Source: Novosphingopyxis baekryungensis DSM 16222
Lineage (GTDB): Bacteria; Pseudomonadota; Alphaproteobacteria; Sphingomonadales; Sphingomonadaceae
Length of the DNA: 64,000 nucleotides
Direction of reading: 5' to 3'
Assembly (NCBI RefSeq): GCF_000420305.1
Contig: NZ_ATUR01000005.1
Location: 191,001-255,000 of the forward strand
Shown here: positions 1 through 64,000 of the stretch, one piece after another
Numbering within the stretch: position 1 is the stretch's first letter
How the letters are laid out: every line of letters begins with the position of its first letter
Position numbers and translations under genes: made by a program
The notes under the pieces: model-generated
What the model was told of the DNA's origin: nothing
The model's database searches: none
The model's input: the letters and a program-made list of their open reading frames with translations, nothing else

Positions 1-2111
1 CTCGGCAGGAACAGCAGCTCCACCATGACATATCCCTCGCCCTCGCACACAGGGCAGCGGCCTTGCGGGACGTTGAACGAGAACCTTCCCGGGCTGTAAT
101 GCCGCCGGCGGGCGAGCGGCGTATCAGCGAATATCCGTCGCACATGGTCGAACATGCCGCTGTAGGTGGCTAGGTTCGAACGCGGCGTGCGACCGATCGG
201 TTTCTGATCGACCCGCACCAGCCTGCGAACATGCTCCATGCCTGTGACAATGCGTCCTTCAGTGTCGTTCTGCGCAACATCGAGCAGCGGATCGATATCC
301 TCCTCCTCGGCCACGGGTAAGCCGCCGAGATGTTCCGTGACGAGCTCGGGCAGCGCCTGACTGACAAGACTGGATTTGCCCGATCCCGAAACGCCGGTGA
401 CAGCGGTGAAGCAGCCGATGGGAAACTCGACGTCGAGACCATGGAGATTGTTCCGCCTGATCCCTTCCAGGCGTAGCCATGCCTTGGGGTCGCGCGGTGT
501 GCGCTCACTGCGGAGCGGCTCTGCGAACAGGTAGCGGCGGGTGATCGAAGTCTCGACGTCGGCAAGCCCTCCAATCGGCCCGCTGTAGAGGACTTCACCG
601 CCCTTTGCCCCGGCTCCTGGCCCGACATCGACGAGCCATTCCGCGCGGCGGATCACGTCGAGATCATGTTCGACGACGAACAGGGAGTTGCCCGCCGCCT
701 TGAGACGCTCAAGGATGGTGAGCAAGGCTTCGCCATCTGCCGGGTGCAACCCTGCCGAAGGCTCGTCAAGCACATAGACCACGCCGAAAAGCTGTGACGA
801 CAATTGCGTGGCAAGCCGCAAGCGCTGCAGCTCTCCGGAGGAGAGCGTCGGCGTGCTGCGGTCGAGCGAAATATAGCCAAGGCCAAGATCGATCAGCGGC
901 TCTAGCCGTTCGATCAATTCGCAGGCAAGGCGTTGGGCGGCGACCCGCTTTTCATCGGAAAGGTTGGGCGTGCGGCGCACGTCGGGCGCAGCCTTGTGCG
1001 CCGAACCTCCTGCCGCGACTCGCCGTTCGACCGCCGCATCGCGTGCCGCCTTGCCGAGGACATGGCCCTTCGGGACCGCCGCGGCGCCCCCGTATTCGCC
1101 ATGCGCGACGGGCGTGAGCAAGTCCCGGAGTTTCAACACCGTCAGGTCGCCGAACTCGGCGATGTCAAGGCCCGCGAACTTCACGGACAGGGCTTCGCGC
1201 TTCAGGCGCTTGCCGTCGCAGGTCGGGCAATCGCGTCCGATGATATATTGCGAGACGCGCTTCTTCATCAGCGCGCTTTTAGTGTTGGCGAAGGTTTCCA
1301 GCACATAGCGGCGCGCGCCGGTGAAGGTGCCCTGGTAGCTCGGCTCCATGCCGCGCTTGAGCGCCGTCCGCGTCTGTTCGGGCGTCAGGCCCGCATAGAC
1401 CGGCACCGTCGGCGCCTCTTCAGTAAAGAGGATCCAGTCGCGATCCTTTTTCGGCAGGTCTCGCCACGGCGTATCGACGTCATAGCCGAGCGAAACGAGG
1501 ATATCGCGCAGGTTCTGGCCATGCCAGGCGGTCGGCCAGGCGGCGATCGCCCGGTCGCGAATGGTGAGGCTGTCGTCAGGCACCATCGTTTCTTCGGTCG
1601 CGTCATAGACGCGCCCGATGCCGTGACAGGTCGGGCAGGCGCCGGCGACCGTGTTGGGGGAGAAATCCTCCGCATAGAGCATGGATTGATGGCGCGGATA
1701 TTCGCCGACGCGCGAATAGAGCATCCGCACCAGGCTGGAGAGCGTAGTCACGCTGCCGACCGAGGATCGCGCGTTGGCCGAGCCGCGCTGCTGCTGCAAC
1801 GCGACCGCAGGCGGCAAACCGTCGATCGCGTCGACCTCCGGAACCCCGGCCTGGTCGATCAGGCGACGGGCATAGGGCGCAACCGACTCCAGATAACGCC
1901 GCTGGGCTTCGGCATAGAGGGTGCCGAACGCGAGCGATGACTTGCCCGAGCCCGATATGCCGGTGAATACCACGAAGGCGTCGCGCGGTACATCGACGTC
2001 AATATTCTTGAGGTTATTCTGGCGCGCGCCGCGAACCTGCACGCAAGAGGGCGGCCCCGTATGACCATGATCGGTGGCCGGCGTCGTCGCGTGAATATCC
2101 TTGCTCTTCAT
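1..2111 (-). CDS. UvrA-like excinuclease ATPase subunit, C-terminus off window
   Basis: Reading the minus strand from the ATG at 2111 gives an uninterrupted frame to base 1 (about 703 residues); the C-terminus lies outside the window. It shows the UvrA layout: a first Walker A ([13 protein letters not shown]) near residue 50, a zinc-module CPTCHG, an ABC signature [11 protein letters not shown], Walker [13 protein letters not shown], a second Walker A ([10 protein letters not shown]), and CPVCEGEGY close to the edge. UvrA proteins scan DNA for bulky lesions with UvrB. The N-terminal half is shorter than in canonical UvrA (about 940 aa), as in the UvrA2/DrrC-like paralogues linked to drug or stress tolerance. 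AGGAA lies upstream of the start. The family is clear; which subtype is inferred. Confidence 0.88.
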
Positions 2112-2211
2112 TTCAGTCTTCCTGCCCTATACGCCCGTGCGGCCCGTGTTTCATCACAGTCGGGTAGCAGATGAATGCATCGCGACGCGTTGCCCATTTG
2201 CGAGAGCGCGC

Positions 2212-2242
2212 GTCATCATGGCCTGGGTCGGGCCATGATGAC
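2212..2242. terminator. Perfect 12-bp hairpin between adhC and uvrA-like gene
   Basis: GTCATCATGGCC (2212-2223) pairs perfectly with GGCCATGATGAC (2231-2242) around a 7-base loop. It sits about 50 bases past the stop of the minus-strand adhC and 100 bases before the uvrA-like start. No T-tract follows on the minus strand, so it is only terminator-like; it could also be a protein site or an mRNA-stabilising stem. Confidence 0.45.
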
Positions 2243-2289
2243 GGACGAATTGTCGATCCGGGCGCCTCGCGCCGCTTCGTAACGATAGG

Positions 2290-3520
<1,231 letters not shown>

Positions 3521-3614
3521 GAGGTGTCCTGGCGAGGATCTCAAACCAGAAAAGGCAGCAGGGGCTGGCTTCTAAGTTCGGGAGAACGCGGGCAAGAGAA
3601 TGAGCCTGAAATTG

Positions 3615-3905
3615 TCATTTAAGATAAGTACGCAGAATCTTCATTACGCCCTCCACTCCGTCATCGTGATCGCCGCCTGCGCCTCCGACGGCACGATCTG
3701 CGCCCGCACCGAATGTTTCCCTGAGATGACTCTCCATCACTTCTGTCATCAGTCCATTTGTCGCACCACGCATGGCGACAATTTGCTGCAGCAGGGGAGC
3801 GCAATCGGCCCCCGCTTCGATCGCGCGTTCCAGAGCGTCCGCCTGACCCTTGATACGCCGCAAGCGTGTGATGGCTCGCTTCTTGTCCTCTGGTGAATGT
3901 GGCAT
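3615..3905 (-). CDS. frmR: FrmR-type formaldehyde-sensing repressor (CsoR/RcnR family)
   Basis: A 96-residue all-helical repressor of the CsoR/RcnR family. The start MPHSPEDKKRAITRLRRIKG and the following GLMTEVMESHL are closely like FrmR of enterobacteria. The N-terminal Pro2 and a cysteine near residue 35 (ADCAPLLQQI) are the two residues that formaldehyde cross-links in characterised FrmR, which releases DNA. It precedes adhC on the same strand, with about 215 bases between them holding the twin operator. A further G-tract site lies at 3939-3952 upstream of its own start, implying autoregulation. Confidence 0.9.
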   Translation of the reverse strand: MPHSPEDKKRAITRLRRIKGQADALERAIEAGADCAPLLQQIVAMRGATNGLMTEVMESHLRETFGAGADRAVGGAGGDHDDGVEGVMKILRTYLK

Positions 3906-3938
3906 CGCGTTTTCCCGAGAAATCGCTCCAGCATACTA

Positions 3939-3952
3939 TACAGGGGGGGAGT
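3939..3952 (-). promoter_or_regulatory. Candidate FrmR operator upstream of frmR
   Basis: TACAGGGGGGGAGT on the plus strand, 34 bases upstream of the frmR start. A run of seven G between TAC and AGT resembles the TACT-G-tract-AGTA operators of RcnR/FrmR repressors and the arms of the adhC operator. Suggests autoregulation. Confidence 0.5.
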
Positions 3953-4110
3953 TTCAATCCTGCACAGAGCCGGGCGTTTTTATGATCGGGCGAGGTTGCG
4001 GTCATGCTCTCAAGGATGCGCCACGAGCAGCCTTGGCACGGGCGCCGCAAGTCCGATCCTCTGTCGGGGAAGGGGGGCGCGATCGGTCACTCCCCCCACC
4101 GGTATGCCGG

Positions 4111-5100
4111 TCAGACCGTAACGACGACCTTGCCGATCTGCTCGTTCGATTCGAGGAAGCGGTGCGCGTCCTGGATGGCGTCGAGCGGGAAAGTGCGCGC
4201 GATCCGCGGCTTGAGCGCGCCCGATTCCAGACCCGCCACGATGAACGCCTTGGCGCGATCGAGGGCGGCGTCGTCCGAGACGATCTCGCTGTAGACATAA
4301 CCCTTGAGCGTGAGGCTCTTGCTCAGCACGGAGAACAACGGGAACGGCGTCGGTTCGCCGCTGAGCGCGCCATATTGGAGCAGGATGCCGCCGCGCGCCA
4401 TGCTCTCGGTCAGCGGCTCGAACGACGGGCCTCCGACCGGATCGAGCACCACGCGCACACCTTGACCATCGGTTATCTCCATCACCCTCGCTACCAGATC
4501 CTCTTCCCCGGTCGCGACGACATGATGTGCGCCGGCATCGATCAGGGCCTGGCGCTTGGCGCCGGTACGCGTCGTCGCGATTACCGTCGCGCCGACCATC
4601 CGCGCAATCTGGAAGGCAGCAAGGCCGACGCTGCTGGAGGCTGCAGTGACGATGACGAAATCGCCCTCGCCGAGTTTCGCCTGCTCCACCAGCGCACCCC
4701 AGGCGGTGACATACTGCATCCACACGGCCGCCGCTTCCTCGAACGACAGCGCCGCCGGATGCTTGACGACGAGGCGGGCGGGCACGTTGGCGACCTCGCC
4801 ATAAGTGCCCCAGCGCGCGATATCGAGCGGGGGTATGACGCTGACGGCTTCGCCTTCCGCAAACCCGGTCACGTCCGCGCCGACCGTAACGACAGTGCCG
4901 GCAGCCTCATATCCAAGGCGGCTCGGGAACTCGGCTTCCTGAAGGTAGGCATGGTTGCGGAACATCACCTCGGCGCGGTTTATGCCTATCGCCTTCACCG
5001 CGATCTGCACTTCGTCGGCCGCGGGCGCGGGGACTGCCACATCTTCAATCCTGAGGACGCTGGCGTCGCCATATTCGTGGATACGGACAATGCGGCTCAT
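4111..5100 (-). CDS. Zinc-independent MDR oxidoreductase (quinone reductase/QOR-like)
   Basis: A 329-residue medium-chain dehydrogenase/reductase of the NADPH:quinone oxidoreductase type. It has an N-terminal GroES-like part (RIHEYGDASVLRIEDV, VKAIGINRAEVMFR), then a nucleotide-binding part with TAASSSVGLAAFQIA and TRTGAKRQAL; structural-zinc cysteines are absent. Such enzymes reduce quinones or enoyl/enone substrates with NADPH. It is divergent from a TetR regulator at 5197, with repeated GATCGTTC sites in the 96-base gap, so it is probably that regulator's target. The substrate is unknown. Confidence 0.85.
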   Translation of the reverse strand: MSRIVRIHEYGDASVLRIEDVAVPAPAADEVQIAVKAIGINRAEVMFRNHAYLQEAEFPSRLGYEAAGTVVTVGADVTGFAEGEAVSVIPPLDIARWGTYGEVANVPARLVVKHPAALSFEEAAAVWMQYVTAWGALVEQAKLGEGDFVIVTAASSSVGLAAFQIARMVGATVIATTRTGAKRQALIDAGAHHVVATGEEDLVARVMEITDGQGVRVVLDPVGGPSFEPLTESMARGGILLQYGALSGEPTPFPLFSVLSKSLTLKGYVYSEIVSDDAALDRAKAFIVAGLESGALKPRIARTFPLDAIQDAHRFLESNEQIGKVVVTV

Positions 5101-5119
5101 TGGAGGCTCCTTGATTATT

Positions 5120-5179
5120 GAATGATCGTTCTGTAAGGGAGCGGACTACCAGTATCAAGATATTATTTATCGATCGTTC
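5120..5179. promoter_or_regulatory. Putative TetR operators in divergent promoter
   Basis: GAATGATCGTTC (5120-5131) is a 12-base palindrome matching at 10 positions; GATCGTTC recurs at 5172-5179 within TATCGATCGTTCCATA. The two octamers are 48 bases apart in the gap between the oxidoreductase and the TetR gene, where an autoregulating TetR protein would be expected to bind. Confidence 0.5.
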
Positions 5180-5196
5180 CATATCGTGCACCAGAG

Positions 5197-5817
5197 ATGA
5201 CAGAGACGAAAGCCCGTCGCCGCGCAGGTCGCCCTCGTGTGTTCGACACTGACGCTGCGCTCGACAAGGCGGTGCGGCTGTTCTGGCAGCGCGGCTACGA
5301 GGCGACATCGATGGCCGATCTGGTGGCGGAGACTGGCGTCGCCGCCGCCAGTCTCTATGCAGCGTTTGGCAACAAGGCGGGGCTGTTTGCGGCGGTGATC
5401 GAGCGCTACGCCGCGACGTTCAGCGTCCACCTCTATGCACCCATCAACGATCCGGCGTTGTCCACCTACGAGGCCGTCAAAGGTCTGCTGGAACGAGCGG
5501 CGTCATCATTCTCGGAACCTGGAACGCCGGCCGGCTGCTTCATGTATTCGGCAGCGGCAGCCGTTTCGCCGGCGTCCGCGGCCATCGAATGCCTGCTGCG
5601 CGAAAAGCGTATCGCGGCGGAGGCCTTCCTGATCGAGCGTCTGCAACGCGGCGCCGCGCGGGGCGAGCTTGCGGCCAACACCGATCCGGCCGTGCTAGGC
5701 AAATTCATCAATACGATCATGGAAGGCATGTCCGTTCAGGCGCGCGACGGCGCTACGCTCAACGAACTGCTCTCCATCGCCAAAATGACGCTCGATCGAT
5801 GGCCGGCCGCGATATGA
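5197..5817 (+). CDS. TetR/AcrR-family transcriptional regulator
   Basis: A 206-residue TetR-family repressor. The N-terminal DNA-binding domain is typical: GRPRVFDTDAALDKAVRLF, then the helix-turn-helix around TSMADLVAETGVAAASLYAAFGNK and GLFAAVIERY. The C-terminal helical ligand domain (about residues 80-206) is not diagnostic. It is divergent from the quinone-reductase-like gene and 75 bases upstream of an aldo/keto reductase, so it may control both in response to a reactive electrophile or quinone. The ligand is not known. Confidence 0.88.
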   Translation: MTETKARRRAGRPRVFDTDAALDKAVRLFWQRGYEATSMADLVAETGVAAASLYAAFGNKAGLFAAVIERYAATFSVHLYAPINDPALSTYEAVKGLLERAASSFSEPGTPAGCFMYSAAAAVSPASAAIECLLREKRIAAEAFLIERLQRGAARGELAANTDPAVLGKFINTIMEGMSVQARDGATLNELLSIAKMTLDRWPAAI

Positions 5818-5892
5818 TCGTTACTTGGTGGTCATCTGCCAATCCGCCTCCCGCGACCGGACAATCGAACTCATCGCATAGGACGAAAGCAT

Positions 5893-6723
5893 ATGAAACA
5901 CGTGACATTGCCGGGAGGGGAAGTGGTTCCTTCAATGGGTCAAGGCACCTGGAAGATGGGCGAACGTGCCGAGCGCCGATCCGAGGAGATCGCCGCGCTA
6001 CGCGCCGGTGTCGAACTGGGCATGACGCTCATCGATACCGCCGAAATGTACGGCGATGGTGCGGCGGAAACGCTGATATCCGAGGCGCTGGGCAGCGTTC
6101 GCGACCAGTTGTACATCGTCAGCAAAGCATATCCGCAGAACGCATCGCGCTCCCGCCTTGCCGGTGCGTGCGAGGCGAGCCTGAAGCGGCTCGGCACCGA
6201 CCGGCTCGACCTCTACCTTCTCCATTGGCGGGGATCGGTGCCGCTCGCCGAGACAGTGGAAGCATTGGAGGCGCTCAAATCGGCAGGAAAGATCCGCCAC
6301 TGGGGTGTCAGCAATCTCGATACCGACGATATGGAAGAGCTTGTCGCTGCGGGCGGGGATGGCTGCGTGACCGATCAGATCCTTTACAATCTGGTCCGGC
6401 GAGGCCCCGAATTGGACCTGCTGCCGTGGCTCGCCGAGCATAACATACCGGTTATGGCGTATAGTCCAGTCGAGCAGGGACGACTTTCTACCCACCCCGC
6501 TCTCGACAAAATTGCAGCCGAGGTTGGCGCAACCCCTGTGCAGGTCGCACTTTCGTGGACGTTGCGGCAAGATGGTCTCATCGCCATCCCGAAAGCGAGT
6601 TCAGTCGCACATGTGCGGGAGAACCGCGCCGCCGCCGATATCGTTCTTTCCGACGCTCAGCTTGCGACACTCGACGCGGCATTTCCCAGGTCACGCCACC
6701 GCCGTCCACTCGAGATGCTTTAG
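5893..6723 (+). CDS. Aldo/keto reductase
   Basis: A 276-residue NADPH-dependent aldo/keto reductase. The catalytic tetrad can be read: Asp and Tyr in LIDTAEMYGDG, Lys in IVSKAYPQN, His in DLYLLHWRG. Cofactor-binding residues appear in IAIPKASSVAHVRENRAA. AGGA lies about 9 bases before the ATG. It follows the TetR gene on the same strand by 75 bases and probably reduces aldehydes or ketones in the same detoxification response. Precise substrate unknown. Confidence 0.9.
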   Translation: MKHVTLPGGEVVPSMGQGTWKMGERAERRSEEIAALRAGVELGMTLIDTAEMYGDGAAETLISEALGSVRDQLYIVSKAYPQNASRSRLAGACEASLKRLGTDRLDLYLLHWRGSVPLAETVEALEALKSAGKIRHWGVSNLDTDDMEELVAAGGDGCVTDQILYNLVRRGPELDLLPWLAEHNIPVMAYSPVEQGRLSTHPALDKIAAEVGATPVQVALSWTLRQDGLIAIPKASSVAHVRENRAAADIVLSDAQLATLDAAFPRSRHRRPLEML

Positions 6724-6874
6724 CGTCAGATGACGATATTATCGCTCGAAGGAACAGAGCGTAAGAAGGATCGGCGGTAGAAGCCGAATTTAAACTTGTT
6801 GAGCCTGCCACTGGCGCGTGAAGTATCACTTCGCAAGCCTTCGCGCAGCAAGGTGAACCACTAGGAGTCTTCTT

Positions 6875-7726
6875 ATGGATCGGATGCCCGCACTCTTTAT
6901 CGGCCACGGAAGCCCGATGAACACGCTCGAGAGCAATGGCTACACCTCGGCCTGGCGGGCATTCGGGCCTGAGTTGCCCCGCCCCAAGGCGATCCTCGTG
7001 GTTTCTGCACATTGGTATTTCGGTGCCACGGCGGTGACGGCCATGGCGCGCCCTCGCACAATCCACGATTTCTACGGTTTCCCACAGGAGCTGTTCGACT
7101 TTGAATATCCGGCCCAGGGCGATCCGGACCTCGCGAAAGAGATCGTTGTTCTGGTGAAGCCCGAGTGGGTGGGTCTCGACCAGGATCAGTGGGGTCTCGA
7201 TCACGGAACGTGGTCGGTGCTCGCGCACCTGTACCCTGAGGCGGACATCCCGGTGGTGCAGCTCTCGATCAACGCGCTCAAGCCGCTGAGCTATCATCTT
7301 GATCTTGGCGCAAGACTGGCAGCCTTGCAGGACCGCGACGTCCTGGTGGTCGCTAGCGGAAATGTCGTTCACAACCTCCGAGCCGTGCGCTGGAACCAGC
7401 CCGATTTTGCGTTCGACTGGGCAGAGCGTTTCGATGAAGCAGCGGTTCGCCAACTGGCAGAAAACCCGGGCGATCTGCTGCGCCTTGTGGAGCATCCCGA
7501 TTATGCCGCGGCGGTTCCCACGCCCGACCATTTCGTTCCGCTGATTTATCTTGCCGGAATGGCGGCTGCCCGCAACGAAACCCTTGATCCGCTGGTGCGC
7601 GGCTATTCGATGGGTTCACTGTCCATGACCTGTTACGGTCTTGGCACTGAAGGTTTGGCATGCTCCGAAAAAACGGGCGCGGCCAACTTGCCGAGTGAGG
7701 TGCCGGCCGACCAGACGAATACATGA
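6875..7726 (+). CDS. ygiD: 4,5-DOPA extradiol dioxygenase-like protein (YgiD/DODA family)
   Basis: A 283-residue class III extradiol ring-cleavage dioxygenase of the DODA/YgiD type. Metal-binding and catalytic histidines are visible in PALFIGHGSPMN near the start, VVSAHWYF, LDHGTWSVLAHLYP and GNVVHNLRAV. The family opens catechol-type rings using a non-haem metal; the physiological substrate in bacteria is mostly undefined. The gene stands alone, with AGGAG before the ATG, and lies about 150 bases after the aldo/keto reductase. Confidence 0.9.
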   Translation: MDRMPALFIGHGSPMNTLESNGYTSAWRAFGPELPRPKAILVVSAHWYFGATAVTAMARPRTIHDFYGFPQELFDFEYPAQGDPDLAKEIVVLVKPEWVGLDQDQWGLDHGTWSVLAHLYPEADIPVVQLSINALKPLSYHLDLGARLAALQDRDVLVVASGNVVHNLRAVRWNQPDFAFDWAERFDEAAVRQLAENPGDLLRLVEHPDYAAAVPTPDHFVPLIYLAGMAAARNETLDPLVRGYSMGSLSMTCYGLGTEGLACSEKTGAANLPSEVPADQTNT

Positions 7727-7785
7727 TCCCTCGGCACACGGCGGACAGGCATGATCTGGCTTGGATTGAGGGATAGCATTGAGCG

Positions 7786-8001
7786 ATGACACAGACAGTT
7801 CTTGAACAGGTCCGAGCGTTCGTCGAGCGTTTACGTCCGGATGCAGTTTGCGATGACTGCATTGCCGATCGTTTAGGACTGTCAATGAGGCAGCACGCCA
7901 ATCACAAGACGCGGGAATTGGTCGGGTCACCGGGTTTCCAGCGCCAGGTTGATACCTGCACGCTTTGCGGTTCTCGCAAGAAGGTTATCCGTCGCGCTTG
8001 A
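7786..8001 (+). CDS. Small hypothetical protein with two CxxC pairs
   Basis: A 71-residue protein that I do not recognise as a named family. It has CDDC near residue 22 and CTLC near residue 58, a spacing compatible with one zinc ribbon, and an Arg/Lys-rich end (CGSRKKVIRRA). Between the pairs is a helical stretch, ADRLGLSMRQHANHKTREL, which resembles a short helix-turn-helix. It could be a small DNA-binding protein. It is the last intact gene before the scar starting near 8026. Confidence 0.6.
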   Translation: MTQTVLEQVRAFVERLRPDAVCDDCIADRLGLSMRQHANHKTRELVGSPGFQRQVDTCTLCGSRKKVIRRA

Positions 8002-8025
8002 CGAGGGTTGAGGCGGACTTGCCAT

Positions 8026-8068
8026 ATTTATCCCGCAATTCTCGAAAACCAGAAAATGCGGGATAAAT
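8026..8068. repeat. Perfect 12-bp inverted repeat
   Basis: ATTTATCCCGCA (8026-8037) and TGCGGGATAAAT (8057-8068) are exact inverses with a 19-base spacer. It lies just before the 5'-truncated ThiF-like gene, so it may mark a recombinase or transposase site at the edge of a deleted segment. No T-tract follows. Confidence 0.6.
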
Positions 8069-8224
8069 CGTTGCATTTCCAAGCAGCCGACTGAGTGGCC
8101 TCATCAGCTGTGTCGGCGGGCGTTCCACAATGAACTCTTCCCGAGAACTGTCCCACAGCCTTTTGCGGACCAGACGTCTTATTCGCTTTGATGCAATAGC
8201 CCTCGATGAAACCTCGACGGTCGC

Positions 8225-8722
8225 ATGTTTTTGAACCGCTTCACGTATTATTACCTTACACAGGTCGTAGACATTGGCCTGGCGATCGATGTCTCGGACG
8301 CCGATCCGCCGGAAATCGAAGCGATGGATGGAAGAGTGACGGTGCTAGGTCCGGACAATGCCTGTCTGGTTTGCGCGGAGCTAGTCGAGCCGGAAATCGC
8401 GCGCGCCGAAGCGATGAAGCGGGATCATCCCGACGACTACGAGAAGCTCAAGCATGAAGCATATGTCGTCGGGGAAGGTAATCCTGCTCCGGCCGTTGTG
8501 ACGTTCACGACCGAGCTGGCCTGCATGGCGGTCAACGAAATGCTGCAAAGGACGGTAGGGTTTCGCGCCGTCGAAGGCAGCGCACCAAATCGGGTGCGCA
8601 AGTTCCATCTGTGTGAGGATCGCCGTCCGGGTTACAAACCGAGAAGCGGTTGCCGGATATGCGACGATGACGGACTGTGGGGACGCGGCGATATCGATCC
8701 ATTCATCGGGCGGGTGAGTTGA
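8225..8722 (+). pseudogene. N-terminally truncated ThiF/E1-like adenylyltransferase
   Basis: The 165 residues from 8225 look like only the C-terminal part of a ThiF/MoeB/E1-type activating enzyme: LNRFTYYYLTQVVDIGLAID, then zinc-type cysteines NACLVC and, 130 residues on, GCRICDD, with TTELACMAVNEML and RVRKFHLCED between. The nucleotide-binding P-loop and the DGD region that normally precede are missing, and a stop lies in frame at 8207. E1-like enzymes adenylate the C-terminal glycine of ubiquitin-like or sulphur-carrier proteins. The stop overlaps the next ATG as TGATG, so the two genes were once co-translated. Probably inactive. Confidence 0.72.
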
Positions 8723-8913
8723 TGGCTGAATGGCTCGTTGCAGCAATTCGGAGATTGTTGATTGCAATCGGGCTGGTTGCGAAACCGCAATACCTGTTCC
8801 GGCTTGTCGGCGAGCACCCTGTCGATGACGAAATCGAGGATGGCGCCGTATATGTCGTGGGCGGCAAGGACTACCAGAAATGGGCATATTTTCGCTGCCT
8901 TACGGACAGGTCT
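8722..8913 (+). pseudogene. DUF6527-family protein, 3' end replaced by IS remnant
   Basis: From MAEWLVAAIRRLL the frame gives about 64 genuine residues, including HPVDDEIEDGAVYVVGG and YQKWAYFRC, which look like the N-terminal half of DUF6527 proteins. These are small metal-binding-type proteins found beside ThiF and multi-ubiquitin-domain genes. At FRC, where the family continues with a CxCG-type motif, the sequence switches to IS transposase DNA (from 8914), and the open frame runs on to 9021 as nonsense. It was translationally coupled to the truncated ThiF gene. Confidence 0.62.
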
Positions 8914-9702
8914 GAGATGACGATGCAGAACTTAGGGGGAAGCTGCGCGAGCTGGCCAACCAGCGTCGCCGGTTCGGCTATCGCCGTCTGCACATCCTGC
9001 TGCGCCGGGAGGGGATCATGATCAACCGCAAGAAGACCCAGCGACTTTTATCGTGAGGAAGGGCTGGCAGTCAGACGGAGACGCAGCCGCAGGCGCGCTG
9101 GCGGCACGAGGGCACCTGCTCCGGTTCTGACTCTGCCGAACCAGCGCTGGAGCCTGGACTTCGTGCACGACCAGATGGCCTCAGGCAGGCGGTTCCGCGT
9201 GCTCAACGTGGTCGATGACGTGACCAGAGAGTGCCTGGCCGCGGTGCCGGACACATCGATCTCCGGTCGCCGTGTCGTTCGCGAGCTGACCGCGCTGATC
9301 GAACGGCGCGGTAAGCCCGGCATGATCGTCAGCGACAACGGCACCGAGCTCGCCAGCAATGCCCTGCTGGCATGGTGCGGGGAGATGCAGGTGGAGTGGC
9401 ACTACATCGCGCCCGGTAGGCCGATGCAGAATGGTTATGTCGAGAGCTTCAACGGTCGCATGCGCGACGAGCTACTTAATGAGACGCTGTTCATGAGCAT
9501 GGCCCATGCCCGTGTCGAGATCGCGGCCTGGGTGGATGACTACAACCGGGAGCGACCGCACTCGTCTCTCGGTTACGCGACACCGGCGGCGTTCGCGGCC
9601 GAACTGGATAAGCAATGGCCTGCTTCGCTACGCCCTACGGGCTTCGCTACGCAGCCCATTGCTTCAACCGCGCCTATGCGCAACAAAGCCGCCCGGCTCT
9701 AA
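8914..9702 (+). pseudogene. IS3-family transposase orfB fragment, frameshifted
   Basis: Remnant of the DDE integrase-type transposase. The catalytic-domain part from about 9163 is open ([27 protein letters not shown], then [15 protein letters not shown]). Upstream, near 9048, one extra base relative to the intact copy (CGACTTTTATCG against AGGCTCTACCG) shifts the frame, and the first part of orfB and all of orfA are missing. It cannot make an active transposase. Confidence 0.9.
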
Positions 9703-9734
9703 TCCCAGCTGGAGGAAAGCTGGGGGTCACGTCA
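8914..9734 (+). mobile_element. Truncated IS3-family (IS407-like) copy
   Basis: Bases 8914-9734 match the right-hand two-thirds of the intact element at 24842-26111 (starting at its base 25292) with scattered differences. The right inverted repeat ending GGGGGTCACGTCA is kept; the left end and orfA are lost. Same orientation as the intact copy. Confidence 0.9.
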
Positions 9735-9839
9735 CGATCCATCAACAATGGTTTAGATCCTTAATTATTCTTCATATTCGCAACCGAATCCCGCGTTCTT
9801 CGTTGGCTTTACGAATTCCAACCAGATCGGAGAATGCCC

Positions 9840-11933
9840 ATGTCGGACGAACTTAACCTGACCAAGGGCGGTGCCCCCCATCAAGAACCCAAGGGTGAAG
9901 ATGATATCCTGACCACCGCGCAGGGCGCGCCGGTTGCCGATAACCAGAACTGGCTCAGCGCAGGTCCGCGCGGTCCGCAACTCCTGGAAGACCATGTCGC
10001 CCGCGAGAAGATCTTTCACTTCGATCATGAACGCATTCCCGAGCGCGTCGTCCACGCTCGCGGCTATGGCATTCACGGCACTTTCGAGCTGAAGAAGGCA
10101 ATTCCCGAATATTCACACGCCGCGATCTTCAATAATGTCGGTGAGAAGACCCTTACTTTCACCCGTTTCTCCACCGTGGCCGGGAACAAGGGCTCACCCG
10201 ATCTGGCGCGCGACGTCCGCGGCTTCGCGACGAAGTTCTATACGAAGGAAGGCAATTGGGATCTGGTCGGCAACAACATCCCGGTGTTCTTCATCCAGGA
10301 TGCGATCAAGTTCCCAGACCTGATCCACGCCGCCAAGCCCGCGCCGGATCGCGGCTTCCCCCAGGCACAGACCGCACATGACAACTTCTGGGATTTCATC
10401 AGCCTGAGCCCGGAAAGCATGCACATGGTGATGTGGATCATGTCCGATCGCACCATTCCGCGCAGCTTCCGTTTCATGGAAGGTTTCGGGGTACATACCT
10501 TCCGCCTGATCAATGCGAAGGGCGAGGCGAAATTCGTTAAGTTCCACTGGAAGCCCAAGCAGGGTCTGCAATCGGTAATCTGGAACGAGGCGCTGAAGAT
10601 CAACGGTATGGACCCAGATTTCCATCGCCGCGATATGTGGGATTCGATCGAGGCGGGCGACTTCCCGCAGTGGGATCTGGGCATTCAGGTGTTCGATGAG
10701 GAATTCGCTGAGAGTTTCGAATTCGACGTGCTCGACGCGACCAAGATCATTCCCGAGGAACAGGTTCCGGTTGAAATCATCGGCACGCTCACGCTCGATG
10801 CCAATGTCGACAATTTCTTTGCGGAAACCGAGCAGGTCGCCTTCTGCACACAGAACATCGTGCCCGGGATGGACTTCAGTGAGGATCCGCTGCTCCAGGG
10901 CCGCAATTTCTCCTATCTCGACACGCAGCTGAAGCGGCTGGGTGGCCCGAACTTCACGCATATTCCCATCAACGCGCCCAAGTGCCCGGTCCACAATTTC
11001 CAGCAGGATGGCCACATGGCTATGACCAACCCCAAGGGGCGGGCGAATTACGAACCTAACAGCTGGTCGGGCGATATGGACGACAACCGCGAACCGCGTG
11101 GCCCCCGCGCCAGTGCCGAGCATGGCTTCACCAGCTACGAAGCGCCGGTTACCGGGCCCAAGGTTCGGGTGCGCAGCGAGACCTTTGCCGATCACTACAG
11201 CCAGGCGCGCCAGTTCTACATCTCGCAGACCGCGATCGAGCAGACCCATATGGGCAATGCGCTGGTGTTCGAGCTTTCCAAGGTCGAGCGGATGGACATT
11301 CGCAAGCGGATGGTAAGCCATCTGCGCCATATCGACGATGGGCTTGCCAAGGTGGTTGCCGACGGCATCGGTCTGACCGAAATGCCTGAAAAGATCACCG
11401 CCGCGCGCAAGCCGATCGACGATCTGCCCGAAAGCCCGGCGCTGTCCATCCTCAAGAACGGACCGGACAGTTTCAAGGGCCGCAAGCTGGGCATCTATAT
11501 CGCCGAAGGCGGTGATGCCGCAGTGGTGAAAGCGTTGAAGGACGCGGCCAAGGGCGCGGGCGCAATGGTCGAGATCATCGCCCCGCATGTGGCGGGTGCG
11601 AAACTCTCCGACGGCGAGATGATGGAAGCCGACCAGAAGATCGATGGCGGCCCCTCGGTGGTTTACGACGCCGTGGCGCTGGTGATGGGCGAGAAGGCCG
11701 CCGAGAATTTCGGCAAGGACAAGCCCAGCATCGACTTCGTCAACGACGCCTTCGCCCACGCCAAGTTCATTGCCTACGTCCCCGAGACAATGGCGCTGCT
11801 CGAAGGCGCCGGTGTGGCAAAGCGGATGGACGACGGCTTCGTCGAACTGGCCAAGCCCGATGCCGCCAAGGATTTCATCAGTCGCTGCGCAAAGCTGCGC
11901 TTCTGGGATCGCGAAGAGGTAAAGAAGGATTGA
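9840..11933 (+). CDS. katE: Large-subunit (HPII-type) catalase
   Basis: A 697-residue clade 2 monofunctional catalase that breaks down hydrogen peroxide. The distal haem His is in [12 protein letters not shown], the Asn in [14 protein letters not shown], and the proximal Tyr in [10 protein letters not shown]. After about residue 520 follows the extra flavodoxin/DJ-1-like domain typical of HPII ([30 protein letters not shown]). I choose ATG 9840 because GGAG at 9829-9832 is 7 bases away; ATG 9834 would be too close. It starts only about 105 bases after the IS remnant, so its native promoter may have been altered. An SRPBCC gene and an alcohol dehydrogenase follow in an apparent operon. Confidence 0.96.
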
Positions 11934-11942
11934 GGACAGACC

Positions 11943-12593
11943 ATGACCAATGACAAGCAACTCGGCCTGGCTGGCACCGTTGCCGGCCTCGGCCTTGCGA
12001 TCGGGGGGCTGGCCTTCGGCGCCTTCCTGTCGCAACGGCGCAAGGGGGGCGATGACGATGCCCCCTTCTACACCCGCAAAAGCCCCGATAGCGACAATGC
12101 GGTGCTCGGGCGCACGGTTACAATCCGCAAGCCGCGCGCCGAACTCTATGCCTTCTGGCGCGATTTCGGCAATCTTCCAAGGTTCATGGAGAATGTCGAG
12201 ACGATCCGGAAAGAGGGCGACCACCGCGTTTGGTTGATCAAGGCTCCCGCCGGACAGACGGTCGAGATCAAGACTGAGGTCTGCGAGGATGTCGAAGGCA
12301 AACGCATCGCCTGGCGCTCGGTCGAAGGCTCGGACATCGAGACGCGCGGCAGCGTTGAATTTGCTGACGCACCGGGCGATCGCGGAACCCGCGTTTCGCT
12401 GGTGATGTCCTACAATCCGCCCGCCGGAAACCTCGGCCGTACCATTGCAAAGCTGTTCCAGCGCGAGCCGGAGGTGCAGGCGCGCCACGATCTCAAGCGC
12501 TTTAAGGGGCTGATGGAGACCGGCGAGATCGCCACCTCCGCCCACCGCAAGGAAAACACCCGCGCTGCCAAGCAGCAGGAGAAGGAAACATGA
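11943..12593 (+). CDS. SRPBCC-family protein with N-terminal membrane anchor
   Basis: A 216-residue START/Bet v1-like (SRPBCC, cyclase/dehydrase) protein. A glycine-rich hydrophobic segment near residues 8-28 (GTVAGLGLAIGGLAFGAF) is a likely membrane anchor; the lipid-binding-fold domain follows (VTIRKPRAELYAFWRDFGN, FMENVETI, and a C-terminal helix with LFQREPEVQARHDL). It starts 10 bases after katE with GAGGA, and its last codons overlap the next ATG by 4 bases, so it is translated with the neighbouring dehydrogenase. These proteins often accompany stress genes in alphaproteobacteria; the ligand is unknown. Confidence 0.85.
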   Translation: MTNDKQLGLAGTVAGLGLAIGGLAFGAFLSQRRKGGDDDAPFYTRKSPDSDNAVLGRTVTIRKPRAELYAFWRDFGNLPRFMENVETIRKEGDHRVWLIKAPAGQTVEIKTEVCEDVEGKRIAWRSVEGSDIETRGSVEFADAPGDRGTRVSLVMSYNPPAGNLGRTIAKLFQREPEVQARHDLKRFKGLMETGEIATSAHRKENTRAAKQQEKET

Positions 12594-13783
12594 GAGCCCT
12601 CACCTGGCACGGGACGCACGACGTCCGGGTCGACACCGTCGACGATCCCGAAATCATCAATTCGCGTGATGCGATCATCGAGGTTACCTCCACCGCGATC
12701 TGCGGCAGCGACCTCCACCTTTACGACGGGGTTATTCCCGGCGTACTTCCCGGCGACGTGCTGGGCCATGAATTCATGGGCCGCGTGGTCGAAACCGGCA
12801 GCGACAGCACGCTCAAGAAGGGCCAGCGCGTCGTGGTGCCCTTCACCATCAGCTGCGGCGGCTGCTTCCATTGCCAGATCCAGCAGTTCTCGGCCTGCGA
12901 AAATTCCAATCCGGCAGAAAAGCAGGATATGTCGGCCAAGCTCTACGGTCACTCCATGGCGGCGCTGTTCGGATATTCGCACATGACCGGCGGCTACTCG
13001 GGCGGCCAGGCGGAATATGTCCGCGTGCCCTATTCCGATGTCGGCCCGATCGTGGTCCCCGACCATCTTGACGATGACAAGGTGCTGTTCCTTTCCGACA
13101 TCCTGCCCACCGGGTGGATGGCGGCGGAAAACGCCGAAATCCAGCCCGACGATACCGTCGCGGTCTGGGGCTGTGGCCCCGTCGGCCTGTTCGCGATCCA
13201 GTCCGCGATCGTGATGGGCGCCAGCAAGGTGATCGCCATCGACCATTATCCCAACCGCCTCGCGCTGGCCAAACAGCTTGGTGCCGAGGTGATCGATTTC
13301 CGCAAGACGAACGTCCGCGAAGCGCTGATGGAAATGTCGGGCGGGATTGGTGTCGACGCGGTGATCGATGCTGTCGGGATGGAAAGCCACGGCTTCGCGG
13401 TCGACAACTTGGTTGATGTTGTGAAGCAGAAGGTCGGCATGGGTGCGGATCGCGCCAGTGCGCTGAAGCAGGCGATCCTTGCGGTCCGGCCCGGTGGGCG
13501 CGTTTCCATACCCGGCGTTTATGGCGGGATGACCGATAAATTCCCGCTGGGTGCACTGATGGAGAAAGGCCTCCATATCCGCAGCGGGCAGACCCATGTC
13601 CAGCGCTACACCAAGGATCTGCTCGAGAAGATCGAGGACGGCACGCTCGACACCACCTTCCTGATCTCGCATCGCCTCCCGCTTGAGGACGCAGCCCGTG
13701 GCTACGAATGTTTCCGCACCGAGCAGGACAGCTGGACCAAGGTGGTGCTCAAGCCGGGTATGGACACGCCTGCGACGAACTAG
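12590..13783 (+). CDS. Zinc-dependent alcohol dehydrogenase (formaldehyde dehydrogenase-like)
   Basis: A 397-residue zinc MDR alcohol dehydrogenase close to glutathione-independent formaldehyde dehydrogenases. Visible are the catalytic-zinc site [11 protein letters not shown] with GHEFMG, the structural-zinc cysteines CGGCFHCQIQQFSAC, and the NAD site [15 protein letters not shown] followed by IDHYPNRL. It overlaps the SRPBCC gene by 4 bases, forming katE-SRPBCC-adh. It ends convergently on the methyltransferase gene, the two stop codons sharing bases in CTAG (13780-13783). A paralogue lies at 26667-27836 after the second IS copy. Substrate not determined. Confidence 0.92.
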   Translation: MRALTWHGTHDVRVDTVDDPEIINSRDAIIEVTSTAICGSDLHLYDGVIPGVLPGDVLGHEFMGRVVETGSDSTLKKGQRVVVPFTISCGGCFHCQIQQFSACENSNPAEKQDMSAKLYGHSMAALFGYSHMTGGYSGGQAEYVRVPYSDVGPIVVPDHLDDDKVLFLSDILPTGWMAAENAEIQPDDTVAVWGCGPVGLFAIQSAIVMGASKVIAIDHYPNRLALAKQLGAEVIDFRKTNVREALMEMSGGIGVDAVIDAVGMESHGFAVDNLVDVVKQKVGMGADRASALKQAILAVRPGGRVSIPGVYGGMTDKFPLGALMEKGLHIRSGQTHVQRYTKDLLEKIEDGTLDTTFLISHRLPLEDAARGYECFRTEQDSWTKVVLKPGMDTPATN

Positions 13784-14364
13784 TCGCCGTGCGTCCCCAC
13801 GAGCAGATCGAGCCGGTAGAACTCCTCGCGCCGCGCCTTGGCCACCTGCCAGGGCGCGGCGTCGAGAAACAGTTTGACCGCGGCATCACCATCGACGGGC
13901 AGATCGTTGGGGCCGATCCAGTTGACCAGCAGACACAGCCCGTTCCCGGTCAAGCTTTCATGGGCAAGCTGCGAGACCTGGCGAATTTCCCCGACGCTGA
14001 GAAAATAGAGAACTTCTGACAGGATCACCGCGTCGAACTGCCCCGCTGGCCAATAATCGGGCACTTCGGCGACAACGAACTCGACACTGTCGCACCGAGG
14101 TAGCCTCTTGGCCGCCAGATCGATCGCCTTTGTCGAGACATCCAGTGCCACTATCGAACTGGCAAGTTCCGCCGGGCGTTCGGTCAGCGCCCCTCCTGCG
14201 CATCCCACTTCCAGCATGCGTACAAAGCGCCGCTTGCCCAGTGCGGCGAGCACAGCCTCCCGCTTGCCGCGTTCATAGTCGCTGGTGTCTATGTCCCAGG
14301 GGTCGGGGTTTTCGGCGAACAACTGGTCGAAGCGTGCCTGCCGCTCGCTGGGTGCCTCAGTCAC
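13780..14364 (-). CDS. SAM-dependent methyltransferase, NodS-like
   Basis: A 194-residue class I methyltransferase. The SAM-binding motif I is MLEVGCAGGALTERP (residues about 50-64), followed by ALDVSTKAIDLA and a motif II region FDAVILSEVLYFLS. The opening RFDQLFAENPDPWDIDTSDYERGKR is typical of the NodS family, which N-methylates chitin oligosaccharides in rhizobia. It is the last gene of a minus-strand set with a PIG-L deacetylase, overlapping it by 8 bases; deacetylase plus N-methyltransferase recalls NodB/NodS chemistry on an amino sugar, but that is inference. Confidence 0.85.
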   Translation of the reverse strand: MTEAPSERQARFDQLFAENPDPWDIDTSDYERGKREAVLAALGKRRFVRMLEVGCAGGALTERPAELASSIVALDVSTKAIDLAAKRLPRCDSVEFVVAEVPDYWPAGQFDAVILSEVLYFLSVGEIRQVSQLAHESLTGNGLCLLVNWIGPNDLPVDGDAAVKLFLDAAPWQVAKARREEFYRLDLLVGTHGD

Positions 14365-15079
14365 GGTGGAATATCTCCGGATGCGCGGCGAAATGCGCCA
14401 GCAGCGTTGCGGGCATCATAAAGGCCTCCGGGTCGTCGATGAGGTCGGTGGATTGCGACCGGTAGGCCGAAAGCGCAAGCCGCTTGCGCTCTGCCAGCGA
14501 AGGCGCTTCGAACAGGCGAAGCTCGGTCTCCGGTAGCCGTCGTTCACCAAAGCGCCCCCAGATCGGCGCGCTCCACAGCGGTGCCCGGTAATGCTGTGCC
14601 AGATCGCGCGCGATCGCATGCGCGGTGATGTGATCGCAATGCGGATCGAGATAGGAGGTGGTCCAGATCGCCTGCGGATCGATGATGTCTGCAAAGGCGA
14701 ACAGCGCCTCTTGGCCCGCGTCGGTGAGATCGCCCTGGCGACTTTGCCCGTCGAGCAGTCCAAGCGCGTGAACTGCGGCCGGACGCCGCGGGGCGAGGCT
14801 CGATAGCGCTTCCTCCAGCTCGGCGCGGCGCATGGCAACCAGCTTGGCGCGATCGCAGCCGGGGTGCGAACCCTCGCCATTGGTCACCAGCACCACCCCG
14901 ATCGTTCGCCCCGCATCGGCCGCTGCGGCCAGAGCCTGACCGCAACCAATCGTCTCGTCGTCGGGATGCGGCATCACCAGCAGCAGCCCGCCGGGCGGCG
15001 ACAGCTCGTCCAGTTGGATCGCGGCCGCGCCTTCCGCAGCGCGAAGCACGCTGCCTTGCGCGATGACAGGAACGCTCAC
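14357..15079 (-). CDS. PIG-L-family deacetylase
   Basis: A 240-residue zinc-dependent N-acetylglucosaminyl deacetylase of the PIG-L/LmbE family. Zinc motif VMPHPDDETIGCG is near residues 34-46 and the third ligand is in DPHCDHITAHAIA (about residue 147). The family removes acetyl groups from GlcNAc linked to lipids or small molecules. It overlaps the acyl-CoA dehydrogenase-like gene upstream by 4 bases and the methyltransferase downstream by 8, so the three are translationally coupled. Confidence 0.9.
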   Translation of the reverse strand: MSVPVIAQGSVLRAAEGAAAIQLDELSPPGGLLLVMPHPDDETIGCGQALAAAADAGRTIGVVLVTNGEGSHPGCDRAKLVAMRRAELEEALSSLAPRRPAAVHALGLLDGQSRQGDLTDAGQEALFAFADIIDPQAIWTTSYLDPHCDHITAHAIARDLAQHYRAPLWSAPIWGRFGERRLPETELRLFEAPSLAERKRLALSAYRSQSTDLIDDPEAFMMPATLLAHFAAHPEIFHRD

Positions 15080-16176
15080 AGATCTTCTGCCCGCAACCCG
15101 CGCCCGGCCAGAGCCCGCGCGGCGCGCTGACGCTTGGCATCAGGCTGCGCCTGGCACAGGAACAGCCCCAGATCGCGGCGGATCCGTTCGATCGCGGTGC
15201 CTTCCTCGTGCGCTGCCATCCCCAGCCCGCGCTCGACCAGCGCCAGCACAGTGCGGCAATTGTCCTCGGTCACCTGCCGCGCCAGTAGCGAGAGGGTGGC
15301 GGTGTCGGGCTTCGCATCGCGCGTCTCTACCGCTCTTGCTGCTCGCCACAGCCATAGCCGCATGGTTTCGAGCGCGATAGCGCCGGTCGCGATACGGTTG
15401 AGCTGGTGCGGATCCCCGATCCTGCCGCGCTCTCGCAAGGCTTCGCGGAAATGCGCGAACAGCGCCTCGGCACCGCCACAATGTGCAGCGCAATAGCGCC
15501 AGATCCCGCCCTCGAAATGCGGCTCGCGGGAATAATCCCCCAGTTCGCCGAGCACGGCATCATCTGCAAGTTCGCCCCCGGTAAAATCGTAACGCCCAGA
15601 TCGCGTGGCGCGCATCCCCGAGACGTTCCAGCCGGAAGGATCGCAGCGCGAAGGATCGTTGGCCGGGGCGAGTGCCAGCAAGACGCCCTGCTCTCCATTG
15701 ATCGCCACCACCGCGTGGCGAACGAGGCCGAGGCCCGATGCGAAGCGTTTGGCGCCCTCCAGTACAATGCCTGCGGGTTGGTTCGAGAGTGTCAGCGGGC
15801 TGGCTGGATCGTCCGCACCCCATACGCCGAGCAGCTCGCCTGCATGAACACTGTGCGCGAGACGCTGCTGCGTGTCCTCCCGGCCATAAAGCGCCACCAG
15901 CTTTACCGCGTTCATATGGCCTTCGAACAACCGCGCGACCGAGAGATTGGCCCGTCCAAGATCACGCAAGGCTTCGAATGCCCCCGCCACCCCTTCCGGC
16001 GCGCAACCCCAGCCCTGTCCGCCGTGCTCAAGCGGGAGGCAGGAGGCAAGCCACCCAGCATCGTGGAGCGCCGCGACATCGTGGGAGAGGTCACCACCCA
16101 TCCGGTCACTGGCCGCCGCGCGGGCGGCAATGGCAGCGAGCATTTCCTTACGGGGAGCAGGCCGGGGCGCTATCAT
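15076..16176 (-). CDS. Acyl-CoA dehydrogenase-like flavoprotein
   Basis: A 366-residue protein of the acyl-CoA dehydrogenase superfamily. It has the N-terminal helical start (ASDRMGGDLSHDVAALHDAGWLASCLPLEHGGQG), a middle beta domain (GVWGADDPASPLTLS, LEGAKRFASGLGLV) and the C-terminal helical bundle. I did not find the usual catalytic Glu context, so it may be an oxidase or monooxygenase relative rather than a fatty-acid enzyme. Start taken at MIAPRPA (16176); an in-frame ATG at 16203 is also possible. It sits between a glycosyltransferase and a deacetylase, so it probably acts in making a glycosylated product, not in beta-oxidation. Confidence 0.8.
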   Translation of the reverse strand: MIAPRPAPRKEMLAAIAARAAASDRMGGDLSHDVAALHDAGWLASCLPLEHGGQGWGCAPEGVAGAFEALRDLGRANLSVARLFEGHMNAVKLVALYGREDTQQRLAHSVHAGELLGVWGADDPASPLTLSNQPAGIVLEGAKRFASGLGLVRHAVVAINGEQGVLLALAPANDPSRCDPSGWNVSGMRATRSGRYDFTGGELADDAVLGELGDYSREPHFEGGIWRYCAAHCGGAEALFAHFREALRERGRIGDPHQLNRIATGAIALETMRLWLWRAARAVETRDAKPDTATLSLLARQVTEDNCRTVLALVERGLGMAAHEEGTAIERIRRDLGLFLCQAQPDAKRQRAARALAGRGLRAEDL

Positions 16177-16312
16177 GCAGCGGCCCGGTATGGACGCATC
16201 CATGCAGACGTGCTTTGGCGTCGGGGTGCCTGCTCTTCGGCAGCGGACTGGAGGTGCCCGGTCCGCGAAGAGAATATTGCTCGATTGATGCCGGGTTTTG
16301 CCAAACGGTCAG

Positions 16313-17443
16313 TCACGCTCTGACACCCGCTGCGCGACGCGCACTCGTTGTGTCATCCAGTGTCTCCTTTCGAGCATTGGACAGGTTGGCCATGACCTGG
16401 GACATGCGCATCCGGCGATGTTGCAACGCAGGATCGCGCGCTATTGCGTCCTGGAACCGCGCGTATCTCCCCATACCGAACTGCAAACCATTCCAGACAC
16501 CCGCAAGGCGTTGCAGCAGGTCGAGCGGCACCAGCTGCTCATCGCAGTAAGGATCGTCGTGCGTGGCACGGTCGCGCAATGCATCGCCCATTCCGCCAGC
16601 CGCGCGCCCAAAAAGTCGTCCGGATGTACTGGCTGTCACGTCGCTCGCTACCTTGATGGACCAGTCACGGCGACGGGCGAGACTGGCCAGCGCCTTGTCC
16701 TCGGCAACAGGTGGTATCGGCATGCCGCCGATACCACGATAGCGCGCAGTCGGCAGCGCCAAGCTGGCACCCATCGCGGCGATCTGGAAACTCGGCGCAT
16801 CCCGGCCGGTCCAACGCTGCCACAGCTGTTCAAGCTCTGCCGAGTAAGCTGCTTCAACCTCCCCGCAACGCCGAACGGAGTGGGGCAGGCCAGTATATTC
16901 TTGCGGGTCGATCGAAACGCTGCCGCACACCAGATCGGTACCATCGCGAATATGCCGAAGGTTCGCCGCCGCCCAATTCGGAGCGACAAGGGTGTCGGCA
17001 TCGGTTGTGAGTAGCGCGCCATCCGGAACGAGTAGCGCCCCGATATCAAGCGCGATACGCCGTGCGTGCGGTGCATCGGCGACGGCTGGCCGCAGCGAAA
17101 CCTTGACGAGCAGATAGTTGCATCCCGAAGCCTCGAGCATGCTGGAGGCGACCTGCCAAGAACGGTCTGCGCTGTTGTTGATCAGCAGGACAATTGCCCC
17201 TACCGCGCCGCTGCGCTCAACCGTATCGATGAGTGACGCCAGAGAAGCGGGCAGGATATGCTCCTCGTTCCGGGCGGGAACGCAGATAGCGAAATCCACT
17301 TTTGCGGGGAGTGACGAGGCAACCGTTCCGACGGCAATCCGGTTCTTGACCGGCAACCCGGCAACCGCTTCCTCGATGATCGACGAGGTGCGAATGCGTT
17401 GGCTGCCGACCCACTTGGTCAAGGGGCCAGCACCCATCATCAT
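16313..17443 (-). CDS. Family 2 glycosyltransferase
   Basis: A 376-residue GT-A-fold transferase. The nucleotide-sugar entry motif is FAICVPARNEEHILPASLASL (about residues 51-71) and the metal-binding DAD is in LLTTDADTLVAPNW; a later PPVAEDKALASLARR fits the ED acceptor motif. There is no membrane segment, so it is cytosolic or peripheral. Its ATG comes one base after the stop of the YciE-like gene (TGACATG), so the two are co-transcribed. It leads the glycosyltransferase, dehydrogenase-like, deacetylase, methyltransferase set; 136 bases separate it from the next gene. Confidence 0.85.
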   Translation of the reverse strand: MMMGAGPLTKWVGSQRIRTSSIIEEAVAGLPVKNRIAVGTVASSLPAKVDFAICVPARNEEHILPASLASLIDTVERSGAVGAIVLLINNSADRSWQVASSMLEASGCNYLLVKVSLRPAVADAPHARRIALDIGALLVPDGALLTTDADTLVAPNWAAANLRHIRDGTDLVCGSVSIDPQEYTGLPHSVRRCGEVEAAYSAELEQLWQRWTGRDAPSFQIAAMGASLALPTARYRGIGGMPIPPVAEDKALASLARRRDWSIKVASDVTASTSGRLFGRAAGGMGDALRDRATHDDPYCDEQLVPLDLLQRLAGVWNGLQFGMGRYARFQDAIARDPALQHRRMRMSQVMANLSNARKETLDDTTSARRAAGVRA

Positions 17444-17444
17444 G

Positions 17445-17942
17445 TCATCCCTTGGCTTGGAGGTTGACCGATCGTTCCGCCAGATCGGTCATGTTTTCGT
17501 CCGCGCCGTAGATATCGGCCGTAATTGTATCAAGCTTGGCGGCATGGTCATTCTTGCCGAGCGCTTCGGCAAACGCCTTGGCAGTGCCGAAGCCGCAAAT
17601 ACCGTAATGGCACATGCGTTGATACTGCGACACGATGACGACGTCGCGAACATCATCATCGTCGATATCCGCATCGATGACATGCTTCTTCGCTTCTTTG
17701 ACGAGGCCTTCCATGCCCTTGCAATGCTCTTTCTCGCTCTCGCCGCAATCCTTCAGCAGCTTCTCCAGGGTCGCGGTATGATCCTTGATACCCTCGGCAG
17801 CCTTGCTGAGACGTTCCTTGAGCTTGGGATCGCTCGCTTTGTCGGCCAGTTGGCTGACCATTTTCGACATCTGATCATTTGCAGACCAGTTGTCGGCCAG
17901 TTCTTCCTTGTAGCAATCTTCGAGGTTTTTCGGTGCAGACAC
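17445..17942 (-). CDS. DUF892/YciE-like ferritin-fold protein with altered metal ligands
   Basis: A 165-residue four-helix protein of the YciE/DUF892 family. I place the start at GTG 17942 because AAGGAGG stands 6 bases upstream; an upstream ATG at 18128 would add 62 unrelated residues. Family landmarks are the opening LEDCYKEELADNWS, EHCKGMEGLVKE and GFGTAKAFAEALG. In typical members the last helix carries an E-H-Y-E metal motif; here it reads C111-H112-Y113-G114, and the AEKQ Glu of the first helix is Asn (SANDQ). Iron binding may be lost. Its stop abuts the glycosyltransferase gene. Confidence 0.85.
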   Translation of the reverse strand: MSAPKNLEDCYKEELADNWSANDQMSKMVSQLADKASDPKLKERLSKAAEGIKDHTATLEKLLKDCGESEKEHCKGMEGLVKEAKKHVIDADIDDDDVRDVVIVSQYQRMCHYGICGFGTAKAFAEALGKNDHAAKLDTITADIYGADENMTDLAERSVNLQAKG

Positions 17943-18211
17943 AGTAGGCCTCCTTTTTGATGGCCATGAAAACTCACGGCAGCTTTTGATTGGGTAATCT
18001 CTGAGCGGGCCGTTTGGTTTCGAATAATTTAAATCCAAGGAATTAACGGTATAGCCGTAACAATCGATATGCTGGGATGTCTTGGTGATTATCGGCAAAC
18101 GCCGTTGAACAACGGTTCCTGCGGTCACTTATGAACTGAAATGGTTCGCAAGGAACATGGTTTTCATCTGGCTCGATGTAACGACCGTTTGCGAGATGCA
18201 TGCAAACAACG

Positions 18212-18760
18212 TTACGAGCCGCCCGGTTCAACGTCCTTCATCAACTGCGCATTTTCCAAGGATGTATCGTCTCGAGGGATGATCGAAAACTTTCCGTCAT
18301 TTTCAAGGATTACCCAGTTGGCATCGTCGAGGCTCAGGTGCCCCTTCTGCCTCAAAGCGTTGTAGATTTCGGCTTCGGAGATGCGTTCGGCGCGCATCGC
18401 GTCCTTCTGTAGTTCGCCCTTGTGCAACAGCATGCGCGGTTCTGCCTTGATAAGCTTGGAGAAAACATCGCTGCGCAGCACCAGCCAGGACGTCGCCCAC
18501 TGAAGCGCGAACATGATTGCAATACCCAAGGCAGCGTCGGCTATACTGACATCTTTAAGCAAGATACCCGAGGCCGCGAGACTCCCCACCGCGACGGTCA
18601 CCATCCAGTCGAAATTGTTCATCTGACTGGTCGTGCGCTTGCCCGTAACGCGGGTCATCGCAACGATCAGGATATAGAACACGACCGCGCCGATAGCGAC
18701 GCTAGTAAGCCGATCGAAGCTGTTGAACCAGGTATCAATATCGCTGCTCGGTGAAGTCAT
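18212..18760 (-). CDS. DUF421-family membrane protein (YetF-like)
   Basis: A 182-residue protein with three N-terminal membrane helices (about residues 20-105: VAIGAVVFYILIVAMTRV, then WMVTVAVGSLAASGILL and IMFALQWATSWLVL) and a soluble C-terminal domain (DVFSKLIKAEPRMLLHKGE, AEIYNALRQKGHLSLDD). This is the DUF421/YetF layout; relatives are membrane proteins tied to sporulation or stress, function unclear. It stands alone on the minus strand in a run of envelope and stress genes. Confidence 0.88.
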   Translation of the reverse strand: MTSPSSDIDTWFNSFDRLTSVAIGAVVFYILIVAMTRVTGKRTTSQMNNFDWMVTVAVGSLAASGILLKDVSIADAALGIAIMFALQWATSWLVLRSDVFSKLIKAEPRMLLHKGELQKDAMRAERISEAEIYNALRQKGHLSLDDANWVILENDGKFSIIPRDDTSLENAQLMKDVEPGGS

Positions 18761-18967
18761 TTATACGCTCGCAAGGGTTCGGCGGTTGGTCCTCGAATGA
18801 ATAGCTAAGCACCGACAGGGCAGAGTGCAATCGGCGACACAAGCAGAATGACGGCGTTACGCAACCGTTCTCGCATGGTTCTCACCGAAATCCGGGCCAG
18901 ACCCCGAAATCCCGTCCGGTGCAATGGTATGCGGGGTTGCCAAACACAACATTCGGCGTTCGGCAGT

Positions 18968-19927
18968 TCAGGTTTTTTCTTCCCCGAGCGTATCGGCTTT
19001 GATGGCATCGCGATTGCCCATCCGCTCGTTCGGTCCGACCGTCGTATCGAGGCGGGTCTGGTGCTCGATTTCGGAATCGAGTTCTGCACCAAGCAGCACG
19101 ATGTATGACGACACCCATAACCACATCAGCAATACGATAACGCCGCCGAGCGCCCCGTAGGTTTCGTTATAGCTACCGAAATTCCGCACGTAGAAGGCAA
19201 AGGCGATCGATGCGAGTAACCAAACCGTCACCGCCGCGACCGAACCCGGCGTGACCCAGCGCCATTCCGGCGCATCGCGCGAGGGACCATATCGGTAGAG
19301 CACGGACAACCCGCCAAAAGCAATAAGAGCCAACAACACCCACCGACCATAGAATACAACGGTTTGAATGAAGGACGGCAGTCCAAGTCCGTCGGCAAGC
19401 AGGGGCAGGACGATCATCAGGCCCATCGCGATAACGAGGACGAGCACCATGAGAACCGTCAGCACAAGGGCTGTCGCATTGATCCGAAGAAAGCCACGCG
19501 TTTCGTCTTCGTCATAGGCGACGTTCATGCCGACCATCAGCGTTTTGACGCCTTTCGACGAGCCGTAGATCGCGAAGAGAATGCTGCCGAGCGCAGCCCA
19601 GCCCAACGTGGTGTTCGCGCCGGCGGCAACCTTGCGGGCTTGGTTCTCCAGTATTTCGGCTGCGTTTTGCGGTAGCCCGGCGGCGAAACTTTCGATCTGC
19701 TGTTCGACCACCATCGGATCAACGACTAATCCCGCGATCAGGATGATCGCGGCGATCGCGGGAAAGAGCGCGAGCATGCCGAAGAAGGCGACGCCTGCGG
19801 ACACGACCGAAACATGGTCGGCTTCGAGCTCGTCCTTCGTTCTCAGAAGGATGTCCTTCCAGCCTTTCGCAGGAATGTGCGAAGGTTTCTTTGCCGTGCG
19901 CCCACGTGGTTCGTCAGTCGAAGTCAT
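18968..19927 (-). CDS. YihY/BrkB-family inner-membrane protein
   Basis: A 319-residue polytopic protein of the YihY/virulence factor BrkB family. About six membrane segments are visible, starting with VSAGVAFFGMLALFPAIAAIILIAG, then LVLTVLMVLVLVIAMGLMIVLPLL and, near the end, LGGVIVLLMWLWVSSYIVLLGAELDSEIEHQTR, a typical family ending. I start at MTSTDEP (19927); an in-frame ATG at 20011 would add 28 residues. The role is unknown; the early idea of an RNase BN is not supported for the family. Confidence 0.9.
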   Translation of the reverse strand: MTSTDEPRGRTAKKPSHIPAKGWKDILLRTKDELEADHVSVVSAGVAFFGMLALFPAIAAIILIAGLVVDPMVVEQQIESFAAGLPQNAAEILENQARKVAAGANTTLGWAALGSILFAIYGSSKGVKTLMVGMNVAYDEDETRGFLRINATALVLTVLMVLVLVIAMGLMIVLPLLADGLGLPSFIQTVVFYGRWVLLALIAFGGLSVLYRYGPSRDAPEWRWVTPGSVAAVTVWLLASIAFAFYVRNFGSYNETYGALGGVIVLLMWLWVSSYIVLLGAELDSEIEHQTRLDTTVGPNERMGNRDAIKADTLGEEKT

Positions 19928-20104
19928 AGCTGCCAGTCGAATTATCCTAAGGTGATCTAACGCGTCAGACCGGCGAACACCGTTTGATGCCGCCGGCATG
20001 ATTTCAGACAATTGCCCGATGCATCCGGGCTCAATACCCGTGCGCCAGTCTCGACAGAGATGAAACCTCGATCGGACTGGCGCAACTGGCGAGCAAGCAA
20101 TGCG

Positions 20105-20929
20105 TTACGCCGGCCCTTTTTCTTCCACCTTGCGGTCGGCCTTGGCAACCGCTTCGTCCTTCTTCGCGCGTGCTTCGCGGCCAACCTCGCGGGCTTTCGT
20201 CTTGGCTTGGTCCAGTGTCTTGGCACCTTGGGGGCCCAGCTTTTCGCGCTCCGTTTGCGACGACGGTATCACCGATCCGGCAATGGCGCCGACGATGGCC
20301 GCTGCCAGCCCGCCGACGAGCGGATTGCTGTTATAGGCATCGCGTCCCTTGTCCACCGTGCGCCGACCATGTTTAGCCAGGTCACTTCGCGTTTGGCGCG
20401 CGCTATCGGCAAAGCTGTCGCGTTTTTCGCGCATGCGGTTGGTCGCGTCGTCGAGCCGCTTGCGATAGGACTTGTCGTCCTCGTCGTGATCGCGTTCGAT
20501 CATCAGATAGGTTCCGCGATGTTCGTCGCGACGGCGGCGATAGATCGTGTCGTCTTCGTCGGGCTGCCGCTCGATACGCGACATATGTTCGACATAGCCG
20601 CGATGATCGGGATCGTAATCGTACGCGTTGCTCGAAACGCCGTCGCTTCCGGAATTGGATGTGAACGCCGATGGCTTGGCATCGTAATCGCTGACCAGCC
20701 AAATGCCACCGGCAGAGATCAGCGCCATGGCGAGCGGATTGCGGCGGGCACCGTCGAGGATGTAGCGCGCGTCGATGCCGTTCTCGTCCGCCTTGTCTAG
20801 CAAAGCGTCAAACAGTTTGCGCGGCGACATCTGGTCGCCGATCCGATCGACAGTTTCGCTCATGTTTTCCTGTGTGCGGCGGATGTCGGCTTCGATGGCG
20901 TCGGGGTCGCGAGTTTGGTTCTGGGTCAT
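20105..20929 (-). CDS. DUF3618 membrane-associated stress protein
   Basis: A 274-residue protein whose first 60 residues fit DUF3618 (RDPDAIEADIRRTQENMSETVDRIGDQMSPRKLFDALLD), followed by one hydrophobic segment (PLAMALISAGGIWLV), a charged Arg/Asp-rich middle, and a second glycine/alanine segment (PLVGGLAAAIVGAIAGSVI) before a Lys/Ala/Glu coiled tail. Related proteins are common in starvation or osmotic-stress operons of alphaproteobacteria. It overlaps the holin-like gene by 4 bases as the third gene of the operon. Confidence 0.85.
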   Translation of the reverse strand: MTQNQTRDPDAIEADIRRTQENMSETVDRIGDQMSPRKLFDALLDKADENGIDARYILDGARRNPLAMALISAGGIWLVSDYDAKPSAFTSNSGSDGVSSNAYDYDPDHRGYVEHMSRIERQPDEDDTIYRRRRDEHRGTYLMIERDHDEDDKSYRKRLDDATNRMREKRDSFADSARQTRSDLAKHGRRTVDKGRDAYNSNPLVGGLAAAIVGAIAGSVIPSSQTEREKLGPQGAKTLDQAKTKAREVGREARAKKDEAVAKADRKVEEKGPA

Positions 20930-21372
20930 CGTTTTGCTCCGGAATGGGTAAGGTCGCCGGTGGCCGCATCAGGCGTGCGTTCGACCGTATCGATCGTGCG
21001 CTCCGGCTTCAGATTGGTTGCCTTCATCTTGCTTCGGGCGACGCCATAGAGGATGGCAGCCAGGATGAGGGTTGCAAGGCCGACCAGCAGGGTAGCCAGA
21101 TCGCGGTCGTCGATGGCGTCGCCGATCAAATAGGCAATGCCCATCAACGTGACACCGAGACCGGCTATGCCGAACACCGCTGCGCCCAGAAGGCTCGCAA
21201 CCGATTTCTGGATGTCTGCCACGGACTCGCGCATCTCCGCCTGGACGAGATTGACCTGCTGCTGCGCCAGATGCGCGCTCTGACTGGTGAGACGGCCAAG
21301 CAAATCTACGACATTGTCGTCGGTTCTGCCGGTCGTCGTCGCGCGGTCGGTTCTGTTGTCGATCTGGCTCAT
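20926..21372 (-). CDS. Phage-holin-superfamily-like membrane protein
   Basis: A 148-residue protein with two adjacent membrane segments (SLLGAAVFGIAGLGVTLMGIAYLIG and ATLLVGLATLILAAILYGV) behind an amphipathic N-terminus (VDLLGRLTSQSAHLAQQQVNLVQAE). This is the layout of the Actinobacterial holin-X/YqjE-like family usually paired with DUF3618 proteins. It overlaps both neighbours by 4 bases. There are no lysis genes nearby, so a stress-linked envelope role is more likely than lysis. Confidence 0.85.
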   Translation of the reverse strand: MSQIDNRTDRATTTGRTDDNVVDLLGRLTSQSAHLAQQQVNLVQAEMRESVADIQKSVASLLGAAVFGIAGLGVTLMGIAYLIGDAIDDRDLATLLVGLATLILAAILYGVARSKMKATNLKPERTIDTVERTPDAATGDLTHSGAKR

Positions 21373-22001
21373 CGCGTTTCTCCTGTTGATCGGGAAGACG
21401 CAACGCTGGTGCGCGCCTGTGCCACGGTCTTTTCGCGATCACCCAAACCCGTGGTCGCGGTGGGAGTGGTCGAGGCGGCGGTAGTGGCCGGGGTCGTTTC
21501 GGCCATGCCGGTCGAAGCACCATAGGTTCCGCGTGTCTGGTAAGCGTCGCTGCGGTCGCTGTCGTCCTGGCCGACATCGTAGTCGTCGTGATATTCGGCG
21601 CCGGCACGAAGGAAGCGGGCGGCAGCGAACCCGGCGGCAGCCGATGCAGCGAGGAAGGCCGACGGATTGTCGCGGGCGAACCGGCGCGTTTCGTTAGCCA
21701 GTTCACGCGGAGACTTGTTCTCCAATCGCGATGCCAGCCCGTCCACTTCGCGTGCCACGCTGCTGAATGCAGAAGCAAGCCAATCGGGTGCCCGATCGTC
21801 GCCCTGCAGTTCGTCGGCGGCGGTTTGCATGGCCGAAGAAGCGGAATGCGCCGCGCGTCCGACCCGATCCTTTTCTTCGGCGGCCTTCGCTTCGCCCTGT
21901 CTGGTCGCCGTTTCCTTGAGGTCGCGGGCGTCGCCCTTGAGATCATCGGCTACGTCGCCGTGCTGAGAGCTACTTGTTCGGTTTCGTGGGGTGTCCACCA
22001 T
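21369..22001 (-). CDS. Nutrient-deprivation-induced-type protein
   Basis: A 210-residue protein resembling alphaproteobacterial nutrient-deprivation-induced proteins. A charged helical first half (DDLKGDARDLKETATRQGEAKAAEEKDRVG) is followed by WLASAFSSVAREVDGLASRLENKSPRELANETRRF, one short hydrophobic stretch (PSAFLAASAAAGFAAARFLRAG), and a low-complexity Thr/Ala tail. AGGAG precedes the ATG. First gene of the operon with the holin-like and DUF3618 genes; an EcfG-like promoter candidate lies at 22030-22054. Confidence 0.72.
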   Translation of the reverse strand: MVDTPRNRTSSSQHGDVADDLKGDARDLKETATRQGEAKAAEEKDRVGRAAHSASSAMQTAADELQGDDRAPDWLASAFSSVAREVDGLASRLENKSPRELANETRRFARDNPSAFLAASAAAGFAAARFLRAGAEYHDDYDVGQDDSDRSDAYQTRGTYGASTGMAETTPATTAASTTPTATTGLGDREKTVAQARTSVASSRSTGETR

Positions 22002-22029
22002 GGTTAATCTCCTAAAAAGATAACACTAG

Positions 22030-22054
22030 AGCGGTATCGCGCTGAGATTGTTCC
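22030..22054 (-). promoter_or_regulatory. Candidate general-stress (EcfG) promoter
   Basis: On the minus strand GGAAC (22054-22050) is followed after 16 bases by CGCT (22033-22030), one mismatch from the EcfG -10 CGTT, about 30 bases upstream of the stress operon start at 22001. The rest of the 470-base gap (22002-22475) shows no convincing gene. Confidence 0.35.
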
Positions 22055-22475
22055 GCAACTTGCCCAAGCTCAATCGAATTGCAGCGTCCAAAGTCCGCGC
22101 ATCTTGCCTTCGGGAAATTTGTACCAAAGAAAAGCCCCATGTTCAGAGATCGACACGAGCCATAGATAGTCTGATGGAAGGACTGCTTGCGAAAGGGGGC
22201 CAGCAGCACCATAGGGACCGCCTTTGGTCGCGCGTGGAATGTCGGCTTTCGACGCTGCAGCCACCAGATCCGGACAATCCGTTTCCGGCCTAGTTTCAGC
22301 TCGTCTGCAAAGCGTTCTAATTCTGGTCAAGAGATGATCATCGAACGAGCTTTCGAAAGCGGACGTCGCGACTGATAATTGTCGATCGGTAACGATTGAA
22401 AGAACCAGCCTTACTTCAGAACCCCCGCTTATCTCTTCCCATCAGGTTGCCCGCGCACTGTAGCGTGCAGTTTAT

Positions 22476-22544
22476 TTTCCAAAGAGGAAAGTTTTGACTT
22501 GCCTCGAAGGAAAGTCGCACCTAGTCATTTTCCTTCGAGGAAAG
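22476..22544. promoter_or_regulatory. Three operator-like repeats upstream of CPBP operon
   Basis: TTTCC-N5-GGAAAG occurs at 22476-22491 (N5 AAAGA) and 22529-22544 (N5 TTCGA), with a near match TTGCC-TCGAA-GGAAAG at 22499-22514. All are inverted repeats. A -35-like TTGACT (22495-22500) lies between the first two. The winged-helix regulator at the end of the operon is the obvious candidate to bind them. Confidence 0.6.
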
Positions 22545-22557
22545 TGAGGGTTTGGCA

Positions 22558-23385
22558 ATGGATTTGGTAGACAGTTTGGTCCTTCTGGTCGTGCTGTGCG
22601 GGCTCGCATGGATGTCTTGGCGCGATGCGCGCGACTACGCAGCTTTCAAGAAGTTTGATTCCAGCGCGGACCGGATGCGTTTCTACCGCCGATGGACTGT
22701 CGTTCCGATGGCGCTTTTCGGTGTCGGTGGGTTAGCCGTGCTGCTGACCTTCGGGAGACTGGACTCACTATACTCCTTGCCCGTTGAATTCGCGCCATTG
22801 ATCGCTCCCTTCGAGGCAGTTTCGGAACCCGAAGGTTCCAGTTTTGAAACGGTGCTCGGAATGGCCATTGGCTTGCTTCTAGGCCTTACTATCACGGCCG
22901 TGGTCTGGCGTCGGCGGTTGAAGAAGATGTCACAACCGGTGGTCGGCGACATTGAAGCTCTTCTGCCGCGCAACGGAAAGGAGGTCGCATCCTGCATCCC
23001 TCTCGCTCTGAACGCCGGCATCAGCGAGGAAATCTTCTATCGCGTTGCCCTCCCGCTGTTGGTGCTGGAAGCTACTGGATCAATATCGGCGTCGCTGATG
23101 ATCTCGATCGCGGCATTCGGATTGGCGCACTGGTATCAGGGTTGGAAGGGCGTTCTCGCGACCAGTGCGATGGGTGCGCTCTTCTTTTGGTTCTATCTCT
23201 CGAACGGATCCATCATCAAGCCGATTGCGATGCACGTGCTCATCGATATGATCGGCTTGGTGATTAGGCCTTTGGTTTCCCAGTATCTGGCTAAGCGACG
23301 TGCAAGTGCCGAGGCGAGTGAGGGGGCTTTGCCAGCAATGCCGGCAGGAGCAGCTACGGTTGTCGAGACGGAGGCAAGCACATGA
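22558..23385 (+). CDS. CPBP-family intramembrane metalloprotease
   Basis: A 275-residue polytopic protein of the CPBP (Abi/CAAX-protease-like) family. Motif 1 is EEIFYR in AGISEEIFYRVALPLLVLE, motif 2 is FGLAHWYQGW, and a third His is in AMHVLIDMIG. Membrane segments occur from the start (LVLLVVLCGLAWMSW) and in ALFGVGGLAVLLTF. I start at ATG 22558 (GAGG upstream) rather than TTG 22552. It overlaps the next gene by 4 bases. The family includes prenyl-protein processing and bacteriocin-immunity enzymes; the target here is unknown. Confidence 0.9.
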   Translation: MDLVDSLVLLVVLCGLAWMSWRDARDYAAFKKFDSSADRMRFYRRWTVVPMALFGVGGLAVLLTFGRLDSLYSLPVEFAPLIAPFEAVSEPEGSSFETVLGMAIGLLLGLTITAVVWRRRLKKMSQPVVGDIEALLPRNGKEVASCIPLALNAGISEEIFYRVALPLLVLEATGSISASLMISIAAFGLAHWYQGWKGVLATSAMGALFFWFYLSNGSIIKPIAMHVLIDMIGLVIRPLVSQYLAKRRASAEASEGALPAMPAGAATVVETEAST

Positions 23386-23831
23386 ACAACTCTGAGGATC
23401 CACGGGACGCACTGGCAGCTCTCGAGTCCACGAATGATCGTCTGGCGAGACGAATGAGGTGGCCGATCTGGAGGCATTTTGCTGGTGGATTGCTCATGAC
23501 GCTGATGGTCGCGGCAGTAGCTCTCCCTCGTGATGTCGCAGCCGTGGTCTTCGTGACGGCAATGGTCCTGATGTTGTTGATTGTCCGGGACGATAAGAAG
23601 CGTCACGGCATGTTCGTGAGCGGATATCAACGAGGCAGGACCGTGTGGATCGTAGCCGCGATCATCGTTCTGATCCTATCCGCGCTGTTCATCGTCCTCA
23701 CCCAGTTCGAGGACCCGACCGACGATCCATGGTTCTGGGTGACGTTGTCAATCGTCGCTCTCGGGACAGCGGGACTCAGCTGGATCTGGGAACGGGTGTA
23801 TCGCGGAGATGTGCATGAAGGGAGGTTATGA
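23382..23831 (+). CDS. Hypothetical membrane protein of the CPBP operon
   Basis: A 149-residue protein with about four membrane segments (FAGGLLMTLMVAAVALP, VAAVVFVTAMVLMLLIV, WIVAAIIVLILSALFIVL, WVTLSIVALGTAGLSWIW) and a charged first 30 residues. I do not recognise a named family. It overlaps both neighbours by 4 bases, so it is made together with the protease and the regulator and may be the protease's partner or substrate. Confidence 0.75.
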   Translation: MNNSEDPRDALAALESTNDRLARRMRWPIWRHFAGGLLMTLMVAAVALPRDVAAVVFVTAMVLMLLIVRDDKKRHGMFVSGYQRGRTVWIVAAIIVLILSALFIVLTQFEDPTDDPWFWVTLSIVALGTAGLSWIWERVYRGDVHEGRL

Positions 23832-24145
23832 GCGTGGGTCTCGACGAGATGTTCAACGCTTCCGCGCGCCTGCAGATCGCAGCAATTCTTCTCCGCGCCG
23901 ACGAAGCCGAATTCTCGGTCATTCGAGACGTCGTCGAGGTGAGCGACTCGGCTCTTTCGAAACATCTTTCGACACTGTCAGAAGCGGGCTATGTATCGAT
24001 CAAGAAAGCGCCCCGGAACGGCCGCCGGCGAACTTGGGCAGCACTCACGTCTAAGGGCCGACGGGCCTTTCAGCAGCACGTGAAGGCGCTCCAGGATATG
24101 ATCACGGTAGCGGACGAGAAGATCGGTGAGACTGCTTCGGACTAG
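23828..24145 (+). CDS. Winged-helix transcriptional regulator
   Basis: A 105-residue single-domain regulator of the HTH_34/MarR-like winged-helix type. It reads MFNASARLQIAAILL, then the recognition region VVEVSDSALSKHLSTLSEAGYVSIKK and the wing NGRRRTWAALTSKGRRAFQQH, ending in a dimerisation helix. Small regulators of this family usually repress their own operon. Here the three TTTCC-N5-GGAAAG repeats before the CPBP gene are the likely sites. Translationally coupled to the gene before it. Confidence 0.85.
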   Translation: MSVGLDEMFNASARLQIAAILLRADEAEFSVIRDVVEVSDSALSKHLSTLSEAGYVSIKKAPRNGRRRTWAALTSKGRRAFQQHVKALQDMITVADEKIGETASD

Positions 24146-24573
24146 ATGACACTGAGGACAACTATGAAGCTGTCGAACTGGATGTCCAGGTCGCGGGGCA
24201 ACTGGGCGGTTTGAGGCCGAAATGGCCGAACGGCGAATCTCTGCCCCTTCACGCTACTTTGGGCTTCGATTGCCAGTTTATGGGAGTGCGCTGAACGTCC
24301 GCAACAGAGGGCTGGAGCTTTCATAGAAGCGGACTCGCTGACCGTCTGATTTTTAGGGCTTGCTTTCCGAAACCGGACAGTCTCCTCCCGGCCCAGAATC
24401 TGACAGGCTGCTATTTTTGGATGCTGCCGGTCAGCTTTGCGCCCCAATTCCGGTCATCTGTCTACCGCTCGCGGCTCCCGAAAGCGGTCATAGTGCTGGC
24501 CCCGTGAGATTGGCTTGTGCGACCTGCTGAGACACAATTTGTAACTTGATCTTATCAGCCTAATTATAACCAG
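24146..24573. other. Gene-free stretch
   Basis: About 430 bases with no frame I can support on either strand. It holds one half of a 23-base near-repeat (24373-24395; partner 28154-28176, two mismatches). It looks like decayed intergenic DNA on the left flank of the intact IS. Confidence 0.5.
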
Positions 24574-24825
24574 ATGACCCTTTATCTCCTGTTCTTCGAT
24601 CCGGATTATGGCCCAAAGAACCTTGACCTGTGTGGTGACGGTATCAGATTGCGTAACGGACTCTATCTCATCCAGAGCGAACTGACCCGCTCAAAACTGT
24701 ATCATCGCATCAAATGGCAACTGAAGGACGGCGCGGCACTTCTGGTCGCCCCGTTGGCGGATGATCCCAAATTCAAGGGAATGGAAGCTGGGTCGCTGAA
24801 ATGGCTCAGGGACACCGAAAGTTAG
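24574..24825 (+). CDS. Small hypothetical protein, possibly Cas2/SinR-like fold
   Basis: An 83-residue protein (MTLYLLFFDPDYGPKNLD... ending KGMEGSLKW-like). It alternates predicted strands and helices: a first strand LYLLFFD, NGLYLIQSELTRSKLYHRIKWQL, then ALLVAPLADDPKF. The order strand, LYLI strand, helix and LLVAPL strand recalls the ferredoxin-like fold of the Cas2/VapD/SinR group, but the match is weak and no Cas genes are near. It ends 16 bases before the intact IS and may be a stranded gene. Confidence 0.5.
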   Translation: MTLYLLFFDPDYGPKNLDLCGDGIRLRNGLYLIQSELTRSKLYHRIKWQLKDGAALLVAPLADDPKFKGMEAGSLKWLRDTES

Positions 24826-24907
24826 AAACTTCCGCCGCTTGTGACGTGACCCCCTGATTTTCCTCCAAGTTGGATTAGAGTCCGGCCCTGACAGAAGGAC
24901 GGACGAG

Positions 24908-25174
24908 ATGAAGCGAACGAGGTTTTCAGAAGAGCAGATCATTGGCGTGCTGAAGGAAGCCGAGGCCGGTGCGAAGACTGCTGACCTGTCGCGGCGGCAC
25001 GGAGTGTCGGAAGCGACGATCTACAACTGGAAGTCGAAGTATGGCGGGCTGGAGGTGTCCGAAGCCCGGCGGCTGAGGGAGCTCGAGAGCGAGAACGCCA
25101 AGCTTAAGCGGCTGCTGGCCGATGCGATGCTTGATCAGGCTGCGTTGAAGGATCTTCTGGCAAAAAAGTTCTGA
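24908..25174 (+). CDS. IS3-family transposase OrfA
   Basis: An 88-residue DNA-binding transposase subunit. The helix-turn-helix reads [16 protein letters not shown] then [15 protein letters not shown], followed by a leucine-zipper-like helix ([20 protein letters not shown]). This is characteristic of the IS407 group. It ends at AAAAAAG (25162-25168), a slippery run that lets ribosomes move back one base into orfB to make the OrfAB transposase. Confidence 0.93.
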
Positions 25175-25197
25175 CGCCCGCCGCGAAGCGGGAAGCT

Positions 25198-26079
25198 GTG
25201 GCTAATCTCCAGGCGTGCCATGGGATGAGCGAGCGGCGGGCGTGCCGTGTCATCGATGCCGATCGCAAGAGCGTGCGTTACCGTTCGAAGCGAGATGACG
25301 ATGCAGAACTTAGGGAGAAGCTGCGCGAGCTGGCCAACCAGCGTCGCCGGTTCGGCTATCGGCGTCTGCACATCCTGCTGCGCCGGGAGGGGATCATGAT
25401 CAACCGCAAGAAGACCCAGAGGCTCTACCGTGAGGAAGGGCTGGCAGTGAGGCGACGACGTAGCCGCAGGCGTGCTGTTGGCACAAGGGCACCTGCTCCG
25501 GTTCTGGCGCTGCCGAACCAGCGCTGGAGCCTGGACTTTGTTCACGACCAGATGGCTTCGGGAAGACGGTTCCGGGTGCTCAACGTGGTCGATGACGTGA
25601 CCCGGGAGTGCCTGGCAGCGGTGCCGGACACCTCGATCTCTGGTCGCCGTGTCGTTCGCGAGCTGACCGCACTGATCGAACAGCGCGGCAAGCCAGGCAT
25701 GATCGTCAGCGACAATGGCACCGAGCTTACCAGCAACGCTGTGCTGGCATGGTGCGGCGAGGTCGGCGTGGAGTGGCATTACATCGCGCCCGGAAGGCCG
25801 ATGCAGAACGGCTACGTGGAGAGCTTCAACGGACGCATGCGCGACGAGCTTCTCAACCAGACCTTGTTCATGAGTCTGGCACACGCCCGGGTCGAGATCG
25901 CTGCCTGGGTCGAAGACTACAACGGGGAGAGACCGCACTCGTCTATCGGCTACGCAACACCGGCGGCGTTCGCCGCCGAACTGAATAAGCAATGGCCTGC
26001 TTCGCTGCGCCCTACGGGCTCCGCTACGCAGCCCATTGCTTCAACCGCGCTTATGCGCAACAAAACTGCCCGGCTCTAA
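25198..26079 (+). CDS. IS3-family transposase OrfB (DDE integrase domain)
   Basis: A 293-residue catalytic subunit. The DDE triad is visible: Asp in LDFVHDQMA, Asp in VSDNGTEL, Glu in [15 protein letters not shown]. The frame stays open upstream to the A6G slippery site (25162-25168), where GTTCTGACG continues as V-L-T, so the working enzyme is probably an OrfAB fusion made by -1 frameshifting; the GTG at 25198 is only a nominal start. Intact, unlike the copy near 9 kb. Confidence 0.93.
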
Positions 26080-26111
26080 TCCCAGCTGGGGGAAAGCTGG
26101 GGGTCACGTCA

Positions 26112-26666
26112 CGCCGATTTCACCGGTCCAGGTAGACGCCTTACTAAGCCATCAAAGTGGATTGCGTGATTACGAACGATTTGAGGCAGTGGCGTAAAAT
26201 CGCGTTGAAAACCGAAACTTCGCAAACTGTGGTGCTTCACAGAGCTGGCGGTGAAGTCCGCCTTGAGCATCCGCGATATGCCGCTAAGCGTGTAGAGATA
26301 ATCTAATGACGCATTATGAGATGTGTGTCTTTCGCTTGAGTTGATAGTGGGCGGTTTGAACCTCAGTCGCTGTAGGCGCTGGTTCTTATATTTATCACGA
26401 CTAGGTTTCTTCTGGAGCCAAGTATCTTCTCGCACTACTAGCAACCTTGCCACGACGGCCCTACTGCTCCCTTAATCACAATCGATGACATTTATCGCAC
26501 AGCGGAATGCAAATGTGCTCGATCGGCTCCTGGTCTGATTTAGCGCAATAGTTGCCAATACTTGTTCCGAGAGGAGTACTACCGCAGGTATTTATCGTCT
26601 CTAAGTAGAAGAGACACCCCAAGCACGGTTGGCAAAACCGACCCGACCCTTTTCTGCTACATGTCC
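26112..26666. other. Gene-free stretch right of the IS
   Basis: About 550 bases of lower-GC DNA between the IS right end and the convergent dehydrogenase stop. No open frame with coding character, RNA gene or strong hairpin was seen. Confidence 0.5.
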
Positions 26667-27836
26667 CTAATTCGGTGTCATGATGCACTTTACGCAACCA
26701 TCTTTCTTGTCGCGAAAGGTCTTGTAGAAGTCTGGGCCATTTTCCAAAGTGCCACGGTGTGTGATTATTTCGGAAAGGTCGATTTCGCCCGCTTGCACTC
26801 GTTCGAGCAACGGCTCCAGATAGTGTTGCATATGGGTCTGGCCGGTTCTCATGGTCTGACCTTTGTTCATGAAAGGACCCATTGGAAAGGCGGTCGGGCC
26901 GGCGTAGACACCGGGCACGGAAAGTTTCCCGGCTTTGCGAACAGACTTCACCATTTGCATGAGAACATGTGGCCGGTCGTGCGCCCCGGTAGTGTGCAGC
27001 TCTATCGATTCAGCGAGCGAGGCGCCCCAGTTGCTACCATGCGCTTCCGCTCCAACAGCATCGATACCAGCGTCGGGACCGCGACCGTTCGTCATCTCCT
27101 GCAGTCGCTCGTAAACGTCTTCCTGTGAAAAATCGATGGTTTCCGCCTTCCCGTAGCTTTGCGCCATCGCGAGCCGCTCAGGCACATCGTCGATGGCGAT
27201 GACACGCTTAGCGCCGAGCATCCAGGCGGATCGAATTGTGAATAGGCCTACCGGACCACAGCCCCAGACAGCGACTGTATCGCCTTCGCTGACCGCATTT
27301 TCGGCCGCCTGGTAACCCGTCGGGAAGATGTCGGAAAGGAAGAGAACCTTGTCGTCCGCTAGGTCGCTTTCGATCTTTATGGGTCCGACGTCGGCATGGG
27401 GAACGCGAACGTATTCGGCTTGCCCGCCCGGATAGCCACCGACGAGGTGGGAGAAACCGAATAGCCCCGCAGGAGCGTGACCCATCGTCTCGACAGCGTT
27501 TTCAGCGGTGCGATTTGTGGTGTCGCAGCAGGAATAGAGATCGCGCTCGCAGAACCAGCAAGAACCGCACGAAATTGTGAAGGGAACGACCACGCGATCG
27601 CCCTTCTTTAGCTGGGTAACTTCCGAGCCTATCTCAACAACCTCCCCCATAAATTCATGTCCGAGGATGTCGCCAGATTGCATTCCGGGCATCACGCCGT
27701 CCATCAGGTGGAGGTCAGAGCCGCAAATTGCGGTCGCCGTTACCTTAAGGACGACGTCCTTCGGATCCTCGATGCCGGGATCTTTCACCGTGTCGCAACG
27801 AATGTCGTTCTTGCCGTGCCAGACCAGTGCGCGCAT
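26667..27836 (-). CDS. Zinc-dependent alcohol dehydrogenase, second paralogue
   Basis: A 389-residue zinc MDR dehydrogenase. Catalytic-zinc region [11 protein letters not shown] with GHEFMG; structural cysteines [18 protein letters not shown] motif [15 protein letters not shown] and IDDVPERL. It resembles the protein at 12590-13783 throughout and has the same [14 protein letters not shown] signature, but differs in the middle. I start at MRALVW (27836), with AAAGG upstream; GTG 27860 is possible. A general-stress-type promoter is at 27866-27890, so it is probably induced under stress. Substrate unknown. Confidence 0.92.
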
Positions 27837-27865
27837 GAAATGCCTTTCTTTGATTGCCACTTAGT

Positions 27866-27890
27866 AACAGCAAGCGATAGGCTTTGTTCC
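27866..27890 (-). promoter_or_regulatory. EcfG-type promoter of the dehydrogenase
   Basis: On the minus strand GGAAC (27890-27886) and GTT (27868-27866) are 17 bases apart, matching the alphaproteobacterial general stress sigma factor consensus GGAAC-N16/17-GTT, about 30 bases upstream of the start at 27836. The remainder of 27891-28183 holds nothing I can identify. Confidence 0.55.
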
Positions 27891-28183
27891 ATCCACCCCC
27901 CTTATATAAAAGCGAAGCTCGCAATTGATTTTCCTCACGAGATGGTTTAGAGCCTCCCGACAACCAGTCGGACGGCGGTTCCGCGTTGCTTCGTAAAGTC
28001 CCAGAGTTTCAGAGGACAGAAAGACGCTAGGAAACAGATTTCCGAGCAGTCGCGGTCTTCGAACAGAATTGTGTTGTTCCATATTTCGTGATCGATAGGA
28101 TCACGGGACTGCGAAGGAGGCTGGTGTCTGCTTCTTTACAATGTTCGATAGACCCGGACAGTCTCCTTTCGGCCCACCAGCAG

Positions 28184-28399
28184 TCATTGAAGCCTACTCG
28201 TGATCCAACGCTCCACTTCGTCCTCGGCCCAAGCAACTGCATATCCACCGAGCTGCACCGGCTTCGGAAACTTACCCTCGGCCATCCAGCGATAGATCGT
28301 CGAACGGCCAAGCCCGACGCGGTGCTGCACCTCAGGTAAGCGAATGAGCCGCGTCACCCGACGGGGCTCGGTCGCTCCCTTGTCGATCTCCTCACCCAC
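28184..28399 (-). CDS. AlpA-family excisionase-like regulator
   Basis: A 71-residue MerR-like helix-turn-helix protein of the AlpA family: RLIRLPEVQHRVGLGRSTIYRWMAEGKFPKPVQLGGYAVAWAEDEVERWI. I place the start at GTG 28399 because AAGGAGG is 5 bases upstream; the GTG overlaps the end of the XRE gene by 8 bases. AlpA proteins control integrase or excision genes of prophages and integrative elements. With the XRE gene it forms a divergent regulator pair facing the transfer operon, marking the edge of the mobile module. Confidence 0.87.
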   Translation of the reverse strand: MGEEIDKGATEPRRVTRLIRLPEVQHRVGLGRSTIYRWMAEGKFPKPVQLGGYAVAWAEDEVERWITSRLQ

Positions 28400-28883
28400 G
28401 ATGGCCTCCTTCGACACCGGCAAAGACATCGCCAAGCAGCGCATCCTTGCGTTCGAGCTCATCGATGTGATCGGAAAGCAGGCGGGCGACACGATGCGCG
28501 GTGCCCTTGGCCCAGCGCGGCTTCACGTCATGAACCTGGTTGCCCAAGACACGCTCGAGCGCTGAAGGCAGTTCGCCGGAGAAGTCCTCGAAGAATTGCG
28601 CGAGATCCGATTGCAGCCACGCAATCGCGTGATCGCCGCTGCTGACGAGGAACAGGAGCAGGTGTGCGTGCGGCGCGACGCCGCTTGCGGCAAGAATGCG
28701 CAAGGCTTCGCCGAGGCTGGCCGAGCGCTCGCCTGCAAGGACCCGGCGCAAGGCATCCTTATGGATCTGCGCGTCGCGCGCGATCTCACAGCGAGCACGG
28801 CCGCTGGCTTCGACAGCGGCCAGAAGCAGCCGGGCCAGGTCGGCGCGAACCTGTTGTTCGGCAAAGAGCGCCATGTTGGTCAT
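28392..28883 (-). CDS. XRE-type helix-turn-helix regulator of the transfer region
   Basis: A 163-residue protein. The N-terminal half has a lambda-repressor-like helix-turn-helix: SGRARCEIARDAQIHKDALRRVLAGERSASLGEALRILAASG (about residues 27-70). The C-terminal half (LFLVSSGDHAIAWLQSDLAQFFEDF, RVARLLSDHIDELERKDAL) is helical and unassigned. Start taken at MTNMAL (28883). It overlaps the AlpA gene by 8 bases and is divergent from traA with a 370-base gap, so it probably represses the transfer genes. Confidence 0.72.
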   Translation of the reverse strand: MTNMALFAEQQVRADLARLLLAAVEASGRARCEIARDAQIHKDALRRVLAGERSASLGEALRILAASGVAPHAHLLLFLVSSGDHAIAWLQSDLAQFFEDFSGELPSALERVLGNQVHDVKPRWAKGTAHRVARLLSDHIDELERKDALLGDVFAGVEGGHRG

Positions 28884-28973
28884 CGACGAATCCTTATCTC
28901 TAGATGTGATCGACTCATCGGCTAACCGCGAAGGAAGCCTGTAGGAAAACGAAAAGAACACTTAGAGAACATA

Positions 28974-29007
28974 AAGGAAGGGCCGAATCAGCTTCCTTCC
29001 ATGATTC
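28974..29007. repeat. Two interlocking inverted repeats in the regulator/traA gap
   Basis: AAGGAAG (28974-28980) pairs with CTTCCTT (28992-28998), and GAATCA (28985-28990) pairs with TGATTC (29002-29007). The arms interlock, so only one hairpin can form at a time. They lie in the divergent gap 28884-29251, which holds no gene. Candidate operator or transfer-related site. Confidence 0.4.
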
Positions 29008-29195
29008 GCGCGAATTCCGGCCGCCTGCGCGCGTATCGCGGCTTGCTTCGCTCAGAAGCCGGTACAGTCGGCGCTGCTTCGCGATCAGCCTGCGCGAATC
29101 ACGGCCATCGCACCTTCAGATGTCTCTTTCTGCTTGGCCGGCCGCCCCAAAATCCAGTTCCCTATTTCCTACAGCCCAGCTCCGGGGAGAGGAAA

Positions 29196-29229
29196 GAACA
29201 TACAGCGAACGCATCGCTGGCTGATGTTC
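29196..29229 (+). promoter_or_regulatory. Stem-loop in the traA leader
   Basis: GAACAT (29196-29201) pairs with ATGTTC (29224-29229), and inside it CAGCGA (29203-29208) pairs with TCGCTG (29214-29219) around a 5-base loop. It ends 22 bases before the traA start, so it is well placed to affect pilin mRNA stability or translation. Confidence 0.45.
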
Positions 29230-29251
29230 AATCCCTCGAAAGGTTCCATCC

Positions 29252-29584
29252 ATGACCACCAAGACTGCCCTTCCGGTCCAGCAGCGCACGCCCAACCGGG
29301 CTCGTGGACGCGACTACATTCTTCCCGCCTGCGTGGCGCTGGCCTGCGCCGGTGCCGCCTTTGCCGGCGCCGACACCACCTTCGATCCCGCTCTCACCAA
29401 GTTCACCGACTTCCTCGAAGGGTCGGGCGGCAAGATCATCACCGTGCTCAGCCTTGCGGGCGGTCTGATCGGTCTCGCCTCCGGGCGCTTCTCGCTCGGC
29501 CAGGTCGCGGTGCCGGTCGGCGTCGGCATCGGTGTCGGCACCGGCGTTCCGATCGTCACCTCCGTCGTGACCGCGGTCATCTGA
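29252..29584 (+). CDS. traA: F-type conjugative pilin precursor (TraA-like)
   Basis: A 110-residue pilin precursor. A basic leader (about residues 1-24) is followed by a signal segment (LPACVALACAGAAFAGA) and a mature part of two hydrophobic helices (IITVLSLAGGLIGLASG and VAVPVGVGIGVGTGVPIVTSV). The size, cleavable leader and twin hydrophobic segments fit F-type pilins, which vary greatly in sequence. It is first in the transfer operon and 31 bases before traL, the classic position. AAAGG precedes the ATG. Confidence 0.75.
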   Translation: MTTKTALPVQQRTPNRARGRDYILPACVALACAGAAFAGADTTFDPALTKFTDFLEGSGGKIITVLSLAGGLIGLASGRFSLGQVAVPVGVGIGVGTGVPIVTSVVTAVI

Positions 29585-29615
29585 TCAGCGGATCCGGTCA
29601 CGACAGGAGGGCGGC

Positions 29616-29903
29616 ATGGCCGACAGGTACCTCGTTCCACGGCGGCTCGACGACCCGGAGCTCATCGGCTTCTGGACCATCGACGAGTTTGCAGGGATTC
29701 TCATTCCCTTCGCCTGGGGCATTCTCTCGCAGCATATCTTCATCGGTATCGGCCTGGCCGCCGGGGCCTGGCTTGCCTTGCGGAAGGCAAAGGCACGCGG
29801 CGCCGGTTCGGCACTGGTGCATGCTGCGTACTGGTACCTGCCCGGGAGCTTTCTCGGGCTGAAAGCCACGCCGCCCTCCCACTGCCGCCTGTTGGCGGGC
29901 TGA
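29616..29903 (+). CDS. traL: Type IV conjugative transfer protein TraL
   Basis: A 95-residue inner-membrane protein. It opens with YLVPRRLDDPELIGFWTIDEF, typical of TraL, and has one or two hydrophobic segments (ILIPFAWGILSQHIFIGIGLAAGAWLAL). TraL (VirB3-like) works with TraE and TraC at the inner-membrane base of the pilus assembly machine. Preceded by AGGAGG. Confidence 0.88.
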   Translation: MADRYLVPRRLDDPELIGFWTIDEFAGILIPFAWGILSQHIFIGIGLAAGAWLALRKAKARGAGSALVHAAYWYLPGSFLGLKATPPSHCRLLAG

Positions 29904-29915
29904 GGGAGGCAAACC

Positions 29916-30485
29916 ATGCGAGCAGAATTCGCGCACGAACAGGCGCAAACTTACCTTCGGCAACGCAACCGCTTTGCCGTGCTGGCAAGTGTCCTTGGCC
30001 TCACCACGCTGGTCAGCCTTGGCGCCGCCGTGACCCGCGACGAGCAGGTTGTGCTGGTGCCGATCACTGCCGAGCGGATCACCGTTTCGAGCGGCGGGAT
30101 CGACGCGCCCTATCTCGAGCTCGTCACCCGCGACACGGCGCTGATGCTCCTCAACCGGGCACCCGAAAGCCTCGACTACTGGATGGCGAACATCCTGAAG
30201 CTCGCCGATCCCGCCGCGCACGGCCGCCTCAAGGCCGAGCTCGTCAGAATCGTCGAGGAACAGCGCGGCTCGGACATCAGCCAGGCCTTCGTGATCGCGG
30301 AAATGCATGTCGACCCCAAGGACCTGACCTCGACCGTCACCGGCACGCTCAAGACCTTTGTCGGCGCGCAGGTGATCGCGAGCCAGCGCCGCTCCTTCCG
30401 TTTCCGCTGGTCGAAGCGTGGCCTCAGCCTCGCGCTCGCCGGCTTCGAACAACTTCCCACCGACAAGGAGGAACCCGGCCAATGA
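29916..30485 (+). CDS. traE: Type IV conjugative transfer protein TraE
   Basis: A 189-residue VirB5/VirB8-class pilus assembly protein. An N-terminal cytoplasmic stretch (FAHEQAQTYLRQRNRFAVLA) leads into one membrane anchor (VLGLTTLVSLGAAVT), then a periplasmic domain containing YLELVTRDTALMLLNRAPESLDYW, a TraE hallmark. It ends in a 4-base overlap with traK. Confidence 0.9.
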   Translation: MRAEFAHEQAQTYLRQRNRFAVLASVLGLTTLVSLGAAVTRDEQVVLVPITAERITVSSGGIDAPYLELVTRDTALMLLNRAPESLDYWMANILKLADPAAHGRLKAELVRIVEEQRGSDISQAFVIAEMHVDPKDLTSTVTGTLKTFVGAQVIASQRRSFRFRWSKRGLSLALAGFEQLPTDKEEPGQ

Positions 30486-31297
30486 GCCTTCTCCCATCTC
30501 CCTTCGCTTGTGCGCTTGCCGGAACCGGCCTTGCCTGTTTCGCGATCGGCGCAACAAGGCGCCCCGATCCCGGGCTCAAGCTGACCGGCCTCGCCGTAAT
30601 CGCCTTCGCGCTCGCGCCGGTCCCGGCACATGCCGACCAGTTCGTCGAAGCGGCCGACAACGCGACCATCGACTGCGAGCTCGCGCGCGGTGAACTCACG
30701 CGGATCGCGCTCATCGATGACGGCTTTGCCAATGTCTCGAAGATCGCGAGCGGCTTTCCCTACAACGACTTCCAGGTGACGCACGAGCCGGTGCGCGGAG
30801 ACATCTATATTTCCGTGCCTCCGCAGTTTGCCGCTGCCCGGGTCAGCTTCTTTGCGACCAGCAAGGCAGGCTACGTCTACAAATTCGCCTGCCGCCTCGG
30901 CGGCGAGGAAGCGACCCAACTCTTCATCACCAATCCCGCGCTCGCTAAAGCCGCGGCTACCGAATGGGAAACCGAGACCGGGCCGGAGGACGCCGCGATC
31001 CGCCTGATCGAGGCGATGGCGAGCGATGCCGTCCTGCCCGGTTTCACTGCCCGCGCCGAACTTTCGGCTCCCCGCCGTACCGGCGGGATCGAGGTCCAGC
31101 TGGTCGCCGAATACCAGGGCGATGAACTCACCGGACAGCGCTTCCTCGTACGCAACCTCGGCAAGGAGAGCCTTGCGCTGGGCTCCAAGCGAGAGGGTCC
31201 CGCAGGCGCGCTCGCCTTTGCCTACGGCCGCGATGCACTCGCTCCCGGTGAAGCAACCAGCGCCTTCCTTGTCTTTGCCACGGGAGGGCTCGACTGA
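30482..31297 (+). CDS. traK: Type-F conjugative transfer secretin TraK
   Basis: A 271-residue periplasmic/outer-membrane protein (VirB9-like) that forms the outer-membrane core with TraB and TraV. Hydrophobic N-terminal segments (LAGTGLACFAIGAT, LTGLAVIAFALAPVPAHA) act as a signal region; the body is beta-rich with ITVSVPPQFAAARVSFFATSKAGYVYKF-like strands (in part IYISVPPQFAAARVSFFATS). Overlaps traB as TGATG. Confidence 0.87.
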   Translation: MSLLPSPFACALAGTGLACFAIGATRRPDPGLKLTGLAVIAFALAPVPAHADQFVEAADNATIDCELARGELTRIALIDDGFANVSKIASGFPYNDFQVTHEPVRGDIYISVPPQFAAARVSFFATSKAGYVYKFACRLGGEEATQLFITNPALAKAAATEWETETGPEDAAIRLIEAMASDAVLPGFTARAELSAPRRTGGIEVQLVAEYQGDELTGQRFLVRNLGKESLALGSKREGPAGALAFAYGRDALAPGEATSAFLVFATGGLD

Positions 31298-32613
31298 TGG
31301 CCGAGGCAACACAGAAGGAGGCCGAAAAGAGGCCCGTGCCGGGCTCGCCGGAAGCGCGCGAAAGCGGACGGCGCAACCTCAATTCGCAGATCGCGCAGCG
31401 CCAGAAGATGCTGCTCGCCGGGATCGGGGCCATCGCGCTCATCGGCGGCGGGATGTTCATCTTCGGCGGCGACGGCGACGAGACCGGCACCGATGCCAAT
31501 GGTGCTGCGACGATCGACACTGGCGGTCTCGTCAATCGCAATCTCTCGCAGCGCGAATTCGTCGCGAGCTACGGCAACCGGCTCGACGCGCAGGGCCGCG
31601 CGATCAAGGATCTGCAGCAGGCCCAGCTGCCGCGCCCGGAGATCGAGCAGGAGCTCGAAGCTTTGCGCAGCGAGAACGCGCAGATGCGCTCCGACGGCCA
31701 GGCAGCAATCGACGCGATCTCGGCCGAGAACGCCAATCTGCGTTCACAGCTCAGCGACGCTGCGAAGGCGCCGGCGTCCGCACCGCCGCTGCCCCCGTCA
31801 CCGGCCTATGGTCCCGGCGTCGGCACCGGCGGAGCTGTCCAGCCACCGCAAGGTGGGCCAGAACCGCAGGGCGGACAGCTCAGCCTGATGAGTTTCAGCG
31901 CGGAGACGGGCAAGGACGGCAAGCCGCGTGCAGCAGAGACTCCGCCCGCACTGCTGCTCGAAGCGAGCCGCGATTACCTGCCGCCCAACAGCTATGCACC
32001 GGCAACGGTCATCGTGGGTGTCGATGCCTCGACCGGCGTTGCCAGCCAGAGCGATCCGCTTCCCGTGGTGCTCCGGATCACCGGACCGGCCCGCTCGGTC
32101 ATGCGCGGTAACAAGCTGCTCACCACCGACATCACCGGCTGCCTCGTCAATGGCGCGGCGCGCGGCGATCTCTCGGCCGAGAAGGTCTACGTCAAGCTGG
32201 TGCGCATGACCTGCGCGCAGCCGGGCGGCCGCTTCGCGGTGAGCGAGGTCAAGGGGTTCATCTCCTTCGCCGGAAAGTCGGGAGTGCGTGGTCGCGTAGT
32301 CAGCCGCGAAGGCAGCCTTGTCAGCCAGGCGCTGCTGGCCGGGATCGTCGGCGGCTTCGGGCGCGGATTCTCCGCCAACGCCAACGGCATTTTCACCGGT
32401 CAAGTCGGCGCCAACGGTCAGCGCGAGGCGCTGTCGCCGACCGACATTCTCGCCGGTGGCTTTGGCCAGGGTGCCGGCGAGGCCGCCGACACCGTCAGCC
32501 GATATCTCATCGAACGCGCCGAACAATACCAACCCGTCGTCGAGATGCCGACCGGCATAGAGGTCGAGATCGTCTTTCTCGACGGCGTCCACGTCAGGAG
32601 CCCCTCCAAATGA
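31297..32613 (+). CDS. traB: Conjugal transfer protein TraB
   Basis: A 438-residue VirB10-class protein spanning both membranes. One N-terminal membrane segment (LLAGIGAIALIGGGMFIF, about residues 45-62), a coiled coil (EIEQELEALRSENAQMRSD), a Pro-rich spacer (ASAPPLPPSPAYGPG), then the conserved C-terminal beta-barrel domain (RDYLPPNSYAPATVIVGVDAS, GFISFAGKSGVRGRVVSREG). It transmits ATP-driven signals to the outer-membrane pore. Overlaps traK by 1 base and dsbC by 4. Confidence 0.92.
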   Translation: MAEATQKEAEKRPVPGSPEARESGRRNLNSQIAQRQKMLLAGIGAIALIGGGMFIFGGDGDETGTDANGAATIDTGGLVNRNLSQREFVASYGNRLDAQGRAIKDLQQAQLPRPEIEQELEALRSENAQMRSDGQAAIDAISAENANLRSQLSDAAKAPASAPPLPPSPAYGPGVGTGGAVQPPQGGPEPQGGQLSLMSFSAETGKDGKPRAAETPPALLLEASRDYLPPNSYAPATVIVGVDASTGVASQSDPLPVVLRITGPARSVMRGNKLLTTDITGCLVNGAARGDLSAEKVYVKLVRMTCAQPGGRFAVSEVKGFISFAGKSGVRGRVVSREGSLVSQALLAGIVGGFGRGFSANANGIFTGQVGANGQREALSPTDILAGGFGQGAGEAADTVSRYLIERAEQYQPVVEMPTGIEVEIVFLDGVHVRSPSK

Positions 32614-33482
32614 ACTACAATGACCACCGGCCGGGCCTGAAGGCCCGCGCCGCCCACCTTGCCCTTGCCCTCTCGAGCGCCGCCGCCGTGCTGACGCTCG
32701 GCGTCTCTGCCGTCACCGCGATGCCTGCGAGCGCTGCCGGGATGGCGAGCGATGTCGCGCAGGCACTGAAACTGCGGCTACCCAAGACCCCGATCGATGC
32801 GATCAGCTGCGACACGCTTGGCCCTTGGTGCGAAGTCGTCTCGGGCGACACGCTGTTCTATATCGACGAGACCGCCCGCTACCTGTTCGTGGGCCGTCTC
32901 TACGACATGGAAGAGCGGCGTGACGTGACTGCCGCCCGCCTGCTCGAACTCAATCCCGACCTGCTCGCGGCCGGTGCGGCGCGCGTAGCCAGCGACGCGC
33001 CGGCGGGACGCGACGAAGCGCCTGTCCAGGCGGCCGCCAGCCATGTCGACCTCTCGTCGCTTCCGGCTGCGGGCGCGATCCATTGGGGCAACCCCAAGGG
33101 CGAAAAACTGGTCGTCTTCTCGGATTTCCAGTGCGGCTATTGCCAGCGCCTGACCGCCGAACTCGCCAAGGCCAAGGTCCATGTCGAAGAGCGGCCGATC
33201 TCGATCTTCGGCGCGGCAAGCCGCAAGATTTCCGAGGCGGTCCTGTGCGCCAAAGATCCGGCAAAGGCTCTCCATGCCGCCTATTCCGGCCAGGCTCCGG
33301 CGAGTGCCAAGACTTGCAAGGACGCCAAGGCACTCGATGCCAACGAAGCCTTTGCGAGAGCCAATGGGTTTGCCGGAACTCCAGTTATCGTGCGCGCCCG
33401 CGATGGAGCGGTGCTGCATGGCTACCGCGATGCCGCAGCGATCCGCCGCTTCGTTGCCGAAGGCAAGGGAGAGGCGCAATGA
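32610..33482 (+). CDS. DsbC-type thiol:disulfide isomerase of the transfer operon
   Basis: A 290-residue periplasmic thioredoxin-fold protein with a signal segment (LALALSSAAAVLTLGVSAVTAMPASA), an N-terminal DsbC-like dimerisation part (PIDAISCDTLGPWCEVVSGDTLFYIDETARYLFVGRLYD, in part) and a catalytic FSDFQCGYCQRLT motif near residue 172. It likely shuffles disulfides in TraU, TraN and TraH, all cysteine-rich and encoded downstream. Overlaps its neighbours by 4 bases. Confidence 0.88.
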   Translation: MNYNDHRPGLKARAAHLALALSSAAAVLTLGVSAVTAMPASAAGMASDVAQALKLRLPKTPIDAISCDTLGPWCEVVSGDTLFYIDETARYLFVGRLYDMEERRDVTAARLLELNPDLLAAGAARVASDAPAGRDEAPVQAAASHVDLSSLPAAGAIHWGNPKGEKLVVFSDFQCGYCQRLTAELAKAKVHVEERPISIFGAASRKISEAVLCAKDPAKALHAAYSGQAPASAKTCKDAKALDANEAFARANGFAGTPVIVRARDGAVLHGYRDAAAIRRFVAEGKGEAQ

Positions 33483-34051
33483 GCCGGCTTCCGATCCTTC
33501 GCGCCGTGGTGCTCGCCGCGCCGCTTCTCTTGGCCAGCGGCTGCGCCAGCCTTGGCGGCAACGTCAAAGGCAATTTTGCCTGCCGCGCCCCGGAAGGGAC
33601 CTGCGCGCCGACCTCCGCGATCGATGCCGGGGCGACGGGCATCGAAAAGGCCGACACGTCTGATGTTCATCGGACGGTGACCCCGACCGGCGAAGCAGTT
33701 CGCCGCCTGCAGGTCGTGCTGACGCCCTACCGTGACGCGGCGGGCCGCGACCACGAAGCACGCGTCGTTCACCTGACACTGCCCGAACAGGCAGGGACTG
33801 GCTGGCGACCCCCGCAGGGCCGCCGCGAAGTCCTGCGCTCGCTGGCATCGACCATTGCCGCGACGCGCGCGGACAACCCCGCAACCGATTTTCAACCAAC
33901 AGACACATTGCCGGAACAGCTGTTCATCCCCTCGCAGCCCGTTCCGGCGATGCCCGGCGCCGACGCGCCGGAACCCGGGGGACCTGGCTCGCTTTCCCCT
34001 CCCCGCGAGCCGGTCCCCCATCCTGAAACACCTGAAGGAGAGAGCCGGTGA
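33479..34051 (+). CDS. traV: Type IV conjugative transfer lipoprotein TraV
   Basis: A 190-residue outer-membrane lipoprotein. The signal peptide ends in the lipobox LLASGC with Cys22, and two further cysteines follow (FACRAPEGTCAPT), as in TraV proteins. The middle is weakly conserved and the end Pro-rich. TraV (VirB7-like) anchors the TraK/TraB core in the outer membrane. ATG 33479 overlaps the dsbC stop. Confidence 0.87.
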   Translation: MSRLPILRAVVLAAPLLLASGCASLGGNVKGNFACRAPEGTCAPTSAIDAGATGIEKADTSDVHRTVTPTGEAVRRLQVVLTPYRDAAGRDHEARVVHLTLPEQAGTGWRPPQGRREVLRSLASTIAATRADNPATDFQPTDTLPEQLFIPSQPVPAMPGADAPEPGGPGSLSPPREPVPHPETPEGESR

Positions 34052-36591
34052 CGCTATCCCTTGCTGCCGCGCGCGACGCACTCTCGCGGGGCCTGTTTGC
34101 CGACACGGCACGCGCCGAAAAGCCCCAGGCCCATTTCGGGCTCGACATGCTCTCGGATTGGTTACCCTACCGGGTCTATGACGACGGGGCGAAGCTCTAC
34201 CGCAACGCCCGCTCGAAGGGCTTCATGCTCGAAGTCACCCCACTGATCGGGGCCGACGAACGGACCGGCGAGATCCTCGGGCAGTTCTTCTCCGAAGGCC
34301 TGCCGCAGGGTGCCTGCCTCCAGGTCCTGAACTTCGCGTCACCGCGGATCGGTAGCGTGGTCGGCCCCTGGTTCGCTCCGCGCTACGAGCAGGGCGGCAT
34401 CTATGAGGCCATCGCCAGGGCGCGAACAAAGCGCCTCTACGATCTCGTCTGGAATTCGGGCTCGGCGCATGCGCCTTTCCACGCCCGCAACGTCCGGCTG
34501 ATCGTCTCGCTCGGCGTGCCCGTGCCCGGCAGCGTAACCGACGCAGAACTCTCCGAATGCCGCGAAGGGCTGATGGGCATGCTCCATTCGCTCGGCCTCC
34601 ACGCGCAAGAACTGCGTCCGGGCGGCCTCTTGGCGCTGATCGACGAGCTTACCTCGCCGACCACCGCGCATGAGACCGATATCCATGCGTGGAACCCGCA
34701 CGACACGCTCGATGTCCAGGCCATCCGCCGCGACATCGAGCTCGAGGTCGGCGACGATCGCCTGATCCTCAGGACCGAGCGCTTTCGCGAGACCGGCCTT
34801 GACGAAGAGGGCAATCCCGAAGTCGGCGAATGCTATCCCGACCATTTCGACGTGCGGCATTATGCCGTGCGCTCGACCCCTGAGCGCTGGGCACCTTGGG
34901 AATGCGCGCGGCTCATCGGCGACATGTTCACCGACAAGCTGCGCTTCCCCTGTCCAACGGCGACCATGCTGTGCCTCGTCTACCCCGACCAGGAAGCCGC
35001 CTCGGCGCGCGCTGGCTTCAAGTTCATGCGCACGACCAGCCTCAGCCAGACCAAGAGCGCGCGCTTTCTTCCCAAGCTCGCCGAACAGTCGGCCGAATGG
35101 CGTCACGTCCAGGCCGAACTCCAGGCCGGCAAGAAGCTCGTGAAGCTGTTCTACGGGCTCACCAGCATCTCGCCGCTCGGCCAGGGCGACGCGCACGAGC
35201 GCATCATCAAGGCGATCTACAAGGCAGCGGGCTGGGATTTGGCAGACGAGCGTTTCCTCCAGCTCCAAGGCCTCGTCGCTGCCTTTCCCCTGAGCCTGGC
35301 CGATGGCCTCGCCGACGACATGGCGCGGTTGAAGCGCCTCAAGACGATGCTCTCGACGACAGCGGCGCATATCGCGCCGATGCAGGGCGAGTACCTCGGC
35401 GGCGTGATCCCGCACCTCCTGCTTGTCGGCCGCCGCGGCCAGCCCTTCTGGTGGTCGCCCTTCGAAAACACTGCCGGCAATCACAATATCGCGATCTGCG
35501 GCAAGTCGGGTTCGGGCAAGTCAGTGCTGCTGCAGGAACTTTGCGCCGCCCTGCGCGGCGCGGGCGCCAAGGTCGTGGTGATCGACGACGGGCGCAGCTT
35601 CGAGCATTCGGTCAAACTCCAGGGCGGACGCTTCGTCGAGTTTACGCTCGCCTCGGGCTTCTCGCTCAACCCCTTCTCGATGGTCGACGATGCCCGCGCG
35701 CACGAAGACGAGGACTACCGCCTCGACTGCTTCGCCATGATCAAGGCGATCGTCGGCCAGATGGCGCGTCCCGGCACCGCGCCGAGCGACACCGAACGCG
35801 GACTGATCGACCGGGCCGTGACCGCGACCTGGGAGGCCCTGGGAAGCGGCGCATCGGTCGACGATGTCGCACATGCGCTTCACAATTCGGAGAGCGAGGC
35901 CGGTCGCGATCTCGCCACCGCGATCGCGCCCTTCTGCCGCGGCGGCAGCTACGGCGGGTTCTTTGCAGGCAAGGCGAGCTTCGCGCTCGACGATGATTTC
36001 ACCGTCTTCGAGATGAGCGATCTCGCAAGCCGCGAGGAACTGCGCAGCGTCGTCCTTTCGGCGATCATGTTCATGACGAGCCAGGCGATGACGCGCTCAT
36101 CGCGAGCCACCAAGAAGCTGCTGCTGATCGACGAGGCCTGGGCCATGCTCAAGGGCGGGTCGATGGGCGAGTTCGTCGAGACCTATGCCCGCACCGCGCG
36201 CAAATATGGCGGCGCGCTCGCCACCGCGACCCAGTCCCTCAATGACTACTACAAGTCCGATGGCGCGCGCGCTGCCCTGGAAAACAGCGACTGGATGCTG
36301 GTGCTCCAGCAGAAGGCCGAGACGATTGCCGATTTCAGGGCGAACGCGCGGCTCGACATGGACGACCGCACCGAGACGCTGATCCGCAGCCTCAAGCGTT
36401 CGGGGACCGAGTACAGCGAGGTCTTCATCAAAGGCCCCGAGACCGAGGCGGTCGGCCGGCTCGTGCTCGATCCCTTCTCGGCGACGATCTACTCCTCCGA
36501 TCCCGACACCTATGCGGCGATCCAGGACTGCGAGCGGCGCGGGCACAGCCTCGCCGATGCCATCCGCATCGTGGCGGGAGGCGGACAATGA
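34048..36591 (+). CDS. traC: Type IV secretion ATPase TraC (VirB4 family)
   Basis: An 847-residue VirB4-class ATPase that powers pilus assembly at the inner membrane. The N-terminal TraC domain includes DMLSDWLPYRVYDDGAKLY; Walker A CGKSGSGKSVLLQEL is near residues 484-497 and Walker B LLLIDEAWAML near 691, followed by ARKYGGALATATQSLNDYY. Full length for the family and uninterrupted. Overlaps both neighbours by 4 bases. Confidence 0.95.
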   Translation: MTLSLAAARDALSRGLFADTARAEKPQAHFGLDMLSDWLPYRVYDDGAKLYRNARSKGFMLEVTPLIGADERTGEILGQFFSEGLPQGACLQVLNFASPRIGSVVGPWFAPRYEQGGIYEAIARARTKRLYDLVWNSGSAHAPFHARNVRLIVSLGVPVPGSVTDAELSECREGLMGMLHSLGLHAQELRPGGLLALIDELTSPTTAHETDIHAWNPHDTLDVQAIRRDIELEVGDDRLILRTERFRETGLDEEGNPEVGECYPDHFDVRHYAVRSTPERWAPWECARLIGDMFTDKLRFPCPTATMLCLVYPDQEAASARAGFKFMRTTSLSQTKSARFLPKLAEQSAEWRHVQAELQAGKKLVKLFYGLTSISPLGQGDAHERIIKAIYKAAGWDLADERFLQLQGLVAAFPLSLADGLADDMARLKRLKTMLSTTAAHIAPMQGEYLGGVIPHLLLVGRRGQPFWWSPFENTAGNHNIAICGKSGSGKSVLLQELCAALRGAGAKVVVIDDGRSFEHSVKLQGGRFVEFTLASGFSLNPFSMVDDARAHEDEDYRLDCFAMIKAIVGQMARPGTAPSDTERGLIDRAVTATWEALGSGASVDDVAHALHNSESEAGRDLATAIAPFCRGGSYGGFFAGKASFALDDDFTVFEMSDLASREELRSVVLSAIMFMTSQAMTRSSRATKKLLLIDEAWAMLKGGSMGEFVETYARTARKYGGALATATQSLNDYYKSDGARAALENSDWMLVLQQKAETIADFRANARLDMDDRTETLIRSLKRSGTEYSEVFIKGPETEAVGRLVLDPFSATIYSSDPDTYAAIQDCERRGHSLADAIRIVAGGGQ

Positions 36592-44254: not shown

Positions 44255-46957
44255 ATGGTCGAGATTTTCACGGTCGGCGGCGGCGAGTATATCGTCAACG
44301 TCCTCAACGCCGTAGCCGCCTGGACCGGTGCGGGCGGCTACAAGAGCTTGATCCAGGTCGCGCTGGTGATGGGCATGGTGCTCGCGGTCATCGTGGTCGC
44401 GTTCAACCAGGACTGGCGTGCCTGGCTCAACTGGTTCCTCGGTGCGACGCTCATCTACATGTGCCTGATGGTGCCGCGCATGGACGTCCATGTGACCGAC
44501 CGGGTTAATCCCAGCCTTGCACCGGCAACAGTGGCCAACGTTCCGCTCGGGCTCGCCCTGATGGCGAGCTTCACCAGCCAGGCGGGAGACTATCTGACCC
44601 GCTCTGCCGAGCTGGTATTCGGCCTGCCGGACGACCTCAACTACTCGAAGAACGGCATGATCTATGGCGCGCGGCTGCTTGAGTCGACGCGCAGCTTGCG
44701 CATTTCCGATCCGGAGTTTGCCGCGAACTTCGACGAGCATGTCCGGCAATGCGTGTTCTACGATCTGCTGCTCGGACGCTACTCGATGAAGGAGCTTTCG
44801 GAGAGCGACGATATCTGGGCGACGATCGCACCGGGCAGCGCGGCGCGCGCGCAGAAATTCCTGACCCGGCAGGCCGACGACAGCGTGACGGCCTCGATCA
44901 TCACCTGCCGCGAGGCCTACACCGCGCTGTCGGGGCAATGGGCGAGCCTTATCGACGAGATGACTCTTGTCGCGGGGCGCCAGCTCTATCCGCGCCAGAC
45001 CGAAGCACTTGCGAAGGCCAAGCTCATGGCCGACCTGCCGATTGCCTACCAGTATCTCACCGGCATCTCGCGCAGTGCGAGCGACATCTTCCGCCAAGTG
45101 CTGACGATCAATGCCATGAACCAGGCCATGCACGGCTTTGCCGGGGCGAGCGGCATGGGCAGCATCGACGTGTTCGCGCAGACCCGGGCCGATATTCAGA
45201 CCGAGCGGACCTATTCCTCGATCGCGCACAACGCGATGAAATGGGTCCCCATCCTCAATGTCGTGCTGACGGTGGTGTTCTACGCGCTGTTCCCTGTCCT
45301 GTTTCCGCTGTTCCTGATGCCGCGGACAGGACCCATTGCGCTGCGTGGCTATGTCACCGGCTTCTTCTATCTTGCGGCGTGGGGACCGCTCTTCGTCATC
45401 CTGCACATGATCCTGATGTTCAAGGGCGCGGGCGATGTCGCCGCCGCTGGCGGCAGCACGGGTCTCAGCCTCGCGACCTTTGCCGGCATGAGCGACGTCA
45501 ACAGCGATATCGGCATCTTGGCGGGTTATCTTGTCGCCTCGATCCCGTTCCTTGCCGGCGGGGTGGCGCGCGGTGCGCTGGCGATCTCGGGCCAGGCAAC
45601 GAGCTATCTTAACCCGAGCCAGAACGCGGCCGAGGAAGCCGCGCGCGAAGCGAGCACGGGCAATGTCTCGCTCGGCAATTCGAACATCGACAATTCGACA
45701 GTGTTTTCCCGGCAATTCTCCCAGGGCAATCTTGCCCCCAACATTGCCTATGGCGCCACGCAGACGCGCGGTTTCAGCGACAGCGGCACGCAGACGACCA
45801 GCTTCCCCGATGGAGAGTTCGCTGCTGTCCCGAATTCAAGCTATCCGTTCACGCCGACACTGGGGCAGGACTTCACCGGCCGCCTCGGAACGATGGCGAG
45901 CCAGAGCCGGACGCAGAGCGAGACCTATGCCAACCTCGCCCAGCAATCGACGAGCTCTGCGCTCACCCGGTTCAGCGAGATCCGCAACGCCTACAGCCAG
46001 GGTCAAAGCTCCGACACGGTCAGCGGCGTTGGCACCAACGACAGCATCGGCACGGCATTCAGCGAAGTCGACAATGCCTCAAGGACGCTCCAGCAGCAGT
46101 TCGGCCTGTCGCGGCGCGCGTCCGACGACATTACTGTATCCTGGTTCCTAAATGGAGAAGCTTCCGCAGGCGTAGGAGGCAATTTGGGGCCAGCAACTCT
46201 TGGAGCCAAGGCGACTGGCGGTCGCAATCAGTCGTGGACGGACAGCGATATCGGAATCGCTTCGGAAGACCGTGGCAGGATCATGGGAACGCTGCGTCAG
46301 CTTTCCGACAGTCGCAACTGGTCGAACACGCGTGAAGGCTTCCTGCGCGAGACGAGCTCGAGCTCGGTATCGCAAGTGTCGACCAGCTCGTCGGGTCTCA
46401 GCCGATCGCTGACCGAAGCCGAAAGCTACACGCGAGAGGCGCGTCGGGCCGAAGAGATGGCCAGCCGCCTCGAGAACCAGGCCAGCTGGTACGAGAGCAA
46501 CAGCGCCGCAGGCACGCTGAACCTGAGCCAGGCTTATCGCGAATGGGGCATGGCCGAGATCGAAGCCAATCGCGACTATTACGGGCCGGTGCGCTTCGAC
46601 GACATCGAGTTCCAGATGAGTGCGCGCGGCCAACAACTGCAATCGCGGTTTGTCGAAAGCTATGCTGACCGCTTGCAAGACGACGTCGAAGCCGACCTTT
46701 GGCTGCCAGACTTCGCTCCTGTCAGCCGCCCCGGGATCGGAGGTGCTGGACAGGTGCGCGCAAGAGGAGCTGTGGGCTCTGCGGGTGGTCGCTCAATGCC
46801 CGATGCTCCTGATCGGTCTGACATTACGGATGAGGTCGAGCGGGTTCGCCAGCAGGGTCGTGGAAGGATTGGCACCGTTCGAGGTTACCTGGACCGCCAG
46901 ACGCAGGGCGCCACGGGCGCAAGCGAGGAAGCAGCAGATGATGTGAAGGAGTGGTAA
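44255..46957 (+). CDS. traG: Mating-pair stabilisation protein TraG
   Basis: A 900-residue inner-membrane protein. Membrane segments lie near residues 30-75 and 325-440 (VLTVVFYALFPVLFPLFLM, GYVTGFFYLAAWGPLFVIL), with a family-typical start MVEIFTVGGGEYIVNVLNAV. The long C-terminal part (about 460-900) is periplasmic, Ser/Gln-rich and variable; in F it takes part in mating-pair stabilisation and entry exclusion. Last gene of the plus-strand operon seen here. Confidence 0.93.
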   Translation: MVEIFTVGGGEYIVNVLNAVAAWTGAGGYKSLIQVALVMGMVLAVIVVAFNQDWRAWLNWFLGATLIYMCLMVPRMDVHVTDRVNPSLAPATVANVPLGLALMASFTSQAGDYLTRSAELVFGLPDDLNYSKNGMIYGARLLESTRSLRISDPEFAANFDEHVRQCVFYDLLLGRYSMKELSESDDIWATIAPGSAARAQKFLTRQADDSVTASIITCREAYTALSGQWASLIDEMTLVAGRQLYPRQTEALAKAKLMADLPIAYQYLTGISRSASDIFRQVLTINAMNQAMHGFAGASGMGSIDVFAQTRADIQTERTYSSIAHNAMKWVPILNVVLTVVFYALFPVLFPLFLMPRTGPIALRGYVTGFFYLAAWGPLFVILHMILMFKGAGDVAAAGGSTGLSLATFAGMSDVNSDIGILAGYLVASIPFLAGGVARGALAISGQATSYLNPSQNAAEEAAREASTGNVSLGNSNIDNSTVFSRQFSQGNLAPNIAYGATQTRGFSDSGTQTTSFPDGEFAAVPNSSYPFTPTLGQDFTGRLGTMASQSRTQSETYANLAQQSTSSALTRFSEIRNAYSQGQSSDTVSGVGTNDSIGTAFSEVDNASRTLQQQFGLSRRASDDITVSWFLNGEASAGVGGNLGPATLGAKATGGRNQSWTDSDIGIASEDRGRIMGTLRQLSDSRNWSNTREGFLRETSSSSVSQVSTSSSGLSRSLTEAESYTREARRAEEMASRLENQASWYESNSAAGTLNLSQAYREWGMAEIEANRDYYGPVRFDDIEFQMSARGQQLQSRFVESYADRLQDDVEADLWLPDFAPVSRPGIGGAGQVRARGAVGSAGGRSMPDAPDRSDITDEVERVRQQGRGRIGTVRGYLDRQTQGATGASEEAADDVKEW

Positions 46958-46960
46958 GGT

Positions 46961-47173
46961 TCAGAGGACCAGGTCGTAGACGATGACGAAGATCACGAAT
47001 GCTACGAGCAGCGTGAGCACCGTGATGATCTTCGTCCGTCCCCAGGGGTCGGCCCAAGCCTTCTTCCAAGAGTATGACGTGAGGCGATTTTCGGAGATGG
47101 CACGGTCGATCTCTCGTAGGCCCTTCCAGTCCGTATGGTCGTTTTGACCCTTCTCGTCATCCATTTCCATCAC
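46961..47173 (-). CDS. Small single-pass membrane protein
   Basis: A 70-residue protein with a charged first half (WKGLREIDRAISENRLTSYSWKKAWADPWGRTK) and one C-terminal membrane segment (IITVLTLLVAFVIFVIVYDLVL). Convergent with traG, 3 bases apart. No family recognised. Position suggests a role in the element, such as entry exclusion, but nothing in the sequence shows it. Confidence 0.6.
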   Translation of the reverse strand: MMEMDDEKGQNDHTDWKGLREIDRAISENRLTSYSWKKAWADPWGRTKIITVLTLLVAFVIFVIVYDLVL

Positions 47174-47199
47174 TCCGACCTACATAAAGCAGCAAATTT

Positions 47200-47324
47200 G
47201 ATGCATTAACGGTGATAAGCCAATTTACGCCTCGATATTGACACATTAAATATCGTCATGTAAAGGCGCAAAATCGCTACACAAAGCTCCATATTGAAGA
47301 TAATGTCTCGATAATGACGCATTA
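47200..47324 (+). promoter_or_regulatory. hipBA promoter/operator region
   Basis: CGATATT (47233-47239) and AATATCG (47249-47255) are exact inverses around 9 bases, overlapping a perfect -35 TTGACA (47238-47243). GAYRCATTA occurs three times (47200-47208, 47240-47248, 47316-47324); the last lies in ATAATG-ACG-CATTAT, a palindrome across the hipB start codon. HipB is the expected binder. Confidence 0.6.
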
Positions 47325-47673
47325 TAATTCACCAGATCTGCGCCCTCTCTCGGTGCTGCTATCCGACCTCGGGAAGCAGATCGAAGCGTATCGCATATCA
47401 CGCAATCTCAAGCAGGCCGAGCTTGCGGAAATGGCTGGCATCTCGCGTTCAACGCTCGCCCGCCTGGAAGCTGGCAATGGCGGGACCATCGATAGCCTTG
47501 CCAGGATAATGCGCGCGCTTGAAATTGAAGACCGCCTCTTGGATGTCATGCCGGACGCCAAGCTGAGCCCGCTCGATCCCCGATCCGACACCGGCAAGGC
47601 GCGGCAAAGGGTGCGCAAGTCTTCTGAAGGCGAGGCTGGCGAGGAATGGAGCTGGGGTGACGAGGCCCCATGA
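47314..47673 (+). CDS. hipB: HipB-type XRE antitoxin
   Basis: A 119-residue antitoxin-repressor. The helix-turn-helix is central: LGKQIEAYRISRNLKQAELAEMAGISRSTLARLEAGNGGTIDSLARIMRAL (read in part, residues about 18-68). A charged tail (KARQRVRKSSEGEAGEEW) follows, as in HipB proteins that reach into HipA. It overlaps hipA by 4 bases. No clear ribosome site precedes the ATG, which sits inside a palindrome, so expression may be leaderless or low. Confidence 0.87.
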   Translation: MTHYNSPDLRPLSVLLSDLGKQIEAYRISRNLKQAELAEMAGISRSTLARLEAGNGGTIDSLARIMRALEIEDRLLDVMPDAKLSPLDPRSDTGKARQRVRKSSEGEAGEEWSWGDEAP

Positions 47674-48965
47674 CGCGTGCCGTAGTCAATCTCTGGGGTC
47701 GTCAGATCGGCGCCGTCCTGTGGGATGAGGATCGCGATGTCGGGGTTTTCGAATACACTCCGGAATTCAGTCGCAGCGGTATTGAAGTCGCCCCGCTCAC
47801 AATGCCATTACGAAGCGGCGTCTACGATTTTCCCGCGCTCAACTACGAGACCTTCAAAGGGCTGCCGGGCATGCTGGCCGACAGCCTGCCCGACAAGTTT
47901 GGCAACGCCCTCATCAATCGTTGGCTTGCCGAGCAGGGCCGCACAGCCGACAGCTTCGATCCGGTCGAGCGCCTTTGCTATACCGGTCGCCGAGGCATGG
48001 GAGCGCTCGAATTCGAGCCTGCCACCGGCGAGCGCCGTGAACAGGGCCGAACGGTCGATATCGCTCCGCTTGTCGAGCTCGCCAACAGGGTCATTGCCGC
48101 GCGTGAAGAACTGGCCGGTGTGCTCAAGGGTGAGGATGATCACCGCGCACTCCAGGAGATCCTGCGCGTCGGAACATCTGCTGGTGGTGCCCGGGCCAAG
48201 GCCGTCCTCGCCTGGAACGAGGAAACCGGAGAATTCCATTCAGGGCAGCTGACTGCAGGGCCCGGCTATACGCAATGGCTGGTCAAGTTCGACGGCGTGT
48301 CGGGCAATGCTGACAAGGAACTTGCCGACCCGATGGGCTTCGGTCGGCTTGAATACGCCTGCTATCTGCTGGCCCGGGAGGCTGGCATCGACATGGCTCG
48401 CTCTCGCCTGCACGAAGAAGGTGGACGAGCACATTTCATGACCCAGCGCTTCGACCGCACGCCTGACGGCAAGAAGCTCCACATGCAGTCGCTTTGCGCG
48501 ATGCGCCATTTCGATTTCAATCTGGCCCGCGCATACAGCTATGAGCAGGCGATCGAGACCATCCGCATGCTCGGTCTCGGGCGCGAAGCGATTAAGGAGC
48601 AGGTGCGCCGCGCGCTGCTCAATGTCTTCATTCGCAACCAGGACGACCACACCAAGAACATCGCCTTCCTGATGGATAGCTCGGGTCGCTGGAGCCTCTC
48701 GCCCGCATTCGATGTCGTCTACGCCTACAATCCCAAGGGGGATTGGACCAACGAGCACCAGATGTCGCTGGCTGGCAAAACTGACAATTTCCTACTTGAA
48801 GACTTGGTGACTTTCGGAAAGTTTGCGGACCTAAAGGCGCATGAAACCAACGCGATCATAGGAGATATCCGGTCTGCGATATCCAGGTGGCAAGAGCTCT
48901 CATCGCAGGCGGGCGTACCGTCCGACATGTCCATCAAGGCGCAAAACGGCTTCAGAAAACTGTGA
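47670..48965 (+). CDS. hipA: HipA-type serine/threonine kinase toxin
   Basis: A 431-residue HipA-family kinase. Family marks are LPGMLADSLPDKFGNALI near residue 68, the catalytic loop RNQDDHTKNIAFL near residues 320-332, and the metal-binding SPAFDVVYAYNP. HipA toxins phosphorylate aminoacyl-tRNA synthetases (GltX in E. coli) and slow growth. All key motifs are present, so it is probably active and neutralised by the coupled HipB. On a mobile element it can act as an addiction module or in phage defence. Confidence 0.92.
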   Translation: MTRAVVNLWGRQIGAVLWDEDRDVGVFEYTPEFSRSGIEVAPLTMPLRSGVYDFPALNYETFKGLPGMLADSLPDKFGNALINRWLAEQGRTADSFDPVERLCYTGRRGMGALEFEPATGERREQGRTVDIAPLVELANRVIAAREELAGVLKGEDDHRALQEILRVGTSAGGARAKAVLAWNEETGEFHSGQLTAGPGYTQWLVKFDGVSGNADKELADPMGFGRLEYACYLLAREAGIDMARSRLHEEGGRAHFMTQRFDRTPDGKKLHMQSLCAMRHFDFNLARAYSYEQAIETIRMLGLGREAIKEQVRRALLNVFIRNQDDHTKNIAFLMDSSGRWSLSPAFDVVYAYNPKGDWTNEHQMSLAGKTDNFLLEDLVTFGKFADLKAHETNAIIGDIRSAISRWQELSSQAGVPSDMSIKAQNGFRKL

Positions 48966-49026
48966 GCACGACTGCTTCCGCTGACCGAAACCGAGCGCTC
49001 GAGCATCGAAGGGGTTGGAGAGAGAT

Positions 49027-50156
49027 TTGATAATTGCGAAGAATTTCGATGCGGCATTCGCGCGCTTCCAAGAGCTGGTGACGGCGAAATCCGGCAAACC
49101 ATTCTCGAGTTTGATGACGGCATGGCAGCAGTCTGGGAAAGCTACAAACCACGCTTGCGGGAACATGCCTTATCCAAATTGTCTTCTGATTCCTGGCAAT
49201 CAGCAGACATTGGTACTGGAAGAATTCTCGATCAAACAGTCGAAGCAATTGAGATACAGGATGCTGGCAAAAACCTGACGAACAACCTCGTCTTTTGGCA
49301 GAATCGATATGGACATGCGAACCGCGATCATCGCGCCCTCCTCGAAGCCCAGTCGAATCCGTCGCTTCGAAATGCACTGGAACAAGCCTTGTTCGACCAC
49401 TTCCGTGCGGATCGTGCTGAAGGTGAGTCGTTTGAACAAATCGCCGAGCTAATCGGCAGAAAATACCCTTTGACCGCTTATCTATTTTTTCTGCGGGACT
49501 CAGCAAAGTACATGCCGATCCAGCCAACCGGTTTCGATCGAGCGTTCGACGCTCTCGGGATCGATTTTCAGACTTTGAGACAGTGCAACTGGAGCAATTA
49601 CGAGACCTACAATGCCATTCTGCAGGGTTTACGTCCCAGCATCGCCAAAGCTGCCAACCTTTCAAACGTCCGCTTGGTTGACGCCCATTCCTTTTGCTGG
49701 ATCTATTCGACGCTTTTGAAACAGGAGCTGGAAGGGTCGCTCCTACCGAAACCAGGCGCTTCGGGTACCGGTCACATCATTGGCGGCAGACAGAAGTCGA
49801 TTATCGCTATGAGATATTCCGTTGAGGACACTGCAAAGAACTCAAACGGCCAGAGAGTCGAGCGCGTGGTTAAGAACAAGGACCTGCGTATGACTTCATC
49901 TCAGCTAGAAGAGTACATTGCAGCCTTGCTAGACCTGCAGGACAACAAATGTGCTTTGACCGGAATCCCGTTGCAGTTCCACGGTGACGGGGCAGATCCG
50001 AACCTATTGCCATCTGTCGATCGGATCGACAGCAACGGTCACTACGAAACCGGGAATCTCCAGGTTGTTTGCCGTTTCATAAACTTTTGGAAGAGCGACT
50101 CCGAGAACGATGAATTCAGAAGGCTGCTGATGCTCGTGCGCGGTGAAGAGCATTGA
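49027..50156 (+). pseudogene. HNH endonuclease gene with N-terminal frameshift
   Basis: The C-terminal part is a plausible HNH nuclease: NKCALTGIPLQFHGDG, PSVDRIDSNGHYETGNLQVVCRFINFWK. The frame carrying it has its first ATG at 49122, but the natural beginning appears in another frame: TTG 49027 with GGAG 6 bases upstream gives IIAKNFDAAFARFQELVTAK and continues to about 49140. Joining the two needs one frame change near 49125-49140, after which ESYKPRLREHALSKL follows smoothly. Either a true frameshift or a sequence error; a shortened protein from 49122 (344 residues) is also possible. Convergent with the BREX-linked nuclease, 5 bases between stops. Confidence 0.68.
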
Positions 50157-50161
50157 TCTAG

Positions 50162-53100
50162 CTATTGAGAAAACTCGCGATATCGACAGTATGCATTTGC
50201 TAGTTGCATTTGTCTCGGCGTGCGGCACTCGGCTTCGAAGACTTTCGGAGAGCCAACCAGGATCGTCACGCACTTCGCGCGGGATGTCGCAACGTTCAGG
50301 CGATTGAGACTGTAAAGAAACTCCATCCCTCGTGGAGCGTCCGCATGCGAAGAGCTGGCGAGCGAGTAGATCGAAATCGGCGCTTCCTGCCCCTGAAACT
50401 TGTCGACGGTCCCAACCCGTGCATGCGGCAGGCGCTGCTGAATTTCGAAGACCTGGGCATTGTACGGCGCGATGATCAGGATGTCATCGCTTCCGACGGG
50501 ATGCTCTTCTCCATTGCGGTCAACCCAGGTCGCTCCTTGCTGCAGGATGTCGTCTACCACGGCTGCGATAACATCGGCTTCCTCGGTAGAGCAGTTCTGA
50601 TTGCCTTTGTGCTCGACGGGCAAGAAGCGGAGCCCCGTGCCCTCGGCGATGCCGCTGGCATTGACGCGTTGTCCAGCCGTCTCCTCCTTTGATTCAAGCT
50701 TGCCCTCATAGAAGAGTTCTGAAGTGAATCCGGAGATATCGGGATGCAGCCGCCAGGTAACGTCGAGGAACAGTCCTTCGTCAGATGCTATCGTCTGTTT
50801 CCCCGACAAGAGATGGTCGAGAGCCGAGCACCCAGTGCCGTCCGGATGGCTACCCTGCATGGGTTGGTCGAGTTGCTGAGGATCACCAAGCAAGACCAGA
50901 GTTTTGGCTGCCTGCGAGACCGCGAGCACATTTGCGAGGGACATCTGCGCTGCCTCGTCGACGAACAGAACGTCAAGACATTCAAACGCGTCCTCGGTCG
51001 ACCACAGCCAGGCCGTCCCGCCCGCAACCTGGCAATCGCCATGCAAGGCGGCGAAGACCTCACCATTGCTCTTCTTAGCAAAGCGAAGGCGATCGGTGGC
51101 CTCTTCCTTTGAACCCCCTTTCGGCTTTTGAATGCACACAAGCGGCGTTGAGGTTTCCTCGGCAACCTCAATAACCTTGTCGAGTAGGTTGCGGATCACA
51201 TCGTGGCCATTGGCCACGATCCCTACCTTTTTGCCTTGCTTCGCCAGCTCGCAGATCATGTGCCCGCCAGTATGCGTCTTCCCGGTTCCGGGCGGCCCCT
51301 GGATCGGCAGCACTCCCGACGCGACTAGCGGCGCAATCCGCACGCCGGCGGCCAGTGGCGTTTCGCCATCCAACCTGATTGCCGCATCGCCTCCAACTTG
51401 CGGAGCTACGCGCATGAGCATGTCTCGAGCGGGCCGGTAGGCATCGCCGTCGAACATGCCGTGCTCACAGACATAGCGCGCCAGTCGAACAAGCGATTCC
51501 TGCATGGGTTTCGATGAAACATGCTCGTGGACGAAGATCGCTTCGGGATGCTCGCTCGCCATGGCCGAGGTCTTCTTGATGTCGACAGTCCGGTGGCTGC
51601 GGGAAATGTCCTCTACCGAACCGACCGATTGGCCGCCCTGGACCTTAATTGCCTTGCCCGGGCGAATGTCGGCTTCCTGAGCTGGAAAGCTGTAACGGTC
51701 GATCGGACATTTTGCTGTTCCACCCACTGTCTCGATGTACTGCAGACCCGAGAGGCCCGCGCGCTCATCCAGTAGATCTTCGGCAGTAAGGTCGCATAGG
51801 CGGAAGTATTCCCACCAGCCTGCCTTCTCCTCGCGGCGATGCCATTCGAGCAGGTTCGCCAACAGCCAGCGACCATGCTCCTCGGCCGACCGATCGGCCG
51901 GATCGACCGGCACTCCATCGGTAAGTTGCTCGATCAACGGCGTGATCAGCTCGAGCCATTCGGAGAGGTTTTCGCTTGGTGCGCCATCGGCGATCTCCGG
52001 ACGCGCAATGTCGGCTCCCTGTTCGAGCAATTTCTGCCGCTGCGCTTCCAGCCAATCGCGCAAGTATCGCGTCGCAACGCAGTCATCGCGGTTGTAAGCC
52101 TCGACGGTAGCGCGATCCTCGGCCTCGATCCCTGCGGGATCATTCGCTTCGAGGCACAGCTGAAGCCGCGTCAGAGCTTGGTTCGCGTCGGGCAGCTTGG
52201 CATCGCGTTCGTAGCCGAAGAGCGGCTCGAGCTTCTTGATCGAATAGCTTTCGACGCCAGCGCGAATTGCGTGTCGCACGACGCTGAGAAGGTCGACAAG
52301 AACCTTGCCGCGAAGCAGCCGATCGAGTTCATCTTCGCGCGTGGCATAGCGGCCCATGAGCCGCTTGAGCGCTCCCGGCTCGTATCCCCCGTAGTGATAG
52401 ACATGCAGGTTGGGATAGGTTTCCAGCCGCGCGATAACGAAATCGACGAAGGTTTCGAATGCTGCCTTTTCTGCCTCGCGATCGAGCGCCCAGAGCCCCT
52501 GATAGCGCGTCTCTCCGCCGTCGATGTAATGAAAACCGTGGAGGTATTCGAGACCGTGCTCTCCGACGAAGGGGTCACCCTCGAAATCGAGGTAGATATC
52601 GCCTTCATCGGGCTCGGGCAGGCAAGCCAGTCCAAATCCGGGTACTGGTACAAGGAGCTCGAATTTGAGTTCGCCGGCAAGACGGCTTTCAAGCTGAACG
52701 CGGGCCTGCTCGCGAACGCGGGTGAAGCTCTTGAGCGAGCCGCGTTCTGGCTTCCAGGGCAAGAGCATGGCGAGTTCGGCAAGCTGCGCACCCGTCGTGA
52801 CCCCGTGCTCCTTGAGTTCGGCGATCTGAAGGCTCGAAATCCCTGCCACGAGACAAAGATGGTCGTCTTCGCGCCGTTGCTTGTCGCAGCGGGTGCTCCA
52901 AACGCAGATATCGCAATGCGCGGCCGGTTCCGGATATGACTCCTGCGGATCCCCGCCGAGATAGGTCGCCATTCCTCCCTTTACCTGGCGGTAGTATGCC
53001 CCGAAATCGGAAACGCGATAGCGCTCGGGCACAAAATCGGTCCAGGGTGGAACGACGTGCGCAAACTCCGGCATACGGCCCTGAACCTCGCCGATGAGCT

Positions 53101-53584
53101 CGGAATAGAGGCAAAGCTGGAGGACCGTCCCGCCTTTGGTTTCGCGGGCCAGCTTGGTGTCTACAGCTTCATAAGACCAACCACCGAGATCGCTCGGCGT
53201 ATCGACCTTCCGGAGGATGTCGGCGCGGCCGACCCATGCGCCAGAACGCAGAGCGCCCTGCACGATGACGTCAACGCCTTTGCGCATGGCCTCGTGTGTC
53301 GCCGCAACAGCTTCATCCGTAATTTCAACACCGTCGATACGCACGACGTGCAGCCCGAGGGTGGACAGGTGCTCGACATAGTCCTGCTCGTGTTTGGCCC
53401 CGCGTTCCCATAAAGCTTCGAGCAGCGGATCGTAGTACTTGGGTTTCGAGAGCTCACCCTTGGCAACAGCGTGCTCAAGACCACTCAGGTGCCGACAATT
53501 GAGGTAGCCGACCAAATCGGTCGCGCTGAAACGAAGCTGATCATTCTGGATTTTCACGGCGGGTGCTTCCTCCAATAGCGACAT
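50162..53584 (-). CDS. RecB-like nuclease / SF1 helicase fusion (TM0106 family)
   Basis: A 1140-residue fusion. N-terminal RecB/Cas4-like nuclease: YEAVDTKLARET and LQLCLYSELI, with a cysteine cluster HCDICVWSTRC (about residues 224-234) of the iron-sulphur type. Then a DEDD-like exonuclease part beginning DIYLDFEGDPF (about 330) and including AYNRDDCVATRYL. C-terminal Upf1-like helicase: QGPPGTGKTHTGG (about 760), LFVDEAAQMS (about 880), LGDPQQLDQP, VDKFQGQEAPISIY, NVATSRAK. It lies 102 bases after brxL on the same strand, so it may be a BREX accessory, but that is inference from position. Confidence 0.85.
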   Translation of the reverse strand: MSLLEEAPAVKIQNDQLRFSATDLVGYLNCRHLSGLEHAVAKGELSKPKYYDPLLEALWERGAKHEQDYVEHLSTLGLHVVRIDGVEITDEAVAATHEAMRKGVDVIVQGALRSGAWVGRADILRKVDTPSDLGGWSYEAVDTKLARETKGGTVLQLCLYSELIGEVQGRMPEFAHVVPPWTDFVPERYRVSDFGAYYRQVKGGMATYLGGDPQESYPEPAAHCDICVWSTRCDKQRREDDHLCLVAGISSLQIAELKEHGVTTGAQLAELAMLLPWKPERGSLKSFTRVREQARVQLESRLAGELKFELLVPVPGFGLACLPEPDEGDIYLDFEGDPFVGEHGLEYLHGFHYIDGGETRYQGLWALDREAEKAAFETFVDFVIARLETYPNLHVYHYGGYEPGALKRLMGRYATREDELDRLLRGKVLVDLLSVVRHAIRAGVESYSIKKLEPLFGYERDAKLPDANQALTRLQLCLEANDPAGIEAEDRATVEAYNRDDCVATRYLRDWLEAQRQKLLEQGADIARPEIADGAPSENLSEWLELITPLIEQLTDGVPVDPADRSAEEHGRWLLANLLEWHRREEKAGWWEYFRLCDLTAEDLLDERAGLSGLQYIETVGGTAKCPIDRYSFPAQEADIRPGKAIKVQGGQSVGSVEDISRSHRTVDIKKTSAMASEHPEAIFVHEHVSSKPMQESLVRLARYVCEHGMFDGDAYRPARDMLMRVAPQVGGDAAIRLDGETPLAAGVRIAPLVASGVLPIQGPPGTGKTHTGGHMICELAKQGKKVGIVANGHDVIRNLLDKVIEVAEETSTPLVCIQKPKGGSKEEATDRLRFAKKSNGEVFAALHGDCQVAGGTAWLWSTEDAFECLDVLFVDEAAQMSLANVLAVSQAAKTLVLLGDPQQLDQPMQGSHPDGTGCSALDHLLSGKQTIASDEGLFLDVTWRLHPDISGFTSELFYEGKLESKEETAGQRVNASGIAEGTGLRFLPVEHKGNQNCSTEEADVIAAVVDDILQQGATWVDRNGEEHPVGSDDILIIAPYNAQVFEIQQRLPHARVGTVDKFQGQEAPISIYSLASSSHADAPRGMEFLYSLNRLNVATSRAKCVTILVGSPKVFEAECRTPRQMQLANAYCRYREFSQ

Positions 53585-53686
53585 CAGCCGGGAGATGAGA
53601 TCCTTGAGCTCTTGACATAGTGCCGATGGTCACACCCAAACCAAGGCGGGGCGAATGGCCACTCGGGCATAAGCCAGAGGAATTCG

Positions 53687-55768
53687 TCAGGTCTTCGACC
53701 TGAGATAAATGACCTCAAAAGCTTTGACAGCTCGATATTGTTGAAGCCTGTTGGCGAAGCTGAAGGCGTCATTCATCTCATACTGCTGAAAAATATCGAG
53801 ACCGCGATCCAGCGCAATTTTCCAGCCCGTATCGGTCACGATGTGCCTTGCATGGATCGTATTCGTATCGTCGAATTCCCAGGTGAAGTTGATGCCAGTC
53901 CCCTCGCACGAAGATGCGATCGCAGAGAGGTTTTCTTCCTGCTTCTCCGGCCGAATTCCATCAATGCAGGTAATCAGATGCACATCGACTTCATCTGCGG
54001 GCGAGTGGCTTTTGGCGATCGTCTCGATGAGCTCCATTAGATTGCGCACTTGATAAAACGCACGGATGTAGGGATCAGTGATCGTGATCTTCGAAGCTCC
54101 GGTAAGGTAAGAGCCAAAAAGCTTATCGAACGTCACTCCCCTCTGATTTTCTGCGAAAGAAAAGTGGCCTTCACTTGGACCAGCGTCTGCAGGAGCCGCT
54201 CGGTCTGTCGCTTCTGCCTGTTGATGGTCCACTTGCCTCTCAGCAACAGCACCTTCCCCTTCCGCTCCGTTCCCTGAGGAACCATCGGTATCTTGAGCTC
54301 GCCTGTGATAAAACGCGGGATACTCGGCTTCTTCCAAGGTCGTAACGACAACCTTTTCGCCGCTCTTCTTTGTGAACGAAAAATCGACATCGGGATACGT
54401 CGTGTCGATACGCATCAACTGATCCTTCACGCGTTTGCGCCCCTCAAGGGCTAGCTTCAAAATCTCTTCAATCTCGTCTGCTGTTGCGTCACCATGAGGG
54501 AAGAGCAATTTCATCAGACCGGAAAAGGTCTTGTGGACACCATCGCGGTCGCGTGTGGAGATATCGGGCGAGAGATCAAAGTGATCCCGGTAACGATCCG
54601 AGAAATCGTCGTTACGCAAATGCCGCAGAATCTCTGCGAGGTAGTCAACGACGAACCCGTACCCTCCAGAGAACATTTCTCCGCGGATGACCCCCACTTC
54701 CCAACCGGGAATGTAGGTGTGAAGGCGATCAATGAAGGCGGAATCATAGTACTTGTCAGGCAGCTCATCAAACAGGTCCGTGTTTTTGAGCATGTAGGGC
54801 ACGGTGTGTTTGGTGTTGCCTACGAACACCATCGAAGCTTCTGCCCCTAGCGGCTCGACACCGCGCGAGAAGCTCTTGTTGGCCATGTAGTTTTTGAGGA
54901 TGTCGACAAGTGCTTTATCGACCTTCTTCTGCTTTCCGGCAAACTCGTCGAGTGCCACGACGTCCCAGTATCCCACCAGACCGATTTTGCCTGAGCTGTT
55001 GTTGACGAACAGCTTTGGCACCGTCACTTCCCCCCCTGAAACTAAAATACCGTGCGGAGAGAACTCGGAGAAGATGTGCGACTTGCCAGTGCCCTTTGGG
55101 CCCAACTCGATCAGGTTGTAATTGCGCTCTACGAACGGGATGAGCCGCATCAACTGGATGAGTTTCGAGCGGCGGCCAAACATCTCCGGGTCAAAGCCGA
55201 CAGTCTGGAAGAGAAGGTCGATCCACTCATCGGTATCGAAGGTCTTGCGCGCTTCCAGGTATGCTTCGTAATCGAATTGTGAAAGCTGGATCGGCTTCAT
55301 GGAGCCCAGGATCCATGGTGTGACGTTCTTGTCCTCGGTGTAGTCGTATTCGATATCAGCAATGCACCACACGCCTCCAACGAGCAGCTTGGGGTGCGCT
55401 TTCACGGTCCCTGAGTCGATCAGGACTTTCGAGATTCCAAGGTTGGCAAAACTGGCTTCGTACGCATCAGTCTTGTCGTTAAGAGCCACACTGATGCGAT
55501 CAATGATCTTCCAGCGTCCTTTTTCTCGAATGTTGGATTTGATCAGGCCCGCTTCATTACGGTGCACGTAATGCTTGCGCAGGATCTCACGCACGGTTTC
55601 AATCCCAGACTGGATCGATTCCTCATCATTGGTGGCGCAGTACTGACCCAGCAGATACTCCAGCACGTATGTTGGAACGATGGCGTTGCCCTTAACCGCC
55701 TTTACAAGATCCTTGCGCACCACAAGCCCGGGGAAGCGTTCGTTGATCTTGTTATCTAGCGCGCTCAT
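53687..55768 (-). CDS. brxL: BrxL with a MIT_C-like C-terminal domain
   Basis: A 693-residue BREX AAA+ protein. The N-terminal BrxL part starts MSALDNKINERFPGLVVRKDL; Walker A is GPKGTGKS (223-230) and Walker B VVALDEFAG (270-278), then SRGVEPLGAEASMVFVGNT. A low-complexity linker (about 490-535) leads to a C-terminal domain (545-693) with ITITDPYIRAFYQVRNLMEL and HARHIVTDTGWKIALDRG followed by LDIFQ. That resembles the phospholipase-D-fold MIT_C domain; the Lon protease domain of canonical BrxL is not seen. BrxL is needed for BREX phage exclusion. It is 11 bases after pglZ. Confidence 0.88.
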   Translation of the reverse strand: MSALDNKINERFPGLVVRKDLVKAVKGNAIVPTYVLEYLLGQYCATNDEESIQSGIETVREILRKHYVHRNEAGLIKSNIREKGRWKIIDRISVALNDKTDAYEASFANLGISKVLIDSGTVKAHPKLLVGGVWCIADIEYDYTEDKNVTPWILGSMKPIQLSQFDYEAYLEARKTFDTDEWIDLLFQTVGFDPEMFGRRSKLIQLMRLIPFVERNYNLIELGPKGTGKSHIFSEFSPHGILVSGGEVTVPKLFVNNSSGKIGLVGYWDVVALDEFAGKQKKVDKALVDILKNYMANKSFSRGVEPLGAEASMVFVGNTKHTVPYMLKNTDLFDELPDKYYDSAFIDRLHTYIPGWEVGVIRGEMFSGGYGFVVDYLAEILRHLRNDDFSDRYRDHFDLSPDISTRDRDGVHKTFSGLMKLLFPHGDATADEIEEILKLALEGRKRVKDQLMRIDTTYPDVDFSFTKKSGEKVVVTTLEEAEYPAFYHRRAQDTDGSSGNGAEGEGAVAERQVDHQQAEATDRAAPADAGPSEGHFSFAENQRGVTFDKLFGSYLTGASKITITDPYIRAFYQVRNLMELIETIAKSHSPADEVDVHLITCIDGIRPEKQEENLSAIASSCEGTGINFTWEFDDTNTIHARHIVTDTGWKIALDRGLDIFQQYEMNDAFSFANRLQQYRAVKAFEVIYLRSKT

Positions 55769-55779
55769 ATCCCTGCCTC

Positions 55780-58281
55780 TCAGAAATCAAAGTCGTTGGT
55801 GAAGCTGCGGCGCAGAATGTAGCGCGCGCTTCGATATTCGCTGTAATGCGAGGTTTCTCCGTGCTGTTCTTCGAGGCGCAACACCACCTCCTTGCCATTG
55901 TAATCATCGGCCTTGCGTGACAGCAGGAAGCGGACTGGATGCTCGCGTTCCCGGGGATTTTCGGACCTAAAATCGAATAACAGTTCGTGGCTGTCTGAAA
56001 TCAGGTCACCCGATTGCGAGAAAATCCCTGCGCGCAGGCGTCGTGCCTGGGTCTTCTCGGTGACTGGAACGGTTTGGTAGAACCTGACCGAGATCTGGCT
56101 GGCCGTAATTACCTGATTTGTGCTGCCAATGATCTCGACATCGACAATAGAGGTGTCGCTCTGCCGCTTCTTGTTAACGCGGACGACGGGAACCACCGCC
56201 TCTTGCAACGTGGCGCCACCATGCACGAAGCGGCTACCAGAACCCTTGAGGCGCAGGCGGTTAATCGACTTCGGCACCAAGATTTCGACGTCACCTTGCA
56301 ACCCTGCCTCATCCGGCTTGTAGAGCCTGAGCCCCCGTTGGGGTTTAAGACCATGGCCGAGCACGAAGCGGCGATTGCGAAAGAGGATGGTCTCGCCCAC
56401 CACCTCCGAACCTGAAAAGTCACTCTCGTCGATGGGTCGGTGCTGGTAGATGAATCCATGATCTGCGGTGATCAGCAAATTGTTGGCATTGGCTGCGGTC
56501 AGCTTCTTAACAAGCTGAACCAGCTCATCGAGCGCCTTCTCCGCAGCGTCAAACACCCGATCTTCTGTGGCAGCTTTATCGCCAGTCGCATCGATTAGAT
56601 TGTGATAGACATAGATGACGTCGTGGTCGCGAAACAGCGACCGGTAGTCGTCTCGCTGCATCTTGAGGAGGTCATCTGCCAGCAAGGCCGTCGTTCGGTC
56701 TCCCTCGCGCCCGCGGCCGAGAATCTTCTTTCGGTTTTCGGTTCCCTGCGAGCTCTGACCATCAACGATCACAGCGCTGGTGTCATTGTCCGCGATCTGC
56801 AGGTCACGGTTCGGAAGCAGAGAGGCCATGCCAAGCTGGGTATAAGTCGGCAGCGATCCCAGCATTGTTTCGATTTCTGCGTCGTAACGGTCGAGCCCAC
56901 GCACTCGACCCAATAACTCATCCGCCACTTCATAGCGCATGGCGTCCGAAATGATGACGCAGATCTTCTGGTCCCTCTGCCGATAAGGGGCGACGTGGGT
57001 GGCATAGAATGTCCGTTGGGCCGGCACAGGCGACGCATGCCACTTAGGTGCTGCATCGACATGGACCTGCCAGCTATCATTGAGGCGCAGCAGGTAGGTG
57101 TTCACATAATGGTTCTCCACCTGCTCATAAAGCTCGGCCATCAGGCTAGCCTGTCCCGACTTCTGCATGTGGTAGATGAACTTGCGATAGAGCTGATCGA
57201 TGCGGAACCAGCTCCCGGCATAGCGGTTGACGCCTTCCGCCATGCTTGTCATGCCGAGGTTTACCTGCGCCATCGCTGCTTGAAATTCAGCTGCGAAGCC
57301 AATGGCCTCATAGAGATCGCGGAAGCGGTCGTACCAGTAGCTCTGGCGGCGCTGGCGGATCCAGCTTGCTACGTCTCCAGCCGCGAGTGTTCGCGCCGAG
57401 ACACCACGCACGAGTGCGACGATAATCGCCCGATCAATATCTTCAAAATGGTCGAGATCGATAAGGCCGCGAAAATTGCGCGTTTCAAGATCGGCACGCA
57501 CGCCCAGCACTTTAGCGTAATTGGAGGATAGTGCCTCGAAGGCTTGAGCTGCGTGGCGGTTGTTTTTCCAGCGGCGGAAAAAGACCAGCGCCTCTGGCGA
57601 AAGCCCCCCGGCTTCTCCCAGTCCCATGGCATAGCAGGCCTTAAACAATGACACCGCGAAATCCTCAATGCTGGGATGTACGGCCGTATAGCCATAATGT
57701 CGGCCCATCTGATCCCACAGGAATTCCCCAAGACCGGCCCGCTCCACTAAGCGCATGGCTTCGTCAGTTCCCTCTGCAAGATCGGCCAGCAGCCGCTCGA
57801 CAACGGAGTCAAACCCACCTTCGCCACCGGCGCACACGCTCAGCATCTTCAGGCGCAAGGCGTTTGCCGTGTCGTCATTGTGGGCAAGCCGCTTGAGTAA
57901 TTCGAGCCTGCGGGCGGAGCGGAAGAACTCCGCATGCGCGCGCACCACATCTTCAAGACCAAGCCCAAGGCCCAGTTCGGACAACCAGAGGGCTGCTTGG
58001 TCCGCCTTAAACGTGCCGTGGGCCAGCTGCACGTCAAGCAGCCAGTTGCCGATCAGCGCAGGCTCAGGCCCTTCGCGGTAGATCAGGAAGCGCCCCTGTG
58101 GCATCTCCCGCAGGATCCGGTGCTTTACCGCGAACTCGTTGTTGGCGAGCGCAATCTTCTCGACGCCGGGCAGCTCAAGAGCCTCGAACGTCTCGCGCAG
58201 CTCGCGTGCCGTATCTGTCCAGAACACGATTCGGTGACGGTCAAAAGCCGCTCCCAGGCCTTTGGCGATGCGATCATTCAT
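55780..58281 (-). CDS. pglZ: BREX type 1 alkaline-phosphatase-fold protein PglZ (type A)
   Basis: An 833-residue PglZ-A protein. The alkaline-phosphatase-superfamily metal sites are visible in CVIISDAMRYEVADELLGR (about residues 440-458) and LLITADHGFIYQHRP (about 604). The start RIAKGLGAAFDRHRIVFWTD and LPGVEKIALANNEFAVKHRI (in part) are typical. PglZ is the signature BREX protein, required for both phage blocking and PglX-dependent methylation. Two bases separate it from pglX, 11 from brxL. Confidence 0.95.
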   Translation of the reverse strand: MNDRIAKGLGAAFDRHRIVFWTDTARELRETFEALELPGVEKIALANNEFAVKHRILREMPQGRFLIYREGPEPALIGNWLLDVQLAHGTFKADQAALWLSELGLGLGLEDVVRAHAEFFRSARRLELLKRLAHNDDTANALRLKMLSVCAGGEGGFDSVVERLLADLAEGTDEAMRLVERAGLGEFLWDQMGRHYGYTAVHPSIEDFAVSLFKACYAMGLGEAGGLSPEALVFFRRWKNNRHAAQAFEALSSNYAKVLGVRADLETRNFRGLIDLDHFEDIDRAIIVALVRGVSARTLAAGDVASWIRQRRQSYWYDRFRDLYEAIGFAAEFQAAMAQVNLGMTSMAEGVNRYAGSWFRIDQLYRKFIYHMQKSGQASLMAELYEQVENHYVNTYLLRLNDSWQVHVDAAPKWHASPVPAQRTFYATHVAPYRQRDQKICVIISDAMRYEVADELLGRVRGLDRYDAEIETMLGSLPTYTQLGMASLLPNRDLQIADNDTSAVIVDGQSSQGTENRKKILGRGREGDRTTALLADDLLKMQRDDYRSLFRDHDVIYVYHNLIDATGDKAATEDRVFDAAEKALDELVQLVKKLTAANANNLLITADHGFIYQHRPIDESDFSGSEVVGETILFRNRRFVLGHGLKPQRGLRLYKPDEAGLQGDVEILVPKSINRLRLKGSGSRFVHGGATLQEAVVPVVRVNKKRQSDTSIVDVEIIGSTNQVITASQISVRFYQTVPVTEKTQARRLRAGIFSQSGDLISDSHELLFDFRSENPREREHPVRFLLSRKADDYNGKEVVLRLEEQHGETSHYSEYRSARYILRRSFTNDFDF

Positions 58282-58283
58282 GC

Positions 58284-61200
58284 TCAGTTATCCGCATCCG
58301 ACAGGCCCTTGATGGGTTTGAGCGCCAGACCAAACTTCGGGTAGTTGGACTTCACCCCATCATCGAGATCGATTTCGATCTTCTGCGTGGCCAGCGGGTA
58401 GAGCACGTCGCGTTCGTATCCATCGAGCTCCTCGATCACCTTGGTCGCCTCGCCTACCTCTTTGAGCGCCTTGGTGCGCTGGGCAGGCGTAGCTTCGGGG
58501 TTCATGCTCTGCGCCTCCTGAGCCTTGCGGTGGGCCTCCAGTTTGTTGCGGTATTCGCGAAGGTAATCGTTCAGTACCACGCTGACCGTGTCCGACCGAT
58601 AGCGGTGCATGTAGATCAAGGCTTGGAAGCTGCCTTTGGGGCTGGCGAACATCCAGTAGATCGGACGCTTCTTGTAGCGACGCACATGGTAGTCATAGAA
58701 ATCACGAGTGAACCACTTGCGGATATCCTTGCCCAGCGCGCCTTCAATTAAGGCCAGATTTTCCTGGAACTTCGCCTCGCCGAAGGTCACCCGCAGGAAC
58801 TTGCGGAAACGTTCGGCGATGTCGTCGGAGAACCAGTCACCCTGCAGCACCGGGATGACATTGTCGGAATCCACGTCAAAGCTGGGCTCCGGCACACGTG
58901 CAAGGTATTCGGCGAAACCTTCGCCCTGATTGGCCAGGATCAGTCCGGGCGCATCCAAGCTGAAGCGGCCAAACATGCAACCTACGGCATAGTGCAGGAA
59001 TTCTTCCATTGTGCGCGCAAGTAGATCTGCCTCACGTTGCTCGTCCGCCTTGTCGCCCTTGATCGAATAGGCGGGGTTGCAGGTGAGGGTAATTTCCTCC
59101 AGCGGCACCTCGGAAGTCAGTTCATCTTGCAGGTCATAGGCGTCGATGAAGATGCGATTATTCTCTTCCTCCAGCCGCTGCATTTCTTGGGTCATGCCGT
59201 GCCAATGGGCGCGCAGGCTCGCGTAGCTGCCTGCCAGCGTCTCAGACCGATGCTCGGAGGCGAGAAGCGGCAGCGAGGCGAAATCCCAAGAAGTCTCGTA
59301 AGCGTCCCAGTCGGAGCGGGAGATTGCAATAATCGCATCGGCAATTTCGATGATCTTATCACGATCTTTGAATGCACCAGCCATCAGTGGAAAACCAAGG
59401 ACTGTCTCCATTTCAAAATTAAGCGTAGGACTTATGGATGACAATATGTGCTGGGCAACCGTTGATCCTAATAACGCCGCGTATTGTTTCGCGTCACTTT
59501 CAAGTTTGGGGAATATACTAGATCCGGCGACGTCCCAAACATAGCCTTGAGGCAAATATCTCGCCGCAAAATTTCTAGTGCTAATCTTGTTCCAGGATAC
59601 GCATTCACGAAAATACAAGTCGGAATTTTCCGATCTTCTCCTCGTCAAGCCACGCCCTTCATCTCGCCAATTGAGCAGGAATTCGCCGTTGCCATACCAA
59701 CGCCTATAATCCCCCCCTTTTGTGTAAGGAACCCAGTATTGCGTTTTGCGATACTCTCTGTCGTATATTTGTGGAGGTACTAGGGAAGTATTTCGTGAGA
59801 CTTCAGGCCAGAAGCGCAGGAATGAGTTGTTATCACCCGTAATCATTCCCTGGATCCCACGCACACCTTTAGACAGCGGAGAAGCTTTTGAGAACACCTT
59901 TACCAAGTCCGCACTCAGCCAGTAAGTGATCAAACTACCTGGGATCTCGGCAAATATCGCTGAAGGGACTTTAAAATAGAGTCCCGCTCTACGATTAGAG
60001 ATCGCCGACGACAGCATGCTTGCTTTCTCGGCTTCATTGGCACCATCAACGAGGCGGACATAATCGCCGTATATGTCGGGCCAGTATGCGTTGGATATTA
60101 CAAATGCCGTTGTAGATACTACTGCTCCACCAATGGTATCAAAAGCGCGCTCGCCCAAATGGGCCATTGAGATAATAGTCGTACTTTTGAGAATCTTATC
60201 GCGGAGCTTTTCGAATGAGGAGAGAAACATCCAAGACTGCATGTTAATCATTGCCATCAGCCCATGCCCGAGCGTCAGTGCCAGCGAGCGTTCCATGAAC
60301 ATGGCGAACAGGTCAGATTTACTGCCTGGGTATCTGGCCTTTGCATAGTCAGATAACTTCCCGTTCATCCCCTTAGAACCCATGTAGGGCGGGTTAGCCA
60401 CGACCACATGGTATTTAGGCGAGAGCGCCTCCGCCATCTCCAGAACCTTCAGCACCCGCTCCTGCACTTCGCGCAGCAGCAGGTCGCCGCCGAAATCCTT
60501 CAGCCTCACGACCCGGGCCACCTCGGCAGGGTCGCGCAGCTTCGGCACAATTAGCGAGCCGAAGTTCTTTGCCTGCTCGAACTGCCCCATCGTTGCGCGA
60601 AAATCGGCGGTGAACAAATCGCTGCCCACCACGGTAGCGACGTCCTGCATCTCAGATGGCGTGAAGCGTACATCTTGCAGCACGCAGATATTCGGCTGCA
60701 CCGCTTGACGGAAGAACCTGCGGCGCCCGAGCATGGTTGCCGCCTTCATCGCTAACGCGAATGCAGCCAGCGCACCCGCTCGTTCATCGATCTCGATCCC
60801 GTATAGGTTGTGGGTCAGGATCAACCCAGGAATCTCGGTCGCCTCATACCCCTCTTCCTCATAGATCGCGTAAAGCAGATCGAAGGAATAGGTCAGCATG
60901 TGCCCTGACCCGCAGGCCGGATCACAAAGGCGGATATCCTGTGGCCGGGAAATGCGCAGGAAATCGGTTTCTGGCTCTTCAGGCGCGATGTAATAGTCCA
61001 TCTTCGCCGCGAGCTTCGAGGTCGGGCGGTTCAGCAGCCAGAGCCGTCCCAGCGAATTCTCCACCAGATAGCGCACGATCCAGTGCGGGGTGAAAAGCTG
61101 GGTCGCCGCCGGAATGTTCTCGGCCGTGATCTTCTTGTTCTTCTTGAGGCCCGCGAAGACCTCATCCTTTCTCTCCGATATATAGAACTGGTAGAGCCAG

Positions 61201-61796
61201 CCGATAACCTCGACATCCTCGCAAACGTCGGGGGTCATGGCTTCGCGCACATAGGCCAGGATCGAGGCGTTCGACAAAAGATCGTCGGGTAGAAGTAGCT
61301 CTGTGTAGTCGTCGATCCGCTCGAACAGGAACGGTATAGCCCTGTGTAGGTCGTTGCAAATGGTGACGATAAGAAGCCGATAGGCCTCGGTCTGGGCATC
61401 GGAACTCGGGGTGCGGCCATCCAGTAAGCCGCGAACCTGTTCACGGATCCTCTCAGGCACATGGTCCTCGTCCATGTGCCCAGCTTTGGCCTCGGCCAAG
61501 ATCTCTGGCTGAAACTGACCGGAGACAGGCGAAACAACGCGAACCTTATTCAACTCATTCATATCCATGAAACGAAGAGCTGAGAAGCGATTAAACCAAG
61601 TGTAGGCAACACGCTCGACTACCTGATCCTGCCCGTCCTTGGCGATAGCCGCCTCAAGTTTCCTCATCGCATCGGGATGCTCGCGGCGGGCTGCCGAGTT
61701 CTCGGCAATCACAGATTCAAGCTTGGCGCTGACCTGCGCAATCAGTGCGCGGCGGGCAAACTGCGCGAATTTTTTGAGCTTCGAGATATCCATCAA
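58284..61796 (-). CDS. pglX: BREX type 1 adenine-specific DNA methyltransferase PglX
   Basis: A 1170-residue N6-adenine methyltransferase that marks self DNA. Motif I is CDPACGSGHM (291-300) and the catalytic NPPY is at 468-471 in VVVANPPYMGSKG. Residues about 490-805 (roughly 60330-59380) form the probable target-recognition part and are visibly AT-richer than the flanks. The C-terminal helical part ends in DDGVKSNYPKFGLALKPI, a common PglX ending. Reading frame intact. It overlaps the nuclease-like gene upstream by 4 bases. Confidence 0.95.
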   Translation of the reverse strand: MMDISKLKKFAQFARRALIAQVSAKLESVIAENSAARREHPDAMRKLEAAIAKDGQDQVVERVAYTWFNRFSALRFMDMNELNKVRVVSPVSGQFQPEILAEAKAGHMDEDHVPERIREQVRGLLDGRTPSSDAQTEAYRLLIVTICNDLHRAIPFLFERIDDYTELLLPDDLLSNASILAYVREAMTPDVCEDVEVIGWLYQFYISERKDEVFAGLKKNKKITAENIPAATQLFTPHWIVRYLVENSLGRLWLLNRPTSKLAAKMDYYIAPEEPETDFLRISRPQDIRLCDPACGSGHMLTYSFDLLYAIYEEEGYEATEIPGLILTHNLYGIEIDERAGALAAFALAMKAATMLGRRRFFRQAVQPNICVLQDVRFTPSEMQDVATVVGSDLFTADFRATMGQFEQAKNFGSLIVPKLRDPAEVARVVRLKDFGGDLLLREVQERVLKVLEMAEALSPKYHVVVANPPYMGSKGMNGKLSDYAKARYPGSKSDLFAMFMERSLALTLGHGLMAMINMQSWMFLSSFEKLRDKILKSTTIISMAHLGERAFDTIGGAVVSTTAFVISNAYWPDIYGDYVRLVDGANEAEKASMLSSAISNRRAGLYFKVPSAIFAEIPGSLITYWLSADLVKVFSKASPLSKGVRGIQGMITGDNNSFLRFWPEVSRNTSLVPPQIYDREYRKTQYWVPYTKGGDYRRWYGNGEFLLNWRDEGRGLTRRRSENSDLYFRECVSWNKISTRNFAARYLPQGYVWDVAGSSIFPKLESDAKQYAALLGSTVAQHILSSISPTLNFEMETVLGFPLMAGAFKDRDKIIEIADAIIAISRSDWDAYETSWDFASLPLLASEHRSETLAGSYASLRAHWHGMTQEMQRLEEENNRIFIDAYDLQDELTSEVPLEEITLTCNPAYSIKGDKADEQREADLLARTMEEFLHYAVGCMFGRFSLDAPGLILANQGEGFAEYLARVPEPSFDVDSDNVIPVLQGDWFSDDIAERFRKFLRVTFGEAKFQENLALIEGALGKDIRKWFTRDFYDYHVRRYKKRPIYWMFASPKGSFQALIYMHRYRSDTVSVVLNDYLREYRNKLEAHRKAQEAQSMNPEATPAQRTKALKEVGEATKVIEELDGYERDVLYPLATQKIEIDLDDGVKSNYPKFGLALKPIKGLSDADN

Positions 61797-62296
61797 GCAG
61801 CTGCCCCTTCATTTATGCGCCGGAGGGAATGATCCCCGAATTGCTTTTTCCACTGTGCAACGTTCAGAACGATGCAGCTGGTCGCGCAGTCGCGCTCCCA
61901 ATCAGCATGAGACAGTGGAATTGATCTTTTGAGTTCGTCCTGCTTCGCTAAAAGCAGCGCGCTATCCAGTTTTTTCATAGAAATGAGAGCGATGTAGACA
62001 ATCGCTCGCTCACCTTTTCCCTGGATTGACCGAAAGAAAAGCGTGTCTCGGAATTTGCCTGAGAGGCTTTGCACCAGCTCTCCGGATTTCAGCTTCTTCT
62101 CAAACGCTTCAGGGTCCTTAGCCGCAGGGTCGTCCGGGTCCTTTATTTCAACGAAGATATCACGGTCCTCGTACTCCGCGATAAAATCGACCCGCTTAGC
62201 GGTGCTTGCTCCATGATACGCAGCGTCGTCAAAATGAAAGACAGACTTCGCCTCCGAGAACGTCAACTCCAGATCGAACTCTCGAACGGTCGTCAT
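61793..62296 (-). CDS. PD-(D/E)XK-nuclease-like protein embedded in BREX
   Basis: A 167-residue protein without a family name known to me. Residues 36-53 read VDFIAEYEDRDIFVEIKD: Asp37, then Glu50 and Lys52 in EIK after 12 residues, the D-X(n)-ExK core of PD-(D/E)XK nucleases, with hydrophobic strands on both sides. The rest (FRSIQGKGERAIVYIALISMKKLDSALL) could complete the fold. It overlaps the ATPase gene and pglX by 4 bases each, so it is translated as part of the BREX operon. Likely the nuclease or partner of the ATPase; could instead be an inactive relative. Confidence 0.7.
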   Translation of the reverse strand: MTTVREFDLELTFSEAKSVFHFDDAAYHGASTAKRVDFIAEYEDRDIFVEIKDPDDPAAKDPEAFEKKLKSGELVQSLSGKFRDTLFFRSIQGKGERAIVYIALISMKKLDSALLLAKQDELKRSIPLSHADWERDCATSCIVLNVAQWKKQFGDHSLRRINEGAAA

Positions 62297-63465
62297 AGTT
62301 TGACGCCTTCCAGCGAGCGATCAACCTCCGCATCGTACAAGTCACTAAATGTCTGAGATATTCCAGTCTCGGAAATGCGGGAATAATCATCAATTGATTG
62401 AACGGATATAGATCCATCGTCCGCCGCATTAGCTATGACGTGATAGAGGATGTGATCCTCCTTGCCCTTGTCCATGAGCAAATCGAACCATTTCAAAAGG
62501 ACATAATCGTGCGTAGCCAGAATGATCTGCTGGCCGTTGCGCGATAGCTCGAGAAGCACCTGGACAACCTCGTTCATGAGCGCCGGATTCAGGTTTGCCT
62601 CGGGCTCATCCCATAAAAGGACGCCAGTGTTTCCTGGGTTGATTGATCCATTGCAGAGCAAGCGGTGCAGGACGCCAATTTTCCGATAGCCTTCGGCCGT
62701 CATGCCGCTCGAAAATGATTCCCTACTTCTAGCGACGAACCGGAGGACCGTAGAGTCCTGATACATTTGTGCGGTCTTGGCGCGCGACCGATCCGGATCT
62801 GGCCGTTCCTCGTATTCTCCGGGTTCAAACTGAAACCCGCCGCCGTTTGTCCACCGGTAGCGTCCGCCGACAAGTGAGACCAATTCACGAACGATGTTTG
62901 AGAGCCTCGGATCCTCTTCCAGATTGGCGGCCTCATCTTCAAAACTGGGCGTGGTGAGGAGTGCAGCCAAGTCGAGGTAGGTGTCATCGAAAATCATCTC
63001 GACAGTCGCCCGATCATGATTTTCATCCTGCATGGCGCGAACGAGCGACAGGACTTCCTTCGTCGGGATGAACACGGGGCGGGACTGCGCTTCAGAGCGA
63101 GCGTCCGTCTCTAATTGGACCTCCGTGGACCTTCTTTTGAATGAAATGGCGGCCTTGGTGTCATCGCTTCCCTTAATGCACATCCTGGCTCCACCAGATG
63201 CTCCCCGGGCCCACAATTCGCCAATCTTGCTCTCGCCCGGAGAGAAAACTCGCAATAGCTTGTTCGTCAGCTGCGTGTCGGTGCCCCTTTCCGAACCCTC
63301 TACCTCCGATGCCGGTTGGCTTGCGATCGCCAACGTGTAGATCGCCTTGAGCAGATGTGTTTTGCCGGTTCCGTTCGAACCAATGATCACGTTGAGGCGC
63401 GGCGAGAGAGGGATATCCAGTTTCCCGAACGCCGTGAAATTCTCAATTTCAATACCCGCGATCAT
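62293..63465 (-). CDS. AAA (ABC-like) ATPase embedded in BREX
   Basis: A 390-residue ABC/SMC-like ATPase of the AAA_15/AAA_21 type. MIAGIEIENFTAFGKLDIPL and Walker A IIGSNGTGKTHLLKA (about 27-41) open the protein; LLWDEPEANLNPALMNEV near residue 283 holds Walker B, and ILATHDYVLL near 315 the switch His. No coiled-coil hinge or Toprim domain is present. Similar ATPases are the sensor halves of two-gene defence systems such as Septu and PARIS. Its ATG shares one base with the brxC stop (TGATG). Confidence 0.85.
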   Translation of the reverse strand: MIAGIEIENFTAFGKLDIPLSPRLNVIIGSNGTGKTHLLKAIYTLAIASQPASEVEGSERGTDTQLTNKLLRVFSPGESKIGELWARGASGGARMCIKGSDDTKAAISFKRRSTEVQLETDARSEAQSRPVFIPTKEVLSLVRAMQDENHDRATVEMIFDDTYLDLAALLTTPSFEDEAANLEEDPRLSNIVRELVSLVGGRYRWTNGGGFQFEPGEYEERPDPDRSRAKTAQMYQDSTVLRFVARSRESFSSGMTAEGYRKIGVLHRLLCNGSINPGNTGVLLWDEPEANLNPALMNEVVQVLLELSRNGQQIILATHDYVLLKWFDLLMDKGKEDHILYHVIANAADDGSISVQSIDDYSRISETGISQTFSDLYDAEVDRSLEGVKL

Positions 63466-64000
63466 CAGACCGTGATCCTCTTGCCGCTCCGAATTTCAGC
63501 GAGCAGCGTTTCGCGATAGGATTGAAGGTATGTTTCAACGTCCGCCTCACTGGCGAGATACGGGCTCGTGAAACTGACCTTGAGATTGGCGGTCGAGACG
63601 TATTCTACCGGCGAGGGAGCGGGGGCCGGCTGCGGCGTAGTCCCTCCAGCTGGTTCCTCAATCCCCTTGCCTTCCCCAGATGGGGTAGGATTAGTGGCAG
63701 AAGGTTCGGGTGGCGCTGGCGGTGTGGCTAACCGGGCGATCTTCCCAAGCAATGCCGGATAGGTTTCCGAACGGAAATTGGCGGTACGCTCGCGGATCAT
63801 AGCCACAAGTTTGGCATTGCGAACGCTGGCTTCAGCGGCCTCGCACTCGCTGAGAATCTCAGCCTTGGCTGCGGCATCCGATAGCGCGAATTCTGGTACC
63901 GCCTCAATCTTGGCCTTGAGCTCGGCTAGACCCTCAAGAGCGCTGTCCCGCTCCTGCACGATAAAAGCATCAACATGGGCACGCAGATTATCGAGATCTG
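63465..64000 (-). CDS. brxC: BREX P-loop ATPase BrxC, C-terminal 178 residues
   Basis: Only the end of the gene is in the window; the frame is open to base 64000. It contains a helical segment (LRAHVDAFIVQERDSALEGL, EAEASVRNAKLVAMIRERT), a Pro/Ala-rich linker and the terminal strand-helix unit (ANLKVSFTSPYLASEADVETY ending GKRITV, in part), typical of BrxC. The position upstream of pglX, pglZ and brxL supports the call. BrxC is a large ATPase of about 1200 residues. brxA and brxB are expected further right. Confidence 0.82.
   Translation of the reverse strand, partial: DLDNLRAHVDAFIVQERDSALEGLAELKAKIEAVPEFALSDAAAKAEILSECEAAEASVRNAKLVAMIRERTANFRSETYPALLGKIARLATPPAPPEPSATNPTPSGEGKGIEEPAGGTTPQPAPAPSPVEYVSTANLKVSFTSPYLASEADVETYLQSYRETLLAEIRSGKRITV

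Follow-up and report, generated by a model that had tools for sequence, protein, structure and literature searches.

A HEC-02 ATPase–nuclease pair as a probable accessory module in the type 1 BREX operon of Novosphingopyxis baekryungensis

What is the role of two additional genes that separate brxC from pglX in a type 1 BREX operon? The question is raised by a stretch of 64,000 nucleotides from Novosphingopyxis baekryungensis DSM 16222 (contig NZ_ATUR01000005.1, positions 191,001 to 255,000), referred to here as the window. ORF analysis of the window places brxC, a gene for an ATPase, a gene for a 167-residue protein, pglX, pglZ and brxL in this order on the minus strand, in agreement with the sizes and order of the two extra genes given in the first-pass annotation. 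The type 1 gene order brxA-brxB-brxC-pglX-pglZ(type A)-brxL is confirmed, with the pair inserted between brxC and pglX, and the complete operon, brxR-A-B-C-pair-pglX-pglZ-brxL, is intact. The 3' end of brxC occupies 63465..63959 (minus strand; PADLOC BrxC 1.6e-27, NCBIfam BREX_BrxC), from where the gene continues past the window end; it is intact, with a full ORF of 1189 aa at L002:14465-18034. Upstream of brxC, just beyond the window edge, lie brxB, brxA and a WYL regulator, all assigned by position and size in L003 and by conserved gene order relative to an annotated locus (DUF1819, DUF1788), with phmmer matches. On the other side of the pair, and likewise on the minus strand, follow pglX (58284..61793), encoding the type 1 BREX adenine-specific methyltransferase of 1169 aa (NCBIfam BREX_1_MTaseX, 1420 bits), pglZ (55780..58281; BREX-1 PglZ type A, TIGR02687 1.1e-271) and brxL (53687..55768; Pfam BrxL_ATPase 2e-127, NCBIfam type 1 BREX match 1.3e-190).

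The pair is translationally coupled to its neighbours on every side, which upholds the earlier view that it is co-translated with the BREX core. The brxC and ATPase genes meet in a TGATG with a 1-base overlap, and the ATPase and nuclease genes in an ATGA with a 4-base overlap. Both junctions are as originally described. The second 4-base overlap of that description, between the nuclease gene and pglX, does not stand; it would require a TTG start for pglX. This junction is most likely a second TGATG with an ATG start of pglX at 61793, a choice preferred because the annotated Sphingobium homologue (L055) starts there. With these three overlaps and only short gaps further along, the genes form a single operon. 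The presence of the pair in this operon goes beyond chance, since a further 18 type 1 BREX loci have it directly ahead of pglX and its catalytic residues do not vary in 43 relatives.

The upstream gene of the pair (62293..63465, minus strand) encodes a 390-residue protein that is, judged by its motifs, an OLD/ABC-type ATPase. The full ABC motif set is present, comprising Walker A GSNGTGKT (residues 29-36), a signature-like AEGYRK (257-262), Walker B LLWDEP (D286/E287) and the H-switch H319, and the motif residues are invariant in 41 homologues. The PADLOC model HEC-02A (PDLC04213, E=1.2e-101) covers residues 1-386, and Pfam reports AAA_21 (2.7e-19) and AAA_15 (1.3e-17) but no nuclease domain within the protein, consistent with its initial description as an ABC-like ATPase that has no nuclease domain of its own. 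The ATPase body is least conserved at residues 61-120 and 181-250. Fast-diverging regions are typical of sensors, and these two stretches would be the best candidates for a sensing function.

The 167-residue protein (61793..62296, minus strand) is less readily classified. It has no match in Pfam or NCBIfam, and a profile search of PDB sequences returned only a spurious ferritin match. A Pfam scan of 43 family members yielded sub-threshold matches only, including DpnII, SduA_C, DUF2726, UPF0102 and PDDEXK_9 mixed with unrelated families, so that they hint only weakly at a nuclease. No TOPRIM or HNH match is found in Pfam or PADLOC, the PADLOC assignment being HEC-02B (PDLC04220, E=1.4e-59, residues 1-163 of 167). 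The residues highlighted in the first-pass annotation are present as D37 and E50-I-K52, and D23, V36, D37, E41, E50, K52, D53 and K81 are invariant in 43/43 relatives, down to 20% identity. In an AlphaFold2 model built on the alignment of these 43 relatives (pLDDT 90.7), D37 runs into strand 38-41, E50-I-K52 closes strand 45-52, and a long helix after this strand bears K81 and R83. The model shows the PD-(D/E)XK layout, in which neighbouring strands of an alpha-beta core carry a conserved D...(D/E)xK. The Foldseek search proposed at the outset returns a nuclease-like fold, with the small subunit of the restriction endonuclease R.BspD6I (2p14) as the top PDB match at modest values (E 1.9e-3, probability 0.99, TM about 0.40); lower matches include N.BspD6I, EcoO109I, Bse634I and Hjc, together with some unrelated folds. 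Because motif invariance, model topology and the Foldseek match are taken together, the individual Foldseek numbers being modest, the protein is credibly a PD-(D/E)XK nuclease, with a predicted active site of D37, E50 and K52, as was first suggested. Inactive restriction endonuclease folds act as sensors in other BREX helicases, according to passages of PMC12839542, and the small protein might by the same token be a PD-(D/E)XK-like protein that has lost catalytic activity and serves as a nucleotide sensor, with the ATPase or another gene as effector. The invariance of D37, E50 and K52 across such distant relatives argues against a dead enzyme, and this alternative is considered extremely improbable.

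As a pair, the two proteins belong, on the strength of their profile matches, to the catalogued defence candidate HEC-02, because the HEC-02A and HEC-02B models of PADLOC-DB cover both of them end to end. The earlier statement that no named system has this content is therefore superseded, and with it goes the headline novelty of the pair. The HEC-02 labels seem swapped in two further PADLOC models, as a 'HEC-02B' model (PDLC04146) matches the ATPase and a 'HEC-02A' model (PDLC04145) the small protein. HEC systems were reportedly presented in a 2024 preprint by Payne et al. In the passages of two papers that cite the HEC preprint, HEC stands for 'Hma-embedded candidate', and several HECs are reported to be validated (PMC12111858, PMC12988326). 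No phage paper naming HEC-02 was found in a literature search. The two-gene content of HEC-02 matches the present pair, although the name refers to embedding in Hma and the copy described here sits within type 1 BREX, with brxC and pglX as its neighbours.

A second line of description comes from Rakesh & Krishnan (NAR 2026, PMC12839542), whose relevant passages report OLD-ABC ATPases with HNH, PD-(D/E)XK or PIN nucleases in 594 taxa, in BREX and related systems, and term such dyads a back-up effector layer within BREX. The OLD-ABC and PD-(D/E)XK dyads described there match the present pair in content and in their proposed back-up role in BREX core loci, and the back-up-effector hypothesis for such pairs is thus already published. 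Those passages do not describe the co-exchange at the ATPase C-terminus, the slot beside pglX or the independence from PglX target recognition that are presented below. New, as far as found, are the co-exchange of tail and nuclease, the modularity of sensor, effector and target recognition, and the locus counts.

The likeness to Septu and PARIS with a different nuclease type, pointed out in the first-pass annotation, is supported by the Pfam and PADLOC comparisons and the invariant motifs. PARIS (AriA and AriB) also combines an ABC ATPase sensor with a separate nuclease and is likewise found embedded in BREX, but AriB is a TOPRIM nuclease and the partner here is of the PD-(D/E)XK type; AriA models match the ATPase at superfamily level only (71.7 bits versus 338.7 for HEC-02A). 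Septu (PtuA and PtuB) shares the arrangement of an ABC ATPase with a separate small nuclease, but PtuB is an HNH protein and PtuA models reach about 45 bits versus 339 for HEC-02A. GajA models also match at superfamily strength only (at most about 72 bits versus 339 in PADLOC). In PARIS, the ABC ATPase sequesters the nuclease and frees it once an anti-restriction protein is sensed (PMC11455837). A Salmonella BREX with an embedded PARIS does not need that PARIS for its own defence or methylation (PMC11341690).

Whether the pair is a core part of BREX or an accessory can be judged from its distribution. A degenerate scan of 84,980 species genomes, performed with a 3-row alignment subset, found 38 loci with relatives. 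All 14 of the closest relatives (46-63% identity) belong to type 1 BREX loci and directly precede pglX, and together with two plasmids, G189, G547 and the present locus they make up 19 type 1 loci with the pair in this slot; in L017, it sits between two pglX copies. L076 and L077 are other BREX-1 loci in which the pair separates pglX from pglZ, while BREX-3 relatives are found beside pglXI in L031, L033 and L034. Further distant relatives, whose surroundings were screened in part for other defence genes, have no type 1 BREX gene nearby, and no relatives were found in phage records. The count of BREX loci suggested in the first-pass annotation thus places the pair mainly in the brxC–pglX slot, with relatives also away from BREX-1 genes, and the idea of a BREX-only pair was rejected in view of the standalone and BREX-3 relatives. 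BREX-1 PglZ is carried by 12/398 genomes of a phylum sample, and the pair is present in 5/11 evaluable BREX-1 loci of that sample. In L074, L079 and L080, BREX-1 is intact, brxC abuts pglX and the pair is lacking. The pair is therefore an accessory module and not a core BREX subunit, being absent from intact BREX-1 loci and having relatives in BREX-3 or outside BREX.

The brxC–pglX slot can hold more than this pair. A gene of 589 aa with Schlafen-AlbA_2/HATPase domains lies between brxC and the pair at L021:6943-8712, and L022 has an ORF of matching size in the same place, so two accessory modules can stack here. Between pglZ and brxL of L022 (16481-18138), an ankyrin-repeat protein and a 172-aa partner match the PADLOC candidate PDC-M72A/B.

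The wider surroundings of the operon point to mobility. F-type conjugation genes (TrbI/TraB-like, TraC, TraU, TraN, TraH, TraG) lie ahead of the BREX locus, with relaxase-like and TraD-like ORFs beyond it, the conjugation-related regions being window 31297-46957 and L003:7257-12832. BREX therefore lies inside a conjugative plasmid or an integrative element (contig of 300,942 bases). A HipA-like kinase toxin gene is found beside the conjugation genes (window 47670-48965). Just downstream of brxL (window 50162-53584), a gene encodes a 1140-aa protein in which a RecB-like nuclease of the TM0106 type is joined to a DNA2-like helicase (TIGR03491 9e-73); L074 has a relative after BREX-1 on the opposite strand, and L055 has one ahead of it. 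BrxL itself bears a C-terminal phospholipase-D-like (MIT_C, 1.2e-40) domain, a variant that passages of PMC12839542 describe as an HKD nuclease, and for this reason the operon may carry three nuclease-type effectors. The conjugation genes on the host element, the two-gene layout and the small putative toxin would suit a module that resembles a toxin-antitoxin or plasmid-maintenance system, keeps the conjugative element or the BREX locus stable and is not directed against phages. Such a role is very unlikely, as the clade strongly prefers BREX operons, the mid-regions of the ATPase diverge in a sensor-typical manner, and the pair is assigned to defence in PADLOC and in the cited passages of PMC12839542.

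Three separate events suggest how the pair is organised internally. In each, the ATPase kept its body but exchanged its last 50-60 or so residues along with the nuclease. One of them involves L011 and L075, found in two alphaproteobacteria that belong to the same family; BrxB, BrxC, PglZ and BrxL of these loci share 92-95% identity. The ATPases are 87% identical over residues 1-330 and 42% over 331-390, and the nucleases 30-31%. At the DNA level, the two loci share about 80-90% identity up to ATPase codon ~340 and about 40-50% beyond it, and the higher level returns where pglX starts, which identifies the ATPase tail and the nuclease as one exchanged segment. In the trees, the L011 ATPase is placed firmly among the brxC–pglX ATPases, unlike its nuclease, whose grouping with the other brxC–pglX nucleases is rejected (AU p=0.0004). 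The second exchange separates L084 from L020/L028 (ATPase body, tail and nuclease 70/30/34% identical) and the third L089/L087 from L038 (66/41/27%). The reverse is seen in L019, L024 and L056 compared with L020, where nuclease (84-88%) and tail (80-86%) are kept and the body falls to 52-53%. Across 59 pairs, uncorrected for phylogeny, nuclease identity tracks the ATPase tail with r=0.83 and the body with 0.63, with partial correlations of 0.74 and 0.33; the sharp exchanges are the stronger evidence. Because tail and nuclease travel together, the C-terminal segment (aa 331-390; 62293..62475, minus strand) appears to be the dock of the nuclease.

The DNA specificity of BREX appears to change independently of the nuclease. 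Within sets of near-identical loci (L021-L023, L026 and L027; the window and L055; L029 and L030), nuclease identity remains at 85-98%, whereas PglX region 470-830, the part of PglX that recognises the target, reaches only 33-51%. It follows that the nuclease is not tailored to the BREX motif, and a role as specificity-matched restriction partner of PglX was ruled out. This bears on the alternative that the pair is an integrated BREX component. PglZ is a nickase without double-strand cutting, and the pair could add this activity and, in concert with PglX, attack unmethylated phage DNA in the manner of a restriction subunit. The translational coupling fits such a role, as does the position of the pair, which adjoins a methyltransferase gene in 24/24 BREX loci found with it (19 in the type 1 brxC–pglX slot, two in the type 1 pglX–pglZ slot and three of type 3); indeed, the near-exclusive pglX-side placement of the clade counts against the back-up reading to this extent. 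Only about three independent insertions underlie this placement, however, so that adjacency was judged weak as proof of a link to PglX. Together with the intact BREX-1 loci lacking the pair, the relatives outside BREX-1 and a nuclease that keeps 93-98% identity as the PglX target-recognition region turns over, this makes an integrated component unlikely. Of the two roles initially offered, back-up effector or BREX subunit, the former fits better.

The pair is most likely a PARIS/Septu-like back-up. More fully, it is a HEC-02 member that probably serves as an accessory back-up module in type 1 BREX, with the ATPase as sensor and gatekeeper and the nuclease as effector. The computational support covers gene order, coupling, family, invariant motifs, a nuclease-like fold, accessory distribution and tail–nuclease co-exchange. 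By analogy, PARIS logic with a PD-(D/E)XK effector is proposed. The variable ATPase body would sense a phage cue, possibly a BREX-blocking phage protein, while the C-terminal ~60 residues would keep the nuclease inactive or positioned. Upon triggering, an ATP-dependent rearrangement would free or activate the nuclease, which would then cleave nucleic acid, more likely DNA than RNA. The phage genome would thereby be destroyed or the infection aborted, with an outcome that may or may not be suicidal for the cell. It is also somewhat favoured that the locus represents a three-part mix-and-match alarm, composed of a sensor body, a cassette of tail and nuclease, and a separately exchanged PglX target-recognition region. 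Recombination would in this way let BREX operons exchange the sensor, the effector and the DNA specificity each on its own.

These assignments offer a handle on a widespread class of proteins, in which ATPase residues 331-390 should dock the nuclease and residues 61-120 and 181-250 should sense. The related loci allow a comparison of BREX with and without the pair. If confirmed, the arrangement would help to tell a BREX subunit from a back-up for BREX failure, and would mean that defence operons change their alarm and their weapon independently.
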